In this document: piece after piece, positions 1 to 64,000 of the stretch
Layout of the letters: every line of letters begins with the position of its first letter
Numbering within the stretch: position 1 is the first letter of the stretch
Assembly (NCBI RefSeq): GCF_026210795.1
Contig: NC_089452.1
Span: 1,116,001-1,180,000 of the forward strand
Direction of reading: 5' to 3'
Source: Rhizophagus irregularis
Taxonomy: Eukaryota > Glomeromycota > Glomeromycetes > Glomerales > Glomeraceae
Length of the DNA: 64,000 nucleotides
Translations under genes and position numbers: made by a program
Notes under the pieces: generated by a model
Told to the model about the DNA's origin: nothing
What the model saw: the letters and a program-made list of their open reading frames with translations, nothing else
Databases searched by the model: none

Positions 1-2
1 AA

Positions 3-1163
3 AATTTATTAATAAATTCATATCAAAGACCTTTATTCAACTATATTGGTTTTTGTAAACATTTAAATTTTGATATAATCCAGAAAGTTATAAACACCAT
101 TAAAAAAAAGTCTGAAATTCCTTTAATTAAAAATGAAATATTCAAACTTTTTATTAATGAAAATATGAAATTTACACACCTTTATATACCCAAACATTTT
201 GATTATCAAATAAATTTTGTAGTTGCCAAACAATGCTTATCAGAAATTAAATTTTTTAATTGTAGCACAAATATAGATGATAATGTTTTGATGGGATTAA
301 TAGAAATTTGCAAATCAATCAAGGAATTGGAACTTTGTTTTTTAGTTCATGAATATCATAATAATGGAATTGGTAGATTGATTGAAACTCAAAAAAACTT
401 GTTTAGTGTTAGTTTAATAGATTATTATTACCCTACTCTATCATTTGATGAAACTATTCAAAATGCATTGATCAAACATTCAAGTACTATTCATTATTTA
501 AATATAACCCAGCCACCCATAAAACTTCTTTCATCTTTTGTAAATTTAAAAGTACTTGAATTAAATGATAAAAGACAGGTGGATTTTTCATGGAATTATT
601 CTTTACCTCACTTACAAATTTTACGAGTTAAATTTTTTTCAGAGAAAGCGTTAATAGATTTAATTAAAAGTACAAACGGGTCACTTATTGAAATAAAATT
701 TGATTATTGTAACAATTGGTTTAGAAGTTTAGAAGTCATTCAAGCTATACATCAGAGCTGTCCATATCTTAAATATCTTAAATTAGTAATCACAGATGGT
801 AATATTCTAGAGTTTGAAAAAATTGAAAAAATATTAATTAATTGTTCATATTTAAGTGTATTATATATTGTTGCTGAGTTAATTTATGGTTGGGATGTTT
901 TATTAGAGATATTAACAAAATCATCTTCAGCTAATTTATTTAAATTTAAATTTCGAATTATATTCTCTGGTCCATCAGATCCTACACCTTTAAAGTTATT
1001 TTTTGATAATTGGAAAGGCAAGCGTCCTATATTATTAAGCTTTGATAAGAAAGTATCAGTTCGTATGGAAGATTTATTAAAGGAATATGAGGCAAAAGGA
1101 ATTATTAAAAATTATAATAATAATTTGTGTGATGATAATGATGGTTTTGATTTGTGTTTTTAG
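3..1163 (+). CDS. F-box/LRR-like protein, 5' end outside the window
   Basis: The frame is open from base 3, upstream of the first in-frame ATG at 165, so the window begins inside the gene. The first residues (NSYQRPLFNYIGFCKHL) align with the post-F-box region of the complete paralogues at 4199, 7367 and 37659. The F-box itself lies before base 1. The remainder is a series of degenerate leucine-rich strands (for example SFVNLKVLELN and CPYLKYLKL) and the family's C-terminal signature: LKLFFDNWKGKRP, then EYEAKGIIKNYNNN. Known for the family: F-box proteins recruit substrates to Skp1-Cul1 ubiquitin ligases through their LRR face. Inferred: the same role here. Unlike the paralogues, it lacks the final FEW tripeptide and ends DGFDLCF. 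No internal stop is seen. Confidence 0.85.
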   Translation, partial: NLLINSYQRPLFNYIGFCKHLNFDIIQKVINTIKKKSEIPLIKNEIFKLFINENMKFTHLYIPKHFDYQINFVVAKQCLSEIKFFNCSTNIDDNVLMGLIEICKSIKELELCFLVHEYHNNGIGRLIETQKNLFSVSLIDYYYPTLSFDETIQNALIKHSSTIHYLNITQPPIKLLSSFVNLKVLELNDKRQVDFSWNYSLPHLQILRVKFFSEKALIDLIKSTNGSLIEIKFDYCNNWFRSLEVIQAIHQSCPYLKYLKLVITDGNILEFEKIEKILINCSYLSVLYIVAELIYGWDVLLEILTKSSSANLFKFKFRIIFSGPSDPTPLKLFFDNWKGKRPILLSFDKKVSVRMEDLLKEYEAKGIIKNYNNNLCDDNDGFDLCF

Positions 1164-2622
1164 AATGAAGCAAATATAGTTCATTTTATTTAAATTTTTT
1201 TTATATTTTAAAAAATAATTCTAAATTTTGATATTGTTACTTCAAATTATGTGATAGAATCTAAAAATAAATAATAAATGATTTGAATTTTTTATCATAA
1301 AAATGTTGGTTATCATTTTGAATTATTTACAATATTCATGATATATTCGTGTTAAATATTAGCGACTTGTTTTATAAATTCATGAAATATCTGTAATATG
1401 AAATGATGTTATAATTTATTTATTAGCAAATATATGAATAGTAGTATTATAAATTTATAATTTAAATTTTAAAAATTGAAAATACATCGTTATTTTATTA
1501 ACTAGCACGTTATGATTGGCCAAAGATTCTTCATAAAGTTTGCGAAAATTTGTACAAGTTTTTTATTTATAATTTATCTTAGTATAATTCTGGATCAATT
1601 TCTTTAGTTGATATTCAGAACCTGTGAGGAACTAACTTTTTGAAAGTTATAATCATTCACTAATGAATTGAAATCACAGATAGTCAATCACGAAATAATT
1701 TTTACGAAATAATGTTAATAAGGACGTAATTATTATTTATTGTGTAAGAAATTGCTATACCACTGCTATATCGTTAACAGATCATATTATTTATATGCAT
1801 GAAAATGATAATCGCGACGTAAAATAAACATTAATCGATATTGCTTTAATATTGTTTTTTTTAAAAAAAAAATAAAAGGAAAATATTATATTATTCACAA
1901 ATAATAAATATGAAAATTTATAAAATCTGAAATAATTAAAGTTAAGTGATAATAGTTGACGATAAAAAAATCGGGAATCGAATATTGTGTAATGACCGTA
2001 TTTATACAAACGTTGAATGTACTGATATATTATTAATTATCATTATATACAGTTACCATTTTCGGATTGTAAAAAAATTTAGACGTACTTCGATAAAAAA
2101 AAAAATTTCTTTTTTCGGTCTACTACATCAGATTCTGCTTCTCCTATAAATATTGTTTGTTAATCTGCTTGTTGTAGATTATCATAAACACAATTGAACA
2201 CAAATATACTAACCTTGTAGAGATTCAGGTTTTTATTTTGTTAATATACAGTAAATATAGTAATTCATCCTATTTATTTTTGGTTTAATTTATTAAAAAA
2301 CTTTATTTATAAAATTCTAAAATAAATATATTCCAATAAAATACATATCGATATACTGTAAAAATGGTAAAGAAAATAAATAGTAAAATAATAGACACAA
2401 ATAAATTTGTATTCTGAATATTTGTAAATTTTCTTTCTTAGTTGCCTTTATCTATAAGAACGAATTAAAGTAAATTATTAATAAAATTAACCATGCAGAA
2501 AACAAGTTAGTACCTAATTGAGTTTAGTGAAATCTATTGCTTCTATGGGTTCTAGAAAACAAAAAAAATAATTGTAAATTGTAAGTATTTCAAGAATACT
2601 CTTTTTAATATAAACTAAGACA
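1164..2622. other. Gene-free AT-rich spacer
   Basis: Very AT-rich DNA between the 3' end of the first F-box gene and the 3' end of the kinase pseudogene. Short open stretches (for example 1791-2009) have no recognisable content, and I see no repeat structure beyond poly-A/T runs. Confidence 0.6.
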
Positions 2623-3816
2623 TTAATTACCCGAATATTCTCTAATTGAATTATCGTCATCTTTATTATCAATAGAATTTTTTGGTTCTGGTAGATTTTT
2701 AAAGTTTAAAAGCCTACTTGTGTAAACTGCTTGAGGATTTGTAGTATATGAGAGAGTAGTACCATTATATGATAATGAAGTAGAAGTAAGCTTTTCATTA
2801 ATTCTTTCTGCTTCTTCAAATTGCTTTTTGACTTCACTATTATCAATACGATCATAATAAAATTCATCATATAAAGTTTCTAATTCACGATGTAAATCAA
2901 GTAATAAATCATATAATTCTTTTGATTTAGGTCGTTTTAAAGGATCAGCGTCCAAACATTGTTTAATTATATCCAAAATTAATTGAGGAATTTTATAATT
3001 AGATTTTGGCCTAAGCCCTTGACAAATGCTAATAGCTAAGATTTTATCATGAGCAATATCAGAGGAAGCCCTGTACAAACTTCATATGCAATAATTCCAA
3101 ATCCATAAATATCACTTTCTTGAGTATATTCTTTTCCTCTTAAAACCTCGGGCGCTACATAAGGTAATACTCCATATACTTGTTTTCATATTCATTTTGA
3201 GAAGTTTTTACATTTGCTGGTTGACAATCAGTAATAATAGTAAAATCACCATCTTTTAACATATTACCACTATGAAAATCACGATGAATTAATCCTTCTT
3301 TATGAATAGAATTGAGGCCATTTGCAATCCTATGTAAAATATTCAACTTATCTCCCCACTTTATTGAATAAAATATCATATTATTTAAATATTGTCTTAA
3401 ACTACCATCTTTTGCATATTCCATTACCATCATGAAATTATTAGATTCTGGATCTTTAGTAATGCCAAAACATCGAGTTACACAAAGTGAAATAACCTTA
3501 GTATGTGTTTCAATCTAAAAAAAAAAAATTCATAATAATAATAAATAATACATTGGTAGTTTGAAAGTATAAGTAGCCTTCTTCTCTTAAAAATTCGGAT
3601 GTAATATCCTGAGAATTATGTAAACATTTTAAAACGATCGTAGAATTTTTATGATCTAGTATCTTTAGCTTCGAGCTGTGCTTTTTGAATAAACTTATCA
3701 ACTTCATTATTTCCACTAGTCCAATTTTTGAAATTTTGTTGAAAATGCTTAGCATTACATGACTTACATCCAATATCACCAGTATTAGGCTGTCTACATT
3801 CTTTGCATAAAGCCAT
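2623..3816 (-). pseudogene. Decayed TKL-type protein kinase gene
   Basis: Reading down the - strand from an ATG at 3816, the product begins with a zinc-ribbon-like stretch (CKECRQPN, CKSC) and FKNWTSGNNEVDKFIQKAQL, the N-terminus typical of an expanded glomeromycotan kinase family. It then hits TAA at 3651-3649. The kinase core follows in pieces: VLKCLHNSQDITSEFLRE (3660-3575), MMVMEYAKDGSLRQYL, and the catalytic loop LIHRDFHSGNML near 3290. The C-lobe runs to a stop at 2623. Damage visible: the glycine-rich loop is missing; an intron donor near 3573 reads GA instead of GT; the DLG motif has lost its LG (ITDCQPAN); one base is lost before the VLPYVAPEV segment; and about 7 bases are lost after CTGLP near 3067. 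Several independent lesions make this a pseudogene. Confidence 0.88.
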
Positions 3817-4130
3817 TCGTTATATAACGTTTTTTTAATTCTTTATTTATTATTAGTTTATCAATTAACAATTTTTGTTTATCTGTTAATTTCCAATATA
3901 AAATCTTTTATTTGCCCAATTACATAATCACTGAACTTAAATTCTTCCATATTAGATTACTGGTCAATTTTATGTAGAAGAGGAATAGTTTTCTTTTTTA
4001 AAAAAAATTTACGCCCTTATATGTTGCACTGCAGTGATCGACAAATTTTAAATCAGCTGATGATCACAAAATAAAAATTTCTCGTATGTGGTCTGTGCAA
4101 CAACAAATTGCATGCATTTAAGCTATCATT

Positions 4131-4144
4131 TTACGCCTTTTTGG
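4131..4144 (+). promoter_or_regulatory. Conserved 5' motif upstream of F-box gene
   Basis: TTACGCCTTT lies about 60 bases before the ATG at 4199. It matches TTGCGCCCTTT before the 7367 gene and TTGCGCACTTT before the 37659 gene. A GTGCAACAAC at 4095-4104 may correspond to the TTGTACAACA found upstream of the other two copies. Shared ancestry or a retained core promoter/initiator are both possible. Confidence 0.4.
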
Positions 4145-4198
4145 CAGGAAAAAAAAAAAAAAAGTTTTCTAAAAATTCCTTTTTAAAAAAAAAGAAAA

Positions 4199-5578
4199 AT
4201 GTCTAAATTAAATAGAGATGTTCTTTATTTAATATTAAAAGAATTGGAACATAATAATAATGCACTTCATTCATGTGTTTTAGTTAACAAAACTTGGTGT
4301 GAAATAATTATTCCAATTTTATGGAAAAATCCTTGGAAATATTTGATTGAAGGAAAGGAAACTTTACTATTTAACGTAATTATTTCATATTTATCGGATG
4401 AAACAAAAAATAATTTAAAGAATCAAGGGATGGATTATTTAAAAAATTCATATCAAAAACCTTTATTTGATTATATTAGATTTTGTAGATATTTACATTT
4501 AGACGAAATTGTTAAATTAATTACTACGAATGAAATTATAACTAATATTAAAAATGAAATTTTTAATATTTTCATTAATGAAAATAGGAAATATACACAT
4601 CTTTATATACCTTATAAATTTAATTATAAAATACATCTTATTCCTGGAGCTAAAAATTGTCTTTCAGAAATTGAATTTCTAAGTTTTAATGCTGGCATAG
4701 ATGATGATGATATTATAATTGGATTAACGGAAATAATCAAATCTATTAAAGGATTGGAACTTATTATTGAAGAAAATAATAATTGTGAAATTGTTAGATT
4801 AATCGAAGCCCCTAAAAAATTAATTAAAGTTCATCTCATAAATAATTGTATACAAAAAGGTCAAAATTTTTGTAATATTTACTTAAATTCATTAACAACA
4901 CACGCAAATACAGTACAATATTTTAAGGTATTTGATCAAACAACAAAAATTCTTTCATCTTTTGTAAATTTAAAAGTATTAGAATTGGGTAGTGAATATG
5001 AAAGTGATTGGGGTTGCTTAGAGAATTTGTCTTTACCTTTCTTACAAGTTTTAAGAACTATGTTTATTCCGATTCAATCATTAGCGAATTTAATTGAAAA
5101 TACGAGTAAATCTCTTATCGAAATAAATATAGATAATATATTTCATTATAGATATGATAATAGAAGAATTATTCAAGCTATTAGTGAGAGTTGTCCAAAT
5201 CTTAAATTTCTTAAAATAGTATTTAGAAATTTTAGTAGTTCAGAATTAGAAAAGTTATTAATTAATTGTCAATATTTAAGCGTATTATATATTATTACTT
5301 GTGAAATTTCTTTTGATTGGAATAATTTATTTAGAATATTGACCAGATCATCACCAATTAGTTTGTTTAAATTTAGATTCAGAATTTTCTCTAAGGTACC
5401 CGTACCTAAATCAGAATCTTTAAAACTATTTTTTAATGAATGGAAAGGTAAACGTCCTATATTATTAAACTTCAATAATGTGAAAAATATAGAAGCCATG
5501 TTAAATAAGTATGAAGCAGAAGGAATAGTTAAACATTTTAATAATTTACGCGGAGATTTTGAATGGGAAAGTCCGTAA
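4199..5578 (+). CDS. F-box/LRR-like protein
   Basis: A 459-residue single-exon ORF. Residues 1-50 (MSKLNRDVLYLILKELE ... VNKTWCEIIIPILWKNPW) form an F-box helix bundle, the docking site for Skp1. The rest is about 400 residues of irregular leucine-rich repeats, including LSLPFLQVLR, CPNLKFLKI and LINCQYLSVLYI. The tail LKLFFNEWKGKRPILL ... KYEAEGIVKHFNNLRGDFEW is shared with the paralogues. Family knowledge says the F-box binds SCF and the LRR surface selects substrates for ubiquitination in cytosol or nucleus; the substrate is unknown. The ATG is set by the conserved MSKLNRD start. It is head to head with the kinase pseudogene and on the same strand as three other F-box copies, consistent with local duplication. 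No frameshift or stop is seen, so it is probably functional. Confidence 0.92.
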   Translation: MSKLNRDVLYLILKELEHNNNALHSCVLVNKTWCEIIIPILWKNPWKYLIEGKETLLFNVIISYLSDETKNNLKNQGMDYLKNSYQKPLFDYIRFCRYLHLDEIVKLITTNEIITNIKNEIFNIFINENRKYTHLYIPYKFNYKIHLIPGAKNCLSEIEFLSFNAGIDDDDIIIGLTEIIKSIKGLELIIEENNNCEIVRLIEAPKKLIKVHLINNCIQKGQNFCNIYLNSLTTHANTVQYFKVFDQTTKILSSFVNLKVLELGSEYESDWGCLENLSLPFLQVLRTMFIPIQSLANLIENTSKSLIEINIDNIFHYRYDNRRIIQAISESCPNLKFLKIVFRNFSSSELEKLLINCQYLSVLYIITCEISFDWNNLFRILTRSSPISLFKFRFRIFSKVPVPKSESLKLFFNEWKGKRPILLNFNNVKNIEAMLNKYEAEGIVKHFNNLRGDFEWESP

Positions 5579-7318
5579 AACATACATAAATATTTTTGGT
5601 CGGATAATTTGATCGCTATCGTTTGTACTGTAAATATTATTTTTTAAATAAATAAATAAATATTATTTGGATATTTTCTTTTTCAAATTTTGAGCTAATT
5701 CGTTCAAATATTATGTAAATTAGAACGAGAGTTTGAAAGTAGTCTATAAGGAATTTCTTTTCTTTTTTTTACGAAATAATTAAGTGGCTTGTACAATTGA
5801 ACAATAAACTGAAATTTGCTTATATTTTGAAGTGAGGAAAATTGATCGATTTGAAGAAATTGTATTGCGTTATGGCGTTATATAATTACCATCTTAATTA
5901 CTAGCTTGCCAATTCGTTAACATTAAAAAACTTCGTTGTTCCACAATTTACAGAATGACCTTTCAATGAAAAAATAATTGCGAAGATATTTATTTTATAT
6001 CAAACATTATCAAGATAAAGTAAAAGCTCTTCATGGAGTTACATTATTAAACGTAATTATTTTACATTTTATCAGATAAATCTAATAAAACTAATATGGT
6101 TAAATAAATGTAATAGACGTGTTCGTGGACGTTTTCGTATTGGAATAAGTAATCATACACGACCAACGAGCGCGCATCTCGCGGCAATAAATAATAACAA
6201 GGATTAAGGAATTATTGCATCAAGAATTTATTTTCTAGTCATTAAATCTATGTACTTATTATATGCACTGATGAGTAGTAGATCAGATGATCTTTTTTCA
6301 TGATTCTCGCGTAAAAAAATTTACGAACATATTGTACATATTGTGTTATTATTTTTATTATTATATATGTTTTTATATTTATTATTTATTTTAAATTTTG
6401 GCAGTCATCATTTTTATTCACCGTATTTTATTTACTAAATATAAATAAATCTATTTTAAAAAAGGAATTTTATGTATCAATTTATTAAATCCAATAAAAT
6501 GCCCATTCGGAGATTGGAGTTTCGGGAAATGATCCAGTTCGGGAAACGGACAATCGGAAAAATTGACCTCAGGAAATGAAAAATGGCATTTGTGTAACTC
6601 ATCTAATGATAGTCGTAATTGTCATAGTGTCTAACAAATTTATTACGCAATTTACCGCTTGATCAGGCTCATGATCGATTCATGTGATCTATACATTAAA
6701 CGTGATCTAGTTTTAGCCAACTAGTTTTACTCGATCAAATCATCGAGCATGCATTTTTTGGTCGATTAAACTAGTTGCACATTGTATAATATAATAAAAT
6801 TTTGAAATATCTCCTTTGATAATTGATGTTTGTTTACCAAAGTTTGAGATCATACTGTAATGAATATTATTTTATTTAGTCAATTTCACGTAATAAGTAT
6901 TTTTGTTTTTTGAGAAATTTACGCATATCTATTTTAACTAATATCAAAGATTTTATAAAATTAACGGTATATTATCTTTTTACAATAAAAAAAAACCAAA
7001 TGATATAATTAACCTACCATTTGATCGCTGATCTAATAAACCCCAATTATGTATGATGATCATACAAGAAATTGAGTTTTTGGTTAGTATTTGTATCCAT
7101 AAATAACTTAAACCTTTCCTTATTCTTATCATTGCAATATTTTATTATGTGGCGTGCATGATTATTATTTTCATATTATAAATAGTAAAGTCTTGATTAA
7201 AATTCCCGTAAAGCATTATGCATCATATGAAACATAAAAATGGCGTAAATCACCAGATCAGGATCCTTGTACAACATGTAACAATCAAATACTATACTAG
7301 TTTGAACAATTATTTTTT
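5579..7318. other. Intergenic region between two F-box genes
   Basis: No ORF of note. A G-rich stretch near 6506-6600 contains several imperfect copies of CGGGAAA/CGGAAA. Around 6660-6780 there are short palindromic pieces built on GATC, AACTAGTTT and TCGATCAAATCATCGA. TTGTACAACA at 7266-7275 is probably part of the next gene's promoter. Confidence 0.5.
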
Positions 7319-7330
7319 TTGCGCCCTTTC
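7319..7330 (+). promoter_or_regulatory. Conserved 5' motif upstream of F-box gene
   Basis: TTGCGCCCTTTC lies 48 bases before the ATG at 7367, after a CAATTATTT stretch also present before the 37659 gene. TTGTACAACA sits about 55 bases further upstream in both. The spacing fits a promoter or transcription-start element; the function is inferred from conservation only. Confidence 0.45.
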
Positions 7331-7366
7331 AACAAAAAAAAATTTTTTTCTTTAATAAAGAAAAAA

Positions 7367-8779
7367 ATGTCAAAATTAAATAGAGATATTCTTTACTTGA
7401 TATTTGAAGAATTACGTAATGATAATAATACTCTTTATACATGTATTTCAATTAATAAGACTTGTTGCGAAATAATTATTCCACTTTTATGGAATAATCC
7501 TTGGAAATTCTTAAGAGATGATTGGGAACGTCGAAAGAAGAAATTATTGAACGTAATTATTTCACATTTATCAGATAAATCAAAGAATAATCTAAGTCAA
7601 CATTTGGATCTTTCGACAAATTCATATAAAAAACCTTTATTTGATTATATTAGTTTTTGTAGACATTTAAATTTAAATGAAATCCTGAAAGTAATTAATA
7701 CAATTAACGATAAAGATAATATTTCTATTATTAAAAGTGAAATATTCGAACTTTTTATTAACGGAAACACGAAATATACGCACCTTTCTATACCTAAACA
7801 ATTTGATTATCCAATACATCATATTTCTGGGGCTGAACGATGTTTTTCAGGAATTGAATGCTTTTATTGTGGTACTAGCATAAATAATGATATTTTAGTT
7901 GGATTAATAGAAATATGTAAATTAATTAAAAAATTGAATCTTAATATCGAAACAAATAATAATAATTATAAAATTATTGAATTGATTAAGGCACAAAAAA
8001 AAATTTCAAGTATTAGTCTTTTAACCGAATTATACTCCAAAAATTTTGATGAGTCTTTTTGTCAAGTTCTTGAAAATTCGTTAATTAAACATGTAAATAC
8101 CATAAAATATTTTAAGATAACTAAAAGACTTACCACAAAAATTCTCTCATCTTTTGTAAATTTAAAAGGTTTAGAATTAGATGGCAGTTCACATGATATG
8201 GAATGGAATTATTTAAGTAATTTATCTTTACCTTTCTTACAAATTTTGAAAGCTAGGCGAGTTCCAATTAATATTTTAACATATTTAATTGAAAATACAA
8301 ATGGATTTCTTTTCGAAATAAAAATTGATTATATACGCCACGATGAAGTTGAAAATAAAAAGATCATTCAGGTCATTTATCAAAATTGTCCAAATCTTAG
8401 ATTTTTAAAATTATTATTTAGAAATTGTAATATTTCAGAATTAGAAAATTTATTAGTTTATTGTAAATATTTAGATGGATTGTATCTTATCATTAATAAT
8501 GTAGATGATGCGTTTGATTGGGATAATTTATTCAAAACATTGGCAAAATCATCACCAAAAAATTTATTCAAGTTTAAATTTGGTTTTCATTCACTTTATA
8601 GAAATATTAAATTAGAATCTTTGGAATTATTTTTTAATAATTGGAAAGGTAGACATCCTATGATATTACAATTCAGTCAAGCGAATAATATGAAACCATT
8701 TACTGATTTGATAGAAAAATATAAAGCCGAAGGTGTAATTAAAACATATTATAATAATTGGCACTTTGAGTGGTTTTAA
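7367..8779 (+). CDS. F-box/LRR-like protein
   Basis: The product is 470 residues when started at the ATG at 7367, which gives the family start MSKLNRDILYLIFEELR. The frame stays open 16 codons further upstream, but without an ATG. It has an N-terminal F-box (residues 1-50, ending LLWNNPW), then degenerate leucine-rich repeats (SFVNLKGLEL, LSLPFLQILK, CPNLRFLKLLF, YCKYLDGLYL) and the family tail LELFFNNWKGRHPMIL ... KYKAEGVIKTYYNNWHFEW. The predicted role is substrate recruitment to an SCF ubiquitin ligase. It is closer in its first 120 residues than in the repeats to the 4199 and 37659 proteins, as expected when the F-box is constrained and the LRR surface diversifies. It appears intact. Confidence 0.92.
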   Translation: MSKLNRDILYLIFEELRNDNNTLYTCISINKTCCEIIIPLLWNNPWKFLRDDWERRKKKLLNVIISHLSDKSKNNLSQHLDLSTNSYKKPLFDYISFCRHLNLNEILKVINTINDKDNISIIKSEIFELFINGNTKYTHLSIPKQFDYPIHHISGAERCFSGIECFYCGTSINNDILVGLIEICKLIKKLNLNIETNNNNYKIIELIKAQKKISSISLLTELYSKNFDESFCQVLENSLIKHVNTIKYFKITKRLTTKILSSFVNLKGLELDGSSHDMEWNYLSNLSLPFLQILKARRVPINILTYLIENTNGFLFEIKIDYIRHDEVENKKIIQVIYQNCPNLRFLKLLFRNCNISELENLLVYCKYLDGLYLIINNVDDAFDWDNLFKTLAKSSPKNLFKFKFGFHSLYRNIKLESLELFFNNWKGRHPMILQFSQANNMKPFTDLIEKYKAEGVIKTYYNNWHFEWF

Positions 8780-9313
8780 TTAATCCAACAATATTTTTCG
8801 TGATAATTATTATTTTTTTTTTGTAATAATTTCTTTTTTTGTTTATACTTTTATATACAAAAACTTTTTTCTAATAAAATGAATTTTTAACTTGTTCTAT
8901 AACATATGAATGTATGAAATATTCTCTTCAATAAAATTTCTGGGATAACTTTTTAATGCTGAGGTTAAAATAGGACCCTGAAATATATATAAAAAAGTCA
9001 TAAGCAGCCAAAAAAATTTTACCATTATCTGTACGCGTTTTTTCAGAGCCGGAATTATGTTAATTTCGGTCAGTATCCAAAAAGGTAATAGCTGTCCACT
9101 GGGAATTATCTATAAAAGGAAGAATTTTCATGATTTTTATTTTTTTTTGCCGCAAGCTCGAACATGACCTTTTTACGCATATTTCGAGGTCCTGGTTAAA
9201 TACATTTAATCTTTTCTTTTTAGCCCCTGACTTGGAAAACGCTGCTTATTAAATCCTTTTGGTGAAATTATTATTATTATTTTTTTGTTTAATTCTCTTT
9301 GCCTTATCCTATT
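8780..9313. repeat. Non-coding stretch, possible dispersed repeat
   Basis: Poly-T and AT-rich sequence to about 8940. It is followed at 8940-9260 by a block of more balanced composition with no ORF (for example GCCGGAATTATG near 9050 and CCGCAAGCTCGAAC near 9150). The compositional change suggests an inserted repeat, but no terminal repeats or target duplication were found. Copy number cannot be judged here. Confidence 0.3.
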
Positions 9314-9631
9314 CTAGAAAAGCGAATGGTTTAATTTTAGGTCAATGTTTTCCGTTTTATCACAACGAAGTGTGATTTGATTTGTATTCATAGAATTTAT
9401 AATGAAATGAATAAAATTCGTAAAATTAATCCACCTGTTAACGGTTAGAAGTAGATCATGGGCAGTGATGTTTCTCGAATCTCGACCAACAATCCGAAGG
9501 CGTGGAATATTAATTAAATCAAGATAAATGATTTCCGAGTTTCTAATAGATAATATACTTTCCGGATAAATTTCTTGTTTATACATTTTAAAGTTACACT
9601 CCGGTATGGCTAAGGTAAAAGTGATGATCAT
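9314..9631 (-). CDS. Hypothetical short protein (105 aa)
   Basis: An ATG-initiated ORF of 105 residues that I do not recognise. The middle (SEIIYLDLINIPRLRIVGRD) looks like alternating beta strands, and there is no signal peptide or transmembrane segment. There is no intron signal and no conserved neighbour. It lies between the possible repeat at 8940-9260 and the transposon graveyard, so it may be a transposon or gene fragment rather than a gene. Confidence 0.3.
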   Translation of the reverse strand: MIITFTLAIPECNFKMYKQEIYPESILSIRNSEIIYLDLINIPRLRIVGRDSRNITAHDLLLTVNRWINFTNFIHFIINSMNTNQITLRCDKTENIDLKLNHSLF

Positions 9632-9909
9632 ATTAATATTTTACTAATAATGGAATGAAAATTTTAATCGTTACGTATAAATAGAGGTATTTGAGCACAG
9701 TTAACAAGCTTTAAAATTAACCTTAAAATTGTAATTTGGTTAGAAAATCATATCCTTTGATACAATTATTTTTTAAATAAAATCTTTATAATATATTAGA
9801 GCTCTTTAGGTACAGTTATTGAGTTTAAAATATATTAATAATTTTTATTATTTTTTATAAGTTATAATAATACATATTTATAAATATAGTGAATGGAAAT
9901 TATTAAATT

Positions 9910-10160
9910 TTTGTTGTAATCTAGTATTTAACTCTGCTAATATCTCATTATCCACTTTTGATTGCATTTGAATTAAAAGATCAAATTTCCATGTTTTGCT
10001 AAGATGTAGCATAACTCATTACAACATAAGCTCATCTAATGATATAGTTGCATGAAATAATGTAAGACCTTGTGTTTTATGTACAGTTACATTTTGAAGT
10101 TGAAATTGCATTCATTGTGCAGAAGCTCCATTTTAGTTCAAAATAAGCTGATTTATTCCA
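9910..10160 (-). pseudogene. Pif1/Helitron helicase C-terminal relic, copy 1
   Basis: On the - strand this matches the end of Pif1-type helicases as carried by Helitrons: remnants of TVHKTQGLTL, then a decayed SLDEQ/AMS region and VDNEMLAEL. It carries indels and stops. It is one of three related copies at 9910, 10365 and 11005. Confidence 0.6.
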
Positions 10161-10364
10161 GAATCTCAACTTCATTTTTTTTGATTTCTTTTTATTTTAG
10201 TTTTGACATTGTCTAGGTTAAAAAAAAAAAGAAATCAGTAATATTTTTCATGATTTATTTGTAACTTTATATAATTTAATATGATTTAATAAAAATAAAA
10301 AAAGCTGATTAGTTAATAATTAAGCTTATGCATAATCATAAACTATACATCATAAACTATAAAT

Positions 10365-10640
10365 TTGTTGTAATCTATTTAGCTCTGTTAACATTTCATT
10401 ATTTACTTTGCATTTGGATTAAAAGATCAAATTTTCCAAGCATGACTCATTTCTATATAAGCTTGTCCATTGGAAAACATTTGTTCATCTAATGATACAG
10501 TTGCATGGGGTAATGTAAGACCTTGTGTTTTATGTACAGTTAATGCAAATGTATTTTGAAGTAGAAATTGCATTCATTGTGCAGGAGCTCCATTTAGTTC
10601 AAAATGAGCAGTCATTTTTTTTTTATTATTACTTGATTTA
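10365..10640 (-). pseudogene. Pif1/Helitron helicase C-terminal relic, copy 2
   Basis: The best preserved of the three tails. The - strand reads FALTVHKTQGLTLPHATV followed by SLDEQMFSNGQAYI, the motif V/VI region of Pif1-family helicases, with interruptions after it. The flanking sequence (ATAAACTATACATCATAAACTA-like, 10335-10365) is also shared with copy 3, so the duplicated unit is larger than the coding piece. Confidence 0.7.
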
Positions 10641-11004
10641 TTCCAGAATCTCAACTTTTTTTTGCTATTCAACCTTGTATAGTTGTGAAAAGAATGTATA
10701 GTTGAGCGGTTAGTTGTGAAAAAATGTATAGGTTTCTTTTTTTTGTATTTTTTTGTTTTTTTTTGTTTTTGATTAAATCATATTAAATTATAGAAAGCTT
10801 ATGAATCAATGCATACATGGTAATGACATAAATTTGATAAGAAGAAATTAAATAAAGTGCATATTATTATTACTTTATCATAATTTGTATTTCTTTAAGA
10901 ATTTAGGTAATTTAGATGAAATTTTCTGAATTACATCTTCATCAATTTTAACCTTGTATCTTCTGCCACCCATAATCATAAACTATTCTATACATCATAA
11001 ACTA

Positions 11005-11260
11005 TATATTTGTTATAATTTATTTAACTCTGCTAACATTTAATTATCCACTTTGATGCATTTGGATTAAAAGATCAAATTTCTATGTTTTGCCAAGATG
11101 TATCATGACTCATTGCTACATAGTCTTGATCATTGTCAAACAATTTGTTCATCTAATAATATAGTTGCACGAGGTAATATATGACCTTGTGTTTTATGTG
11201 CAGTTAATGCAAATGAATTGGAAATTGCATTCATTGTGTAGGAGCTCCATTTAAGCTGTC
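11005..11260 (-). pseudogene. Pif1/Helitron helicase C-terminal relic, copy 3
   Basis: A third decayed copy of the helicase tail (HKTQG remnant near 11190, FALTAHKT-like). It includes the WTIK/VDNxML-like end and the same upstream flank as copy 2. Confidence 0.6.
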
Positions 11261-11460
11261 ATTTTTTTTTACTATTACTTGATTTCTCAACTTTTTTTGG
11301 GTTTCTTTGTTTTGTTTTTTTTGTTTCAAGTTAAAAAAAAGAAACTACTAATATTTTTTGCAATTTGTAACTTAATTAATTCATTTAACTAACCAGTTTT
11401 TTTTGTTTTTTTAATAATTCATTAATCATATATCATATATAAGCTATACAACATATATTA

Positions 11461-11660
11461 ATTTAGTTATTATGCCAACTAATCTATTACAAAGTTTTTC
11501 ATTAAATAATTTGTTATTTAAAAACATTACTCTTGCACCTTCTCTTATTGTTAATTCAGATGACAAATTAGTATGATGTTTATTAAATTGCTTATCATAC
11601 TCCCTTGGTTCACATTCTACATTATTAAGATAGTCAACTACTGATATATTAGGGATCCAG
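11461..11660 (-). pseudogene. Pif1-type helicase internal fragment
   Basis: On the - strand: ECEPREYDKQFNKHHTNL, then LTIREGARVMFLNNKLFNEK and LCNRLVGIITKL. This is the Pif1 helicase domain-2 region that precedes the HKTQG tail (canonical form: xGARVMLLxN). The order relative to the tails downstream is correct for a Helitron helicase. Confidence 0.65.
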
Positions 11661-12423
11661 AAGAAAACTTTTTAAAAATTGGGAGAAATGCACAAATCAA
11701 ATTGTTAATTGAATCTGCTTCATGATAAAATCCACAAATATAAGTAGTATTGCTTCAACAACTCTTCTTACTCTTACTGTTTTAAATTTTATTTATTATG
11801 CACCAATAAGTATAATTTCAGGTTCCATTATTGTAAAAAGGTAATTAGCTCATCTGTGCTATATTTCTTAACAATTTTGGAAGACAACTGAGCCATAACA
11901 ATAGGGGTTGTTAATGTTTTATTGTACATGATTAACTAGCAGAACCTCCTCATTTTCCAATAAAATTCTTGTGAGATTTTTGTAACTATGTTTTAGTGCA
12001 GTCCATTTTGTCCTGCACTGTTGGAGTGTTGCCATACAGAAGAGAGAACAATGCTGTTAAAAATATTATCTTTGCTTTCAGATTTCAACTTCTCATTAAT
12101 AGTTTTTAATTCTTTATACTCTATATTTGTTGACTGGTTGAAATGTATTGTTCATAACTTTGAGCATAAAGAGCAACAAAAAATATAAAATAACTGAGAA
12201 AAAGTAAAGAAAAGTGTATTTGCAAAATAATAAGTGTTGAAAATATGTTTATAAAGTATAATAAACTCTTTTTGTATTTTAGGATATGGATTATAAGGAA
12301 CAATCCATTTAATTTTCTTTTTCTGATTGTCCTTCCATTATTTTTCTTCTATATAATGGATATCCAAATTTATTTGTTGTTATTATTTCAACAAATTCTT
12401 GATGGTAATATTCACTACATTTT
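11661..12423. other. Uninterpretable degraded stretch inside the Helitron graveyard
   Basis: No domain recognised on either strand. The short opposing ORFs at 12121-12303 and 12245-12427 are low-complexity Leu/Ile/Phe chance frames. Confidence 0.5.
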
Positions 12424-13560
12424 TTAATTATCATACAAGGGGTTTGGATTTAGATTACCACAAGGTCTATGAATTATATTTCTACTAGTAATATTTCCAA
12501 ATAATAATAGTTGATGATTTTTATCTGGTATTTCTGCACATACCAATTTATCAAAAACTTCTGATATTTTTGGCTTATCTTCAGGTAATAATATCATTAA
12601 AATATGTGCATGTGGTAATACTCTTTTTTGGAATTCAATCACACATACATTATACCCTTTACAAAGAGATCATTAGTAATTTGATTTTAACTTTAATTTA
12701 GAACTCTTATAATTAAATCTGGATGGTCACTTGCTTTTTGATTTGGTAAAAGTTCATTTGTAATTTTAGGCCAATTTGGATTACATGTAATAGTAATAAA
12801 TAAATCAGGCTTTTCATATTCTCTAACAATTGCCATAGAATCTTGATATAATTGTTGCATATATCTTTTAGATTTAGCAAAGTATGATGGTAAAATGATT
12901 TTTTTCTATCAATTTTGCCAACATTGTTGTTTTCATTTGAAATAATATCTTATAATCTTAAATATATCTTATACATGAAATTTTGCTGATTTGATTCCCA
13001 TTTAGCATATTGGTCAACCAAATACTGTTGAAATAATCTTTCTGAAAGATGTAAAATACTTGTTGTTTTATTTGAATCTCTAATCTGAATTCTATATACT
13101 ACAAACTCTTTAAGTGTAACTTTTTTTAATTGATACAATTTCAGGTTCATTGTCAGATTCAATTTCATTACTTTCGGAACTTGGTTCATCTAATCCAATT
13201 AGTAAATTTTTAAAATTCAGAGTTACTCCAGCATGTTGAGCCATTTCTTTATCTTCCTTATCAATATCCATTGAAATTATAGATTCAGTTTCAGATATTT
13301 CAGATTCAGGTTCATGTCCTAATATTTCAGGTTCAGGTCATGTTCATTTTCTCTAAAAATATTATCATGCCATCCATATTCACCATATGAAATTAGTAAA
13401 AGGATATTGTAAAGGATCATAAGCATCATGTAATTCAGAAATATGTTGTAATTGTCCTTCATGAGTTTTATAATAATATCTCTTACTTCTGGTGCATAAT
13501 CAAAATGAAGCATAACTATTGCAACTTCTGATGCAGTTGGTTGATAGTATCAGTCTTATA
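12424..13560 (-). pseudogene. Helitron Rep protein, N-terminal half with HUH motif (decayed)
   Basis: Reading down the - strand the pieces appear in the normal Helitron order. DPLQYPLLISYGEYGWHDN lies near 13400 and the RLFQQYLVDQYAKWESNQQN helix near 13030. YMQQLYQDSMAIVREYEKPD LFITITCNPNWP lies near 12880-12760. FQKRVLPHAHIL at 12640-12590 contains the HUH endonuclease histidines (HAH), and CAEIPDKN ... CGNLNPN follows near 12500. Frames change several times and stops intervene, so it is inactive. Known for the family: this domain nicks DNA for rolling-circle transposition. The Rep protein ends here at the point where the next conserved block (VVSYAPSLLL) is expected; that block is found instead at about 15080. 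Confidence 0.8.
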
Positions 13561-13749
13561 TCCTTACCATATGTATTATAAATAATAGAAATGAATATTT
13601 TTGTTATATTAATAATAAATAACTAACAACATTAAAAGAATAAAGTTTGGAAAATTTTGGAAGAGTTTTTATAAGTAAATTTTAGCATATAATTATCTAG
13701 CATCAATTTTTTAATTATATCATTAATGTTGAATTAGTAAGAAATAGTG

Positions 13750-15210
13750 GAAAGAGTTTTTTTCATTCAGGTGTATGAAAAACTTGTTTTCCATTAACTG
13801 GTGGAAGTTGAGCAAGATCTCCAATAAGTAAAGTTTGAATTCCATCAAAAGATACTAATTTTTTATGAATTTTTGCAAATAGTTTGCTAATAAATGATAA
13901 AAGAATTATGGTTTATGGATACTTCTTAAATTATGATAGCATTAAATTGACTAAGTTCTATTTGTTGCTGTTTATTATAATGGGATAATGTTTCAAAATA
14001 AAAAGTTTGAGTATTTCTAATATGTAATGCTAAATGTGTAGTTTGACCACCAACATTTGAGCAGAAACACCAGTAGGTGCTATTAATAAATATTTAATAT
14101 TTTTTACTTTTAAAAATTTACAATTTGTTGAATCATAAAATATTTACTAGTACCTGCTGTTCCAGTTAAAAAAAAGTATGGGTGTTTGGATAATTTTTTT
14201 CGTTCTCAACTATTTGTAAGTATATTAAATATTTTGTATTGGTCATCAAAAAATATCATTGATGAAATTTGTTTAAAGATTATGTTGTTGTAATAATCTA
14301 ATTAACTGATTTCCAATAATACTTTGTAAGTCTATGTATAATATAGTTATAAAATTATTAATTAAATTTTGATATCCTTGTGTATATTTTTGAATATTAG
14401 ATTGCATTGAATTTTGTACATGATTTAAGATTAATGAATATTCAGCAAGATATTTTACTTCAAAGTGAGCTTTATAAGTTTAATAAGAATTTTCTAAATC
14501 AGCTTCACTTCAAGCAGGTAATTTAAGTAATAGTTGTTGGTAAAAAATAATTCAGTTTGTTGAATAGTTAAATGTTGAAAATGTACAAGAATTATTTTTT
14601 ACCTTTTTCTAATTCTAACAAAATGATTTTTCTTATCAATATAATATATTCCACATTCTTTAATATGTTTATGATGACAATAATTATTGATGGAATATAT
14701 CATATTGTCAAAATATCCTCATCAGTTAGCCTATCAAAATATTTGTCAATTGCATCATTCCAGTATGGAGATAATTGTTCTTCTTGTTCTAATAAATAGG
14801 ATGGTTTAACAAATATATTTCTTACTTCAAAAATAATAAAAAGAAGGCAGTTGATTATCAATATATTAAATATCCAAGTAGAAGAATCATTAATTCCATT
14901 GATCCAAGATGTCTTGCTTAAACATGTTTTCTAAATGCATCAGTTCATGAATATTAAAATATTCTGTAGGTTCAGATTTTGTAATATATTTTGTTATATA
15001 TTTTACAAATTGATATGTTATAAATTTACATAGCCATTCCATAAAAGTAATGACGGTGCATAAGAAACTACATATGAATCTTTTTCTTTGAACCTCCCTA
15101 TAAAAAATTTGTCAGTTATATTGATTAATTTTCCAAAAAAATTTGAATTTCTAATAGCTGGTATGGGTGACCTGTTGTTTAAGTTTCTGAATGTTATTTT
15201 ATTTTTTTTC
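13750..15210 (-). pseudogene. Helitron Rep C-terminal part plus Pif1 helicase N-terminal domain (decayed)
   Basis: On the - strand from 15120: FKEKDSYVVSYAPSLLLWN (the segment that normally follows the HUH block), then ARHLGSME-like remnants near 14930 and PSYLLEQEEQLSPYWNDAID near 14790. The helicase P-loop TGTAGTSKYF lies near 14160 (canonical TGTAGTGKS; Gly-Lys-Ser altered). THLALHIRN and the Walker B region FDGIQTLLIGDLAQLPPVNG lie near 13820. Multiple frameshifts and stops are present. This is the C-terminal continuation of a Helitron protein, but it lies upstream (in - strand order) of the N-terminal half at 13560-12424. Confidence 0.75.
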
Positions 15211-15279
15211 TAAATTTGCTGATCCTAATATTTTATATTTTAATTATATTAGCTTTAGTGGTTATAAAGTTTTTAATAC

Positions 15280-15440
15280 AAATAAAATTAAATCCACTAA
15301 AATTCCTTGTATATTCCACAAAACTTTTTGAATATAAGATCATCTATATACATAAATACAGTCATTTAAATATTCTTTCAACATCTTTATACAATGTATT
15401 CATTAAGCCACATGGCATCACTTCCTATTTAATATGGATT
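15280..15440 (-). pseudogene. Ty3/Gypsy reverse transcriptase fragment
   Basis: The - strand reads VMPCGLMNTLYKDVERIF, then after a frame change FMYIDDLIFKKF. These correspond to the MPFGLxNAP motif and the YxDD catalytic aspartates of a Ty3/Gypsy reverse transcriptase. The fragment is about 50 codons with a stop and a frameshift. Confidence 0.7.
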
Positions 15441-15960
15441 TAATCCATAATCCATTATCACAAACAATTCAAATAGGTCATCCACAGCAACAGGGAATAC
15501 TAGCAAGAATTGCAATATGGGTGCAATGCATGTTCCATTATTCTTTGTTGGATAAATAAGAGACAATATGTAAGAAGTTGCTGCAGTAAGGTATATACCA
15601 TAAGTCCCATTTTTGACTTATAAATATAAATAAAGGCCGATTTTTTCATTAAAATAGGTATTAGTGTATTAAGTTTTGTGCTAGTAATGCAACTACTAAT
15701 AATAACTACAGTTTTATGTTTGTAGATTTTTTCTCTCTCTACTTTCAAATTTAGCGATAAAAAATGGAACCACAATTGCTGCAAATTCTGATTTTGAATA
15801 GTCTTTACTTTCATTTTCTGGGGTAGGTGTAAATTTTGTATTATAATGAAGAATAAAAGTATGATTGGATAATATTTTTGATCACAATTCTGCCTTTATT
15901 ATATAGATGTACTTGTAGAGTAATTTAAGTACTAGGTAAATATGCACATAACAATGGGAA
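15441..15960 (-). other. Unassigned relic coding stretch between Gypsy fragments
   Basis: A 104-codon open frame at 15500-15814 on the - strand, plus shorter frames. Its position beside the RT fragment suggests retrotransposon pol sequence, but I could not match it to an RT, RNase H or protease motif. Confidence 0.3.
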
Positions 15961-15969
15961 TCTCTTTTG

Positions 15970-16500
15970 AAATAATGAATCTGCATTTGAATTGGCTTTT
16001 TCAGCGTGATGTTGAATTAGGAAATTGTACTGTTGCAGCTCCATAATTCTATTTTGTTCTTCTACCCTTTAAAGGTTTGGATGACAAATCATGGCTGAAA
16101 TTTTATAAGTGTATTAATGTCATAAATATTAATATTTAAGAAGCTTAAACATCTTAAATTTTACATAATGAAGGAATTGGCCAGTTTTCAAAATATTGAA
16201 ATTTAACCTTTATCAAACAAGCCTTGAAGTATATTTATCACTTAATTGCTTGATAAAGTTTATTTTTCATTTCATTATATATTTTAAATACATGTCCATA
16301 CATACTGTCGGACATCAGTGAACATCTGAGGCCAATAGTATCAGATTTTAACTCGTCAATATGTTTCATCTATTGAGAAATGTCTGGCCAAAGGATCCAA
16401 GTGTAAATGGTGTAAAATATCTTCCACTTCCCTTTTCTTAACTACTCGGATAGGTCTATTTGGGTTATCTTTGTTGTTTTTATACAACTGATCATTTTAA
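15970..16500 (-). pseudogene. Ty3/Gypsy RNase H tail and integrase zinc-binding fragments
   Basis: 16500-16270 on the - strand reads PNRPIRVVKKREVEDILHHL, HLDPLARHFSIDETYRRV and YYWPQMFTDVRQYVWTC. This is the H2C2 zinc-binding module at the start of Gypsy integrases (His...His...Cys pattern with YYWPxM). Nearer 16080-15970 the - strand reads MELQQYNFLIQHHAEKANSN ADSLFQ, the end of a Gypsy RNase H domain. In an intact element RNase H precedes integrase; here the order is reversed, so these are separate or rearranged pieces. Confidence 0.65.
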
Positions 16501-19500
16501 TATAATGAAATATCTTGATTTTCGCTTCAAAGCAGCCTGCTGCTCTTTAGTCAGATGGGTTGGCATTGAATTATCTGTCAAAAATTGTAGGTGTGAGTAA
16601 TATGTAGTTAAATCTATTTCCGTTAAATCAGTAAGGGTTATCCGTAAAGAGGTGTCAAAAAAAATATAATCCCGAAGTATAAATAATTTAATAAATAAAA
16701 ATCAAGTTTTATATTAAAGTGTGATATTGATACTTCCAGTAATTTCTTGCTTTTTTTTTTTAATTATATACTTCAATAATTTGTTTACCCAACTAACCAA
16801 ATTACCAGTGAATTATAATTCTAAAATTATATTACTATTTATTTTAGTGTTAAATACCATAATTGTAAATTTTTAGTATAAGAATTATGGCCAGTCAAAT
16901 GCATTTATTTTTTTGCTTTTTTAATAAATTCCATTTATATAAAGATGCTTTTGTATAATAATTTTGGCATTATAGTTATGTTTATATATATATAGGGTAT
17001 TAGGGTTGAAAGTTAATTTTGAATAGGTGAATTAAATATGGTACATTAATAAATAAACATATGTAAAAAGTTAAGAGAAAAAAGAAAGTTTTGAAAATTT
17101 AGAATTGATATGATATAAAATTATATTTTTGCATTAATTAGTTGATATTTTCATAAGTTGTAATTTAGTTAATTCATTTTAACTAATATTTGAGGATATA
17201 TAATCTTAAATTCAAATTTCACTATATCTCGAAAAAATGTAAATGCATTGGTATGATTTACGTTATTTGTTAAACAATATTTTTTACAACAAATTTTTGT
17301 TTGTAAATTATGAGTAAATGCATTTTCTTCCTGATGATTTAAAAATTCCTCTATATTAGATTGCTGTTGTTCATCATTTAGCTCTGTTATTAATTATATA
17401 AATGGTTTAAATTTTAAACTCTTCAATTCTATAATTTTTTAAGAGTATGAATCTATATATTGCTTTTGTAAATTATCATTTTTACCAGTGTTAATTAGAA
17501 TTGCTCACTTGGTGCTGATGTTGCTTGAAGTGATAAATATTTTAGAGCATCTCTTGCATTCTGACTTGTCTATTTTTAGAGTTGTTCAAATTTAGGATAT
17601 TGAAACATAGTGGGCAATTAAAATGGCTAGTTATTTCTTTGAATTGGACAAGATTTGCTATTGGAACCTTTTTTATATTTTCATCATTTATTATAATATA
17701 AGTAACTAAATCTAACTGTAGTCTAAAGAATCTTGGTAAATAGTTTCTTTCCAATGAATTTCTACTAACACTGTGGTTTTAAAGACACAAATTTCATTAG
17801 GAGTAGCTGCAAGCTTTATATTAATTTCAACTAATATATATATTATGTTTTAAATTAATTGTATTATACTATACAATTGGATTCAAAAGAAAATATAATT
17901 GAAATAGTGATTCCTTTGTTATTTGTAGATATGTTAGCAATAAAAGTTTGTAAAAAATAAAATTTTTCTTGTGAATATTTTCTAAGTGTTTTCAGTTTAA
18001 TAATAAACTGAGAAAATTTAGAGAGAGTTTTTTTTTTAAATTAAATATAACAAAATATAACAAATATAATAACAGATAAATATAATAAATATAACAAAAA
18101 TAACAAGCTTTGGTTGGCTATGGCTAGATCAGCTTAGCATAGCTTGACACAGTAATGACGCAAGTTCACAAAATAGCATTTTTCATCATTATAAAACTGT
18201 GAGTTCTGACAAAATATAAATGTATCTGCATCCTTTTCAGAAGTTTTTTAAAATGAATGGTAATGTCTTTAATAAGTTGAAAATCTCCAATACTCTTTAT
18301 TTTCATATGATATTGAGCCATTATGATATTTATAGAAAATAAGGAAAGCTTCCATCCTTCTTTGATGTTGAACTCAGTTTATAATAGTTCTATATGCATT
18401 GATAGATTAATAATTATAAGGCATAAAGGACTAACATTTGCCAAATTATTGAATACTCTCTTTTTTAGAATAATAAAGAATATAATCCAAAACATTGTAA
18501 AGTATAGGATTTAACCAATAACTATATTCCAACTGAATATATTGAACCTAATAGTTTAGATATTGTTGTATAACAGTTAATAATTTGAGATTCTTTCCAT
18601 GATGATTGCTTAATGTATGTGCTGCCTCTGCAATATTGGTATTATCAGGAGACGACAGGAGAAATTACCAATAGCTTCATTATTTTTTTGACATACATTT
18701 GTATAAACTCCCAGATTACAAATTCCCAAAATACTTACATACTTTACAACTTTCTTTGTACTGATTATAGGAAAGCAACCAGTTGTTGCTCGTTTTGGAT
18801 ATTTTTATGTCCGTTGATGAATATAGTAACTTAGGTGGTGGTTTTCAATCTGCGGTATATACACCATAATTCTAAGATTCGATAATTGAGTATAAAAGTT
18901 AGCTTAATGCCAGATATTCTAAAATTTTTTTAACTTTTTTTTTGTGTTTGATATTATGTTGTCAGTTTTAGATAACTGTTTCTGGTTAATAGTGTATTGT
19001 CAGAATGTTTGGAAGAGAAATATAATATTTTAAGAAAATAGATGCAAATAACCATTGATTACTCAATTTACAATAACTGAAAGACATTTACTGATAACTT
19101 TAATGTCTTTAGAAGGTACATCTGCAGAAAGAATAAATTTGATATAATAACAAATTTATTGAATGGATGTTGATTTAATTTCTATTATCATGGTGTATTA
19201 ATATCTTCATTTAGGTTGGTGATAATAAAAGATTTACTAAAATTTATAGTAAGTATTTGTTTAAATATTATTACTACACTGAGTTTCTTTGACAATAGCA
19301 TTCTCTATTTCTATATTAGTATTAGTTGCATAATTTGTATTGTAAATATTAAGGACTGTTTCTTTGGCAAAGTGAATAAAACTTTGTCCAGTTAGGATTT
19401 CATTTTTTTGAATCAAAAAAATAATCTTTTAAGATTTCCTTTAAATATTTAAAAATAGTACAATTAACAATTTCTTTGGTGATTTAATACCATAAGAAAA

Positions 19501-20690
19501 TAAAGTCTAGTATCATATGTATATAATAGTTTACATTTCAATGTATTAAAGTAAAAAAAAGAAAAAATTTAAAAACTATAAGTTTATTATTAAAAAAAAA
19601 AAGGAATAAAGGTAAGGAATTGAATGATTAACAGGTAAAAGCCTCATAATATATAGTGAAAAAGAAAAAGACGTAAGCCACATGGAAAAATTTGGCACAA
19701 AACAATTGGTAAATTTTTCGTCTCAGCCTCAAAATATTAAAATCTGTGTATACAAAAAAGATTATCTGAATAAACAAGAAATGTTTATGAAACATGTCAG
19801 GTGATAAATAACAAATTTGTTAGGATTAAGCATTTAATTTAATATTTTATTTTATCCTGCCTAATGTTTTTTTTTCTTTAGGATGCTCTCTCGGACTTGG
19901 AATTTAGCAAATTAGTCCGCATGTTATAATTGTTATATGATTGATGTCATTAATTTGTTGAATGATATTTTTTAGGTCTGGAATTTGTGTAACTTGTTTC
20001 CTTTATCTTAATTATTAACTATCATCAGATTTCGGCAACCCTTTTTGGATTTTCTCTTTTTTAGGCTTAGTAATGGCTTAGTTGTTTCCTTTAAATAAAG
20101 ATGAAAAATGATCATTTTTTCGTATAGTATACATACACGTCAGCATGTCCAAATGGCAAGCTTTATTGTATAAATTCCGGATATATTCAGCTTTTCTTAT
20201 GCATGGGGTTTCAATTTTTTTTCATTTTTTTTTGTTTATCTCGCCTTCATCGTCCTGTTTTTTTAGGTTGTCTTCTTTCTTTTAGGTTTTAGATGTTCTC
20301 TTTTGGAAGATAGTCTAATAAAAGAGATAATTGCCATTATTCCTAATTCGTCCATAATATAAGTTTATTTACTAAAAATCACATTAGAGGTTGATATTTA
20401 GACATTCTTTCACTGAGTTGTTCTTTGGTTTTCTTCATTTTCTTAGATATTTTGTTGCTTCACAACTTGAATATATTTTTTTTTCATACTTAAATGTATT
20501 CTAAAAAAATAAATTTCCCGCTTTAACATAGGCGCGAAATAATTTTTTTCGCTTTACATCTTTTAATACTTAAGATACATATTTAACTACAATTCAACAT
20601 ATTCTTTGTTACATCTGATATTCTGATATGTAACAACATATTTCTAGATCATAAGTACTTCAAAAGAAAGTAAAGAAGTAGCAGCACATA
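16501..20690. other. Long region without a recognisable gene
   Basis: About 4.2 kb. Between 17260 and 17760 the - strand has several short open stretches in different frames, including a 70-codon frame with FNCPLCF and an adjacent CKRC, perhaps a decayed coding region with a CxxC finger; I cannot name it. A simple AAATATAACA repeat lies at about 18035-18105. From 19840 to 20480 the + strand is T/C-rich with repeated TTTTAGG and TTCTCTTTT. No tRNA, rRNA or intact ORF was found. Confidence 0.5.
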
Positions 20691-20699
20691 CTTTATATA

Positions 20700-21541
20700 T
20701 CCTATCAATTTGATTTTCGAAAATTGTTTTTCAGAAGTTAAATTCCTTAATTATAGCAATAGTGTTAATATTTTGGCATAAATAGAATCATGTGAGTCAA
20801 TTAGAAAATTAGAACTTGTTACTGAAAGTCATAATAATAATTACAAGATTATTAAGTCAATTGAAACTCTAAAAAAAAAACTAATATTAGAATATCTAAT
20901 TATTGCAATTGCAAGGATTTTGATAAATTATTTTTTGAAACTCTAAAAAATTCGTTTTATCTATTTTTTAAACTTAAAAGTACTAAACACTATGAATGAA
21001 ATTATTCGGAGAAATTATAAAAATTTTAAAATTAAATATTTTTCGTTCAAAATGTTACAGAATCTAATTAAAAGTACGAATGGATCTCTTATTAAAATAA
21101 GTTGTGATAATTATTTACAATATATCGTTATAAAGGTGATGATAGGAGAAGAATTATTCAGATTATTTATCAAAAAATTGCCCATACCTTAAATATCTTA
21201 AAATGTCGTACACAAGTAGTAATATTTTATAAATTAATTAATTGTCAATATTTAAATGGATTAACGTTATCATTAATGGATATGGATTTAATTATTTGAA
21301 ATATTGATTAAGTCATCACCGACTGGTTTGTTCAAATTTAAATTCAAATTTAATTACTATGAGTAATTAAATTAAAATTCTTAGATCTATTCTTTTATAA
21401 TTAGAGAAATAGATATTCTATGCTTTTACTATTTTATTCTTACAATAATAAGTTATATTAGGCTAGCAGAAGGGCATAAAGCGGATGGAGAAATTAATAA
21501 TACAACAGGAGGATCGCGGAGAGGACGATTTGAATGGATTT
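20700..21541 (+). pseudogene. F-box/LRR pseudogene, C-terminal half
   Basis: Interrupted matches to the LRR part of the F-box paralogues: VKFLNYSNSVNIL, ESIRKLELVTESHNNNYKII, LIKSTNGSLIKIS (21060-21100), RRRIIQIIYQK then PYLKYLKM (21140-21205), CQYLNGLTLSLMDMD (21245-21285), SSPTGLFKFKFKF (21313-21355) and the terminal AEGHKADGEI ... GRFEW (21470-21540). At least five frame changes or stops separate the pieces. Confidence 0.8.
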
Positions 21542-21782
21542 AGTTTACATATTATTGTACGTTTTTTATTAAATAAAACTTTATTGAATTCATAACATTA
21601 CGATTACGTACAGTACTTTCATTAATTAGTACTTTGGGTAAATTATATTATATAATTACATTGCTTAATATAATTTTGGCTAACATGATGAAAATGTCGC
21701 AATGTGCAATTCAACTGTGCTACAATGTCGACCTCGTCTGTTTATACTTAACGTTCTGCATTTTTTTTCTATTTTATTAAGA

Positions 21783-22340
21783 ATGGTCAAGCAATGATAT
21801 TCTTTATTTAATGTTAAAAGAAATACATTATAATAAAAAGACACTTTTTCGCTTTTTTTAGTTAATAAAACAATGTGTATATCGTATCTAACATATTGGA
21901 AAATTCCGCTACAAATTAAAGAAACTTGTTTTTCAACAAACTCGTATAAAAAGACCTTTATTTAATTAGTAGACATCTGAATTTAAATAATTTAAATAAA
22001 ATCGATTAAAAATTTTAAAATTATAAATGAAATATACAATTTTTAATTAATGAAATAAGAAATTTACACACCTTTACATATCTCGCCATTTTAGAAAGTT
22101 ACTTTTCAGATATTAAATTCCTTAGTTGCAATACTCGTATAAGTAATAATGATTTAGATATTAGTAAACAGAAATATGCAAGTCAATTAGTGAATCAAAA
22201 ATAATTCTTAAAAAACTTGGTTGATATTTGTTAACTAAAACAATTATAATGACTTTTTCATGATGATGCATCATATTGCAAAAACCTCATTTAAACATGC
22301 TAGTACAGCCTTAGATTTAGAACAAATAAAATATTTTTCA
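21783..22340 (+). pseudogene. F-box/LRR pseudogene, N-terminal half
   Basis: A decayed copy of the F-box start: SNDILYLMLKEIHYNKK-like remnants after 21790, LVNKTMC near 21860, YWKIPL near 21895, TNSYKK near 21940, and the post-F-box segment to YTPLHI near 22080. It is N-terminal only, lies downstream of the C-terminal relic at 20700-21541, and so belongs to a different copy. Confidence 0.7.
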
Positions 22341-22639
22341 GATGATTTTTTTTAAATGTCCACCTAAATAAATGGGATAGGGATCCCATCTCATCCCAAA
22401 TCTCATTTAAATATATAAAAATATTTATGAACTTCTTTGATTTTTTTTTAATATAAAATTTTCCAATTATAATATTTTAACATTTTTTTATTTTTAATAT
22501 GTTTTCATAATTTTTTGTATATTTAATTATTATTCTATTGAGCATTTATATCATTATCATATAATCTGTAATTTATTGATTATTGGGTTGAAGAGATTTG
22601 TAGTATATATTAATAATTTAAATTTAAATTTAAAATTAG

Positions 22640-22835
22640 AAAACCAAGTCCTTTTTGTTGAATATCAAGCCATTTTTGATTAAATACTAAGCCTATTTTT
22701 TTGTTAAATACAAAGCCATTTTATTAAACAATAAGCCACTTATTAAATGTTAAATGCCAAGTCACTTTCTACAAAACTCCAAGCCCTTTTTTATTGAATA
22801 CCAAGCCATCTTCTGTTAAATATTTAGTTCTTTCA
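22640..22835. repeat. Degenerate minisatellite, unit about 27-32 bp
   Basis: About seven imperfect copies of a unit resembling AATACCAAGCCATTTTTGTT. Clear starts are at AAACCAAGTCC, TATCAAGCCA, TACTAAGCC, TACAAAGCCA, AATAAGCCAC, TGCCAAGTCA, CTCCAAGCCC and TACCAAGCCA. The unit contains in-frame-looking but non-conserved codons; no coding role is apparent. Confidence 0.7.
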
Positions 22836-23759
22836 TTAATCAAAATAGAAAAATCATTCATAAATTATCTAAAAATAAGAATTCTAAAGAATTACAAATC
22901 TGAATTTTTCATTATTTTATAGATATATCAAACTAAATAAAGTTTTAAAATATTTTATTGCTATAAAAGTTTATGTAAAAATATATTTTTATAATAAATT
23001 ATCAATATTAGCATATAAATTTTTTCTATAAACTTTTACAAAACTATATGAGGACTAATTTTTTAATGTTATATCACCTTATAATAGAAAAATTTCTTTT
23101 AAAAAAATTTTTTTATACAATCAAAATTTCATTAACCGGAACTGGATTAGCCATACAAATCTCAGCCATTGGAACTTGCACATGACCCAATAGTATATTA
23201 CGGGTTTTTCTATTACACAATTCAAATGAGAGTATCAGAATAAATAAGTTCAATAACTTTAGCCTAAAACCTTCTAGAAGCATGCCAAGCTCCCCATTGA
23301 AATGACCTCTTGTTTTATGTATATTATGGATCAGTGGATGATATTAATATGAGAGTCAAAGGTAAACTTGATCGTATAAACTTAAATTTCCTTTGGCTCA
23401 ATTTAAATAAATATAATTACGCAACCCAAGTCTATAGTACATACATCAGGAGAATAAAACAAGCGTAGATCTACAAAATAATACGTGTGTGAAAAACTAC
23501 GCAAATCTACACCACTCGCGACGATATACGAGTGTGAAAAATTTAGAGGGATTTTCATTAGTATAAAATAGTGTATTTTTAAAAATAATGTAGTTTTTTT
23601 AATAATAAAAAATAACGTAGTTACCTTATTCTCGAATTTTTTTACATTTTATTATTTTATTATTTTTTTTTTACTTACACTAGTAGGAGCTGAACAGAAG
23701 CATTTTTATGTTTTCTACTTACACTGAATACCTCATATTAATTATATTTTATTTATTTT
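22836..23759. other. AT-rich spacer
   Basis: No ORF. A block of more balanced composition at about 23130-23400 could be a gene or transposon relic but carries no motif I recognise. Two CTTACACT-containing copies near 23674 and 23720 echo the SINE tail that follows. Confidence 0.4.
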
Positions 23760-23850
23760 TTTTTTACTTACACTAAGAATCGAACCGAATACCTCAAGAT
23801 AAACTAGTAATATATTAAGTCTCATTATCCGACCACTACACTATTTGTTC
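23760..23850 (-). mobile_element. tRNA-derived SINE-like element
   Basis: On the - strand an A-box-like TAGTGTAGTGG (23843-23833) is followed 46 bases later by a B-box GGTTCGATTCT (23786-23776), then TAGTGTAAGTAAAAAAAAAA. These are RNA polymerase III internal promoter boxes in tRNA order with an A-rich 3' tail. The cloverleaf stems are not intact, so it is not a functional tRNA. No target duplication was identified. Confidence 0.55.
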
Positions 23851-23902
23851 TTTTTTTTTAAAATATTAGTATTATATTTCATATTTATCTTAGAATTAAT
23901 AT

Positions 23903-24196
23903 CCCTATAAAAAAAGAAAATTCGGAATTTGTCCTGAAAAGTATGGAAAATGTCCGGAAATTTTCCATGCGTCCGGAAAACATTCGGAAACGGTCATGTT
24001 TTGGAACATTTTCCGGATGCTCAATTCTGGACAAATTCTGGACAAATTCTGGAGTGTCAAGAAAATGTCTGGAATTTGTGCGTCCGGAAAGTGTTCCAAA
24101 ACGTGACCATTTCCGAATGTTTTCCGGACGCATGGAAATTTTCCGGACATTTTCCATACTTTTCAGGACAGATTCCGAATTTTCTTTTTTTATAGG
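23903..24196. mobile_element. Near-perfect foldback (long terminal inverted repeat) element
   Basis: A 294-bp element whose first roughly 120 bases are repeated in inverted orientation at its end with only a few mismatches. The termini are CCCTATAAAAAAAG and its complement. A short central spacer contains three copies of TTCTGGA. The four overlapping ORFs in it are mirror images of the same arms and are not genes. The termini resemble those of the 39995-40193 element. A target duplication is not clear. High arm identity implies recent insertion or gene conversion. Confidence 0.85.
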
Positions 24197-24224
24197 ATAT
24201 GTATTTATATAATTTTTTTATTTG

Positions 24225-24600
24225 TGTAAATTTTATGCAACTTTTTTAAATACAAAATTATTTAAAATATTTTAAGTTACATTTTCGCGTGGGTTATGCA
24301 AAATCATGTATTTATGCAAATTTTTAAAGTGTAGATTTCCGAAACTACCTACTTATGTAGAATTTATGAAACCTTTTAGGATACAAATCAACGAAATATT
24401 TTTTTAAATTGTTTTTATGTGTAGATTACTTAAATCATATATTCAAGAAGTTATTTCAAGATAAAAAGTCATAAAATTTTCGTGAATAGGTAGTTTCGAA
24501 GTTTTATAAGATACGTCTTATTAAATAACTATGTTTTAAGTGTAAATTATGCAAAATTGTATATTTATAGATTTTTATGGAGTATAAATTTCCAGGGATT
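24225..24600 (+). repeat. Degenerate direct repeats
   Basis: A block of about 55 bases at 24290 (TTATGCAAAATCATGTATTT start) recurs in decayed form at about 24541 (TTATGCAAAATTGTATATTT). Additional GTGTAGATT/GTGTAAATT starts lie at about 24224, 24340, 24420 and 24537. No ORF. Confidence 0.4.
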
Positions 24601-24942
24601 ATACATATTTGACAACTTTACGCTAATATTCGCCTCATATAATCTCCTGATGTAGTTTATTGAGTCACTTTGTAAGAATTAATAACACAAAAGACTATGA
24701 GATATGCAATTATGCATATTTATTTTTTAAACAACATGAATATTTAATAACAGATAATTAATATCTTACTTAAAAATTAAAGTGCTTTTAATTGTGTTGA
24801 TCTAGAAATTTCCAATCATCCAATTGGGAGTCATGGGAATATTTTTTTTAAAAAAAAACAAAATTATCCAGATTAAAAAAAAATTAACATGTGAATAAAT
24901 TAATTAACATGTTATAATTAGTTACTTCAAATGAAACTATCC

Positions 24943-25070
24943 CTATAAAAAATTTTTCAGAAAAATGATCACATGTCTGAGTTTCTTCAGAATAAAAACT
25001 AGAAAAATGATCATTTATCAGAGTTTTTCCAGAATTATTTTTATATGATATAATTTCTCTTCTTTTATAA
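24943..25070 (+). repeat. Short direct repeat next to a CCCTATAAAAAAT terminus
   Basis: CCCTATAAAAAATTTTTCAG at about 24944 resembles the terminal repeat of the 39995 element. It is followed by two direct copies of a roughly 45-base unit (starting AGAAAAATGATCA at about 24960 and 25001). This is probably a decayed relative of the same element family with one end missing. Confidence 0.35.
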
Positions 25071-25439
25071 CAGAATTTTGAACTTGATCAAACCGTCGAG
25101 TCAGATCATGACCTACACTTCAACTGGTAGTGTGAGTCTTGGGTTTGAACAGATTTTTAAGATTTGATAGTTTTGGACAAACTTTCGCAATAATGGTCCT
25201 ATCAATGCCATCAATGATTGGTGGTATTGTCACTATTGATGTGAGGTTCGTCTGTCTTTTCTTGCTCTTTCTGTTTTTATTGTTATTAGTAGGGATGGGT
25301 ATTTTTATTGTCACTATCAGCATTGGTTTTGGGTGTTGCTCATTATTAATTGGTTGATGAAGAAAAAAATCATTAATTCTAAAAAACTCTCTATTTATAA
25401 TTTTCATTTGGAATTACATTTTGGGCTGTTATGTAAGAA

Positions 25440-25475
25440 AATCACCTCCAAGAATTGAACTTGGACACAGAAATT
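25440..25475 (-). repeat. tRNA T-arm-like segment
   Basis: On the - strand 25464-25448 forms a perfect five-pair stem with a seven-base loop, CCAAG-TTCAATT-CTTGG, as in a tRNA T-arm, followed by AGGTGAT. No matching acceptor, D or anticodon arm fits at tRNA spacing, so at most it is a SINE or tRNA relic. Confidence 0.3.
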
Positions 25476-25589
25476 GTGGAACCAACGGTGATGGATTATT
25501 GTTGAGTTGATAAGTTATTAAGGAAAGAACTCAACAAAGGAATGAAATAAAGGATATCACATGTGAAGAAGAAAATCACATGAGATAGA

Positions 25590-25836
25590 TCAAATGATCA
25601 AGAAAGGTAAATTTTACAAGACAAAGGATCTCTCTGACACCAATTAGCATAGTGCAATGCTTCATGGGCAATGCGAACGATCCCCTTGTAAAATTTATCT
25701 ATCTAAGAATGGTCAAATGATCAAAAAAGGGTAAATTTTTACAAGACAAAGGATCTCTCTGACACCAATCAGCACAGTGCAATGCTTCATGGGCAATGCA
25801 AACGATTCCCTTATAAAAATTATCTATCTAAGAATG
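25590..25836 (+). repeat. 123-bp tandem duplication with hairpin-forming unit
   Basis: TCAAATGATCAAgAAAGG begins at 25590 and again at 25713; the intervening 123 bases are repeated with about 10 differences. Each unit carries inverted arms (TTTTACAAG ... CTTGTAAAA) around a block with two GCAATGC copies separated by seven bases. No ORF. Confidence 0.8.
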
Positions 25837-25951
25837 GCCAAGTATTCCCGAGTTGACCAAAGGGTAAAGATTACGTCTCCATGCTATATTTGGTAAGCAA
25901 TGGACCTAGCTACGTAATATAAAATTATTTAATTAAATAATAATGTCTAAA

Positions 25952-26446
25952 CTATTGGGAATTAAGGGTATTTTTTAAATTAACTATTAATTCAATATTA
26001 TGTTTGTAAAAAGAAAGTAAAGATAAAAGAAATAATATTGTAGAATGAGTAAACTCATAAAGAAAATCAAGAAAATAAAGAATAAAATCAAGAAATAAAA
26101 GAAAAATTGATAAAGTATAATATGAAAAATTTGAAATAAGGAAGGATTTAAAAAGAGAGAGATTTGATAGGAGGAGAAGAGAAATATTTGAGAAAGAGAA
26201 ATTTAGGGAAAGGTAAAAGAATATTTGAATTATATATTTTGTCAAAGTAAAGATTAAAACAAGTATATTATTGAGAAGGTTTGTATATATAATTAAAAAA
26301 ACAAAAAAAATGTATAAGTAAGTAATGAAAAATGGCAAGTATTGAAATGTAAATGGTCCAGTTTGGAGATGAGAAGGAAAGCATTTGTCAATAGGAATGT
26401 TATTAAAAGGAGTATTGATGAAATTTGGACACATTTGGAAAGACAT
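25952..26446 (-). CDS. Doubtful hydrophobic ORF (164 aa)
   Basis: An ATG-started frame. Residues 1-45 are ordinary (SFQMCPNFINTPFNNIPIDK), then about 110 residues are almost entirely Leu, Ile, Phe, Ser and Tyr, resembling several membrane spans. The hydrophobic part is the complement of an A/G-rich + strand run, so it may be a composition artefact. No family recognised. Confidence 0.25.
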   Translation of the reverse strand: MSFQMCPNFINTPFNNIPIDKCFPSHLQTGPFTFQYLPFFITYLYIFFVFLIIYTNLLNNILVLIFTLTKYIIQIFFYLSLNFSFSNISLLLLSNLSLFKSFLISNFSYYTLSIFLLFLDFILYFLDFLYEFTHSTILFLLSLLSFYKHNIELIVNLKNTLNSQ

Positions 26447-29400
26447 TTTGTATTATTAGATTTAGAAGAAATTTAAAATTTAAAGAAATTTGTTGCTTGA
26501 CTTGAAAGTAAATTTGAAAAATTTGATTTGAAAAATTTGTTGCTTGAAAAAGTTGAAAGTAAATTTGATTTGAAGTTTTGATATTTGAAGTTTTGATTTG
26601 AAGTTTGAATTTTAATTTTTCTTTGAAAAAGTTTAAGGGTATATATATATTTTTAAAAACCTTTTAAATACCATAGTGACTAATAATAAAATAGAGTAAC
26701 TTATTATGATTCATAAAAAAAAATCTAGATTATGTATGAATCACATCTATTACGTCAATTAATTTATAGTTATTTATCCTAAACTAGTAATATGAGTTAG
26801 CTTAATGACATAATTGTGGATTATTTATTGGAATTTACTGTAAATAATACTATCAAACCAGTAGTGATTGAAGTATTTTACCACCAGTTTCGTATCAATT
26901 GGTAATAAACGAAAAATAAAATATAAATGAGTCATAGGTTATTATCTATCTATAATCATGATTATAAAGAATTTTCATCTATCTAATTGTGACTCATCAA
27001 CATTTATCTAAATTTGTTTAACAAAATTTGGTATATATTAGGGATTTGAATATTGTGGGGCTTATACAACAATCGGTATTCATTTGGACCAATAATATTC
27101 AATACATATTATGATAAATATAATAAAAAATAATTATTGGTCAGTATATTAGGATCATGCTGATTTTGACGGACTGATATTTTTTGTTAATGGCTAAATA
27201 ATTGATATTTTTTTTCCATCAGTTAAATATGACTACAATTTTACAGTTTAGTATATTTCGATTTTTATAAATATATTCCTAGTCTATAGTTTTTTTCCCG
27301 CTCTCAGCTGATATATTATAATCTTAGTAAATAAATTTTCTGGGTGATAAAAAATTTGACTAAATCGGTAGATTGGTAGGTTGTGTATTATATTTTTAAC
27401 ATGTTTCAATTTTTTCCGTGATCACATCACGTGATCGCACACATCTTAAAAAAATTCTTCGTAGGTTTTGTAAGTTAAATGACTCAAATAAATCAAAATG
27501 AAAACCCTTACATTGTTATTTATTTATGGAAATGGTTTTATTTTATTGAATATTTGCTGCAGATTTTATGAAATTATAATCTTTATAGAATTGAGTAAAA
27601 CTATTCTATTTTTTATACACTACACTGCAATATAAAAACCAAACTTTTTTTTTATAGATCTTAGTAATATACAGCATGGTATAAACTTGTGATGAAACTG
27701 AGATTTAAAAATAATCACAATACGATCGGATTGAATAACATGCCAAGAAATCTATTTTTATTTTTTTTAAATTTTTTTTTTTTTTTGCAACACAAAAAAG
27801 CGAAGTATCAAAATCTTATAGGTTCTCAATGACAGTTTATTAATAACTTTATTTTTTTGGAATGTTAATTTCGGAAATCCAATGCATTAGTGTTTTTGAA
27901 TCGACTTTTATGCAAAAAGCCAAATGAAGTATGTGCTTTTAGTATCAATCTTATCAAAGAAAAATCTAGACATTGTTAAGAAATTTTTGAAACTATGACT
28001 CAGAATATTGTTGATTGGATAAATATTTCCAGATATGTTTAGTGATTTTAATAGGTGTGCATAAATTAAATATATATAATATAGACGAAGTTTATAATAA
28101 AGTATATAAAATTGTAATACAATAATTATTTATATCATAATAATGAGCCATCTTTGTGTAAATTTAGCCAAACAAAAAAACCAAATTGTATTTCGTAAGA
28201 AATATCACATTCATTTATTAAATAAGAAATTAATGTTTGTCTCAGAAAAAAATTCATTTTTTGTGTGTGTCTTCTCTTTTCTTTAGATTTCTCTTTCTGC
28301 GTCTTCTCTTTCGTGTTTTCTTTTTTCTTTCTTTTCTTTAAGTATTCTCTTTTCGGTTATGTTTTCTCTTTTATTTAGGTCTTCCCTTTTCTTAAATTTT
28401 AAGAAAAATATTAATTTAGTTATACCATTACCGTTAGACATTACAAAACCAAACAAATTCAATAGAACATTTTCTAACTACATTATGTCAACTTCGTATT
28501 TATCCCAATAAAGAATATTTGAATCTGAGATTCAACGTTGTGAAATCTCCTCAACAAGACAAGGTGGAATCGCATAATGGCCATAACTCTGATAATTTGA
28601 AGATTGTACCCTTTTTGTCAAACCTTCTACCCAAGATCCCTTTTATCGTTATGGGTTACCTAAAGGTGCAGCAACATCATTCTTCTACTAGTACAGTTAG
28701 TTAAAATTTTCATACTCATTTTATACTCATGTTTCAATTTATTATTGTTACTGATTACATTATTTATGCATAACATCTATTCTTTATTTGTTAGTCCAAA
28801 GCTATAATACGGTCAAACTGCAAGATTGCCACAAAATTCAGTGATTCATTTTGAAAATGAACAAATTCTGAGTTTAAATTATTAATTATATTAGAGATGT
28901 TATAAAAGGACCCTCAGGTTCAAACTCGCTTGATATATAATTATTAATTAAATTATCTTAATGAGAACTATAATATCTACTTGTATAAACTTATGCACAA
29001 ACTAAGTTTGGGTCAAAAGTCATATACCTGAATATATAAAGAGTAGAGCAAAGAGATTTTGGTCATCAAAATGATGATCCCGGACAAAATATATCAATTT
29101 TTTTTATGAATCTGGATGTTTCAAGAGGTATTTACAATATTTTACTTGATAATTTTTTTTAAATTTTATAATAATAAAAAGTTCTTCCAAAAACACCAAT
29201 TATTTTTAAAAAAATTACCAATATTATTTTTCTTGTTCTTGGATGATTTTTTGTTACAGTACTGGATGGCTTTTTGTTACAGTATTTATTTTTATTTTTA
29301 TTTTTAAATCCACATAAACAAACAGTACGCTTTTTTGTTACAGTACAATACTACAATACTCTGATTTACATTCAATGAAAACATCATGAGGTTTGCGATT

Positions 29401-30332
29401 AAAATTTGTTTGAATATCTTACCTCAGCTGGTACTGCTAACCTTCAAGTATTCGTAAAGTACTAACATTAAATTCTGGTAATACCGCAATCTTAGGTTTT
29501 CTCTTTATTAGGACTCTTTTCTTTAGAACTCTTTTTTTTTCTTTATTTCTCTTCAAATCCCTTTTCTTTACATCTTCTTTTAGGTTTGTATGTGGATGGT
29601 GTGGGTATGTGTGATATATGTTTTGTTTGCCCCTTGCTCTTTTCCCTTCCCATCTCTCTTTCATTCTTTCCCTTTCCCTTTCCTTTCCTTTCCATCTCTC
29701 ATGCTTCCCTTCCCCTTCCCTCTTCGTTCTTCCCTTTCCCTTTCCCTTTCCTTTTCCCCTTCCCCCCTGATTGATGTTGCTGCACCTCAACGTTGATCAG
29801 ATGGCAACAAGACTTCATAACAAAACATATATATAAAGCGCTTATCTAAATCACATATATTACAAAATTTAAACTTTGTATAATTAAAATTTCAACGACC
29901 ACCTTCTTTGTGCAACGAATTTCAAATTAAAGTTCAAATTGTTATTTCTTTGTGCAATTTTCTAAAAAAATTATGCAATAGGTCAATTAAATAAATTTAA
30001 TCATGTACTGTATGGTACATTTATAACATTTCCTAGTACAGATACATTTAAAATCGGTACGACGGTACGGTCGGTACGTTATAATTCTAATTAATTTGCA
30101 TTACAGCGCTGCAGCGATGTACTTAAATATACATTTTTAACAAGTTGTGACCTAGTAATCTATAACTGTATCACTGCATAATTGTATTGCGGAATAAATA
30201 AAGTCAAATTTGGTCATGTGGCAATTTTTGAAAATTTGTGGTACAAACATTGCGTTTAGGATTTTCCATTTAAAGCATGTTCAAATTATTGAGTAATATC
30301 GTAATTCAAATAAGATTTTTTACTTGAAAACC
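26447..30332. other. Gene-poor region with low-complexity tracts
   Basis: 26460-26640 is built from TTTGAAGTTTTGATTTGAA-like repeats. 28261-28400 and 29505-29590 are T/C-rich with recurrent TTCTCTTTT and TTTAGG. 29632-29766 is a nearly pure polypyrimidine tract of CCCTTTCCCTTT units. 30040-30085 has overlapping CGGTACGGT units. Short open frames here (for example 28519-28704) show no domain. Confidence 0.5.
29632..29766 (+). repeat. Polypyrimidine tract
   Basis: About 135 bases of almost uninterrupted C and T with CCCTTTCCCTTTCC microrepeats, which could form intramolecular triplex DNA. The frames crossing it (Lys/Arg/Glu/Gly-only on one strand, Phe/Pro/Leu/Ser-only on the other) are artefacts of composition. 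Confidence 0.8.
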
Positions 30333-33300
30333 ATGACGGAAACAACTGAAAAAGATTCTAATACTTATATAGATTGGTTAGAAAATGCAATATCAGAAAA
30401 TTATATTAAATATTATGATTACACTGATTTTACTAACAAAGAAGAAATAAGTAATGGTTCTTTTGGAAAAGTTTTTCGTGTAAATCGGAAAGATTCTGAC
30501 ACTGTTATGGCTCTAAAATATCCACTTAACTTAACTATCAAAGAAATCGTTAATGAGGTAAATTATCATTATAAACATTACGATAATGTATTTTTTTTTT
30601 GTCCTTAATATCATTATATTTATAATATTAGATAAAATTGCAACGTGAAGTTGATTACCATTCAAATATTATTCGATTTTATGGAATCTCAAAATTAGAA
30701 AACAAATATTTATTAGTTATGGAGTATGCTGATTGTGGATCATTACAATCCTATTTGAAAGAGAATTTTAATAAACTTGAATGGAATGATAAATATCAAT
30801 TAGCGCTCCAACTTGCAAATGCTATAGAATGTCTAGATAATGAAGGAATTATTCACTGTGATTTGGTAATGTAATAATAATTTATTGAGTACTTTTTTTT
30901 TTATTTATATCAATAAAGTTTTAAAATAAACATTCTTATCAAATATAGCATGCGCAAAATGTACTTGTACACCAAAATAAAATAAAGTTAGCGGATTTTG
31001 GTTTATCAAGAAAAATAACTGACATATCATATAATTTAACGAATGTCCTTGGTGTTGTTCCTTATATTGACCCAAAATATTTGAATAACATTAAAGATAA
31101 AAGCCAACTATATAAATTAAATGCAAAATCTGATGTTTATAGTGTAGGAGTTCTTCTTTGGCAAATTTCAAGTGGACATAGACCTTTTTATGCTGAAAAT
31201 GTAGAATATGATGCAAATTTGATCATGAATATTATAAAGGGACTAAGAGAGAAAATTGTCAAGGATACTCCTATTGAATACAGCAATTTATATAAAGGTA
31301 AATATTGAGTCATCATATCATGTTATATATATTTAGTTAAGAAAATTAATTAATTTAATTTCTTTTAGCATGTTGGGAAGATGATCAATCTAAACGACCT
31401 ACCATTCATCAAGTTGTCAAATTTCTTAAACAAGCAATTTTTGGAGAAAATAATGATGAGATTAATAATTCTTTGGAGAACAAAACAGAATTATTGCAAG
31501 AGAATCATTCTCAATCAATTATACCTAATTTAGCATGTATGCTTAGTAATAATTCTATAGAATATATGATGAGTAATAATTCTGAACTATATCTAAGTAA
31601 ATTAATACTAGATCATTTAAATAATGAAGTTAACTTAGATATATTAAATCTAGCAGAAAAATTATTTTTAGAAATATTCAACATAACAGATGATATAAAT
31701 ATTCTTATTGATAAGTTAATTATACTTTTGATTAAAACACAAGAAGAAGAAAATAGTATTAAAGAGACAAAACATTTCATTAACCATTGTATATCTCTTT
31801 CAAATCAAACATCAAGTGATATTTTTGAATGGCTTAAAGAAAATCAAACAAACTCATCTTACATTTTTTTTCTTGGATTTTTTTATTTTAATGAATTTAC
31901 TTTAGAAGAAAAAAATGATGAAAAAGCATTTAAATTGATTTTAAAAGCAGCAAAGGGCGATTATCCTATTGCGCAAGTGTATTTAAGCATATCTTATAGA
32001 TATGGAATAGGAACTGAAATTGATTATAGTTCAGCAATTTATTGGATAAAAAAAGCTGTAAATAATGGAAGTATTTGTGGACAGCTCTATCTTGCTAATT
32101 ATTATGGATATGGTATAGGAACTGATGTAGATCCAAATAAAGCTTTTTATTGGTATCAAATGTCAGCAAATAATAATAAGATTGCATTAATTTACTTAGG
32201 AAAGTGTTATGAATTTGGAAAAGGAGTAGAAAAAAATGAAAGCAAAGCATTTGAAATATATACAAAATTATACAAAAAAGAAGAAATAAATGGATATTTA
32301 CAACTTGCAATATGTTATTATTTAGGAGTTGGAACTAAAGTTCATAAATTAAAAGCATTTGAGTTATTTAAAAAAGCAGCCGAAAAAGATCATTTGATAG
32401 CTCAAAATAATGTTGGATTATTATATGAATATGGTGAAGGAACAGAAAAAAACTTAGATAAAGCTATTTACTGGTACAACAAAGCAGCTGAAAAAGGAGA
32501 AATAGTAGCATTATATAATTTGGGTCAATGTTATAGATTAGGAATAGGAGTTGAGAAAGATGAAGTTGTAGCTTTCAAGTATTATGAAAAATCTGCCAAA
32601 GAAGAATATTTGAATGCTCAACTTCAACTTGGAAAATGTTATTTTAATGGAATTGGAACTGAAGTTAATAAATTAAAAGCATTTGAGTTATATGAAAAAG
32701 TAGCTGAAAAAGGGCATAGTATTGCACAAAATATTCTTGGAATATTATATGAATACGGTGATGGAACAGAAAAAAACTTAGAAAAAGCTATTTATTGGTA
32801 TAATAGAGCAGCTGAAAAAGGAGATAAAGGAGCACAATATAACTTGGGTCAATGTTATGAATTAGGAAAAGGAGTAAAAAAAGATGAAGTTAATGCTTTT
32901 GAATATTATAAAAAGTCAGCTGAATCAGGATATTTAGATGCTCAATTCCAACTTGGATATTGCTATTATAAAGGAATTGGAACCGAAATTAATCATGTAA
33001 AAGCTTTTGAATATTATGAAAAATCAGCTGAAAAAGGAGATAGTGATGCGCAAAATAGCCTTGGTTATTTATATGATTGTGGGCAAGGGGTAAAAAAGGA
33101 CCGAAAAAAAGCTATTTATTGGTATCAAAAGGCAGCAGCAAATGGAAATGCTAGTGCATTATATAATTTAGGTGAATCTTATGAATTAGGAATAGGTGTT
33201 GAAAAAGATGAAATTAAAGCATTTGAATATTATAATAAGTCTGCTGAAAAAGAAGATAGTGATGTAAAATTTTACCTCGGGTATTGCTATATAAATGGTA

Positions 33301-33806
33301 TTGGGACAGAGGCTAATAAATCAAAAGGTTTTGAGTTATATAATGAAGCAGTTAGTAATGAAATTATTGGTATTGATGATAAAAAAATTGATGATTTAGG
33401 TAAAGTTTGTTATTGGTACCATAAATCAGCAGAAAATGACAATAAAGTTGCATTATATAAATTGGGTGAAATTTATGAATTAGGGAAGGGTGTTTGTAAA
33501 AATGAAGTTAGAGCATTTGAATTTTATAACAAATCAGCTAGTTTAGGATTTATAGATGCCCAATATAAACTTGGATATATTTATGAACATGGAATTGAAA
33601 TTGATAATAATAAAGAAGAGGCCATTAATTTATATAAAATGGCAGCACAAGGGGGGAATGTTGAAGCTCAAAAACGTCTTGCATCTTTATATGAAAAAGG
33701 TGAAGGTATACAAAAAGATATTGATAGTGCAATTTATTGGTATAAGAAGGTTATAGAAAATGGACATCCTGAAGTTAAAGAAAACTTGGATAATCTTTTA
33801 AATTAA
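30333..33806 (+). CDS. Protein kinase fused to Sel1-like repeats (four exons)
   Basis: Exons 30333-30557, 30632-30865, 30949-31297 and 31369-33806, all with GT-AG introns of 71-83 bases and consistent phase, give 1081 residues. Residues 1-50 are an acidic leader. The kinase domain follows: glycine loop ISNGSFGKVF, Lys in VMALKY, hinge MEYADCGSLQSYL, catalytic loop IIHCDLHAQNVL, LADFGLS and WEDDQSKRP. HCD replaces HRD, so the activation-loop-coupling Arg is Cys (a non-RD kinase), but Asp, Lys and DFG are present. From about residue 480 come roughly 16 Sel1-like repeats of about 36 residues (pattern YxxGIGTExD xxKAFxYYxKSAE). These form alpha-solenoid scaffolds in known proteins. The combination suggests a cytoplasmic signalling scaffold with its own kinase; target unknown. 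No damage seen. The first ATG is at 30333; an upstream TTG is not the start. Confidence 0.9.
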
Positions 33807-35268
33807 CGAAAAAAGTGAAATATGATAATAGGATTTTAACCAATTTCATTTAATATTAATTTTTGAATCGATAATTTGTTTTTTGTCTTATTTATCTATA
33901 TTGTAAAGTTCGATATATTTAATTTAAACATGCTTAACTCAACTTTAGTATTAAATCTTAATTTAAAAATTAAACTTGAATCGTAACGATTATCAAATAA
34001 ATATTCAAATGTAAACCTTCTAACGGAATGACCCTCAGAAGTCAAAAGGCTCGAATTTTAGATTTTTATATTTTTAATATCTAAATTACATAGTAGTTTA
34101 ATGAATATTAATACCGTATATATTTATAAAGGCTTAAATTTTGCAAAAAATAAATTTAAGTCATTTTCTTTAAATTTTAAGTCCGAAAAGATAATTAAAA
34201 AATAGGATAATGATTAGACTATTTTTAATGAATTTAAATGAATTCATATTAGTAGTTTGTATCTGTATAATTTTATTCAAAATACGAAAAACAAAGTAGG
34301 GCACGAATAACAATCGCCAAAAGATATTGAAATATTGGACATATTAATAAATTGCTTGCTTTCTAATATGGAAAGATCATTATCGAATCAAATACTAAAT
34401 AAATATTCTGAATACTGACAGGTACATACATTTAAGTCAAAAATCTAATTTATTTAATTAATTCTAATGATAAGGGTCACGCTGTTTTTTATATTTTTAA
34501 ACAGACACAGCAGAATAATTTAAATCTGTATTTCTTTTTCTAACGTTATTTCTGAAATAGTAGGAAAATGAATTTAGCATAATATAGTACATGAATAAGC
34601 GGAAATTAACAAGTTTATCGACAACTGAATATTTGCCGTATACATTTAAGTTAAACGTGACTACTATTGTATTACGTAACTGTAAAAAAGTTTTTCTTTA
34701 TTTATCAATTTACATTTCATGTAGCTAGACTTTTTGTATTGGTTTCGTTCTTTTTGATTTGTAATGTATTTAGATAGATACTTTATAACGCATATCGAGT
34801 CCGGTGCTTGACGTGTACAAGGTTGTATTGTGAAGCGCGAACACCTTATTAATAAAGTTTTGTTCAAAAAAAAAAAAGTTTGTCTTGAATTATTTATACA
34901 ATATCTTATCGTCATTTTTTAAAATGTTCATGAGACAATTTAATTGTATCTAACAGTTGATGAACGATGGTAAATTTCTCTGCTAGTGTCCAAAATTATA
35001 TTCTAAATTTTAATTACATTTTATTGTTCCATTTTGTTTAATTTCTTTTTTTTTTTCTTTTTAGAAAAAAAATATTAACATTCAACATATCCGTCAATGA
35101 CCAAAATTAAAAACAGTATTTTTCGGATATCCGTACATACGGATAAGACGGGTCAAGGCGTAATGCCGTGATTTACCTAGTAAATTTATTAATTATGAGG
35201 CGCAGTATTATATTTAGAATTAGTATATAAATTTTTAGTAATTTAAAATTGTATGATGTTATGAATGT
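33807..35268. other. Gene-free AT-rich spacer
   Basis: No supported ORF. GGATATCCG and ACGGATAAGACGGG at about 35120-35150 resemble units of the repeat at 36378-36630. Confidence 0.5.
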
Positions 35269-36017
35269 AACGTCCTGATGACGTTCCTTCTTTTGGATAA
35301 TAAAATCATCAGTAACGCAAAGTAGGATTCTGCAAGAATATACGAGACTTAACGATGATTTCACAAATAAACTCAAGGAGGAACACTGATGGACAGATGA
35401 AAAAGAGACTGGAGAAAAAAGACCGAAACCAGTTTCACCATCAACGATTGAGATCTCAAGGAAGAAAGTAGATGATGAGATGAATAGGAAGAAGAAGCAA
35501 CGCGAAGATTAAGAAGGGCACGAAAGTTACACTTGTTAATCGAAGTCACGTGATTTCACGTTATAAAATATTCCGATAGCAAATTTCAAAACAATGTAAT
35601 TTTCTTCTTTTGTTTTTTGTAATTTCTAGTGTAGAATACTAACTTTATTTTTGTAGGGAATGGGGGAAAGTTTGAATAACTGTTTACTGGGCGTGGAACC
35701 GTTGGGACTCATCTATTTTATATAGCATTAGGCTTCAGTCTTTATCACAAATTTCACTCATTTTTCCCTATGTAAGTTTAGGAAGATTTGGTTAGATCTC
35801 TTTTTAGTTTATAGTTACATGGTATATAAGATGGAAAGGTAGTAAGTATTTATTTTATATAATTTTGTAACGAAGTTTTTGTTTAGTTATAGGGTTATCA
35901 CGTGATTTGCACGGATGGCTAGGTATCATTTATTTTAGTTCGCAGTTTTGTATGACTCTATACTGAATAAAGATGCGTTACAGTTTAAAAAAAAAAAAAA
36001 AACGTCCTGATGACGTT
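35269..36017 (+). mobile_element. Retroposed transcript with poly(A) and 17-bp target duplication
   Basis: A 715-base insertion (35286-36000) is flanked by a perfect 17-bp direct repeat, AACGTCCTGATGACGTT (35269-35285 and 36001-36017). It ends in a 14-base A run preceded at 35966-35971 by AATAAA. This is the signature of LINE-mediated reverse transcription: a processed transcript copy or a 5'-truncated LINE. Near its start the + strand has a hydrophilic open stretch (TDEKETGEKRPKPVSPSTIE, then MNRKKKQRED and a stop at about 35510) that could be the C-terminus of the source protein, followed by a long 3' UTR. The source gene is not recognised. The perfect duplication implies a fairly recent event. 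Confidence 0.88.
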
Positions 36018-36377
36018 AAACTAGAGAACGTGTTTAGAAAGATTATTTTAGGTTCAGAAAAGAAAGGTTTCATAAAAAGTTTTAAATAATAATTTTGAAA
36101 AATATTTTGTTTGAAAATAAGATTTTCGAAATAGTGTTCGCTAGGGGAAAAAGGCTAACTCAAAATCAAGTGAATTTGAAATTTAATTTTGCTTCTTAAA
36201 GAAATAAAGAAAGGATCTGAAAACTATAAATATGAGTGATCTACAGCATAATTAGTAGGATACGAATTTTGGAAATTATTTTTAGATATATTTAGTTATA
36301 TTAAACCAAGCATATTATTGTATTTATTTATATTACTAATAAAGTATTATTTTGTTAAGACTAATGTAGTTCTTACA

Positions 36378-36630
36378 ACGGATATCCGTGACGGATTGAC
36401 GGATCCCAACCGGATTAAACGGATCATCCGATTTTTATTACATAATTCTGGTCAAATCTGTAATGCTGGCCGGAATGCTAAAAAAAATTTTTTGCCAAAT
36501 TTTGTGTTACACAAATGTTACACAACATAATTCTATGAATTTGGCCCGATTTAAAATTCAACTGAGGTTATCCTTCATCGGATATCCGAAAATGACGGAT
36601 GACGGATGACGGGTTATCCGCGGATCGCAA
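36378..36630. repeat. GGATATCCG/GACGGAT-type repeat with inverted ends
   Basis: Left part: GGATATCCGTGACGGATTGA. Right part: GGATATCCG followed by three GACGGAT-type units and GGGTTATCCGCGGATCGCAA. The two ends are partly complementary. Between them is about 130 bases of ordinary AT-rich sequence. The composition (many ATCCG units) resembles a dispersed repeat. No TSD resolved. Confidence 0.5.
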
Positions 36631-37618
36631 CACCGACTGAAATTTGTAACTTACTTTAATAGAACATTAAATCAAATTTTATTTTATTTTATTTTATTTC
36701 AAGAGAAACACATTATTAGTAAGAACTATAGGAAATCAAACATAATTTCGTAAAAGTAAAACATATGAGATACTGTAAAAAGCCACCTGACGAAGATATT
36801 TCTATCAAATGAATCAAATGATTGGGTCATGAATGCATAATCAATCATGTCATGTGTTCTTGTAAATCTGGTCAAAATTATCAATAGTGCCATAATTTTT
36901 TTATTCTTAATTCCGGCCGCTTAAATTTCTAAGATTGTAAATGACTTAACAAAGCGTCATACTATACTATGCAAAAGTGGATTAGTCGTAGTCAAGCGCA
37001 AAATAAGCAAATTAGTAAAATGTGGGATACTTTGGATTTATCAAATTTGTGGAATTACAACAATAAAACGATTTACATAGAATCTAATTATTCTAGGAAT
37101 TTTTTCTTTATTAAATTTAATTATTTTAATTATTTTTGTTTTATTAAATTACGTTTTTGTTTTTTTGGACTTTTTTAGAATAGGCTTTATTTTCAGATGT
37201 ATAACGTCTAAGACGTGATAATGATATGTAATATCAGATTTATTACAATATTAATAGAGTTAATCAAATTATCATGCTACACAAGCGTAAGGGGGACCTT
37301 CATTTTAGTATAGTAATTCATAATATATATTAAATTTCCTAAAATAGATGGTGACAGGGGATCTCAAAATCAATAATAATTGCATAATAAAATTTTATGT
37401 TACAAAAAAAACTTGGCAGTTTAGTTTTCATGAAAAATTATATGGTTAATATTGTATTTGATTTTCATTGCTCACGTTCTTCATGTGTTTCAAGCAGCTA
37501 AAGCAGCATGTACGATACGATTAATACGGTAAGTGGTACGCCTGATAAACAAACTTTATTGTACAACAAAGTATGACAAATCGACAATATAAATAAAATG
37601 TTATTTTTCATTCAATTA
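36631..37618. other. Intergenic region upstream of the fourth F-box gene
   Basis: A TTTTATTTTATTTTATTTT microsatellite lies at about 36678-36700. The open frame 36969-37178 has no recognisable content. TTGTACAACA at 37558-37567 matches the element upstream of the 7367 gene. Confidence 0.5.
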
Positions 37619-37630
37619 TTTGCGCACTTT
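37619..37630 (+). promoter_or_regulatory. Conserved 5' motif upstream of F-box gene
   Basis: TTGCGCACTTT lies 39 bases before the ATG at 37659, preceded by CAATTATT as in the 7367 gene, with TTGTACAACA about 60 bases upstream. Conserved 30 kb away from its paralogue while the surrounding sequence is not. Confidence 0.45.
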
Positions 37631-37658
37631 TTTTAAAAAAAAAAAAATAATAAAAAAA

Positions 37659-39029
37659 ATGTTCAAATTGGACAGAGATGTTCTTCGTTTGATATTTGAA
37701 GAATTACGAGATGATGAAAAGACACTTTGTTTATGTCTATCCGTTAATAAAGCAATTTGTGAAACAGTTGTTCCAATTTTATGGAAAAATCCTTGGAAAT
37801 CGATAAAGGAAGGAAAAGAGAAATTTTTATTAAATGTTATAATTTCACATTTATCAGATGAATCAAAGAATAACTTAAAGAATTTAGGCGTTAATTTATT
37901 AACAAATTCCTATAAAAAGCCTTTATTCAACTATATTAGTTTTTGTAAACATTTACGTTTATGTGGAATTAAGAAGATAATTAATTCCTACGAAGAATCT
38001 AAAATTTCAATTATTAACAATGAAATATTTAAACTTTTTATTAATGAAAATATGAAATATACACATCTTTATATACCTCTTAATTTTGATATTCAAATAC
38101 ATCTTATTCACGGAGCCAAAAGTTGTCTGTCAGAAATTATATTCCTTAAATGTCATTCGAACAATGATGATAATATAGCCAGACTAACAGAAATATGTAA
38201 ATCAATTAAAGAAATGGAACTTTTTATAGTTGATAATAATAAGAATAATGAGATTATTAAATTAATTGAAGCACAAAGAAAATTATTTAACGTTAGTTTA
38301 AAATATTCTTCGTATGGCGAGGATAGAACTCTTGAAAATTCTTTAATTAAACATGCAAATACTATACAATATTTTAAGATAGATAATCAATCTATCACTA
38401 AGTTTCTTTTATTATTTGTTAATTTAAGAGTACTAGATTTGCATGAAATTATAATTGAACCATTGGATCAATTAAAGAATATATCTTTACCTTATTTAAA
38501 AATTTTATATGCTAGACGTGTTTCATACATTATTTTAATAAGTTTAATTGAAAGTACAAGTGGACAACTTACTGAAATAAGTTTTACTTATTGTACGGGA
38601 AATAAATACATTGAAGATAAACATATTATTCAGGTTATTTATCAAAATTGTCCAAATCTTAAATATCTTAAAACAGGGCTTGGAGATATCAGAGATATTT
38701 TAGAATTAGAAAACTTATTAATTAACTGTCAATACTTAGATGGATTATACCTTACTAATTATATAAATTCATTTAATTTTGATAATTTATTCGAAATGCT
38801 GGCTAACTTATCATCAATTAATTTATTTAAATTTAAATTCGATTTTTTAGCATTTAGATTAAAAAAATCTTTAAAATTATTTTTTGATAATTGGAAGGAT
38901 AGACATCCAATGCTAATACAAATAAGTTATATAAAAGAATATTCTAGTTTAATGGAAGAATATAAAGCAGAAGGAATAATTAAAAATTACAATCATTTGC
39001 ATGGAGAAGATTTTGAGTGGAATACTTAA
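37659..39029 (+). CDS. F-box/LRR-like protein
   Basis: The product is 456 residues from the ATG at 37659 (MFKLDRDVLRLIFEELRDDE); the frame is open 13 codons upstream without an ATG. It has an F-box at residues 1-50 (VNKAICETVVPILWKNPW), then leucine-rich strands (LFVNLRVLDL, ISLPYLKILY, CPNLKYLKT, LINCQYLDGLYL) and the family tail LKLFFDNWKDRHPM ... EYKAEGIIKNYNHLHGEDFEW. Predicted SCF ubiquitin ligase receptor with unknown substrate. Intact. It shares SHLSDESKNNLK and SYKKPLF with the 7367 protein. Separated from the other copies by 29 kb of transposon debris that also holds two dead copies. Confidence 0.92.
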   Translation: MFKLDRDVLRLIFEELRDDEKTLCLCLSVNKAICETVVPILWKNPWKSIKEGKEKFLLNVIISHLSDESKNNLKNLGVNLLTNSYKKPLFNYISFCKHLRLCGIKKIINSYEESKISIINNEIFKLFINENMKYTHLYIPLNFDIQIHLIHGAKSCLSEIIFLKCHSNNDDNIARLTEICKSIKEMELFIVDNNKNNEIIKLIEAQRKLFNVSLKYSSYGEDRTLENSLIKHANTIQYFKIDNQSITKFLLLFVNLRVLDLHEIIIEPLDQLKNISLPYLKILYARRVSYIILISLIESTSGQLTEISFTYCTGNKYIEDKHIIQVIYQNCPNLKYLKTGLGDIRDILELENLLINCQYLDGLYLTNYINSFNFDNLFEMLANLSSINLFKFKFDFLAFRLKKSLKLFFDNWKDRHPMLIQISYIKEYSSLMEEYKAEGIIKNYNHLHGEDFEWNT

Positions 39030-39991
39030 TTACTATATTGTATTTAGTTAGAAGGTACATTATATATAATTTATTTTTTATAGACGGTTTTTTCGTTGAT
39101 TTTTATAACAATTAATTTGTTTATTATTAATTAATAAGACTGTAATATCCTTTACAATATTTAGAATATTAGGAATTTTAACTTTGCAGAATTATCTTTT
39201 TTTAAAAAAAGAAGAGAAGGAAAAAAATTACAAGATCAATACAAATAATATGTATTAGAAATACTATTTAATTCATTTGATTTTTTAATAAATTGTAACA
39301 ATTACATTACATTACACGATTTACAGTAATCGCACAATGAACCGACACTACGATACAAATATCCGCGGTTTCATTAATGTCGACTTAAAAATTTTCAATA
39401 AAAAGTTTTTAAATGCGACCACTTCTTCAACGAAACGTTATGATCGTAAAAAATTAATTAAAAATCCATTTCCGACATTTAATTTAAAAACCCTTGCTGT
39501 AATATGTAATATTTATGTTTTAGATCACAATCTGGGGCCTAAAGTTCAATATATATTATAATCATACAAAGTTCGAATAAAGTTTCAGCATATAGCGAAC
39601 GAATAGCTTTATTTAATATAAATTTTTTAAAAAAATATTTGATAAAATCAGTTGTCTCTGACTTAGCTAAGTCCTTTTAGGAATTTCTTGTTGCCGCAGC
39701 GTTGAATCACTAGTTCAAAATAGTATCTGGTGTAGTACAGTATGGATAGGTTTAATAAGAGTTTAGTTCGATAAATTTATTCGTTCATTATAAGATCATC
39801 CGATTAACAATTTCGAACGTACATGTTGCAGTTTTAAAAAATTTGTTTATATTTTTATAAAATAAATTTTGCCCTACCTTTATTTATATAATTGCAAAAA
39901 AAACGTAGATCGTTTATCATGACGTATGCGATTAAATATTTTAAATCAAAAAAAAAAAATTCATATCATTCCTATTCTATTAGTAACTCCT
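39030..39991. other. Spacer downstream of F-box gene
   Basis: No supported gene. The 74-codon frame at 39337-39561 is basic and unrecognised. Confidence 0.4.
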
Positions 39992-40196
39992 TTACCCTAT
40001 AAAAAATTTTTATCCGAATATTTCCATTATTTCTCCGTGTCTTCCGTAAAAATTCCGTGAAAATGATACATTCACGGATATCCGTATTAGCGAGATGAAA
40101 ATTTCCATGATTTAAGGCTATAAATTCCATTAAAATGATACATTCACGGAAAAAACATGGAAAGATAAAACACGGATCAGATTTTTTACAGGGTTA
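39992..40196. mobile_element. 199-bp nonautonomous TIR element with TTA target duplication
   Basis: CCCTATAAAAAAT at 39995 and its near-complement ATTTTTTACAGGG ending at 40193 form 13-base terminal inverted repeats with one mismatch, flanked on both sides by TTA. A 3-bp TTA duplication is typical of PIF/Harbinger elements. Inside are two copies of a unit containing AAAATGATACATTCACGGA. No coding capacity. Confidence 0.7.
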
Positions 40197-40410
40197 TTAT
40201 TATCTTCTTTGATAATAATTTTTCTCTTTAATCGATCTCGCTCTATTAATTTAATAACGATCAGCAATCATTGTGCAGAGAACTTCCCGGGAAAAAATTT
40301 TTATGAAATGGAATTTAGTAATATTGTACTCATACTTCTATTTTACGAAAAATGATGCATCAATAAAATCATTTTATTATTTTAACAAAAAAAATTATGA
40401 TTTATGATTA

Positions 40411-40746
40411 CTTGACGATAGAGTGTCCAGGATTTCATGGTGTGATGGCCCGAAAAGTGTGGTGTGATTTAAACAAAAAGTGTGGTTTGGTGCGATTTTT
40501 AATTCTGGCCAGATTTAGCGTAATTTCGGCTGGAATTAACATAATAATTTTAACTTAAAATTTGATAAATAAAAACCAATCATGTGATCATAAATCGACC
40601 AATAAAACTCAATTTATTGCGGATAGTGTGAAAAATGTAAAACTTTGCCAAAAAATGCGGCCACACCAAAAATGTGAAAAAATAACAAAATAACAAAAAG
40701 TGTGAAAAAGGTGTGATCGTTCTATCCTGGACACCCTACTTGACGA
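40411..40746. mobile_element. 320-bp nonautonomous hAT-type element with 8-bp target duplication
   Basis: A perfect 8-bp duplication CTTGACGA lies at 40411-40418 and 40739-40746. The element 40419-40738 begins TAGAGTGTCCAGGAT and ends ATCCTGGACACCCTA, terminal inverted repeats with one mismatch. An 8-bp duplication and a (C/T)AGRG terminus are hallmarks of the hAT superfamily. The interior is rich in GTGTG motifs and non-coding, so it is a MITE mobilised in trans. Confidence 0.9.
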
Positions 40747-40974
40747 TCACTATTCACATCATTAGACTAACTATTTTAAGTAGCTAAATAGGGGTTTTTT
40801 ACAAGTTTAAAAGGAGCCGTGAATTGGTAATTTTGTTTACCTTATTTATTTTTTCAAAAACAATGGCTTCGTAAATTTACTAAGTAAAATTTAGATTCGC
40901 ATCACTTCATTAATTATTTCTCCAATAATGTTAACAAGTAGGAGATTTTGATATTTAAATCTTGCTCATTGTGA

Positions 40975-41150
40975 AATCCATTGTAAGATTATAAGGACAT
41001 AGCGGCAATAAAGGCGTCGGGAGAGGCAGTGCGTTCAGTGGCTATACCAGTAGAAGCGGCAGTGTTGGTAGAGCCAGAAGGAGCATATATAGAGGTATCT
41101 AATGGGGAAGTTTGAGGCGTTAGGACCGTTAGGTGCAGGTTAGTCAGTAT
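40975..41150. other. GC-richer island, possible exon or gene relic
   Basis: A 150-base block with far higher GC than its surroundings. The - strand reads PSGSTNTAASTGIATERTAS, followed by PDAFIAAMS. The + strand also has an open frame (KDIAAIKASGEAVRSVAIPV). Both end in stops within 45 codons. It looks like a coding fragment from elsewhere; direction and family undetermined. Confidence 0.3.
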
Positions 41151-42867
41151 CCATATCATAATCTATTACTTCAATTTTTTTTTTTTTTTTTTGAACGCGA
41201 CTATTAATAAATGTTCATTTGATGACATTACTACCGGTAGACGAGAAATGACTTTCTATTGATTTATGAAATCAATTATTTACAAAATGATATGAATAGG
41301 AATTGGTTGAACATTTTTAATGTATGAGAGAACCTATGAAGGTGATTGTTTGTTTATTTGTAGTTATACATTTATGACTTATGAATATACTTTAATTAAC
41401 ATTTAATGTGTCGATTTTTTTACGATAGCTAATTTCCAAATGTTAAAATATTCGTGCGGTTCTTAGCCAAATTGATGAAATAATGTAAATGAGTATTTTT
41501 TAATTATCACGTACTCCATATGTATATATATTTTTTTAATTAACTAATAATATGAGTTTACAGGAATTTCAAGGAGTTGTATTTGTATATTTTATGCATC
41601 AGCAATATAATTATCAAAGAAATATAAAAGCTGAAATCGGTAAGAAATCATATCTGGATTCGATCGGTAGATGTTAAAGGCACGTTCACGTTCAACTTGA
41701 TGTAAAGAGGCAACAATTTTTAGCACAAGTTAATTGCGTTCAACTAATTATCAAACTTCGTTTTTTTAAAAATTGTCTGCGGTGACTTTAAGAACGAATT
41801 ATTAAAAAGAAACCATCAGGTAAAACAGCCATTTAAATATTTTTACGAACATAATTTATCCATCAGCTATAATAAAAATTTCTCCATTTTGTTTTTAGAT
41901 TATTTCCGTCCGGGACGGGGGAAAAATTATGAAAAATTATTGATTTTATATTCGACAAACTATTGAATGTTGTTTTCATATTAGCTGCTCGCGTAATTCC
42001 TACTGTACGTATTATATTTTATAAATTATTATTATTAGGAAATTTTTCTACGATTAAAAAATTTATATAATTTAGGTGGAACAAAAATCTATTAATTCGG
42101 TGATCGGAGCGTTAAGCGAAACTTTAAATGAATATGAATGGCTGTATACTGCATAAAAAATATTGATACTAAAAGGTAATGATGTGAACAAAGACTTTTT
42201 TGTGAATCGTTAAAAGCGTGAGGCATACTTTTTAACGCTTTACGCTTCATAAAAATATAGGTTGGCAAAGTATTAAAAATGTCAATTTTTCAATTATACA
42301 TGATTGTCAATTTACCGACGACCAGCATCTTCCAATATCTGTATTTGAGCGATGTAACATGATTTTAATGAAGGGAAAACAAAATATGATGAAACTTATA
42401 AGGGGATTGAATTTTCAAAGATGTTTATGCGAACAGAAATGCCGAATATTACAAAAGATCAAATGGTTAACTAAGAATTTTCACTTTTTATTGTACATAT
42501 CGGAAATAAGCCAAATTTCAAAAAATCTCAATATGTTCAGAATTAATGGAATTATTTGGGTGTTCGAAAGGTACCGAAATTTTTTACTTTATTTATGTTT
42601 GAGCGTGAAAAATATTTCTTAATTATTAAATTAAACTCATTTTTGATCGCCTTGATCGAACTTAAAATATCACGCATCAACGTCAAGTGATTTAAATCGA
42701 ATGGAATAAATAGTGAATAGTGTTACTCAGAATCTATATAAATAAAACTTATTAGTTAACATACGCATTATCGTAGCGATAATAATTAGTAAAAAAAATA
42801 TAATTTATTTATAAATAAAATATATACTTTAAATCATATTTCAAGATAAAAAATTTATTATTATAGT
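41151..42867. other. Mostly gene-free; one relic coding stretch
   Basis: On the + strand at about 42350-42600 one frame reads NEGKTKYDETYKGIEFSKMF, MRTEMPNITKDQMVN, then after a stop FSLFIVHIGNKPNFKKSQYV. It has ordinary amino-acid usage and is likely a decayed gene, but I do not recognise it. The remainder is AT-rich. Confidence 0.35.
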
Positions 42868-43525
42868 CAATTTCGCTATTTGACTACAAGTTAATTCTGC
42901 TATTTGATTACAAGTTAATTCTGTTATTTGGGTATTTGGCGAATTTATATCGCCATTTTACTACAAGTTAATTCTGCTATTTGATTACAAGTTAATTCTG
43001 TTATTTGGCGAATTTATTTCACCATTTTACTACAAGTTAATTCTGCTATTTGATTATAAATTAGTTCTGCTATTTGGCGAATTTATTCTGCCATTTTACT
43101 ACAAGTTAATTCTGCTATTTGATTATAAATTAGTTCTGCTATTTGATTACAAGTTAATTCTGCTGGTTGATTACAAGTTAATTCTGCTATTTGATTACAA
43201 GTTAATTCTGCTATTTGATTACAAGTTAATTCTGCTATTTGATTACAAGTTAATTCTGCTATTTGATTACAAGTTAATTCTGCTATTTGATTACAAGTTA
43301 ATTCTGCTATTTGATTACAAGTTAATTCTGCTATTTGATTACAAGTTAATTCTGCTATTTGATTACAAGTTAATTCTACTATTTGATTACAAGTTAATTC
43401 TGTTATTTGGTTACAAGTTAATTTTGCTATTTGATTACAAGTTAATTCTGTTATTTGATTACAAGTTAATTTTGCTATTTGATTACAAATTAATTCTGCT
43501 ATTTGATTGCAAGTTAATTTCATTA
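42868..43525 (-). repeat. 24-bp minisatellite spanning a stop codon
   Basis: A 24-base unit (octapeptide NQIAELTC on the - strand) is repeated about 17 times in frame inside the HMG-box gene. It continues for about 200 bases past the stop at 43085-43083. Downstream a variant unit carrying GGCGAATTTAT and CCATTTTACTAC occurs three times (about 42938, 43007, 43075); the third contains the actual stop. Eight central units are identical in protein, indicating recent expansion or homogenisation. Confidence 0.92.
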
Positions 43526-44744
43526 CTTGATTCCGTTGTGGATTGTCTATTACCAATCCTGGCGAATTATTGAATCCGATTGACCCATAAAGTTCATTAA
43601 ACTCGGGCCGGATATAAGGATTATTTAATACTGTGGTAGTTGGGGTTGGGGAAACAGACGAATTGGGATATACTGAAAAACCATAAGTGGAGGATTCCGG
43701 TTGAATGTTGAGATAATACCCCATATTGGAGAGAATAGATGCATCTTGACCACAAGTAGGGTACCCCGGTGGACCAAAGCAAAGTATGTTGGATATAGCT
43801 TGAGTAGAAAGATAATTCGATGGCTGATTTCCCATAAATTCCAAGCTAGTATAAGGATGATATTGCGAAAAGGTATCAACAGGCGTAGTAAAGTGAGATT
43901 CAGTAGAAATTGGTGGGAAAGTTGTTGGCGAAAAAAATGAATCGGAAGATTGAGGACTATCAGGGCTAATTATAATGGTTTCATCGAATTGCAATTCTTC
44001 TATAATAGGGGAGTTTGATTCAATATTCTCGAATTGAAGCAAATCTGCTAATTCTTGTGAATCGTTAACGGAGTTGGATAATTGTTCAGGAATATCAGGA
44101 TCAAATGGAATGCTAGCATCAGATTGGTATGATTCTTCCATATCAGGAATGCTAGCATCAGATTCTTCCATAGTAGGAAATAATATTTGTGAATTGTTGT
44201 TATTGTTGCGTTGTTTTGACGAAGGAAGAGATGTGGTGAGCATTGAAAAAGAAGCCGTCGACCTATTTTTTTCAACGTATTTTTTTTTATTTCCTTTTTT
44301 TTGATTTCTCTTTTTATATTTATAATCCTTGTGTTTTTTTGCATGCTCTTTCTTTGCCACTTCTGCACCACATTTAAAAATATCTTTGACTTCCTCTGGC
44401 TCTTTTTTCCAATCTTCTCCGATTAATTCATTTATTTCTGATTTCGGCCTTTTTTCGGCCACCATATTCTTGTATTTTTGTTTCCTACGTGCATAGTTAT
44501 TATATATAAAATAGGAATTGAGGGGACGTGGGATTTTAGAATCAGATTTTTTATTTTCTAACAGTTTATTTCGTTCAGTTCTATCCATAGGAGATAGATA
44601 ATCCGTGTTATTCCAAATTTCCTCGGGCTGTTTAGCATTTTTAAGTGTAAAGGTAGGAGTATCAGGGTCGTAAGGTTTTTCAGTAGATGAAAGGGTATTG
44701 AAACAATTATTAGTCCCCTCGTTAACAGAGAAACTGGTTTGCAT
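43083..44744 (-). CDS. HMG-box protein with C-terminal octapeptide repeat array
   Basis: A 553-residue single-exon ORF from the ATG at 44744. Residues 71-147 form an HMG box (IPRPLNSYFIYNNYARRKQK, DWKKEPEEVKDIFKCGAEVA, HKDYKYKKR), the sequence-specific MATA_HMG type greatly expanded in Glomeromycotina, which binds and bends DNA in the nucleus. Residues 150-170 are Lys-rich and may be a nuclear localisation signal. Residues 190-400 are Ser/Pro/Asn/Asp-rich and probably disordered, suitable for a transactivation region. Residues about 408-553 are some 17 copies of NQIAELTC with minor variants, each carrying one Cys. Such a tail is not part of the HMG family, and the repeat DNA continues past the stop. 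The protein may be a functional regulator with a variable tail. Confidence 0.88.
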   Translation of the reverse strand: MQTSFSVNEGTNNCFNTLSSTEKPYDPDTPTFTLKNAKQPEEIWNNTDYLSPMDRTERNKLLENKKSDSKIPRPLNSYFIYNNYARRKQKYKNMVAEKRPKSEINELIGEDWKKEPEEVKDIFKCGAEVAKKEHAKKHKDYKYKKRNQKKGNKKKYVEKNRSTASFSMLTTSLPSSKQRNNNNNSQILFPTMEESDASIPDMEESYQSDASIPFDPDIPEQLSNSVNDSQELADLLQFENIESNSPIIEELQFDETIIISPDSPQSSDSFFSPTTFPPISTESHFTTPVDTFSQYHPYTSLEFMGNQPSNYLSTQAISNILCFGPPGYPTCGQDASILSNMGYYLNIQPESSTYGFSVYPNSSVSPTPTTTVLNNPYIRPEFNELYGSIGFNNSPGLVIDNPQRNQVMKLTCNQIAELICNQIAKLTCNQITELTCNQIAKLTCNQITELTCNQIVELTCNQIAELTCNQIAELTCNQIAELTCNQIAELTCNQIAELTCNQIAELTCNQIAELTCNQIAELTCNQPAELTCNQIAELIYNQIAELTCSKMAE

Positions 44745-47449
44745 TTTTGTTATTTTTGGTGATTAAGTGAAAGTAAAAAAAAAAAAGTCCGTTGAGAAAA
44801 CATTATTTATTAAAAAATTTTTAATCCGTAGTAAAACATCTGTTCGCCATTTTTATTAATAATTTCTGTTGATTATTTCGGTCTAGTGATCAAATATTAC
44901 TTAAAGAGGAAGGTTGTCTGTTGATTCTTTTTGTTAATTTTCTTCTGTTGATTATTTTGGTTAATACTACTTGTGTTGAATATATTTGTTAATACTTACT
45001 GTTGATTATTTTTCGTATACTTAATATTGTCTTAATTTACTGTTGGATATATTTGTTAATTTTTGAATGAAATTATATTTATATTTGTTAAGTGTAACAA
45101 CTTTAACGCCCATCATAAAATAATTAATGACCTCGTATAACCCATATGAAGCACATAATTGGAATTTAAAATTGAAGATCACAGAAACCGCAGGTACCGC
45201 AGAAACCACGTTTCGGAGTGAAAATTCCAAAAAGTAGTACATAATAATAATAAATAATGATGATGATGCAATATTTAATCAATTTTTTTTTAATTTATGA
45301 GTTTTTAAAAATTAAAATGAATTTATAAATGGAAATTGTATTAAATAAAGAATTATTAAAGATATCATATTATTAATTGCCGATCTGCATATGATCGATA
45401 GAAAATATCGGAGTTCTTTTAAAGATAAGCTTATCAATTTGTAACATTTGTAATCAAAATTCGGATAAAATTTTTACTAAAAAATCCTTTGATAATAAAA
45501 TTCTTAATGGTTACACCGAATGACTGTTATATTTGCAACAAAGAATATGATTTTTTGAGCGTAGCTCAATAAATTCTGCCAATCATATTGCTCATTGAAT
45601 GCATGCATGTAAAGATGCGGTGCCGCAGCTATGAGGTCACATGCGACTTGTATTCCCCCCTTTTTTTTCTGGCGAACTTTTATTAATTAAATTGATCAAA
45701 GAAATTACAATTATGTCTTTAGTTTGATAACAGTTATAGTAAAAAACTATCTAAACAATAATACTAAACTAAATATCTAGAATGAAATAATAAATTAAAT
45801 CACCCCCAACAAACCAGATTAAATGAAAATATAGAACTATATAAAATAAAAAACTCACCCTATCGGGCAAACAAATAGAAATTTAAAATACAAACAAAAA
45901 TTAAACGTAATCTGGCTCCACCCAGAATTTTTTTATTTCCCTTAATCTTCCGCATACAAGTAAGTCTGTCAGATCTTTACCTGATTAACAAAAATTTTAT
46001 AGAAATTATTAATAGATCTTTTTTTATCAAATATTTAGAATTATTCTCGTAAAATTCAAAATTTTTACGAATCCGTCTAGAAATTTGTAAAAGTCTATCA
46101 ATTTTTAACAAATTCATTTGAAATTTTATATGAGATTAGATTTTTATTATACAAATATTGGATATCAATATCTGATATTACAAATCTTGAAACTCTGAAC
46201 GGAATATTTAAACATTATTACGAACTAGCTAAATTTTGGCAATATCTATTACTTCATAAATTTACGCAATTATTTTTTGTCTCATAAAAATATCAGCTAG
46301 GAATCTTAAATTTTCTGCATCTATATACTCTTGAGTATCCGCTACTATATTCTTTTAAAAAAAAAAATAATTAAAAAAAAATGTAGAGAAATTTATTGTT
46401 TAATAACGTCAAAAACAGCAAATGCTACGCAAATTTTCTTTATATATAATAAAGTGTTTATTTTTAGATTATTAAGTAGAAACGAGGTTTCAATTAATCT
46501 ATCGTTCATATACTGATTAACAAATATTTTAAAATCACTTTTGATGACTGAAATGAGTGAAACGATCGAAACATGCCACACATTTATATAAAAACAATTT
46601 TTTTTTTTTTAAAAAAAAAGAAACCGCATTAAAAAATCAATTAGAATATATGAACTTATCGCTTATATAAGTTTATTTATTTATTATTATTTATTTATTT
46701 ATTGCAAATTTAATCAAAAGACTAATAAAATTTGACGAACTCACAGCGGTAAAGTCACGTGATTATCAATAAAAAATAAGTGTGGGCCAAAGGATGACGA
46801 TTATGGTCTTGATTTGTGGCTCATATTCGGAGTAATCCGTCTAAAGTCACTTGTACTCTAGAGTTTTGTGAATTCTACATTTACATTATCAGTTTTTATT
46901 TGTATATTTTTTTAAAAAATAAACGCATATATAATATTTTCATAATTCTGAATTCTATGATCCTAATATTCATATTCCAGCAAAAGACTCACCAGTTAAT
47001 AGACATTTGTACAGTTGAGTCTGATGAAAATTACATAATAAATTAAATACCAAAAATTCTGGATTTATAATAAAGTTCTTACACTTTAAATTTCTTGGTT
47101 AAAACTTATCTTTTTTTTAAAAAAAAAAAAATTAAAACTCGTTAACTTTAAAATGGTAAAAAAATTTTTCTCTTGAGATTATAATTACTTTCTTCTTTTC
47201 GTATAAAAATGGGCACGAATTGATAATTGTCTTCATCAAAATACAACCGTTGAATAAAATAATTTGTTAATAATAAGTATCATCATCATTTTTAGAATTA
47301 AAATTCTTTAATATAATGCTGCTATAATTATGATCCATTAACAAACAATATCACCTTCTATGTAATTTTTATTTCTTTTCTTCATTTTTTCTAAATATTT
47401 TAGAATTTTAAGTTTGGACATTATTGTTCTTTGAAAATACAAAGGTAAT
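44745..47449. other. Gene-free AT-rich region
   Basis: Upstream of the HMG-box gene are TTGATTATTT-type repeats (44870-45030). The open frames at 45021-45242, 46331-46581 and 46816-47046 lack recognisable content. No RNA gene seen. Confidence 0.5.
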
Positions 47450-47590
47450 GTTAATTTTCGGTTCAGGATCGGAAAACCGAATCGAACTGATAGCCGAACC
47501 GAAAATTTCGGATTAATTTTTTAGATCAGAAGCTGAATTTTTGGTTCGGATCCGCTTGGTATTCGATTAAACCGGAACCGTTCGAAGCTT
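47450..47590. repeat. TTCGGTT/AACCGAA-rich repeat
   Basis: About 140 bases dense in alternating CGGTTC, ACCGAA, TTCGGATT and GGATCCG units. It resembles the block at 50186-50370 in style but not in base-by-base order. Confidence 0.5.
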
Positions 47591-47980
47591 TACTTATAAC
47601 AGTATTTACAAGTTACTATCTTTTAATTTCTTTTGGTAGCAAATAAATAAGCTACTTCTAGATGAATAATGTGAAAGGAGAAGGGGATGGCCTTAACTAA
47701 TTGTATTCGTAATTATATAATTATCATGGATTAATTACGAGGCATTAAAAATTAAAATTAAAGTGTAAAATTTTTTAAATGAAGAGATGTATTTTTTTAT
47801 AAAGAAAAAATATTTTATTTTTTTTGTCATGTGAGAAAATCTAAAAAACAATGGTGATTTCTCATGTGAAAAGCCAAATTTAAATATATAAATTTTTATA
47901 TTATTGATACCACTGCAAATCCTATATAAATCCTATTTAAAAATCCGTAGCACATGGCGCAGACACATTATGGATTTTCC

Positions 47981-48196
47981 CAGCGAAACCTGAAAAAAAT
48001 GTCACGAAAATCACGTGAGATTTTTCATCACTGGCGTCACGCCCTTCCTTGTTTCCATTTTTCATAAGTATCTGGGGGACTGAGAAATTTTTTCAGTAAC
48101 AAATCCTACTCGTTACGCACTATCCATCACATGTGCGCTACACTTAATTTTTGCGTAATGCCGGCCATTTCGTAACATTTTTTTCAGGTTTCGCTG
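47981..48196. mobile_element. 216-bp TIR element
   Basis: CAGCGAAACCTGAAAAAAAT at 47981 and its inverted copy ending at 48196 form 28-base terminal inverted repeats with one or two mismatches (extended by YACGAAA). The interior contains TCACGTGA and GC-richer sequence but no ORF. No convincing target duplication was found; the CAG start is compatible with hAT. Confidence 0.7.
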
Positions 48197-48386
48197 TGTA
48201 GTCCATGATGGACGACCCAATCGACCAACTTGAACTTGTGATTTCAATAATGGCAAATTTTAGATTTTACAATTTTTATAATATTTTTATATATTCTTTT
48301 ACCAAACAGTTTTTTATATTATTATTTTATGTTATTTTATTATTTCTTTATAAATTTATTTATTTTTATTATGAACTCGGTCCCTT

Positions 48387-50175
48387 CTAACGTACCAAAG
48401 ACATTTTTGCCATTTTTTGGCGATGTTGTGCTGAATAACGAGATATCCAGCCTTGAATAGTTTGTAGTTTTGGTATTTCTTCTTCATCCAACTCTCTTTC
48501 TTCAACTTTATTTCTGAGATTTTCTAGCATAGTAGTAGCGGTAAATCTTTTACTTTTATCAACATCCCCTTCCAAAAAATATTCTTCTAAAAGTTTCCAT
48601 ACTCTTTTAGATATACGTTTTCCACCTCCTTTTTTACCATATTTTTGCTTTTTAACGCCTATCCAGACTCCAAGGGAAACTCATAAGTAGAATTCCTATT
48701 GAATGGTAAGTCTCTAATTAGCAAATAACTAATACGTGTTCAGAATAAGTATACTTACCATATAATATTTTGATTTTCTTGATTTTCGGAAATATCTTTT
48801 CCCAAACAAATAGTAATTAGCATTTTGTTTCAATATTTTTTTTTTATAAATTCTTTTCTTACCATCTTGTATCATTTCTGTTTCATTAGCCAAGCCAAGT
48901 TCTAATTCCTTAACCAACCCGTCTCTTTTAGCGGTGTTGATAACATTGATATTTCATTTTTTCAATTCAAATAATAATCGTTCTCTTGTCAATCTTTTAG
49001 GATCAATACCTAAATCAGAGACAAAATGTGGGATAGATAATATTCACAAAAGCTGAAGAGGTAACGCACCTGAAATATTTGGCATAGCAATTACCCATTC
49101 ATTTTTGGGAGTCGTATGAGTTGATGACATAGGTTCTGGAATTTTAATTTTTTTTTTCTGCAAATTAGATATCTGTGCCGGTGAAAATTTTGTCCATTCT
49201 CCAACATTAGGAATCTCTCGACCAAGAATATAACCCGCCATTGATCCTTCTCCCGGCCAAGTCCATTCAAATAAATTAGAATTACCAGGAAGAGTATTCT
49301 TGGCTCTCTTATTTTGGTCTAAAGTAAGTCAGAAAGATAAAATATTCTTTGATTATTTTGTTTGATTTAATCTCACCTTTTGTTCGATTTGGTTCTAAAT
49401 GTGCAACAGATGTTCTGTGAATATCTCTAATTGCTGTTTCAACATCAGCACCTTCCATTATATCTAATCCAAGACGTACTTGACGTTTGATTGCATGGGT
49501 AATCTAAAATGTTGACACTTATTATATAGGTAAATGGCAGATCACTTATTTTATTTTATTTTATTAGTACCTGTGCATGATGACTGTCAATGGTCGTTTT
49601 TGCTTCACCTGCCTCTAAGAATATCCATTTCTTTACATTTATTTGATACCATAATAACCAATTTCCCAGAATCATCATTAGGTCAGCATTATGATAATGA
49701 GGACCATTATCTGAAATAATTGTGATCCACTTTGGCTTATTTTCCAGTGATTCAATGACAGCATGGAGGGATGAAGCTGTAAACCAAGAGTCCTAATGCG
49801 CATCCATTGACCAATGATCGTAAGCATGAATACCAAGTTCTTGATGTCCAGACTTTTTTGTATACATAAGAATTGTATGTAAAGTCCAACCTTTCTTTCC
49901 AAAAAATTCTGCTTTTGTTTCTCTGGCACTTTTTGGAAGTATTTTCATTTTGTAATCAACTACTAATACAGCGCCATTCTCATCCAAATCCAGTAGATTA
50001 GCATTAAATTGGGCATTCAAATAAACTTTATGGACTTGATGTGCAAGATAATATAACAAATGGTTTTGATATTCATCAAGATCTTCGTGTAAATCTGTTG
50101 ATAGCTGATTTTTAAAACGATTAAGGAAGGTAAATAATTTGGCACATTCTTGAGATGCATGTGTATGTTGTTCTG
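48387..50175 (-). pseudogene. Multi-exon transposase-like gene with DDE-like core and SAP-like C-terminus (broken)
   Basis: The - strand exon from about 50170 to 49578 reads NGAVLVVDYKMKILPKSA, then ITIISDNGPHYHNADL and WIFLEAGEAKTTIDSHHAQ. Asp, Asp and Glu stand in a DDE-like order. An intron (donor at CAG/GTACTA) leads to ITHAIKRQVRLGLDIMEGAD ending near 49380. Then come exons with FEWTWPGEGSMAGYILGRE, LGIDPKRLTRERLLFEL (SAP-like), a donor GTAAGTAT near 48755, and a last exon 48660-48387 ending SAQHRQKMAKMSLVR. In-frame stops interrupt it: TAG near 49795, TGA near 49044 and TGA near 48958. The 5' part is cut at about 50180, where a repeat block begins. The superfamily is not identified; the DDE assignment is inference from residue order. 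Confidence 0.65.
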
Positions 50176-50185
50176 TACAAATTCC

Positions 50186-50370
50186 AAATTAAAGCTCTAA
50201 TCGGTTTGGTCCTAATCCGATAATCCAGACCGAAAATTCGGGTTGGGCTGATTCGGATTAAAATTTTAACCCGGCTCGAAATGTATGGTCCGGTCAGGTC
50301 CGAATTTCGGATTAAACTCTAATCCGGACCAAATTAAACGAGTTGATCCGAACTGATCCGAAGGCTTATT
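50186..50370. repeat. TCCGAA/TTCGGATTAA-rich repeat truncating the adjacent gene
   Basis: About 185 bases composed of variants of TAATCCGA, ATTCGGATTAAA and GGTCCGG. It starts exactly where the reading frame of the - strand transposase-like gene is lost. Confidence 0.55.
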
Positions 50371-50494
50371 TTACGAATACATAATAAATATACAAATTTT
50401 ATTTCTTTTACGTGTTATAATGGGTTTAAAAAATATTACTTTTTTTGCTTTTTTTGTAATGAAACGAAAAAATTCATTTTTTAAAGTCATAACA

Positions 50495-50900
50495 AATATT
50501 TTTTTATATAGAAACTATATATATTATGGTTTTTATTTAAAAAAAATGGCGATTTTAATTAATGACTTAATGTTTTAAATAAAACCGAAAAAATTCATAA
50601 AAAAAATATTTTTTTTATATAGAAACTATATATATTACGGTTTCTATTAAAAAAACGGAAATTTTTTAAATAAAAACGAAAATAATATTTTTTTTTATAT
50701 AGAAACTATACATATTACAGTTTTTATTAAAAAAAACGGCGATTTTTAATTAATGTTTTAAATAAAAACGAAAAAATTAATAAAAAAATATTTTTTTTTA
50801 TATAGAAACTATATATATTACGGTTTCTATTAAAAAAACGGAAATTTTTTTAAATAAAAACGAAAAAATTAATAAAAAAATTTTTTTTTAGTAACTTAAA
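50495..50900. repeat. Compound tandem repeat with alternating unit lengths
   Basis: TATATAGAAACTATA occurs at 50505, 50616, 50696 and 50799, i.e. spacings of 111, 80 and 103 bases. Long and short versions alternate, giving a dimer of about 185-190 bases repeated twice. Units also share AAACGGAAATTTTT or ACGGCGATTTT and AAATAAAAACGAAAA. Non-coding. Confidence 0.75.
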
Positions 50901-51188
50901 ATATTATAGTTTATTATGTCATTGTTACGTATGATAAAAATATCGCACAGCCCGATTAGCCCCTTTTATTTTGTAATTCACATGCCTCCTTTTTTAATAC
51001 ATCATTACAAAATACGAATTTTTTTTTTTGTGATTTTAAATAATTTTTTACACACATCACAAAGGTCATACCTCAGACGATACTAAAACTTTAGAGTTAC
51101 GTCCTCGCAAACACGATAACAATTCATCTAATAACCTTGATTCACTTTATATAATAATTTAAATAAATTTATTTATAAATTTATTTTC

Positions 51189-52145
51189 ATGGCTAGTACA
51201 AGTGGTTCAGCCGGTTCTTTTGATTTAAGTGATATTAATACCGATATAGATGGATTTGATATAGAAGGTGACGATATATTACCTGAAACTGAACCTGAAC
51301 AAATAAATAATGAATTAGGCAATGAGAATCAAGAAATTATAATTGGAAGATATAAAAAAAAAACATCTGTTGCTCATTTGAACTTTACCTTAAATAAACA
51401 AAATAATACTTATTCTTGTATCCACTGCAGGTAAAGTTTATGTTTTTGATTTTATAATTATAATTGTAAATTTAAATTTAAAAAAGTAGCTTATTTTCGA
51501 TTATTCTTTTTAGTATAACCTATAAAGCATCGAAAGATGGCTCAACTTCTACACTTCTAAAACATCTTAGAAATAAACATAGTAATTTAATTTCTGGTGA
51601 AAAGAAAGTAGTAGTAGGAGCAATGGATAAGTTCGTAAAACAAGCAGATGAACTAGTACGTATTATTAACTTATTATTATTTTTTTGTTAATTACTAATT
51701 TTAGATAATTAATAACCATATATGTATTTAATTACAGAAATTTACACAAGATAATTGGCGTAATGATTTAATCAAATAGGTGGTTGTAAATAATCAACCT
51801 TTACCGTTGTAGAGGATGATCATTTTAAATTAATGATAAAAAGACTCAATCGTGAAGCCACTATTCCATCCGCTGTTACCATATGCAAAGATATTCACCA
51901 AGCATTCAATGATGAGCAAACTTTTATACTAGAGGAATTGCAAAATGTGCCTGGGCAAATTTCATTTACTCTTGACGCGTGGACGTCAAAAAACCAGATT
52001 CCATTCCTTGGAATTACAGCTCATTGAATTAGTGAAAATTGGGAGCTTAAAAAAATTACACTTGAATTTTATCATTTAAAAGGCCCCCATTCCGGGGAAA
52101 ATTTAGCTATTGCGTTCTTTCAAGTATTAAAAAACTACAAAGACA
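51189..52145 (+). pseudogene. hAT-family transposase, 5' part, broken
   Basis: Exon 1 is 51189-51430 (MASTSGSAGSFDLSDIN; acidic leader), exon 2 is 51514-51655 and exon 3 starts at 51738; introns are GT-AG and in phase. A BED-type zinc finger spans exons 1-2 (CIHC ... LLKHLRNKH). Exon 3 continues TQDNWRNDLIK, PFTVVEDDHF-like sequence, AVTICKDIHQAF and FTLDAWTS, the last holding the first catalytic Asp of hAT transposases. Damage: TAG at 51777 where Trp is expected, one base lost near 51802, and TGA at 52025-52027 again in place of Trp. The frame then runs ISENWELKK ... FFQVLKNYK and stops abruptly at about 52145 against an unrelated gene on the other strand, so the C-terminal dimerisation part is missing. 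Confidence 0.82.
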
Positions 52146-54624
52146 TTTACCTATTATACGTTTATTATCATATAACTCTAATTTTTTAAAGTATTCGTGA
52201 ACTTCTTCAACACTAGATCTGGTTGGAATTGATTTTGCTAATAGATGTACTTCATTATCAAATTTTTTAGCTATTAAATTACTAAAAATAAAATATATTA
52301 AAATTTCATAATTTTAAATATTTTATAATAATTCTAAAAGTGTTCTTACCGATTGAAATGGACAAGACATGATTTAAAAATATATGTCAAATGCTCTTCC
52401 CAATTTCTACTAGGATCTCTTTTTTCTAAAGCCAATCCCAGACCCTTTGCTTGTCCAGGATCAAGATCTCCAAGTATGCATTTCCAACCTGTTCCATCAA
52501 TATGATAAAATTTTACAGGCTTTTCACTTAAATTTTCAATTACTTCAAAAATCTGAGTAAATAAACGTTGATACGCGTTAGCTGTAAATATGTTAGTATA
52601 AATACGACAATAGGACGATACTAAAAAAAATAATGTTAATTATTTTTATAAAAATATAATGATATAAGCATATACTATAATTTAATTAATATATTTACTT
52701 AATTTGTGCATTTCATCATAAGAGTTAACTTCGAATTCATTAATATCCCCTTGTACTCTTTTAAATGTTAAGTCAATTTGAAAGCACTCACTTTAAATTT
52801 TGTAATGCTTTTGCTTGAAAATCAAGCATACATAAAATCAAAGTTTGTCCATCCTCAAATTGCTCTATAAAAAAAGATAATAATAAATTATAATTTCATA
52901 TAACAAATCTCAGTAAAATGCAATACAAAAATATACAGTAATGCTTACCTATACGACGTACATAGTTATGCATATCAAATTTCTTGCACTGAACACTATG
53001 CATAACGCCCAAATTTCCCTGTCCATAGGGATGCATATTCTTGTAACATTTAGCAACAAGTGTCCTAAGTTTATCCACATTATTTAATGATGCATGCACC
53101 TCTGATAAAGTATCTTTATCAAAGTTTGCATTAATGCTGTTATTTTCTATTTAAATAAAATATAGTATAAAATTGTTAGTATTTTAGTATTAAATTGTGT
53201 AATTATTTTTTTAAAAAAAAACTTGCTATAATTGAGCGTGGAGTTACACTATCATCTGAAGTAATAATATTTTGAATCATTGTTTGTAATTCATCTCTAA
53301 TGCCTACTGGTGTGTGTTCTGGTGGTGGTGGTGGTACCTATGCATACTAATGCAATATAAGGACATGTGGCTAAATCATATGGAATGAATTTAATAAACT
53401 GCACATTTCATGTTCGTTCAACTATAGTTCCTTGTACGACTTGATTATCTTTAGAATGTGGAAATTCTTAACAAAAATAAAAAATAATTTTAGTCATTAT
53501 ATATTTATTATGTTTAATTTTTTATATCAAAATTTAATTAATTTACTAACCACATGATTTTATTCTTGAGGCTCATGGAACCAAGGTACAGCATTGGTTT
53601 TCCTTATTATCTACACCAATCTGAATTTATACAATTAATAGTATTTAGTAATATGTAAATTAAATAAATAATTGTAGAGTAATACTTACATCTCGTCCTT
53701 GAAAAAGATCTCGCAATAATTCCAAATCAATTTCTTCTTGGACTTTAATGTATCGATGCCATTTTTCTCCTCTAATCCATTTGTCACATCCAATAAAAGA
53801 CTCTTCACCTCTATTTTTAATGATTCTTCTTAATTTTGCTTGGCCATTGCAAAATTGATCATTAACTTCATATTTACAGGTCGTTGATTTGGCAGCAAGA
53901 TAAAAACTAATTTAAATATATATAAACTGATTAATATTAACAAATAAAAATAATTAACATAAAGCAAATATTAATGAACTTACATATAAGTTTTAACTTT
54001 TTTATTATTATTATATTTATGTTGATTTAATTTAATAAATGTTTCTGATTCCATATCAACTTCATTATGCTGCTCATTAATAAAATTTGGATCGGCAAAA
54101 GAACAATGTTTGATCCCTTGGCACTTTCGCACATCCTTTTTTACTGACACTCCAAAATAAGGACAATTTTGTATTGTAGTTGATCCACCTGTTCCATTAT
54201 TAGAATACTGAATCTAATATGATAATAAATTAAATAAAGTAGCAAAGTAAAATAATTTTAATGATGAAAAATACTTACATCATTAAAACAGGTTATTGGA
54301 TTTGCCCAGCCAGTAATGTTGAATATTGTGGCCACTCCTTGTGGTGAAGTTTTTGGATATTCAATCGGAAGAGCTGAATGTATAACTTCTGGAACTGAGA
54401 GATATTTTGTAAAAAATGCTATTGGTTCCTCATTTTCATTAAAATTCTAAATAAAAATTAAAAGTTATTTAAATAATTATATTAAACCTTAATAATATCA
54501 AATTAGTAAAAAAGGACAAAAAGTAAACCTGTTCATCTTTTTCAGAATATTCATCTTCAGATATAGTTTCATCATCAGATATAGTCTCAATATCTGAGAG
54601 AATAATTGGATTTATTTTGGACAT
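52146..54624 (-). pseudogene. Multi-exon transposase-like gene (possibly MULE-related), 3' truncated
   Basis: Exon 1 is 54624-54529 (MSKINPIILSDIETISDDE; acidic). Following exons contain NENEEPIAFFTKYLSVPEV, a Cys/His cluster (CPYFGVSVKKDVRKCQGIKH, C), KLRRIIKNRGEESFIG, VQFIKFIPYDLATCPYIALV, HTPVGIRDELQTMIQNIITS, ASLNNVDKLRTLVAKCYKN, DGQTLILCMLDFQAKALQN, IDLTFKRVQGDINEFEVNSY and FYHIDGTGWKCILGDLDPGQ AKGLG. Asp in DLTFK and Asp in HIDGT suggest a MULE-like DDE core; this is inference. Breaks: a stop in ERT/NVQ near 53410, loss of bases before PPPPPEHT near 53325, and a frameshift near 52795. The last exon (NLIAKKFDNEVHLLAKSIPT) stops at the 52145 junction. Confidence 0.6.
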
Positions 54625-54659
54625 AGTAATAAACGCGTTGTAAATATTAGAAAAAAAAA

Positions 54660-54830
54660 ATAGAAAAGAAAAGCAAACTACAATAATACTTCACGTTTAA
54701 ATTGTTATTATTATTATATAAAAGTGAAGCACAATAAGACTGCGCGTTAATTGTTATTATTATATAAAAGTGAAGCACAATAAGATTGCGCGTTAATTGT
54801 TTTATTATTACTATATAAATTATGTAATAA
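54660..54830. repeat. Short tandem repeat, unit about 53 bp
   Basis: TATATAAAAGTGAAGCACAA begins at about 54714 and again at about 54763, each followed by TAAGAYTGCGCGTTAATTGTT. A partial unit precedes them. The hydrophobic frames across it are chance. Confidence 0.6.
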
Positions 54831-55093
54831 ATCAAATAAATCATGTAAAAAAACCTGATATAGATAATTTACATAATGCTTTATTATTTTTTTTACAAAA
54901 AAAAAAGTTAAATTTAGTAACAATAATTGTGTGTAAGTTACCATATTTCCATATTTATTAAACAATACATGAAATTGCTACACTTGTTATTTACACTGAA
55001 CCATGATACATTACATATGTTGAAAAATTATAATATACTATACATACAGTGCATACAGTGTTAATTATACACTACATGTTTGCTATATACCCG

Positions 55094-55275
55094 GATCTGC
55101 GCCAGATGCAAAAGGTATTAACTTGACCCGCGACGAGGTGCTAACTTGACCCTCCCGCATGCACGTTGTCGATCCTATTCATGGAGTATTGTAAAATATA
55201 TGTGATCGACAACGTGCATGCAGCGGGTCAAGATGACACCCCCAGAAGGGTCAAGTCCGATACTTTTGCGCGCTA
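55094..55275. mobile_element. Foldback element with about 75-bp arms
   Basis: The inner arms match perfectly over CATGCACGTTGTCGATC (55159-55175 and the inverse at 55203-55219). The outer arms match with indels: GCAAAAGGTATTAACTTGAC at 55108 against the inverse of GTCAAGTCCGATACTTTTGC ending about 55269. Each arm holds two ACTTGACCC units. The loop is 27 bases. GC-rich compared with its flanks. No ORF. Confidence 0.75.
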
Positions 55276-56251
55276 GATAATTTACTACTAGTATACTACA
55301 CGAGTTTTACTACAGCATTAAATGTTAAACTTTTTATTGATTTTTTATTTTTCATAATTAAAATTTAAGTTACACATTTACGATTTTAAAGAAAAAAATC
55401 ACTGTATTTTTAATGAAGTGATACAAATAAAAGAAACAATAGCAATAAATAAAAGGATAAGTTAATTACAATGATCAAGAAGAAAGATGCTAATAAAAAA
55501 ATGAAGTAATGGAAAGTAATAGAAGATCATTTTTCTCAAAAATTATCTGAAAAACAGCCTTTTTGACCCCCTGTATGTAAATTTATGAGAAGAGAAGATT
55601 TGTCTTACTGTCTAATATGTGTAGTTAATTACTTAATTTAATATTAATCATAAAGTTTAAAAATTGTACTGGTGAAAATTACCAGTGGTGACATTTTGAC
55701 ATTTCTAAATATAATAAATATAATATATGTAAAATTTATATTAGCATGTTTTATATATAATTGTTTTAAATTTAAGAAACATCAAACACTTAAATTGGAA
55801 AAGCACTTTTTTGGTCAACTTTTAAGCTTAAAAAAATTGATTCTACATTTCATATTAGGTTTGAAATGAATAAACTACAATTAACTAGAAATTTGGCTAC
55901 TATCATTCAACTTTATCTAAAGTTTCTTTTTATTCAGCTAATTTTTCCCTGAAAAATATACATTAAGCTGAATTTTTTTAAGAAATAAGTTTATAATGCA
56001 ATGCCAATCACTACAATACCGATATCAACAATTAGCCACTAAAAAAACTTTTTTCATAATTTTTATTTGAGCTTTTAAATTTTTTTCACGTTTTTAAATT
56101 TATTTCTCGCGTTTAAACTTTTTTTTCTTAAAAAAAACTTCATTTTATATTTTTCTTAAAAAAATTTTTTATAAATTTTTTTATACTTTTTTAAATTCGG
56201 TAAAAAAAATAACAAATTCTTTTAGTTGGGTAATTTATTTTGTTTATAATA
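55276..56251. other. AT-rich spacer
   Basis: Poly-A/T runs and no supported gene. The frame 55672-55869 lacks any motif. Confidence 0.4.
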
Positions 56252-56790
56252 GGGTGAGATTGGTGTGGAGAATTAAGGAGTAGACTTAAGAAATGATATG
56301 AGAATTTACTAATATTCCCGCTTTTTATATTTTCTATCTAGTAGAATCCTAGATTATTGGACTTTAGAAATTGGAAATAAACTATGGAAGGGATTAGGCA
56401 TAAGGGCATTTCTCCTTTCTTTTTTCTTATAAGTCTCACTTGGGCAGCCTTGGACTTCAGAATGAAAGGTATGGTTGGGAATGGTGCGTTATTAAGGAAT
56501 GTTAGTAAGACCTTACTAACACTTACTAACATTCCTTTCATTTTTTTTAAATACCTACTATCTGGGTCCTTGGACTTTTGACCAGCCCATACTACCTTCC
56601 AATTCTGATTTCTAAAGGACTGAGAACATTATGTAAAACTATTACCATTCTTTCATTTTATCTTGTAAGTATGGACTAGACACCTTAGATCAGAATTGTA
56701 GATATGGGTGGGAATTAAGGAGTAGGAGAATTAGAAGCATTAGCAGGCGCCTTTTACTAACATTTCCTTACTAACTTTTTTTGAACTTCT
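56252..56790. repeat. Nested inverted and direct repeats
   Basis: A hairpin at 56501-56541 pairs GGAATGTTAGTAAG with CTTACTAACATTCC. Outside it, TTGGACTTTAGAAATTGGAA (56358) is roughly complementary to a block ending TTCTAAAGG (56619). GAATTAAGGAGTAG occurs at 56263 and 56713 in direct orientation, each followed within 50 bases by TACTAAyATT. It looks like a composite of decayed foldback elements. Confidence 0.55.
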
Positions 56791-57481
56791 TTTATTAAAG
56801 AAACATTCGCTAATGTTTCATGCCTCTGATTAAGAGTTTATTATTCATTTCAAAGCTTAGTTTTTCAGAAAGAGACATTATACAATTTTAAAAGTTGTGA
56901 ATATTTTTTGGCTGTGCATTTACCAATCATTATGTGATTCAGTTTGTTACTAAGCTCATTGATTACTGGTTTTGTTATTTAATATAATGAGAGATTTAGC
57001 ATATACGTGTGGTATATCATATGCAATTGCAATAAAATATCTCATTTCACAGCTAAGGGGAATGAAATTGAACATCTTTCTTTCTTTCAAATCATTTTTT
57101 GATTTAAGGATCATCCTCCCTATGAATCTTTATTCCGTATTTTTTTATTCCATGTAATATGTATCATATAGAAATTGTGGATGAAATCTTTTACAGGAGG
57201 GAGCTTATTCAGTTCATCTTAGTTCTCAACTAATTTTTATTGGAATTTTTTTGGCTGCTACTAGACTCGTTAAATGAAATAAGCCATGCTGCACAAATGT
57301 GGCACTGTATCACATGTCATTGAATTTTCTATGCAAATGACAATGATTAAAGTTTTAACATAGTAAGTTTTAACATACTGAATAGAATAAAAAATTCTTG
57401 AAATTTCAAGTTTTCCTTGTTTATTCTGGTGAAACAGTTGTACACCGAAGTTATAATATGTACTTCTAAAGAACACATTTA

Positions 57482-57799
57482 GGACGAAAAGTTGATATGA
57501 AGGGAACGCTAAAAAAAAATACTCCAAATAAATTTGAAGCTCTTTTTGGTGAAGTATCTGGTAGTATGACATCATTAGGTGTTTTTCTTCATCTCGTAAA
57601 AAAAGATATCTTGGATAAGGTGAAGCTTGGTATTATGATGCGGGATTCTCTTAACAGTGCGTTGAAAGGATGTAAAGGACAGGCAAAATTATCACAAACT
57701 AAAAATTCAATGAAAGAGCTGTATTGTAGCAATATGAGAAAAAAGTATCGCAAAACTACAAGGGAGTATAGTCCAGTTTTGAATATAAATAGTCAGTAA
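57482..57799 (+). pseudogene. Fragment of an unrecognised, probably lineage-specific protein
   Basis: The + strand reads GRKVDMKGTLKKNTPNKFEA, LFGEVSG, then YxxVKLGIMMRDSLNSALKG and a basic tail MRKKYRKTTREYSPVLNINS ending at 57799. The frame is open before the ATG at 57497, so the true start is upstream. The composition is that of a real protein. I cannot name the family. The frame starts without a clear acceptor or promoter, so it is probably a terminal exon or a remnant. Confidence 0.5.
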
Positions 57800-57929
57800 A
57801 GCTGAAAATTGAACTCACTAATTGACATTGGTCTTTATAATTATGATGCTTTGTATGACAAAGGTATACTCAAGTCTAAATTGATTTAAAATTTTATTAT
57901 TAAGATAATGATGATAACATACAGAAGAA

Positions 57930-58185
57930 TCAGTTTCAACTGGGATTTGAGTTTATTTCACATCATTATGTTTATTAATTTTTAATTGCATTTCTTGGAT
58001 TAATTCATCAATCTTTTCATTTCCACTAGTCCAATTTGAAAAATTTTGTTTTAAATTATTTATTTGGCATTAAACAAATTTCAGGGAACCCGAATTCTCC
58101 GGTTACACCATTCCTTATATCCGTATAAATTTTGCCACAGTATTCACAATAACAATCTTGAAGTATTAAAATATAATTTTTTGTA
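57930..58185 (-). pseudogene. Kinase-family N-terminal relic
   Basis: The - strand reads CEYCGKIYTDIRNGVTGEFG, FPEICL, and after a frame change KQNFSNWTSGNEKIDELIQE, MQLKINKHNDVK, then a stop. This matches the zinc-ribbon plus FKNWTSGNNEVDKFIQKAQL N-terminus of the kinase pseudogene at 3816. No kinase domain follows; the fragment ends at about 57930. Confidence 0.7.
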
Positions 58186-58537
58186 TTTCAAATTGTGTCA
58201 ATATTATAGTTACCAGAAATTTGTGGTAAACCAGTTATGAGAACCAAAAAATTAAGTTTGCATGGTCTTATAAAATCTAGTCACAAAAATTTCATTAAGT
58301 AAATTCAATATATATCCATTATATGTATATTTAGTGCAATCTGAATTTTGTATTAATATAATGCTGAATTTTAATTGCTTATTTAATATAATTAAAATAC
58401 CTATTTTGCCCAATTTGAATTACTAGTTATTAAGATATCCTATTTAATTAATTTTTGGACTAATTAAAATTCTAAAATTGCATGTAAAAATTAGTTTATA
58501 AAAATTTTATGATATAAGTATACTAGGAAAAAATATT
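58186..58537. other. Spacer between relic kinase and bromodomain gene
   Basis: AT-rich, nothing recognisable. Confidence 0.4.
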
Positions 58538-60586
58538 TTAAACCTTATCATATGAATAATCAGATATTATTTCTTCTACAGATCTCCATAAAACACGATG
58601 AAAGCCAACTACCAAGATAACAAATCCTTTTAATTTATTTGGATTTGATTTAGTTATTTTGATTTGTTCATCAAATATTCCTGAACTAGAATAATTAATT
58701 GTTTTTCCATTTGAAATGACATTCATATATGATTTCAATTGATTAACCCCATTGTCTAATACTTCTCCTATAGTTGTTTGTTTGGTTTCTCCATATTCTT
58801 TTGACCAATATGAATATGATCTTTTTAACAAAACCATTTCATTTTCTTTTTCAATAATTTTATCTAGATTTTCCAGATCATTTGCATTAAATTTATTTTT
58901 ATAATTTTTAATTAATTTAATTAAATTAACCAATGAAATGTATTTTAATTACAAACATACATTATTATATCCTATTCCTTTTAAAACAAAAATATCAGAA
59001 TATCCAAAACGGCCAAAACCTTTTAATTTTGTACCAGCCATTACTAATGAAAGTTCAGGAATACGATATTTCAATGGTAAAAGGCTTTCAACAATTGCCT
59101 GAAGAACAGGCTCATCTGCAGAAAATAATGACATCTTTGATCTTGTTGACAGAAATGTTTTTAAAATTTCTATAAAGGGTATAACATTACCTGCAACAAG
59201 ATTTTCATATGCTGAAGCTATAAGAAGGGCATCATTTACAACTTGTCTATATACTAATTTGTCTTTATTTTGTTCTAAAACTCGAATTTGTTTTGTTACA
59301 AGTTCTAATAAATTGTCATAATTAAAAATGTCAATATTATATAGAGATATTCTTTATCCAATATTTGAAGAATTTCAATAAAGTAATGAAAATAACTTAC
59401 CAGAAGATAAATCAGCATCACTAGTATCTTGTATTCTTTTTAAATTTTCCTTTTGTTTAACTTGAAAAATTATTTTTTCAGTCCATATTTTATTAAAAGC
59501 TGATTCCAATTCTTCTCCTAAACAATATATTTCACTTCCAATATCATTATATGTATAACAATTGCGAAATATAAGACGAATATCATTTTCAAATTCTTTT
59601 GTACTTGTATATTGACCATTTTCTAATGTTGAATTTATTGTAAATAAATCCATTTGATTTTTTATAAACACTTCCTTTTCATCATATTTATAGAATGGAT
59701 GAATGTTAGACTGTTCATCAAGTTTTTGAAGAATATCATAACAAAAGTTATTAAGCTTAGTGTTTTTATAAGAAATTTTGGAATGGTTTTTAGTAGAAAT
59801 AGAATAGCCTTTAATAGGAATAGAATGATTTTTGTCTTCAATATTATCTTTATTGGTAGGAATAGAATGATCATTAGCAGCAGAAATAGAATAATTATCA
59901 ACAGGAATGAGATGAGGAATTTCAATTATCTTCTTAGCAGTAGGTACCAGATTTTCTTTTTCTTTTTTATATTCATTAATAATTCCTTTCCAATACATTT
60001 GTAATGTTTTTGCATAACGTAAACGTTCTGAATTTACCTGTTACAAGAAAGAGATTATTAGTTATTGTATGCAAAAATTTTATTTAGTAATAAAAGAAGG
60101 TACATAGCCAATTCCTCCTCCAGAATTAGCAGACTTTTATCAACTACAAAGTGAGGACACCTGAACTGAGAGCTTGGAGTGGTTACCAAGGTTGTCAAAT
60201 CCAGTAATTCCCCTATCTCGAAGCAATTATCAATTTAGGGGTTATCCTTACTTTGCAAAATAAAAATTTACACACCTTATTTTTTAAACCAGGGACATCT
60301 TTTCCTTCATGCAAAAAGTGAGCAGCCCAAAAATGGTCAAGTTCATCCCAGTTGTCTGAAAAAACTGATGTACCAATAATATCATGATAACTTTTCAAGA
60401 ATCTACAATATGATATTTTCATATTTTTTGTTATATAAGAGATAAGAACTAGAAAGGTGCAAGTTAATTAATTAGATATTAATAATACAAATTAAAATAA
60501 GTTTCCAAAAACTTACCATTTTGACCAGGATAGCTCTCAGATGTGCTTTTATTCTTAATATTGGAATAGCTCTCAGATGTATTCAT
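58538..60586 (-). CDS. Bromodomain protein fused to a PD-(D/E)XK nuclease-like domain, stopped at the active site
   Basis: Exons 60586-60517, 60448-60276, 60037-59401 and 59304-58949 have GT-AG junctions in consistent phase and give 411 residues. Exon 1 starts MNTSESYSNIKNK. Residues about 175-269 are a bromodomain: KLNNFCYDILQKL, IKNQMDLFTI, EFENDIRLIFRNCYTYNDIG and LESAFNKIW; the acetyl-lysine-binding Asn is in YTYND. Exon 4 carries the start of a PD-(D/E)XK nuclease-like module (SLLPLKYRIPELSLVM, GRFGYSDIFVLK). The expected next motif is ELKYISL, but Glu is replaced by TAA at 58951-58949 (CL-stop-LKYISL). The same frame then continues open for 131 codons (KNKFNANDLENLDKIIEKEN ... VLWRSVEEIISDYSYDKV) to 58538. 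Function inferred: a chromatin reader coupled to a nuclease-like fold, without activity in this allele. It could be one gene with a new stop, or a pseudogene. Confidence 0.75.
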
Positions 60587-60599
60587 ATTTTCAACTTTA

Positions 60600-60730
60600 A
60601 ATATTAAATGATAAAAATTATTAAGTGATAAAATTATTAAAATTATTATTAAATGATAAAAATTATTTAATGATAGAAAATTAAATGATAGAATTAAATT
60701 TATAGAATTAAATCTTTTATATAAAATCAA
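60600..60730. repeat. AAATGATA/AAATTATT microrepeat
   Basis: About ten imperfect units of AAATGATA and AAATTATT immediately upstream of the bromodomain gene start. It produces the Leu/Ile/Asn frame 60479-60730 by chance. Confidence 0.5.
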
Positions 60731-60984
60731 ACAAACAAGGGTATTAAATAAAAAAAAATCTTTCGTAAATAGTTTGACTCAAGCTGACACATTGAAATAT
60801 AAAATTGAAAAAAATTATCATATGAAACATCTACATTTATATATATAACTAAATCTATTCATTGTCATATTGACAAGATTCTATTTTGCCAAATATGGTA
60901 ATAATTGTATGAATAATATTTGAATAAAATCATATCAATAATACTGTTAAAAAATCATGGCTTAGATTGGATTTTAATTTATAT

Positions 60985-61300
60985 ATACTTAGCAAATGAC
61001 TTGACTTTGTCAGTCTGACTCTTTTAACATGTATAGCATTTAAAAGATGAAATATGTTGACAAACATTAAGTTATATTTTATATAATATTAACAAGATGA
61101 CAGAAACTGATGAATAATTTTGCCATTTGTAAATGCTTAGCAAATGACTTGACTTTTGTCAGTCTGACTCTTTTAATATGTATAGCATCTAAAAGCTGAA
61201 ATAAGTTGACAAATACTCAGTTATATTTTATGAACAAATCATATCGAAAATTAAAATTATTTAATTTGTAAATGTTTAACAAATGACTTTAAATTGGCAA
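60985..61300. repeat. 148-bp direct repeat
   Basis: CTTAGCAAATGACTTGACTT begins at about 60989 and 61137, and the next roughly 110 bases (GTCAGTCTGACTCTTTTAA, TGTATAGCAT, AAGTTATATTTTAT) match with few changes. A third, shorter start (TTTAACAAATGACTTTAAAT) lies at about 61269. Non-coding. Confidence 0.75.
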
Positions 61301-61417
61301 TATATGAATAAATTATTGGTATTTAGAGATTTTAATTCTCAGATTTATTGAAGACTAACGCTAACTACTGTAAAAGTATTAACAAAATCACTGGTCAAAT
61401 GATGAAGAATTGTACAC

Positions 61418-61556
61418 AGTGAAATTCGATAAACTGGATCTTCGATAAACCGGATTTGGGCCTAAACCAGATTTTTTTGCTGGAACCGAATCACGTATAT
61501 TAAATAGTTTCGATATACCGGAGTTTACTAGTAAAAGCTCGATATTCGATAAAATG
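61418..61556 (+). mobile_element. Possible pogo/Tigger-type terminus
   Basis: CAGTGAAATTCGATAAACTG at 61418 is followed by three more TTCGATAAAC/TTCGATATAC-CGGA units (61440, 61498, 61548). CAGTG after TA with repeated CGATAAACCGGAT units resembles pogo/Tigger ends. The opposite end is not found. Inference only. Confidence 0.35.
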
Positions 61557-61561
61557 GATCA

Positions 61562-61675
61562 ATTTTTTTTTATTTTATTTTTATTTTTAAGATACGGACT
61601 CAACTGGGGTCGAACGCTAAATAGGAATAAACATGATCTAAAAGAACAATAAATTCTAAGCTAATGTTAAACCCA
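61562..61675 (-). mobile_element. tRNA-derived SINE-like element
   Basis: On the - strand an A-box-like TTAGCTTAGAATTT (61665-61651) is followed 33 bases later by a B-box-like GCGTTCGACCCC (61617-61606). Then come GTTGAGTCCGTATCTT and an A-rich tail (AAAAATAAAAATAAAATAAA) to 61562. A hairpin of TTCGGG/CCCGAG type lies just upstream at 61678-61705. This family differs from the element at 23760-23850. Confidence 0.5.
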
Positions 61676-62035
61676 ACCTCTCGGGAGAAGCCCGAAGGGG
61701 TCGTCTTGCCCACTATTCTATAGAACAATCAGGCATAACCGGGAGTCTAGAGGGTACTATCAAACGAAAAACAATCTTACCAAAATCCCAAGAAAAATAA
61801 ACAAGAAAAATTAATAAAACCCGTATTTTGCTTTCAGCCCTAAGGCTGCCACTTGTCAATACTGTCATAAGTGGAGTGGTTCACACTATTCTAAATTGTT
61901 TAATATGTTTACAGACATACATGATGACGTGGGGTAAGTTAGACGCCAAAATGTGAAATGTAAAGTATAAAGTAGGAAAAAATGTTAAAAGACTCATTAC
62001 ATGAAAAATATACATATATAGAAAAAGAAACTAAT
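61676..62035. other. Spacer of more balanced composition
   Basis: GC-richer than most of the window, with no ORF. It probably belongs to the flanking mobile elements. Confidence 0.4.
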
Positions 62036-63960
62036 TTAATTAGAATTAAGACTAGTAAATAGGGAGTCGGATAGGTAACTATTCGCTGGTCTTGGTCTTT
62101 TACTGTCGTGTGATTGTAACGAAGCGGAAGGATTAGTCAACGTATCCCTCTTGTGAGGTCGGTATTCCACTGTTTTAGTTTCATCTGATGTGTATGAAGG
62201 AGAACCAAAGAGGTCTGTATGGTAATCAGGCGGGCAATAAGGCCTTGGAGCGTACGGTTTACTCATAAAGTCATCATAATCTTGATGCTTTTCCATCCAT
62301 TTCTTCCACTTGTGATGTTGTTTTTTTTTGGAAGGTTTTGGAGGTGGTGGAGGTTGTTTTATATACTTGTGGTATTCTTTAGTCCAGACCGTGATTTGTC
62401 GAGTTGACATTGCTCGACGATAATAATGTTTGAGAGTAGTACCCATAGCGTTAGCGGCGGATGAATCGTAATCTAGAGCGTTAGATTGATGTATATTAAT
62501 AGTTGGGGTAAATTGGGTTGATCAGGGTTGTATTGTAAAAAATAACTACTGTCCACTTTTGACGGGTCTACGGGATTATAACCGTAGTAAATAGGAGTGC
62601 GTTTAAGTGGTTCTAAAAGACCACCGAGAGCCGCGGTTTCTTCAGCGTTCAAATAATGGGGATCGTGTTGGCACCAGAAGGCCTATATGAGGTCGAAGGT
62701 TGTGATCGAGCTATAGGCGTAATACTGGAATTCTCCAGCATGTGGTGAGGTATCTTAAATGTATAGTCATCGGGATCAGGTAATAATTTCTCCGTTGAAA
62801 AACGCTTGAATTTCAGATGGTGAATAGGTGAATAAATGTGTTGAGCTTCATGAAACAGGAAGCGAAAACGTCTCCCTGCTGCAATTTTATCCTCTTTCAT
62901 AGTGCGGGATATAGGGTTAATATTTTTGAACATCCGCGTACAATGTCTCTTGAAGCGGGTTTCCTGTTTACGTTTTGTTGCGGGGTTACTGCTGAGGTTA
63001 AATTTGAAATCCAAAAGGTGTTTCCTATAAATGTAGGCGCCTGGGTGTTTGCGTATGAAATTACTACTGTTGGCTGCAAAGCGTACATTGTATCGAATAC
63101 CAAGACGATTGGAAGAAATATCATTTTTCCATCGATGTTGCCAAAGATCGTATACATGATTTGCGTGTGAAGATTTTGAATTTATAAATCCTGGGTCCGA
63201 ATCAGGCACAGGTTTCAAATGGTGATTGATTTCTTTTCTCGAAAATTCAAATTGATGAGTACCACAAGCACGTCTATTTAAAGACATGACGAAAGGACTC
63301 GGGCTGTGACACCGGGTGGAAAGATTAAATGAACCAGGTGTGTAAGCATGTTCACAAGGAATGTAAATACCAAAGTAGAAGCGGTAGCGCTTATAAGAAA
63401 ATGAGAAGAAAGTTTTTGTAATGGTGTTCTTCAAAGTTCTTTTAGAAGCACGTGACTTGATAAAGTCAATTCGTTCCAGTAATTTCCGGCGAATCAAGTC
63501 AAAATACTTTTGTTGAATACGTCAGGGTAAAACTTTTTGTAAGGTAAAAAAGTGTGTGAGCATTTTACTAATTTGATATCTTGTGTTAGGCAAATAGCTC
63601 GTGGATGTGTATCGAATAGGCGTAGAATCCATGTGATAATCATTGGTGTGTAAAAATAAATGAAGATTATTGGTGTCCGAGAAAGGATCAGCAAGCTCAA
63701 AAAAGAAACTTTTTGAGCGTCTAAATTCGTAAATCTTGTTATAACCGGTTCGGCATTTTGTCATCACGTGAAATTTTTTCACAGAGACAAGGAAAGTATT
63801 TTCATGAGCGTTGGACATATTATTAAACGTATTTGAGGAAAAAGGTAAAGGTAAAGGTAAAATAGTCTGGTCGTTATGAACAGACTGAAGTGAAACAGGT
63901 ATATCTTCTGTATCCATATCTCTCACAGGTCAATGGTAATAAAAGGAGACCTTTCCGTAG
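62036..63960 (-). pseudogene. Degenerate mobile-element ORF, unclassified
   Basis: One coding region in several frames on the - strand. From 63960: PLGGLYGKVSFYYH, a TGA, then MDTEDIPVSLQSVHNDQT and 130 codons to a TGA at 63524-63522. The same frame continues RIQQKYFDLIRRKLLERIDF for 280 codons to 62649. A frame change joins YLNAEETAALGGLLEPLKRT; another near 62510 joins FTPTINIHQSNALDYDSS and MGTTLKHYYRRAMSTRQITV. It ends with Pro/Lys-rich PPPPPKPSKKKQHHKWKKW, DDFMSKPYAPRPYCP and a stop at 62036. Both TGA codons are one C-to-T change from CGA (Arg). Codon use is GC-richer than the host genes. It is probably a retroelement accessory (ORF1-like) protein; no RT, integrase or transposase motif is visible. 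Confidence 0.55.
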
Positions 63961-64000
63961 AGGCCACCAAGTGGTTCTCGCTCCTTAGAAAAAACTATAA

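What the first reader, a model, noticed from the sequence alone, without database searches (positions are those of the whole stretch)
58538..59304. Stop codon sits exactly at the catalytic Glu of a PD-(D/E)XK module fused to a bromodomain
The exon reads GYSDIFVLK, then VCL-TAA-LKYISL. In PD-(D/E)XK proteins with this arrangement the motif is ExK (ELKY), so a single GAA-to-TAA change removes the catalytic residue. The downstream 131 codons stay open with no other lesion, implying the stop is recent, or that a shorter product or readthrough is used. A bromodomain joined to a nuclease fold in one gene is itself unusual and hints at chromatin-targeted cleavage or host control of a mobile element.
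Basis: partly seen in the sequence, partly recalled or inferred. Interest (0 to 1): 0.72.

Follow-up and report, generated by a model that had tools for sequence, protein, structure and literature searches.

The report
Broken bromodomain gene, nuclease-like tail
A fungus-like gene that joins a chromatin-reading bromodomain to a tail resembling a DNA-cutting enzyme carries one premature stop signal, so this copy most likely makes only a shortened protein; the stop looks recent and its exact position is probably coincidence.

Summary
The sequence facts hold. On the minus strand a predicted four-exon gene (60586-58538, 548 codons, three GT-AG introns) joins in frame. Exon 3 encodes a clear bromodomain (Pfam E = 2.3e-16). 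The tail is thus former coding sequence and the stop is young. The PD-(D/E)XK label is not confirmed: no credible Pfam, NCBIfam, PHROGs or PDB sequence match; against eight fetched PDDEXK_9 proteins exon 4 did no better than shuffles; two structure models were unusable. What remains is a motif order that looks like the superfamily. That the stop sits on the catalytic Glu is inference, because no relative was found in the collections searched, none of them eukaryotic. Splicing cannot restore the motif: the first AG after the stop lies 28 codons downstream. Best reading: a recently inactivated copy whose 411-residue product keeps the bromodomain and loses half of the nuclease-like module. The domain fusion is more interesting than the stop.

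The parts
60517..60586 (-). exon 1, start ATG, 23 codons + 1 base
   Evidence: in-frame join and GTAAGT donor; start codon inferred
60449..60516 (-). intron 1 (68 nt, GTAAGT...TTTCTAG)
   Evidence: splice consensus; no RNA
60276..60448 (-). exon 2, no Pfam match
60038..60275 (-). intron 2 (238 nt, GTGTGT...GTAACAG)
   Evidence: no RNA
59401..60037 (-). exon 3 with bromodomain
   Evidence: PF00439 E = 2.3e-16; 321 distinct PDB sequences at E <= 0.001 (best 60 shown), best BRD4
59305..59400 (-). intron 3 (96 nt, GTAAGT...ATTTATTAG), joins bromodomain exon to exon 4 in frame
   Evidence: no RNA
58952..59304 (-). exon 4 before the stop: G-Y-S-D-I-F-V, candidate first half of a restriction-endonuclease-like core
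   Evidence: sequence; codon score 0.156; no profile match over cut-off
58949..58951 (-). in-frame premature TAA, codon 412 of 548
58541..58948 (-). 136 open codons after the stop: LKY, NQLKSY and GFVILVVGF stretches, candidate second half of the core
   Evidence: codon score 0.158 and length test
58538..58540 (-). terminal TAA of the longer frame

Best explanation
A four-exon gene of an AT-rich, Rhizophagus-like fungus codes for an N-terminal part without known domain, a bromodomain and a C-terminal module that looks like a restriction-endonuclease-fold nuclease. In this copy one in-frame TAA at codon 412 cuts the module in the middle. The expected product is a 411-residue protein that keeps the bromodomain and loses the second half of the module, so it should be unable to cut DNA whatever residue stood at that codon. 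The stop arose recently (inferred from the intact frame behind it) and lies in the last exon, so exon-junction decay need not remove the message (inferred). Shown: frame, stop, bromodomain, coding-like tail. Inferred: splicing, nuclease-like identity, loss of activity, organism. In the intact form the likely working is acetyl-histone reading that tethers a nuclease-like module to chromatin; that step is a hypothesis.
For: Exons join in frame over three GT-AG introns into 548 codons with one internal stop. Bromodomain by Pfam and by 321 distinct PDB sequences; in the printed alignment to BRD4, query NCYTYN aligns with NCYIYN and NCYKYN, which hold the acetyl-lysine-binding Asn (that role recalled). 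The tail after the stop keeps coding codon use (0.158 against a noncoding mean of -0.186; 5 of 3,540 windows as high) and a length rare by chance (2 of 93,132). 95 single changes would create another stop in the tail and none has, giving a rough 95% bound of 0.095 neutral substitutions per site since release. The motif order of a restriction-endonuclease-like core is present in exon 4; a pattern of it matched 0 of 20,000 shuffles and 0 of 488 open frames of 200 aa or more from fetched loci and window. The pattern was written with the query in view.
Against: No credible sequence-profile support for the nuclease. Against a profile of eight PDDEXK_9 proteins the read-through piece with X at the stop scored 1.2 bits, while 84 of the 439 shuffles that got a score (500 made) did as well or better; hhalign gave probabilities of 0.04% and 0.8%. 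The motif pattern misses 7 of 8 true PDDEXK_9 proteins even in its core part and 8 of 8 in full, so it says little about membership; in the rows printed the Tyr after the Gln is six residues on, here four. AlphaFold models without relatives reached mean pLDDT 40.2 and 33.7 and show no strand of three residues or more (too poor to count). No RNA; the stop could be an assembly error. The organism is judged from composition and gene content only.
Confidence: 0.6

Rival explanations
1. The stop is an error of sequencing or assembly, or one allele among nuclei, and the working gene is intact.
For: A single-base feature with an otherwise perfect frame of 136 codons and preserved codon use is what an error would look like.
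Against: Nothing seen in the window marks the base as doubtful; no reads or second assembly could be consulted (no genome held).
Confidence: 0.17
2. The shorter 411-residue protein is a selected product: a bromodomain reader freed from its nuclease-like half, perhaps competing with intact paralogues.
For: Upstream exons, splice sites and bromodomain look intact; stop in the last exon.
Against: The half module left behind would be expected to misfold or erode; no evidence of selection, expression or intact paralogues could be obtained; no paralogue elsewhere in the window.
Confidence: 0.1
3. An alternative intron removes the stop.
For: A consensus-like donor GTATGT starts at 58960, and 35 of 95 GT-AG pairs of 45-300 nt would leave an open frame to the end. 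On a hand-set consensus score five pairs using that donor reach 6.72 to 7.17, four of them above the weakest intron of the model (6.77).
Against: Those five pairs are out of frame and meet a stop early. The first AG after the stop ends at 58864, so every such intron removes at least 28 codons behind the stop, including LKY. Within 420 nt the GTATGT donor has only one in-frame acceptor, at the very end of the gene (58544). The best pair that leaves an open frame scores 6.67 against 6.77, 7.56 and 7.78 for the three introns of the model. No such intron can restore the motif.
Confidence: 0.06
4. Exon 4 is not a nuclease module at all but another fold, and the stop merely shortens an unknown domain. 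(Overlaps with the other readings of the stop.)
For: Profile and PDB sequence searches gave nothing credible.
Against: Order of SD-hhh, xLK, QhxxY and a following hydrophobic strand.
Confidence: 0.2

Closest known systems
Bromodomain (PF00439), BET type such as BRD4 and yeast Bdf1
   Same: Pfam E = 2.3e-16; best PDB matches BRD4, polybromo-1, bromodomain-containing factor 1; acetyl-lysine Asn column kept in the alignment to BRD4
   Different: one bromodomain found; joined to a tail without a recognised domain
PDDEXK_9 (PF08011) and other PD-(D/E)XK nuclease families
   Same: by eye, order of G-x-(S)D strand, x-x-K strand, a helix with Q and Y, following strand
   Different: no profile similarity; 67 residues between K and that Q here against 8 to 10 in the PDDEXK_9 rows printed (counted by eye), and Q to Y four residues here against six there; the position two before K is a stop
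REase-domain C-termini of Crinkler-like proteins of Rhizophagus irregularis (PMC6131194 and PMC5289972, passages read)
   Same: restriction-endonuclease superfamily domains are reported there in multi-domain proteins
   Different: here the partner is a bromodomain; exons 1-2 give no Pfam match; no residue comparison with those domains was made

Membership tests
Bromodomain | profile match over cut-off | tested here: met
   59.9 bits against cut-off 21.7
Bromodomain | Asn that binds acetyl-lysine | tested here: met
   NCYTYN aligned to NCYIYN and NCYKYN of BRD4; role recalled; binding not tested
PD-(D/E)XK nuclease superfamily | profile similarity to a described family | tested here: not met
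   and direct test against PDDEXK_9
PD-(D/E)XK nuclease superfamily | D then (D/E)-x-K on two neighbouring strands | tested here: inconclusive
   D in GYSD and K in LK present at a usual spacing (spacing recalled); the middle position is the stop
PD-(D/E)XK nuclease superfamily | restriction-endonuclease-like core fold | tested here: inconclusive
   models with mean pLDDT 40.2 and 33.7, unusable; no fold search made
PD-(D/E)XK nuclease superfamily | metal-dependent DNA cleavage | not testable with these tools
   needs protein
Crinkler-like proteins | N-terminal Crinkler header | tested here: inconclusive
   no Pfam match in exon 2 or in the joined start of exons 1-3; a divergent header is not excluded
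Pseudogene | in-frame lesion in a sequence that otherwise keeps coding character | tested here: met
Pseudogene | intact relatives elsewhere | tested here: inconclusive
   none in the window, viral contigs, prokaryote contigs or phages; no eukaryotic collection at hand

The most novel reading that the evidence does not exclude
The gene belongs to a family that ties a restriction-endonuclease-like nuclease to acetylated chromatin through a bromodomain, and copies that lost the nuclease half by a stop inside the active-site strand persist as chromatin-bound inhibitors of the active copies.
Probability: 0.05. Interest if true: 0.6.

Novelty: new member of a known kind. Interest (0 to 1): 0.2.

Why it matters
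Nonsense-cut gene copies are ordinary. The part worth following is the domain pairing: a bromodomain spliced to a nuclease-like module would be a direct route from histone acetylation to DNA cleavage. In three full-text searches of open-licence papers no listed title or start of abstract speaks of such a fusion (one review holds 'Rhizophagus irregularis', 'bromodomain' and 'nuclease'; seven papers hold the first two; none holds 'bromodomain', 'restriction endonuclease-like', 'transposon' and 'fungi'); the papers were seen as listings only, so this is no proof that it is unpublished.

Tried and rejected
Relatives: viral contigs with both halves of exon 4 and with exon 3, prokaryote contigs with the read-through piece and phages with the second half gave none. 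Two degenerate patterns for DIFV...ELKY in viral contigs gave 20 and 1 stretches. On reading all 21, 6 had both motifs in one frame: in L130 the frame ends before the second motif, in L149 the open frame is 37 aa, and the other four (L137, L145, L146, L147) show one and the same 112-aa frame. None of the 21 aligns to exon 4 by tblastn at E <= 1.

Weak library matches rejected as chance: DUF6943 (E = 0.066 and 0.08, below cut-off), Cj0814 family (E = 0.0036 and 0.0079, 17.2 and 16.1 bits against a cut-off of 80), PRK07051 (E = 0.072 and 0.16), two PHROGs of unknown function, 9d26 (E = 0.69), 2uyg (E = 1.7). PADLOC was not searched.

RNA editing of A to I was considered and rejected from general knowledge: it cannot change the leading U of the stop. 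A first look for PDDEXK_9 in six genomes found none (0 of 6) before one search found 7 of 148.

Transposon around the gene: within 56400-61900 and 61300-64000 the inverted pairs found are short (21-30 nt), 73-88% complementary, and none looks like terminal repeats around the gene. Paper searches served to find background; from PMC3886924 passages were read and nothing was used.

Full report
What is there. The minus strand from 60586 to 58538 reads as one gene. Four exons (60586-60517, 60448-60276, 60037-59401, 59304-58538) are separated by introns of 68, 238 and 96 nt with GT-AG ends and join in frame to 548 codons plus a final TAA; codon 412, positions 58951-58949, is an internal TAA. The open stretch behind the stop has 136 codons, not 131. 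The exon structure is inferred from consensus and frame; no RNA was available.

Is the tail former coding sequence? Yes, very likely. Simulated DNA with the second-order statistics of stretches of the window taken as noncoding gave 2 stretches of 136 codons or more among 93,132. A codon score trained on six long open frames of the window (2,941 codons) gives 0.232 for exon 3, 0.156 before the stop and 0.158 after it in frame, and negative or near-zero values (at most 0.045) in the other five frames; 5 of 3,540 overlapping windows of supposedly noncoding sequence score as high (those windows are not independent and may hold unnoticed exons). The first 20 codons behind the stop are too few to judge alone (0.07 in frame against 0.059 and 0.089 in two other frames). 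With 95 single changes that would make a further stop and none seen, the time since the lesion is under about 0.095 neutral substitutions per site, a rough bound that assumes equal rates.

What the domains are. Exon 3 is a bromodomain beyond doubt: 59.9 bits against a cut-off of 21.7 and 321 distinct PDB sequences at E <= 0.001, best BRD4. In the alignment to both BRD4 bromodomains the NCYTYN stretch lies on NCYIYN and NCYKYN, so the acetyl-lysine Asn is kept (role recalled). Exons 1-2 match nothing in Pfam.

Exon 4 has no profile match that counts. Pfam at E up to 10 gave only DUF6943 at E = 0.066, below cut-off, for the first half, and nothing for the read-through piece, its core or its second half. 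NCBIfam gave a Cj0814 family match at E = 0.0036 with 17.2 bits against a cut-off of 80, which I take as composition, and a weaker one. PHROGs and PDB gave nothing below E = 0.1. I built a profile from their last 135 residues and scored exon 4 with X at the stop: 1.2 bits, reached or passed by 84 of the 439 shuffles that got a score out of 500 made; the second half alone scored 2.3 bits and hhalign saw no relation. So membership by sequence is not met. The motif order G-x-SD-hhh, xLK, QhxxY, then a hydrophobic strand is still striking to the eye. A pattern written from it matched 0 of 20,000 shuffles and 0 of 488 real open frames (its first part alone matched 1 of 488, and L124, one of the PDDEXK_9 proteins, matches that part). 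But it also missed 8 of 8 true PDDEXK_9 proteins in full and 7 of 8 in its first part, so it is specific to this sequence rather than a test of the superfamily; counted by eye, the spacings from K to Q and from Q to Y differ too (67 and 4 here, 8-10 and 6 there). Two AlphaFold runs without relatives failed (mean pLDDT 40.2 and 33.7). I therefore say 'looks like', not 'is'.

Does the stop sit on the catalytic residue? No relative was found that shows the column: viral contigs, prokaryote contigs, phages and the rest of the window hold none at the sensitivity used, and no eukaryotic collection was open. 114 of the other 253 codons in the exon are one change from a stop, so a hit on one named codon has a chance near one in a hundred, and the codon was named after the stop was seen.

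Can the cell get round it? Splicing cannot restore the motif: the first AG behind the stop ends at 58864, 28 codons on. Thirty-five of 95 GT-AG pairs of 45-300 nt would reopen a frame, but only by removing LKY and more; the best of them scores 6.67 on a simple hand-set score, just under the weakest intron of the model (6.77). Against this reading stands the donor GTATGT at 58960: its pairs score up to 7.17, above that weakest intron, but the five best are out of frame and would also end the protein early, and within 420 nt its only in-frame acceptor is at the end of the gene. Such splicing would truncate the protein too, not rescue it. TAA is the stop of 5 of 6 other long open frames in the window and of this gene, so a changed code is not indicated.

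Where it comes from. GC lies between 22% and 33% in 2-kb steps except the last (38.5%). The window holds several related long open frames, one of which shows a weak F-box, a protein with 16 Sel1 stretches and an HMG-box protein. From general knowledge this suits Rhizophagus-like Glomeromycotina; it was not tested. In R. irregularis, restriction-endonuclease superfamily domains are reported in Crinkler-like proteins (PMC6131194, passages read; such domains in Crinkler-like proteins in general in PMC5289972, passages read; the primary paper, 10.1093/nar/gkw221, is not held). Pfam finds no such header here, which does not exclude a divergent one.

Verdict. An ordinary recent nonsense lesion in a gene with an interesting but unproven domain pairing. 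The truncated product should keep the bromodomain and lose the second half of the nuclease-like module.

Noticed in passing
42875-43519 (in open frame 43086-44762, - strand): An HMG-box protein (PF00505, E = 7.4e-9) whose C-terminal part is coded by a 24-nt minisatellite of about 27 copies, giving an ELTCNQIA-like octapeptide repeat (Pfam ALTTAQ repeat, E = 9.3e-15).
   Followed up: partly
3-1160, 4187-5575, 7301-8776, 37593-39026 (+): Four long open frames that look related by eye; the one scanned (4187-5575) has a weak F-box start below cut-off. Perhaps a local cluster of a multi-copy family.
   Followed up: partly
31359-33803 (+): Open frame with 16 Sel1 repeat stretches, coded in part by a 324-nt tandem repeat; perhaps the C-terminal part of a longer protein (upstream part not checked).
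   Followed up: no
62000-64000: GC rises to 38.5% against 22-33% elsewhere; long open frames on the minus strand, three of them scanned without a Pfam match over cut-off, perhaps a mobile element or recent insertion.
   Followed up: no
60977-61295: Two 77-nt copies 149 nt apart (91% identical) and, next to them, a 32-nt element present three times, just upstream of the bromodomain gene.
   Followed up: no
50499-50866 and 25590-25841: Tandem duplications of 183 nt (90% matches) and 125 nt (92% matches).
   Followed up: no
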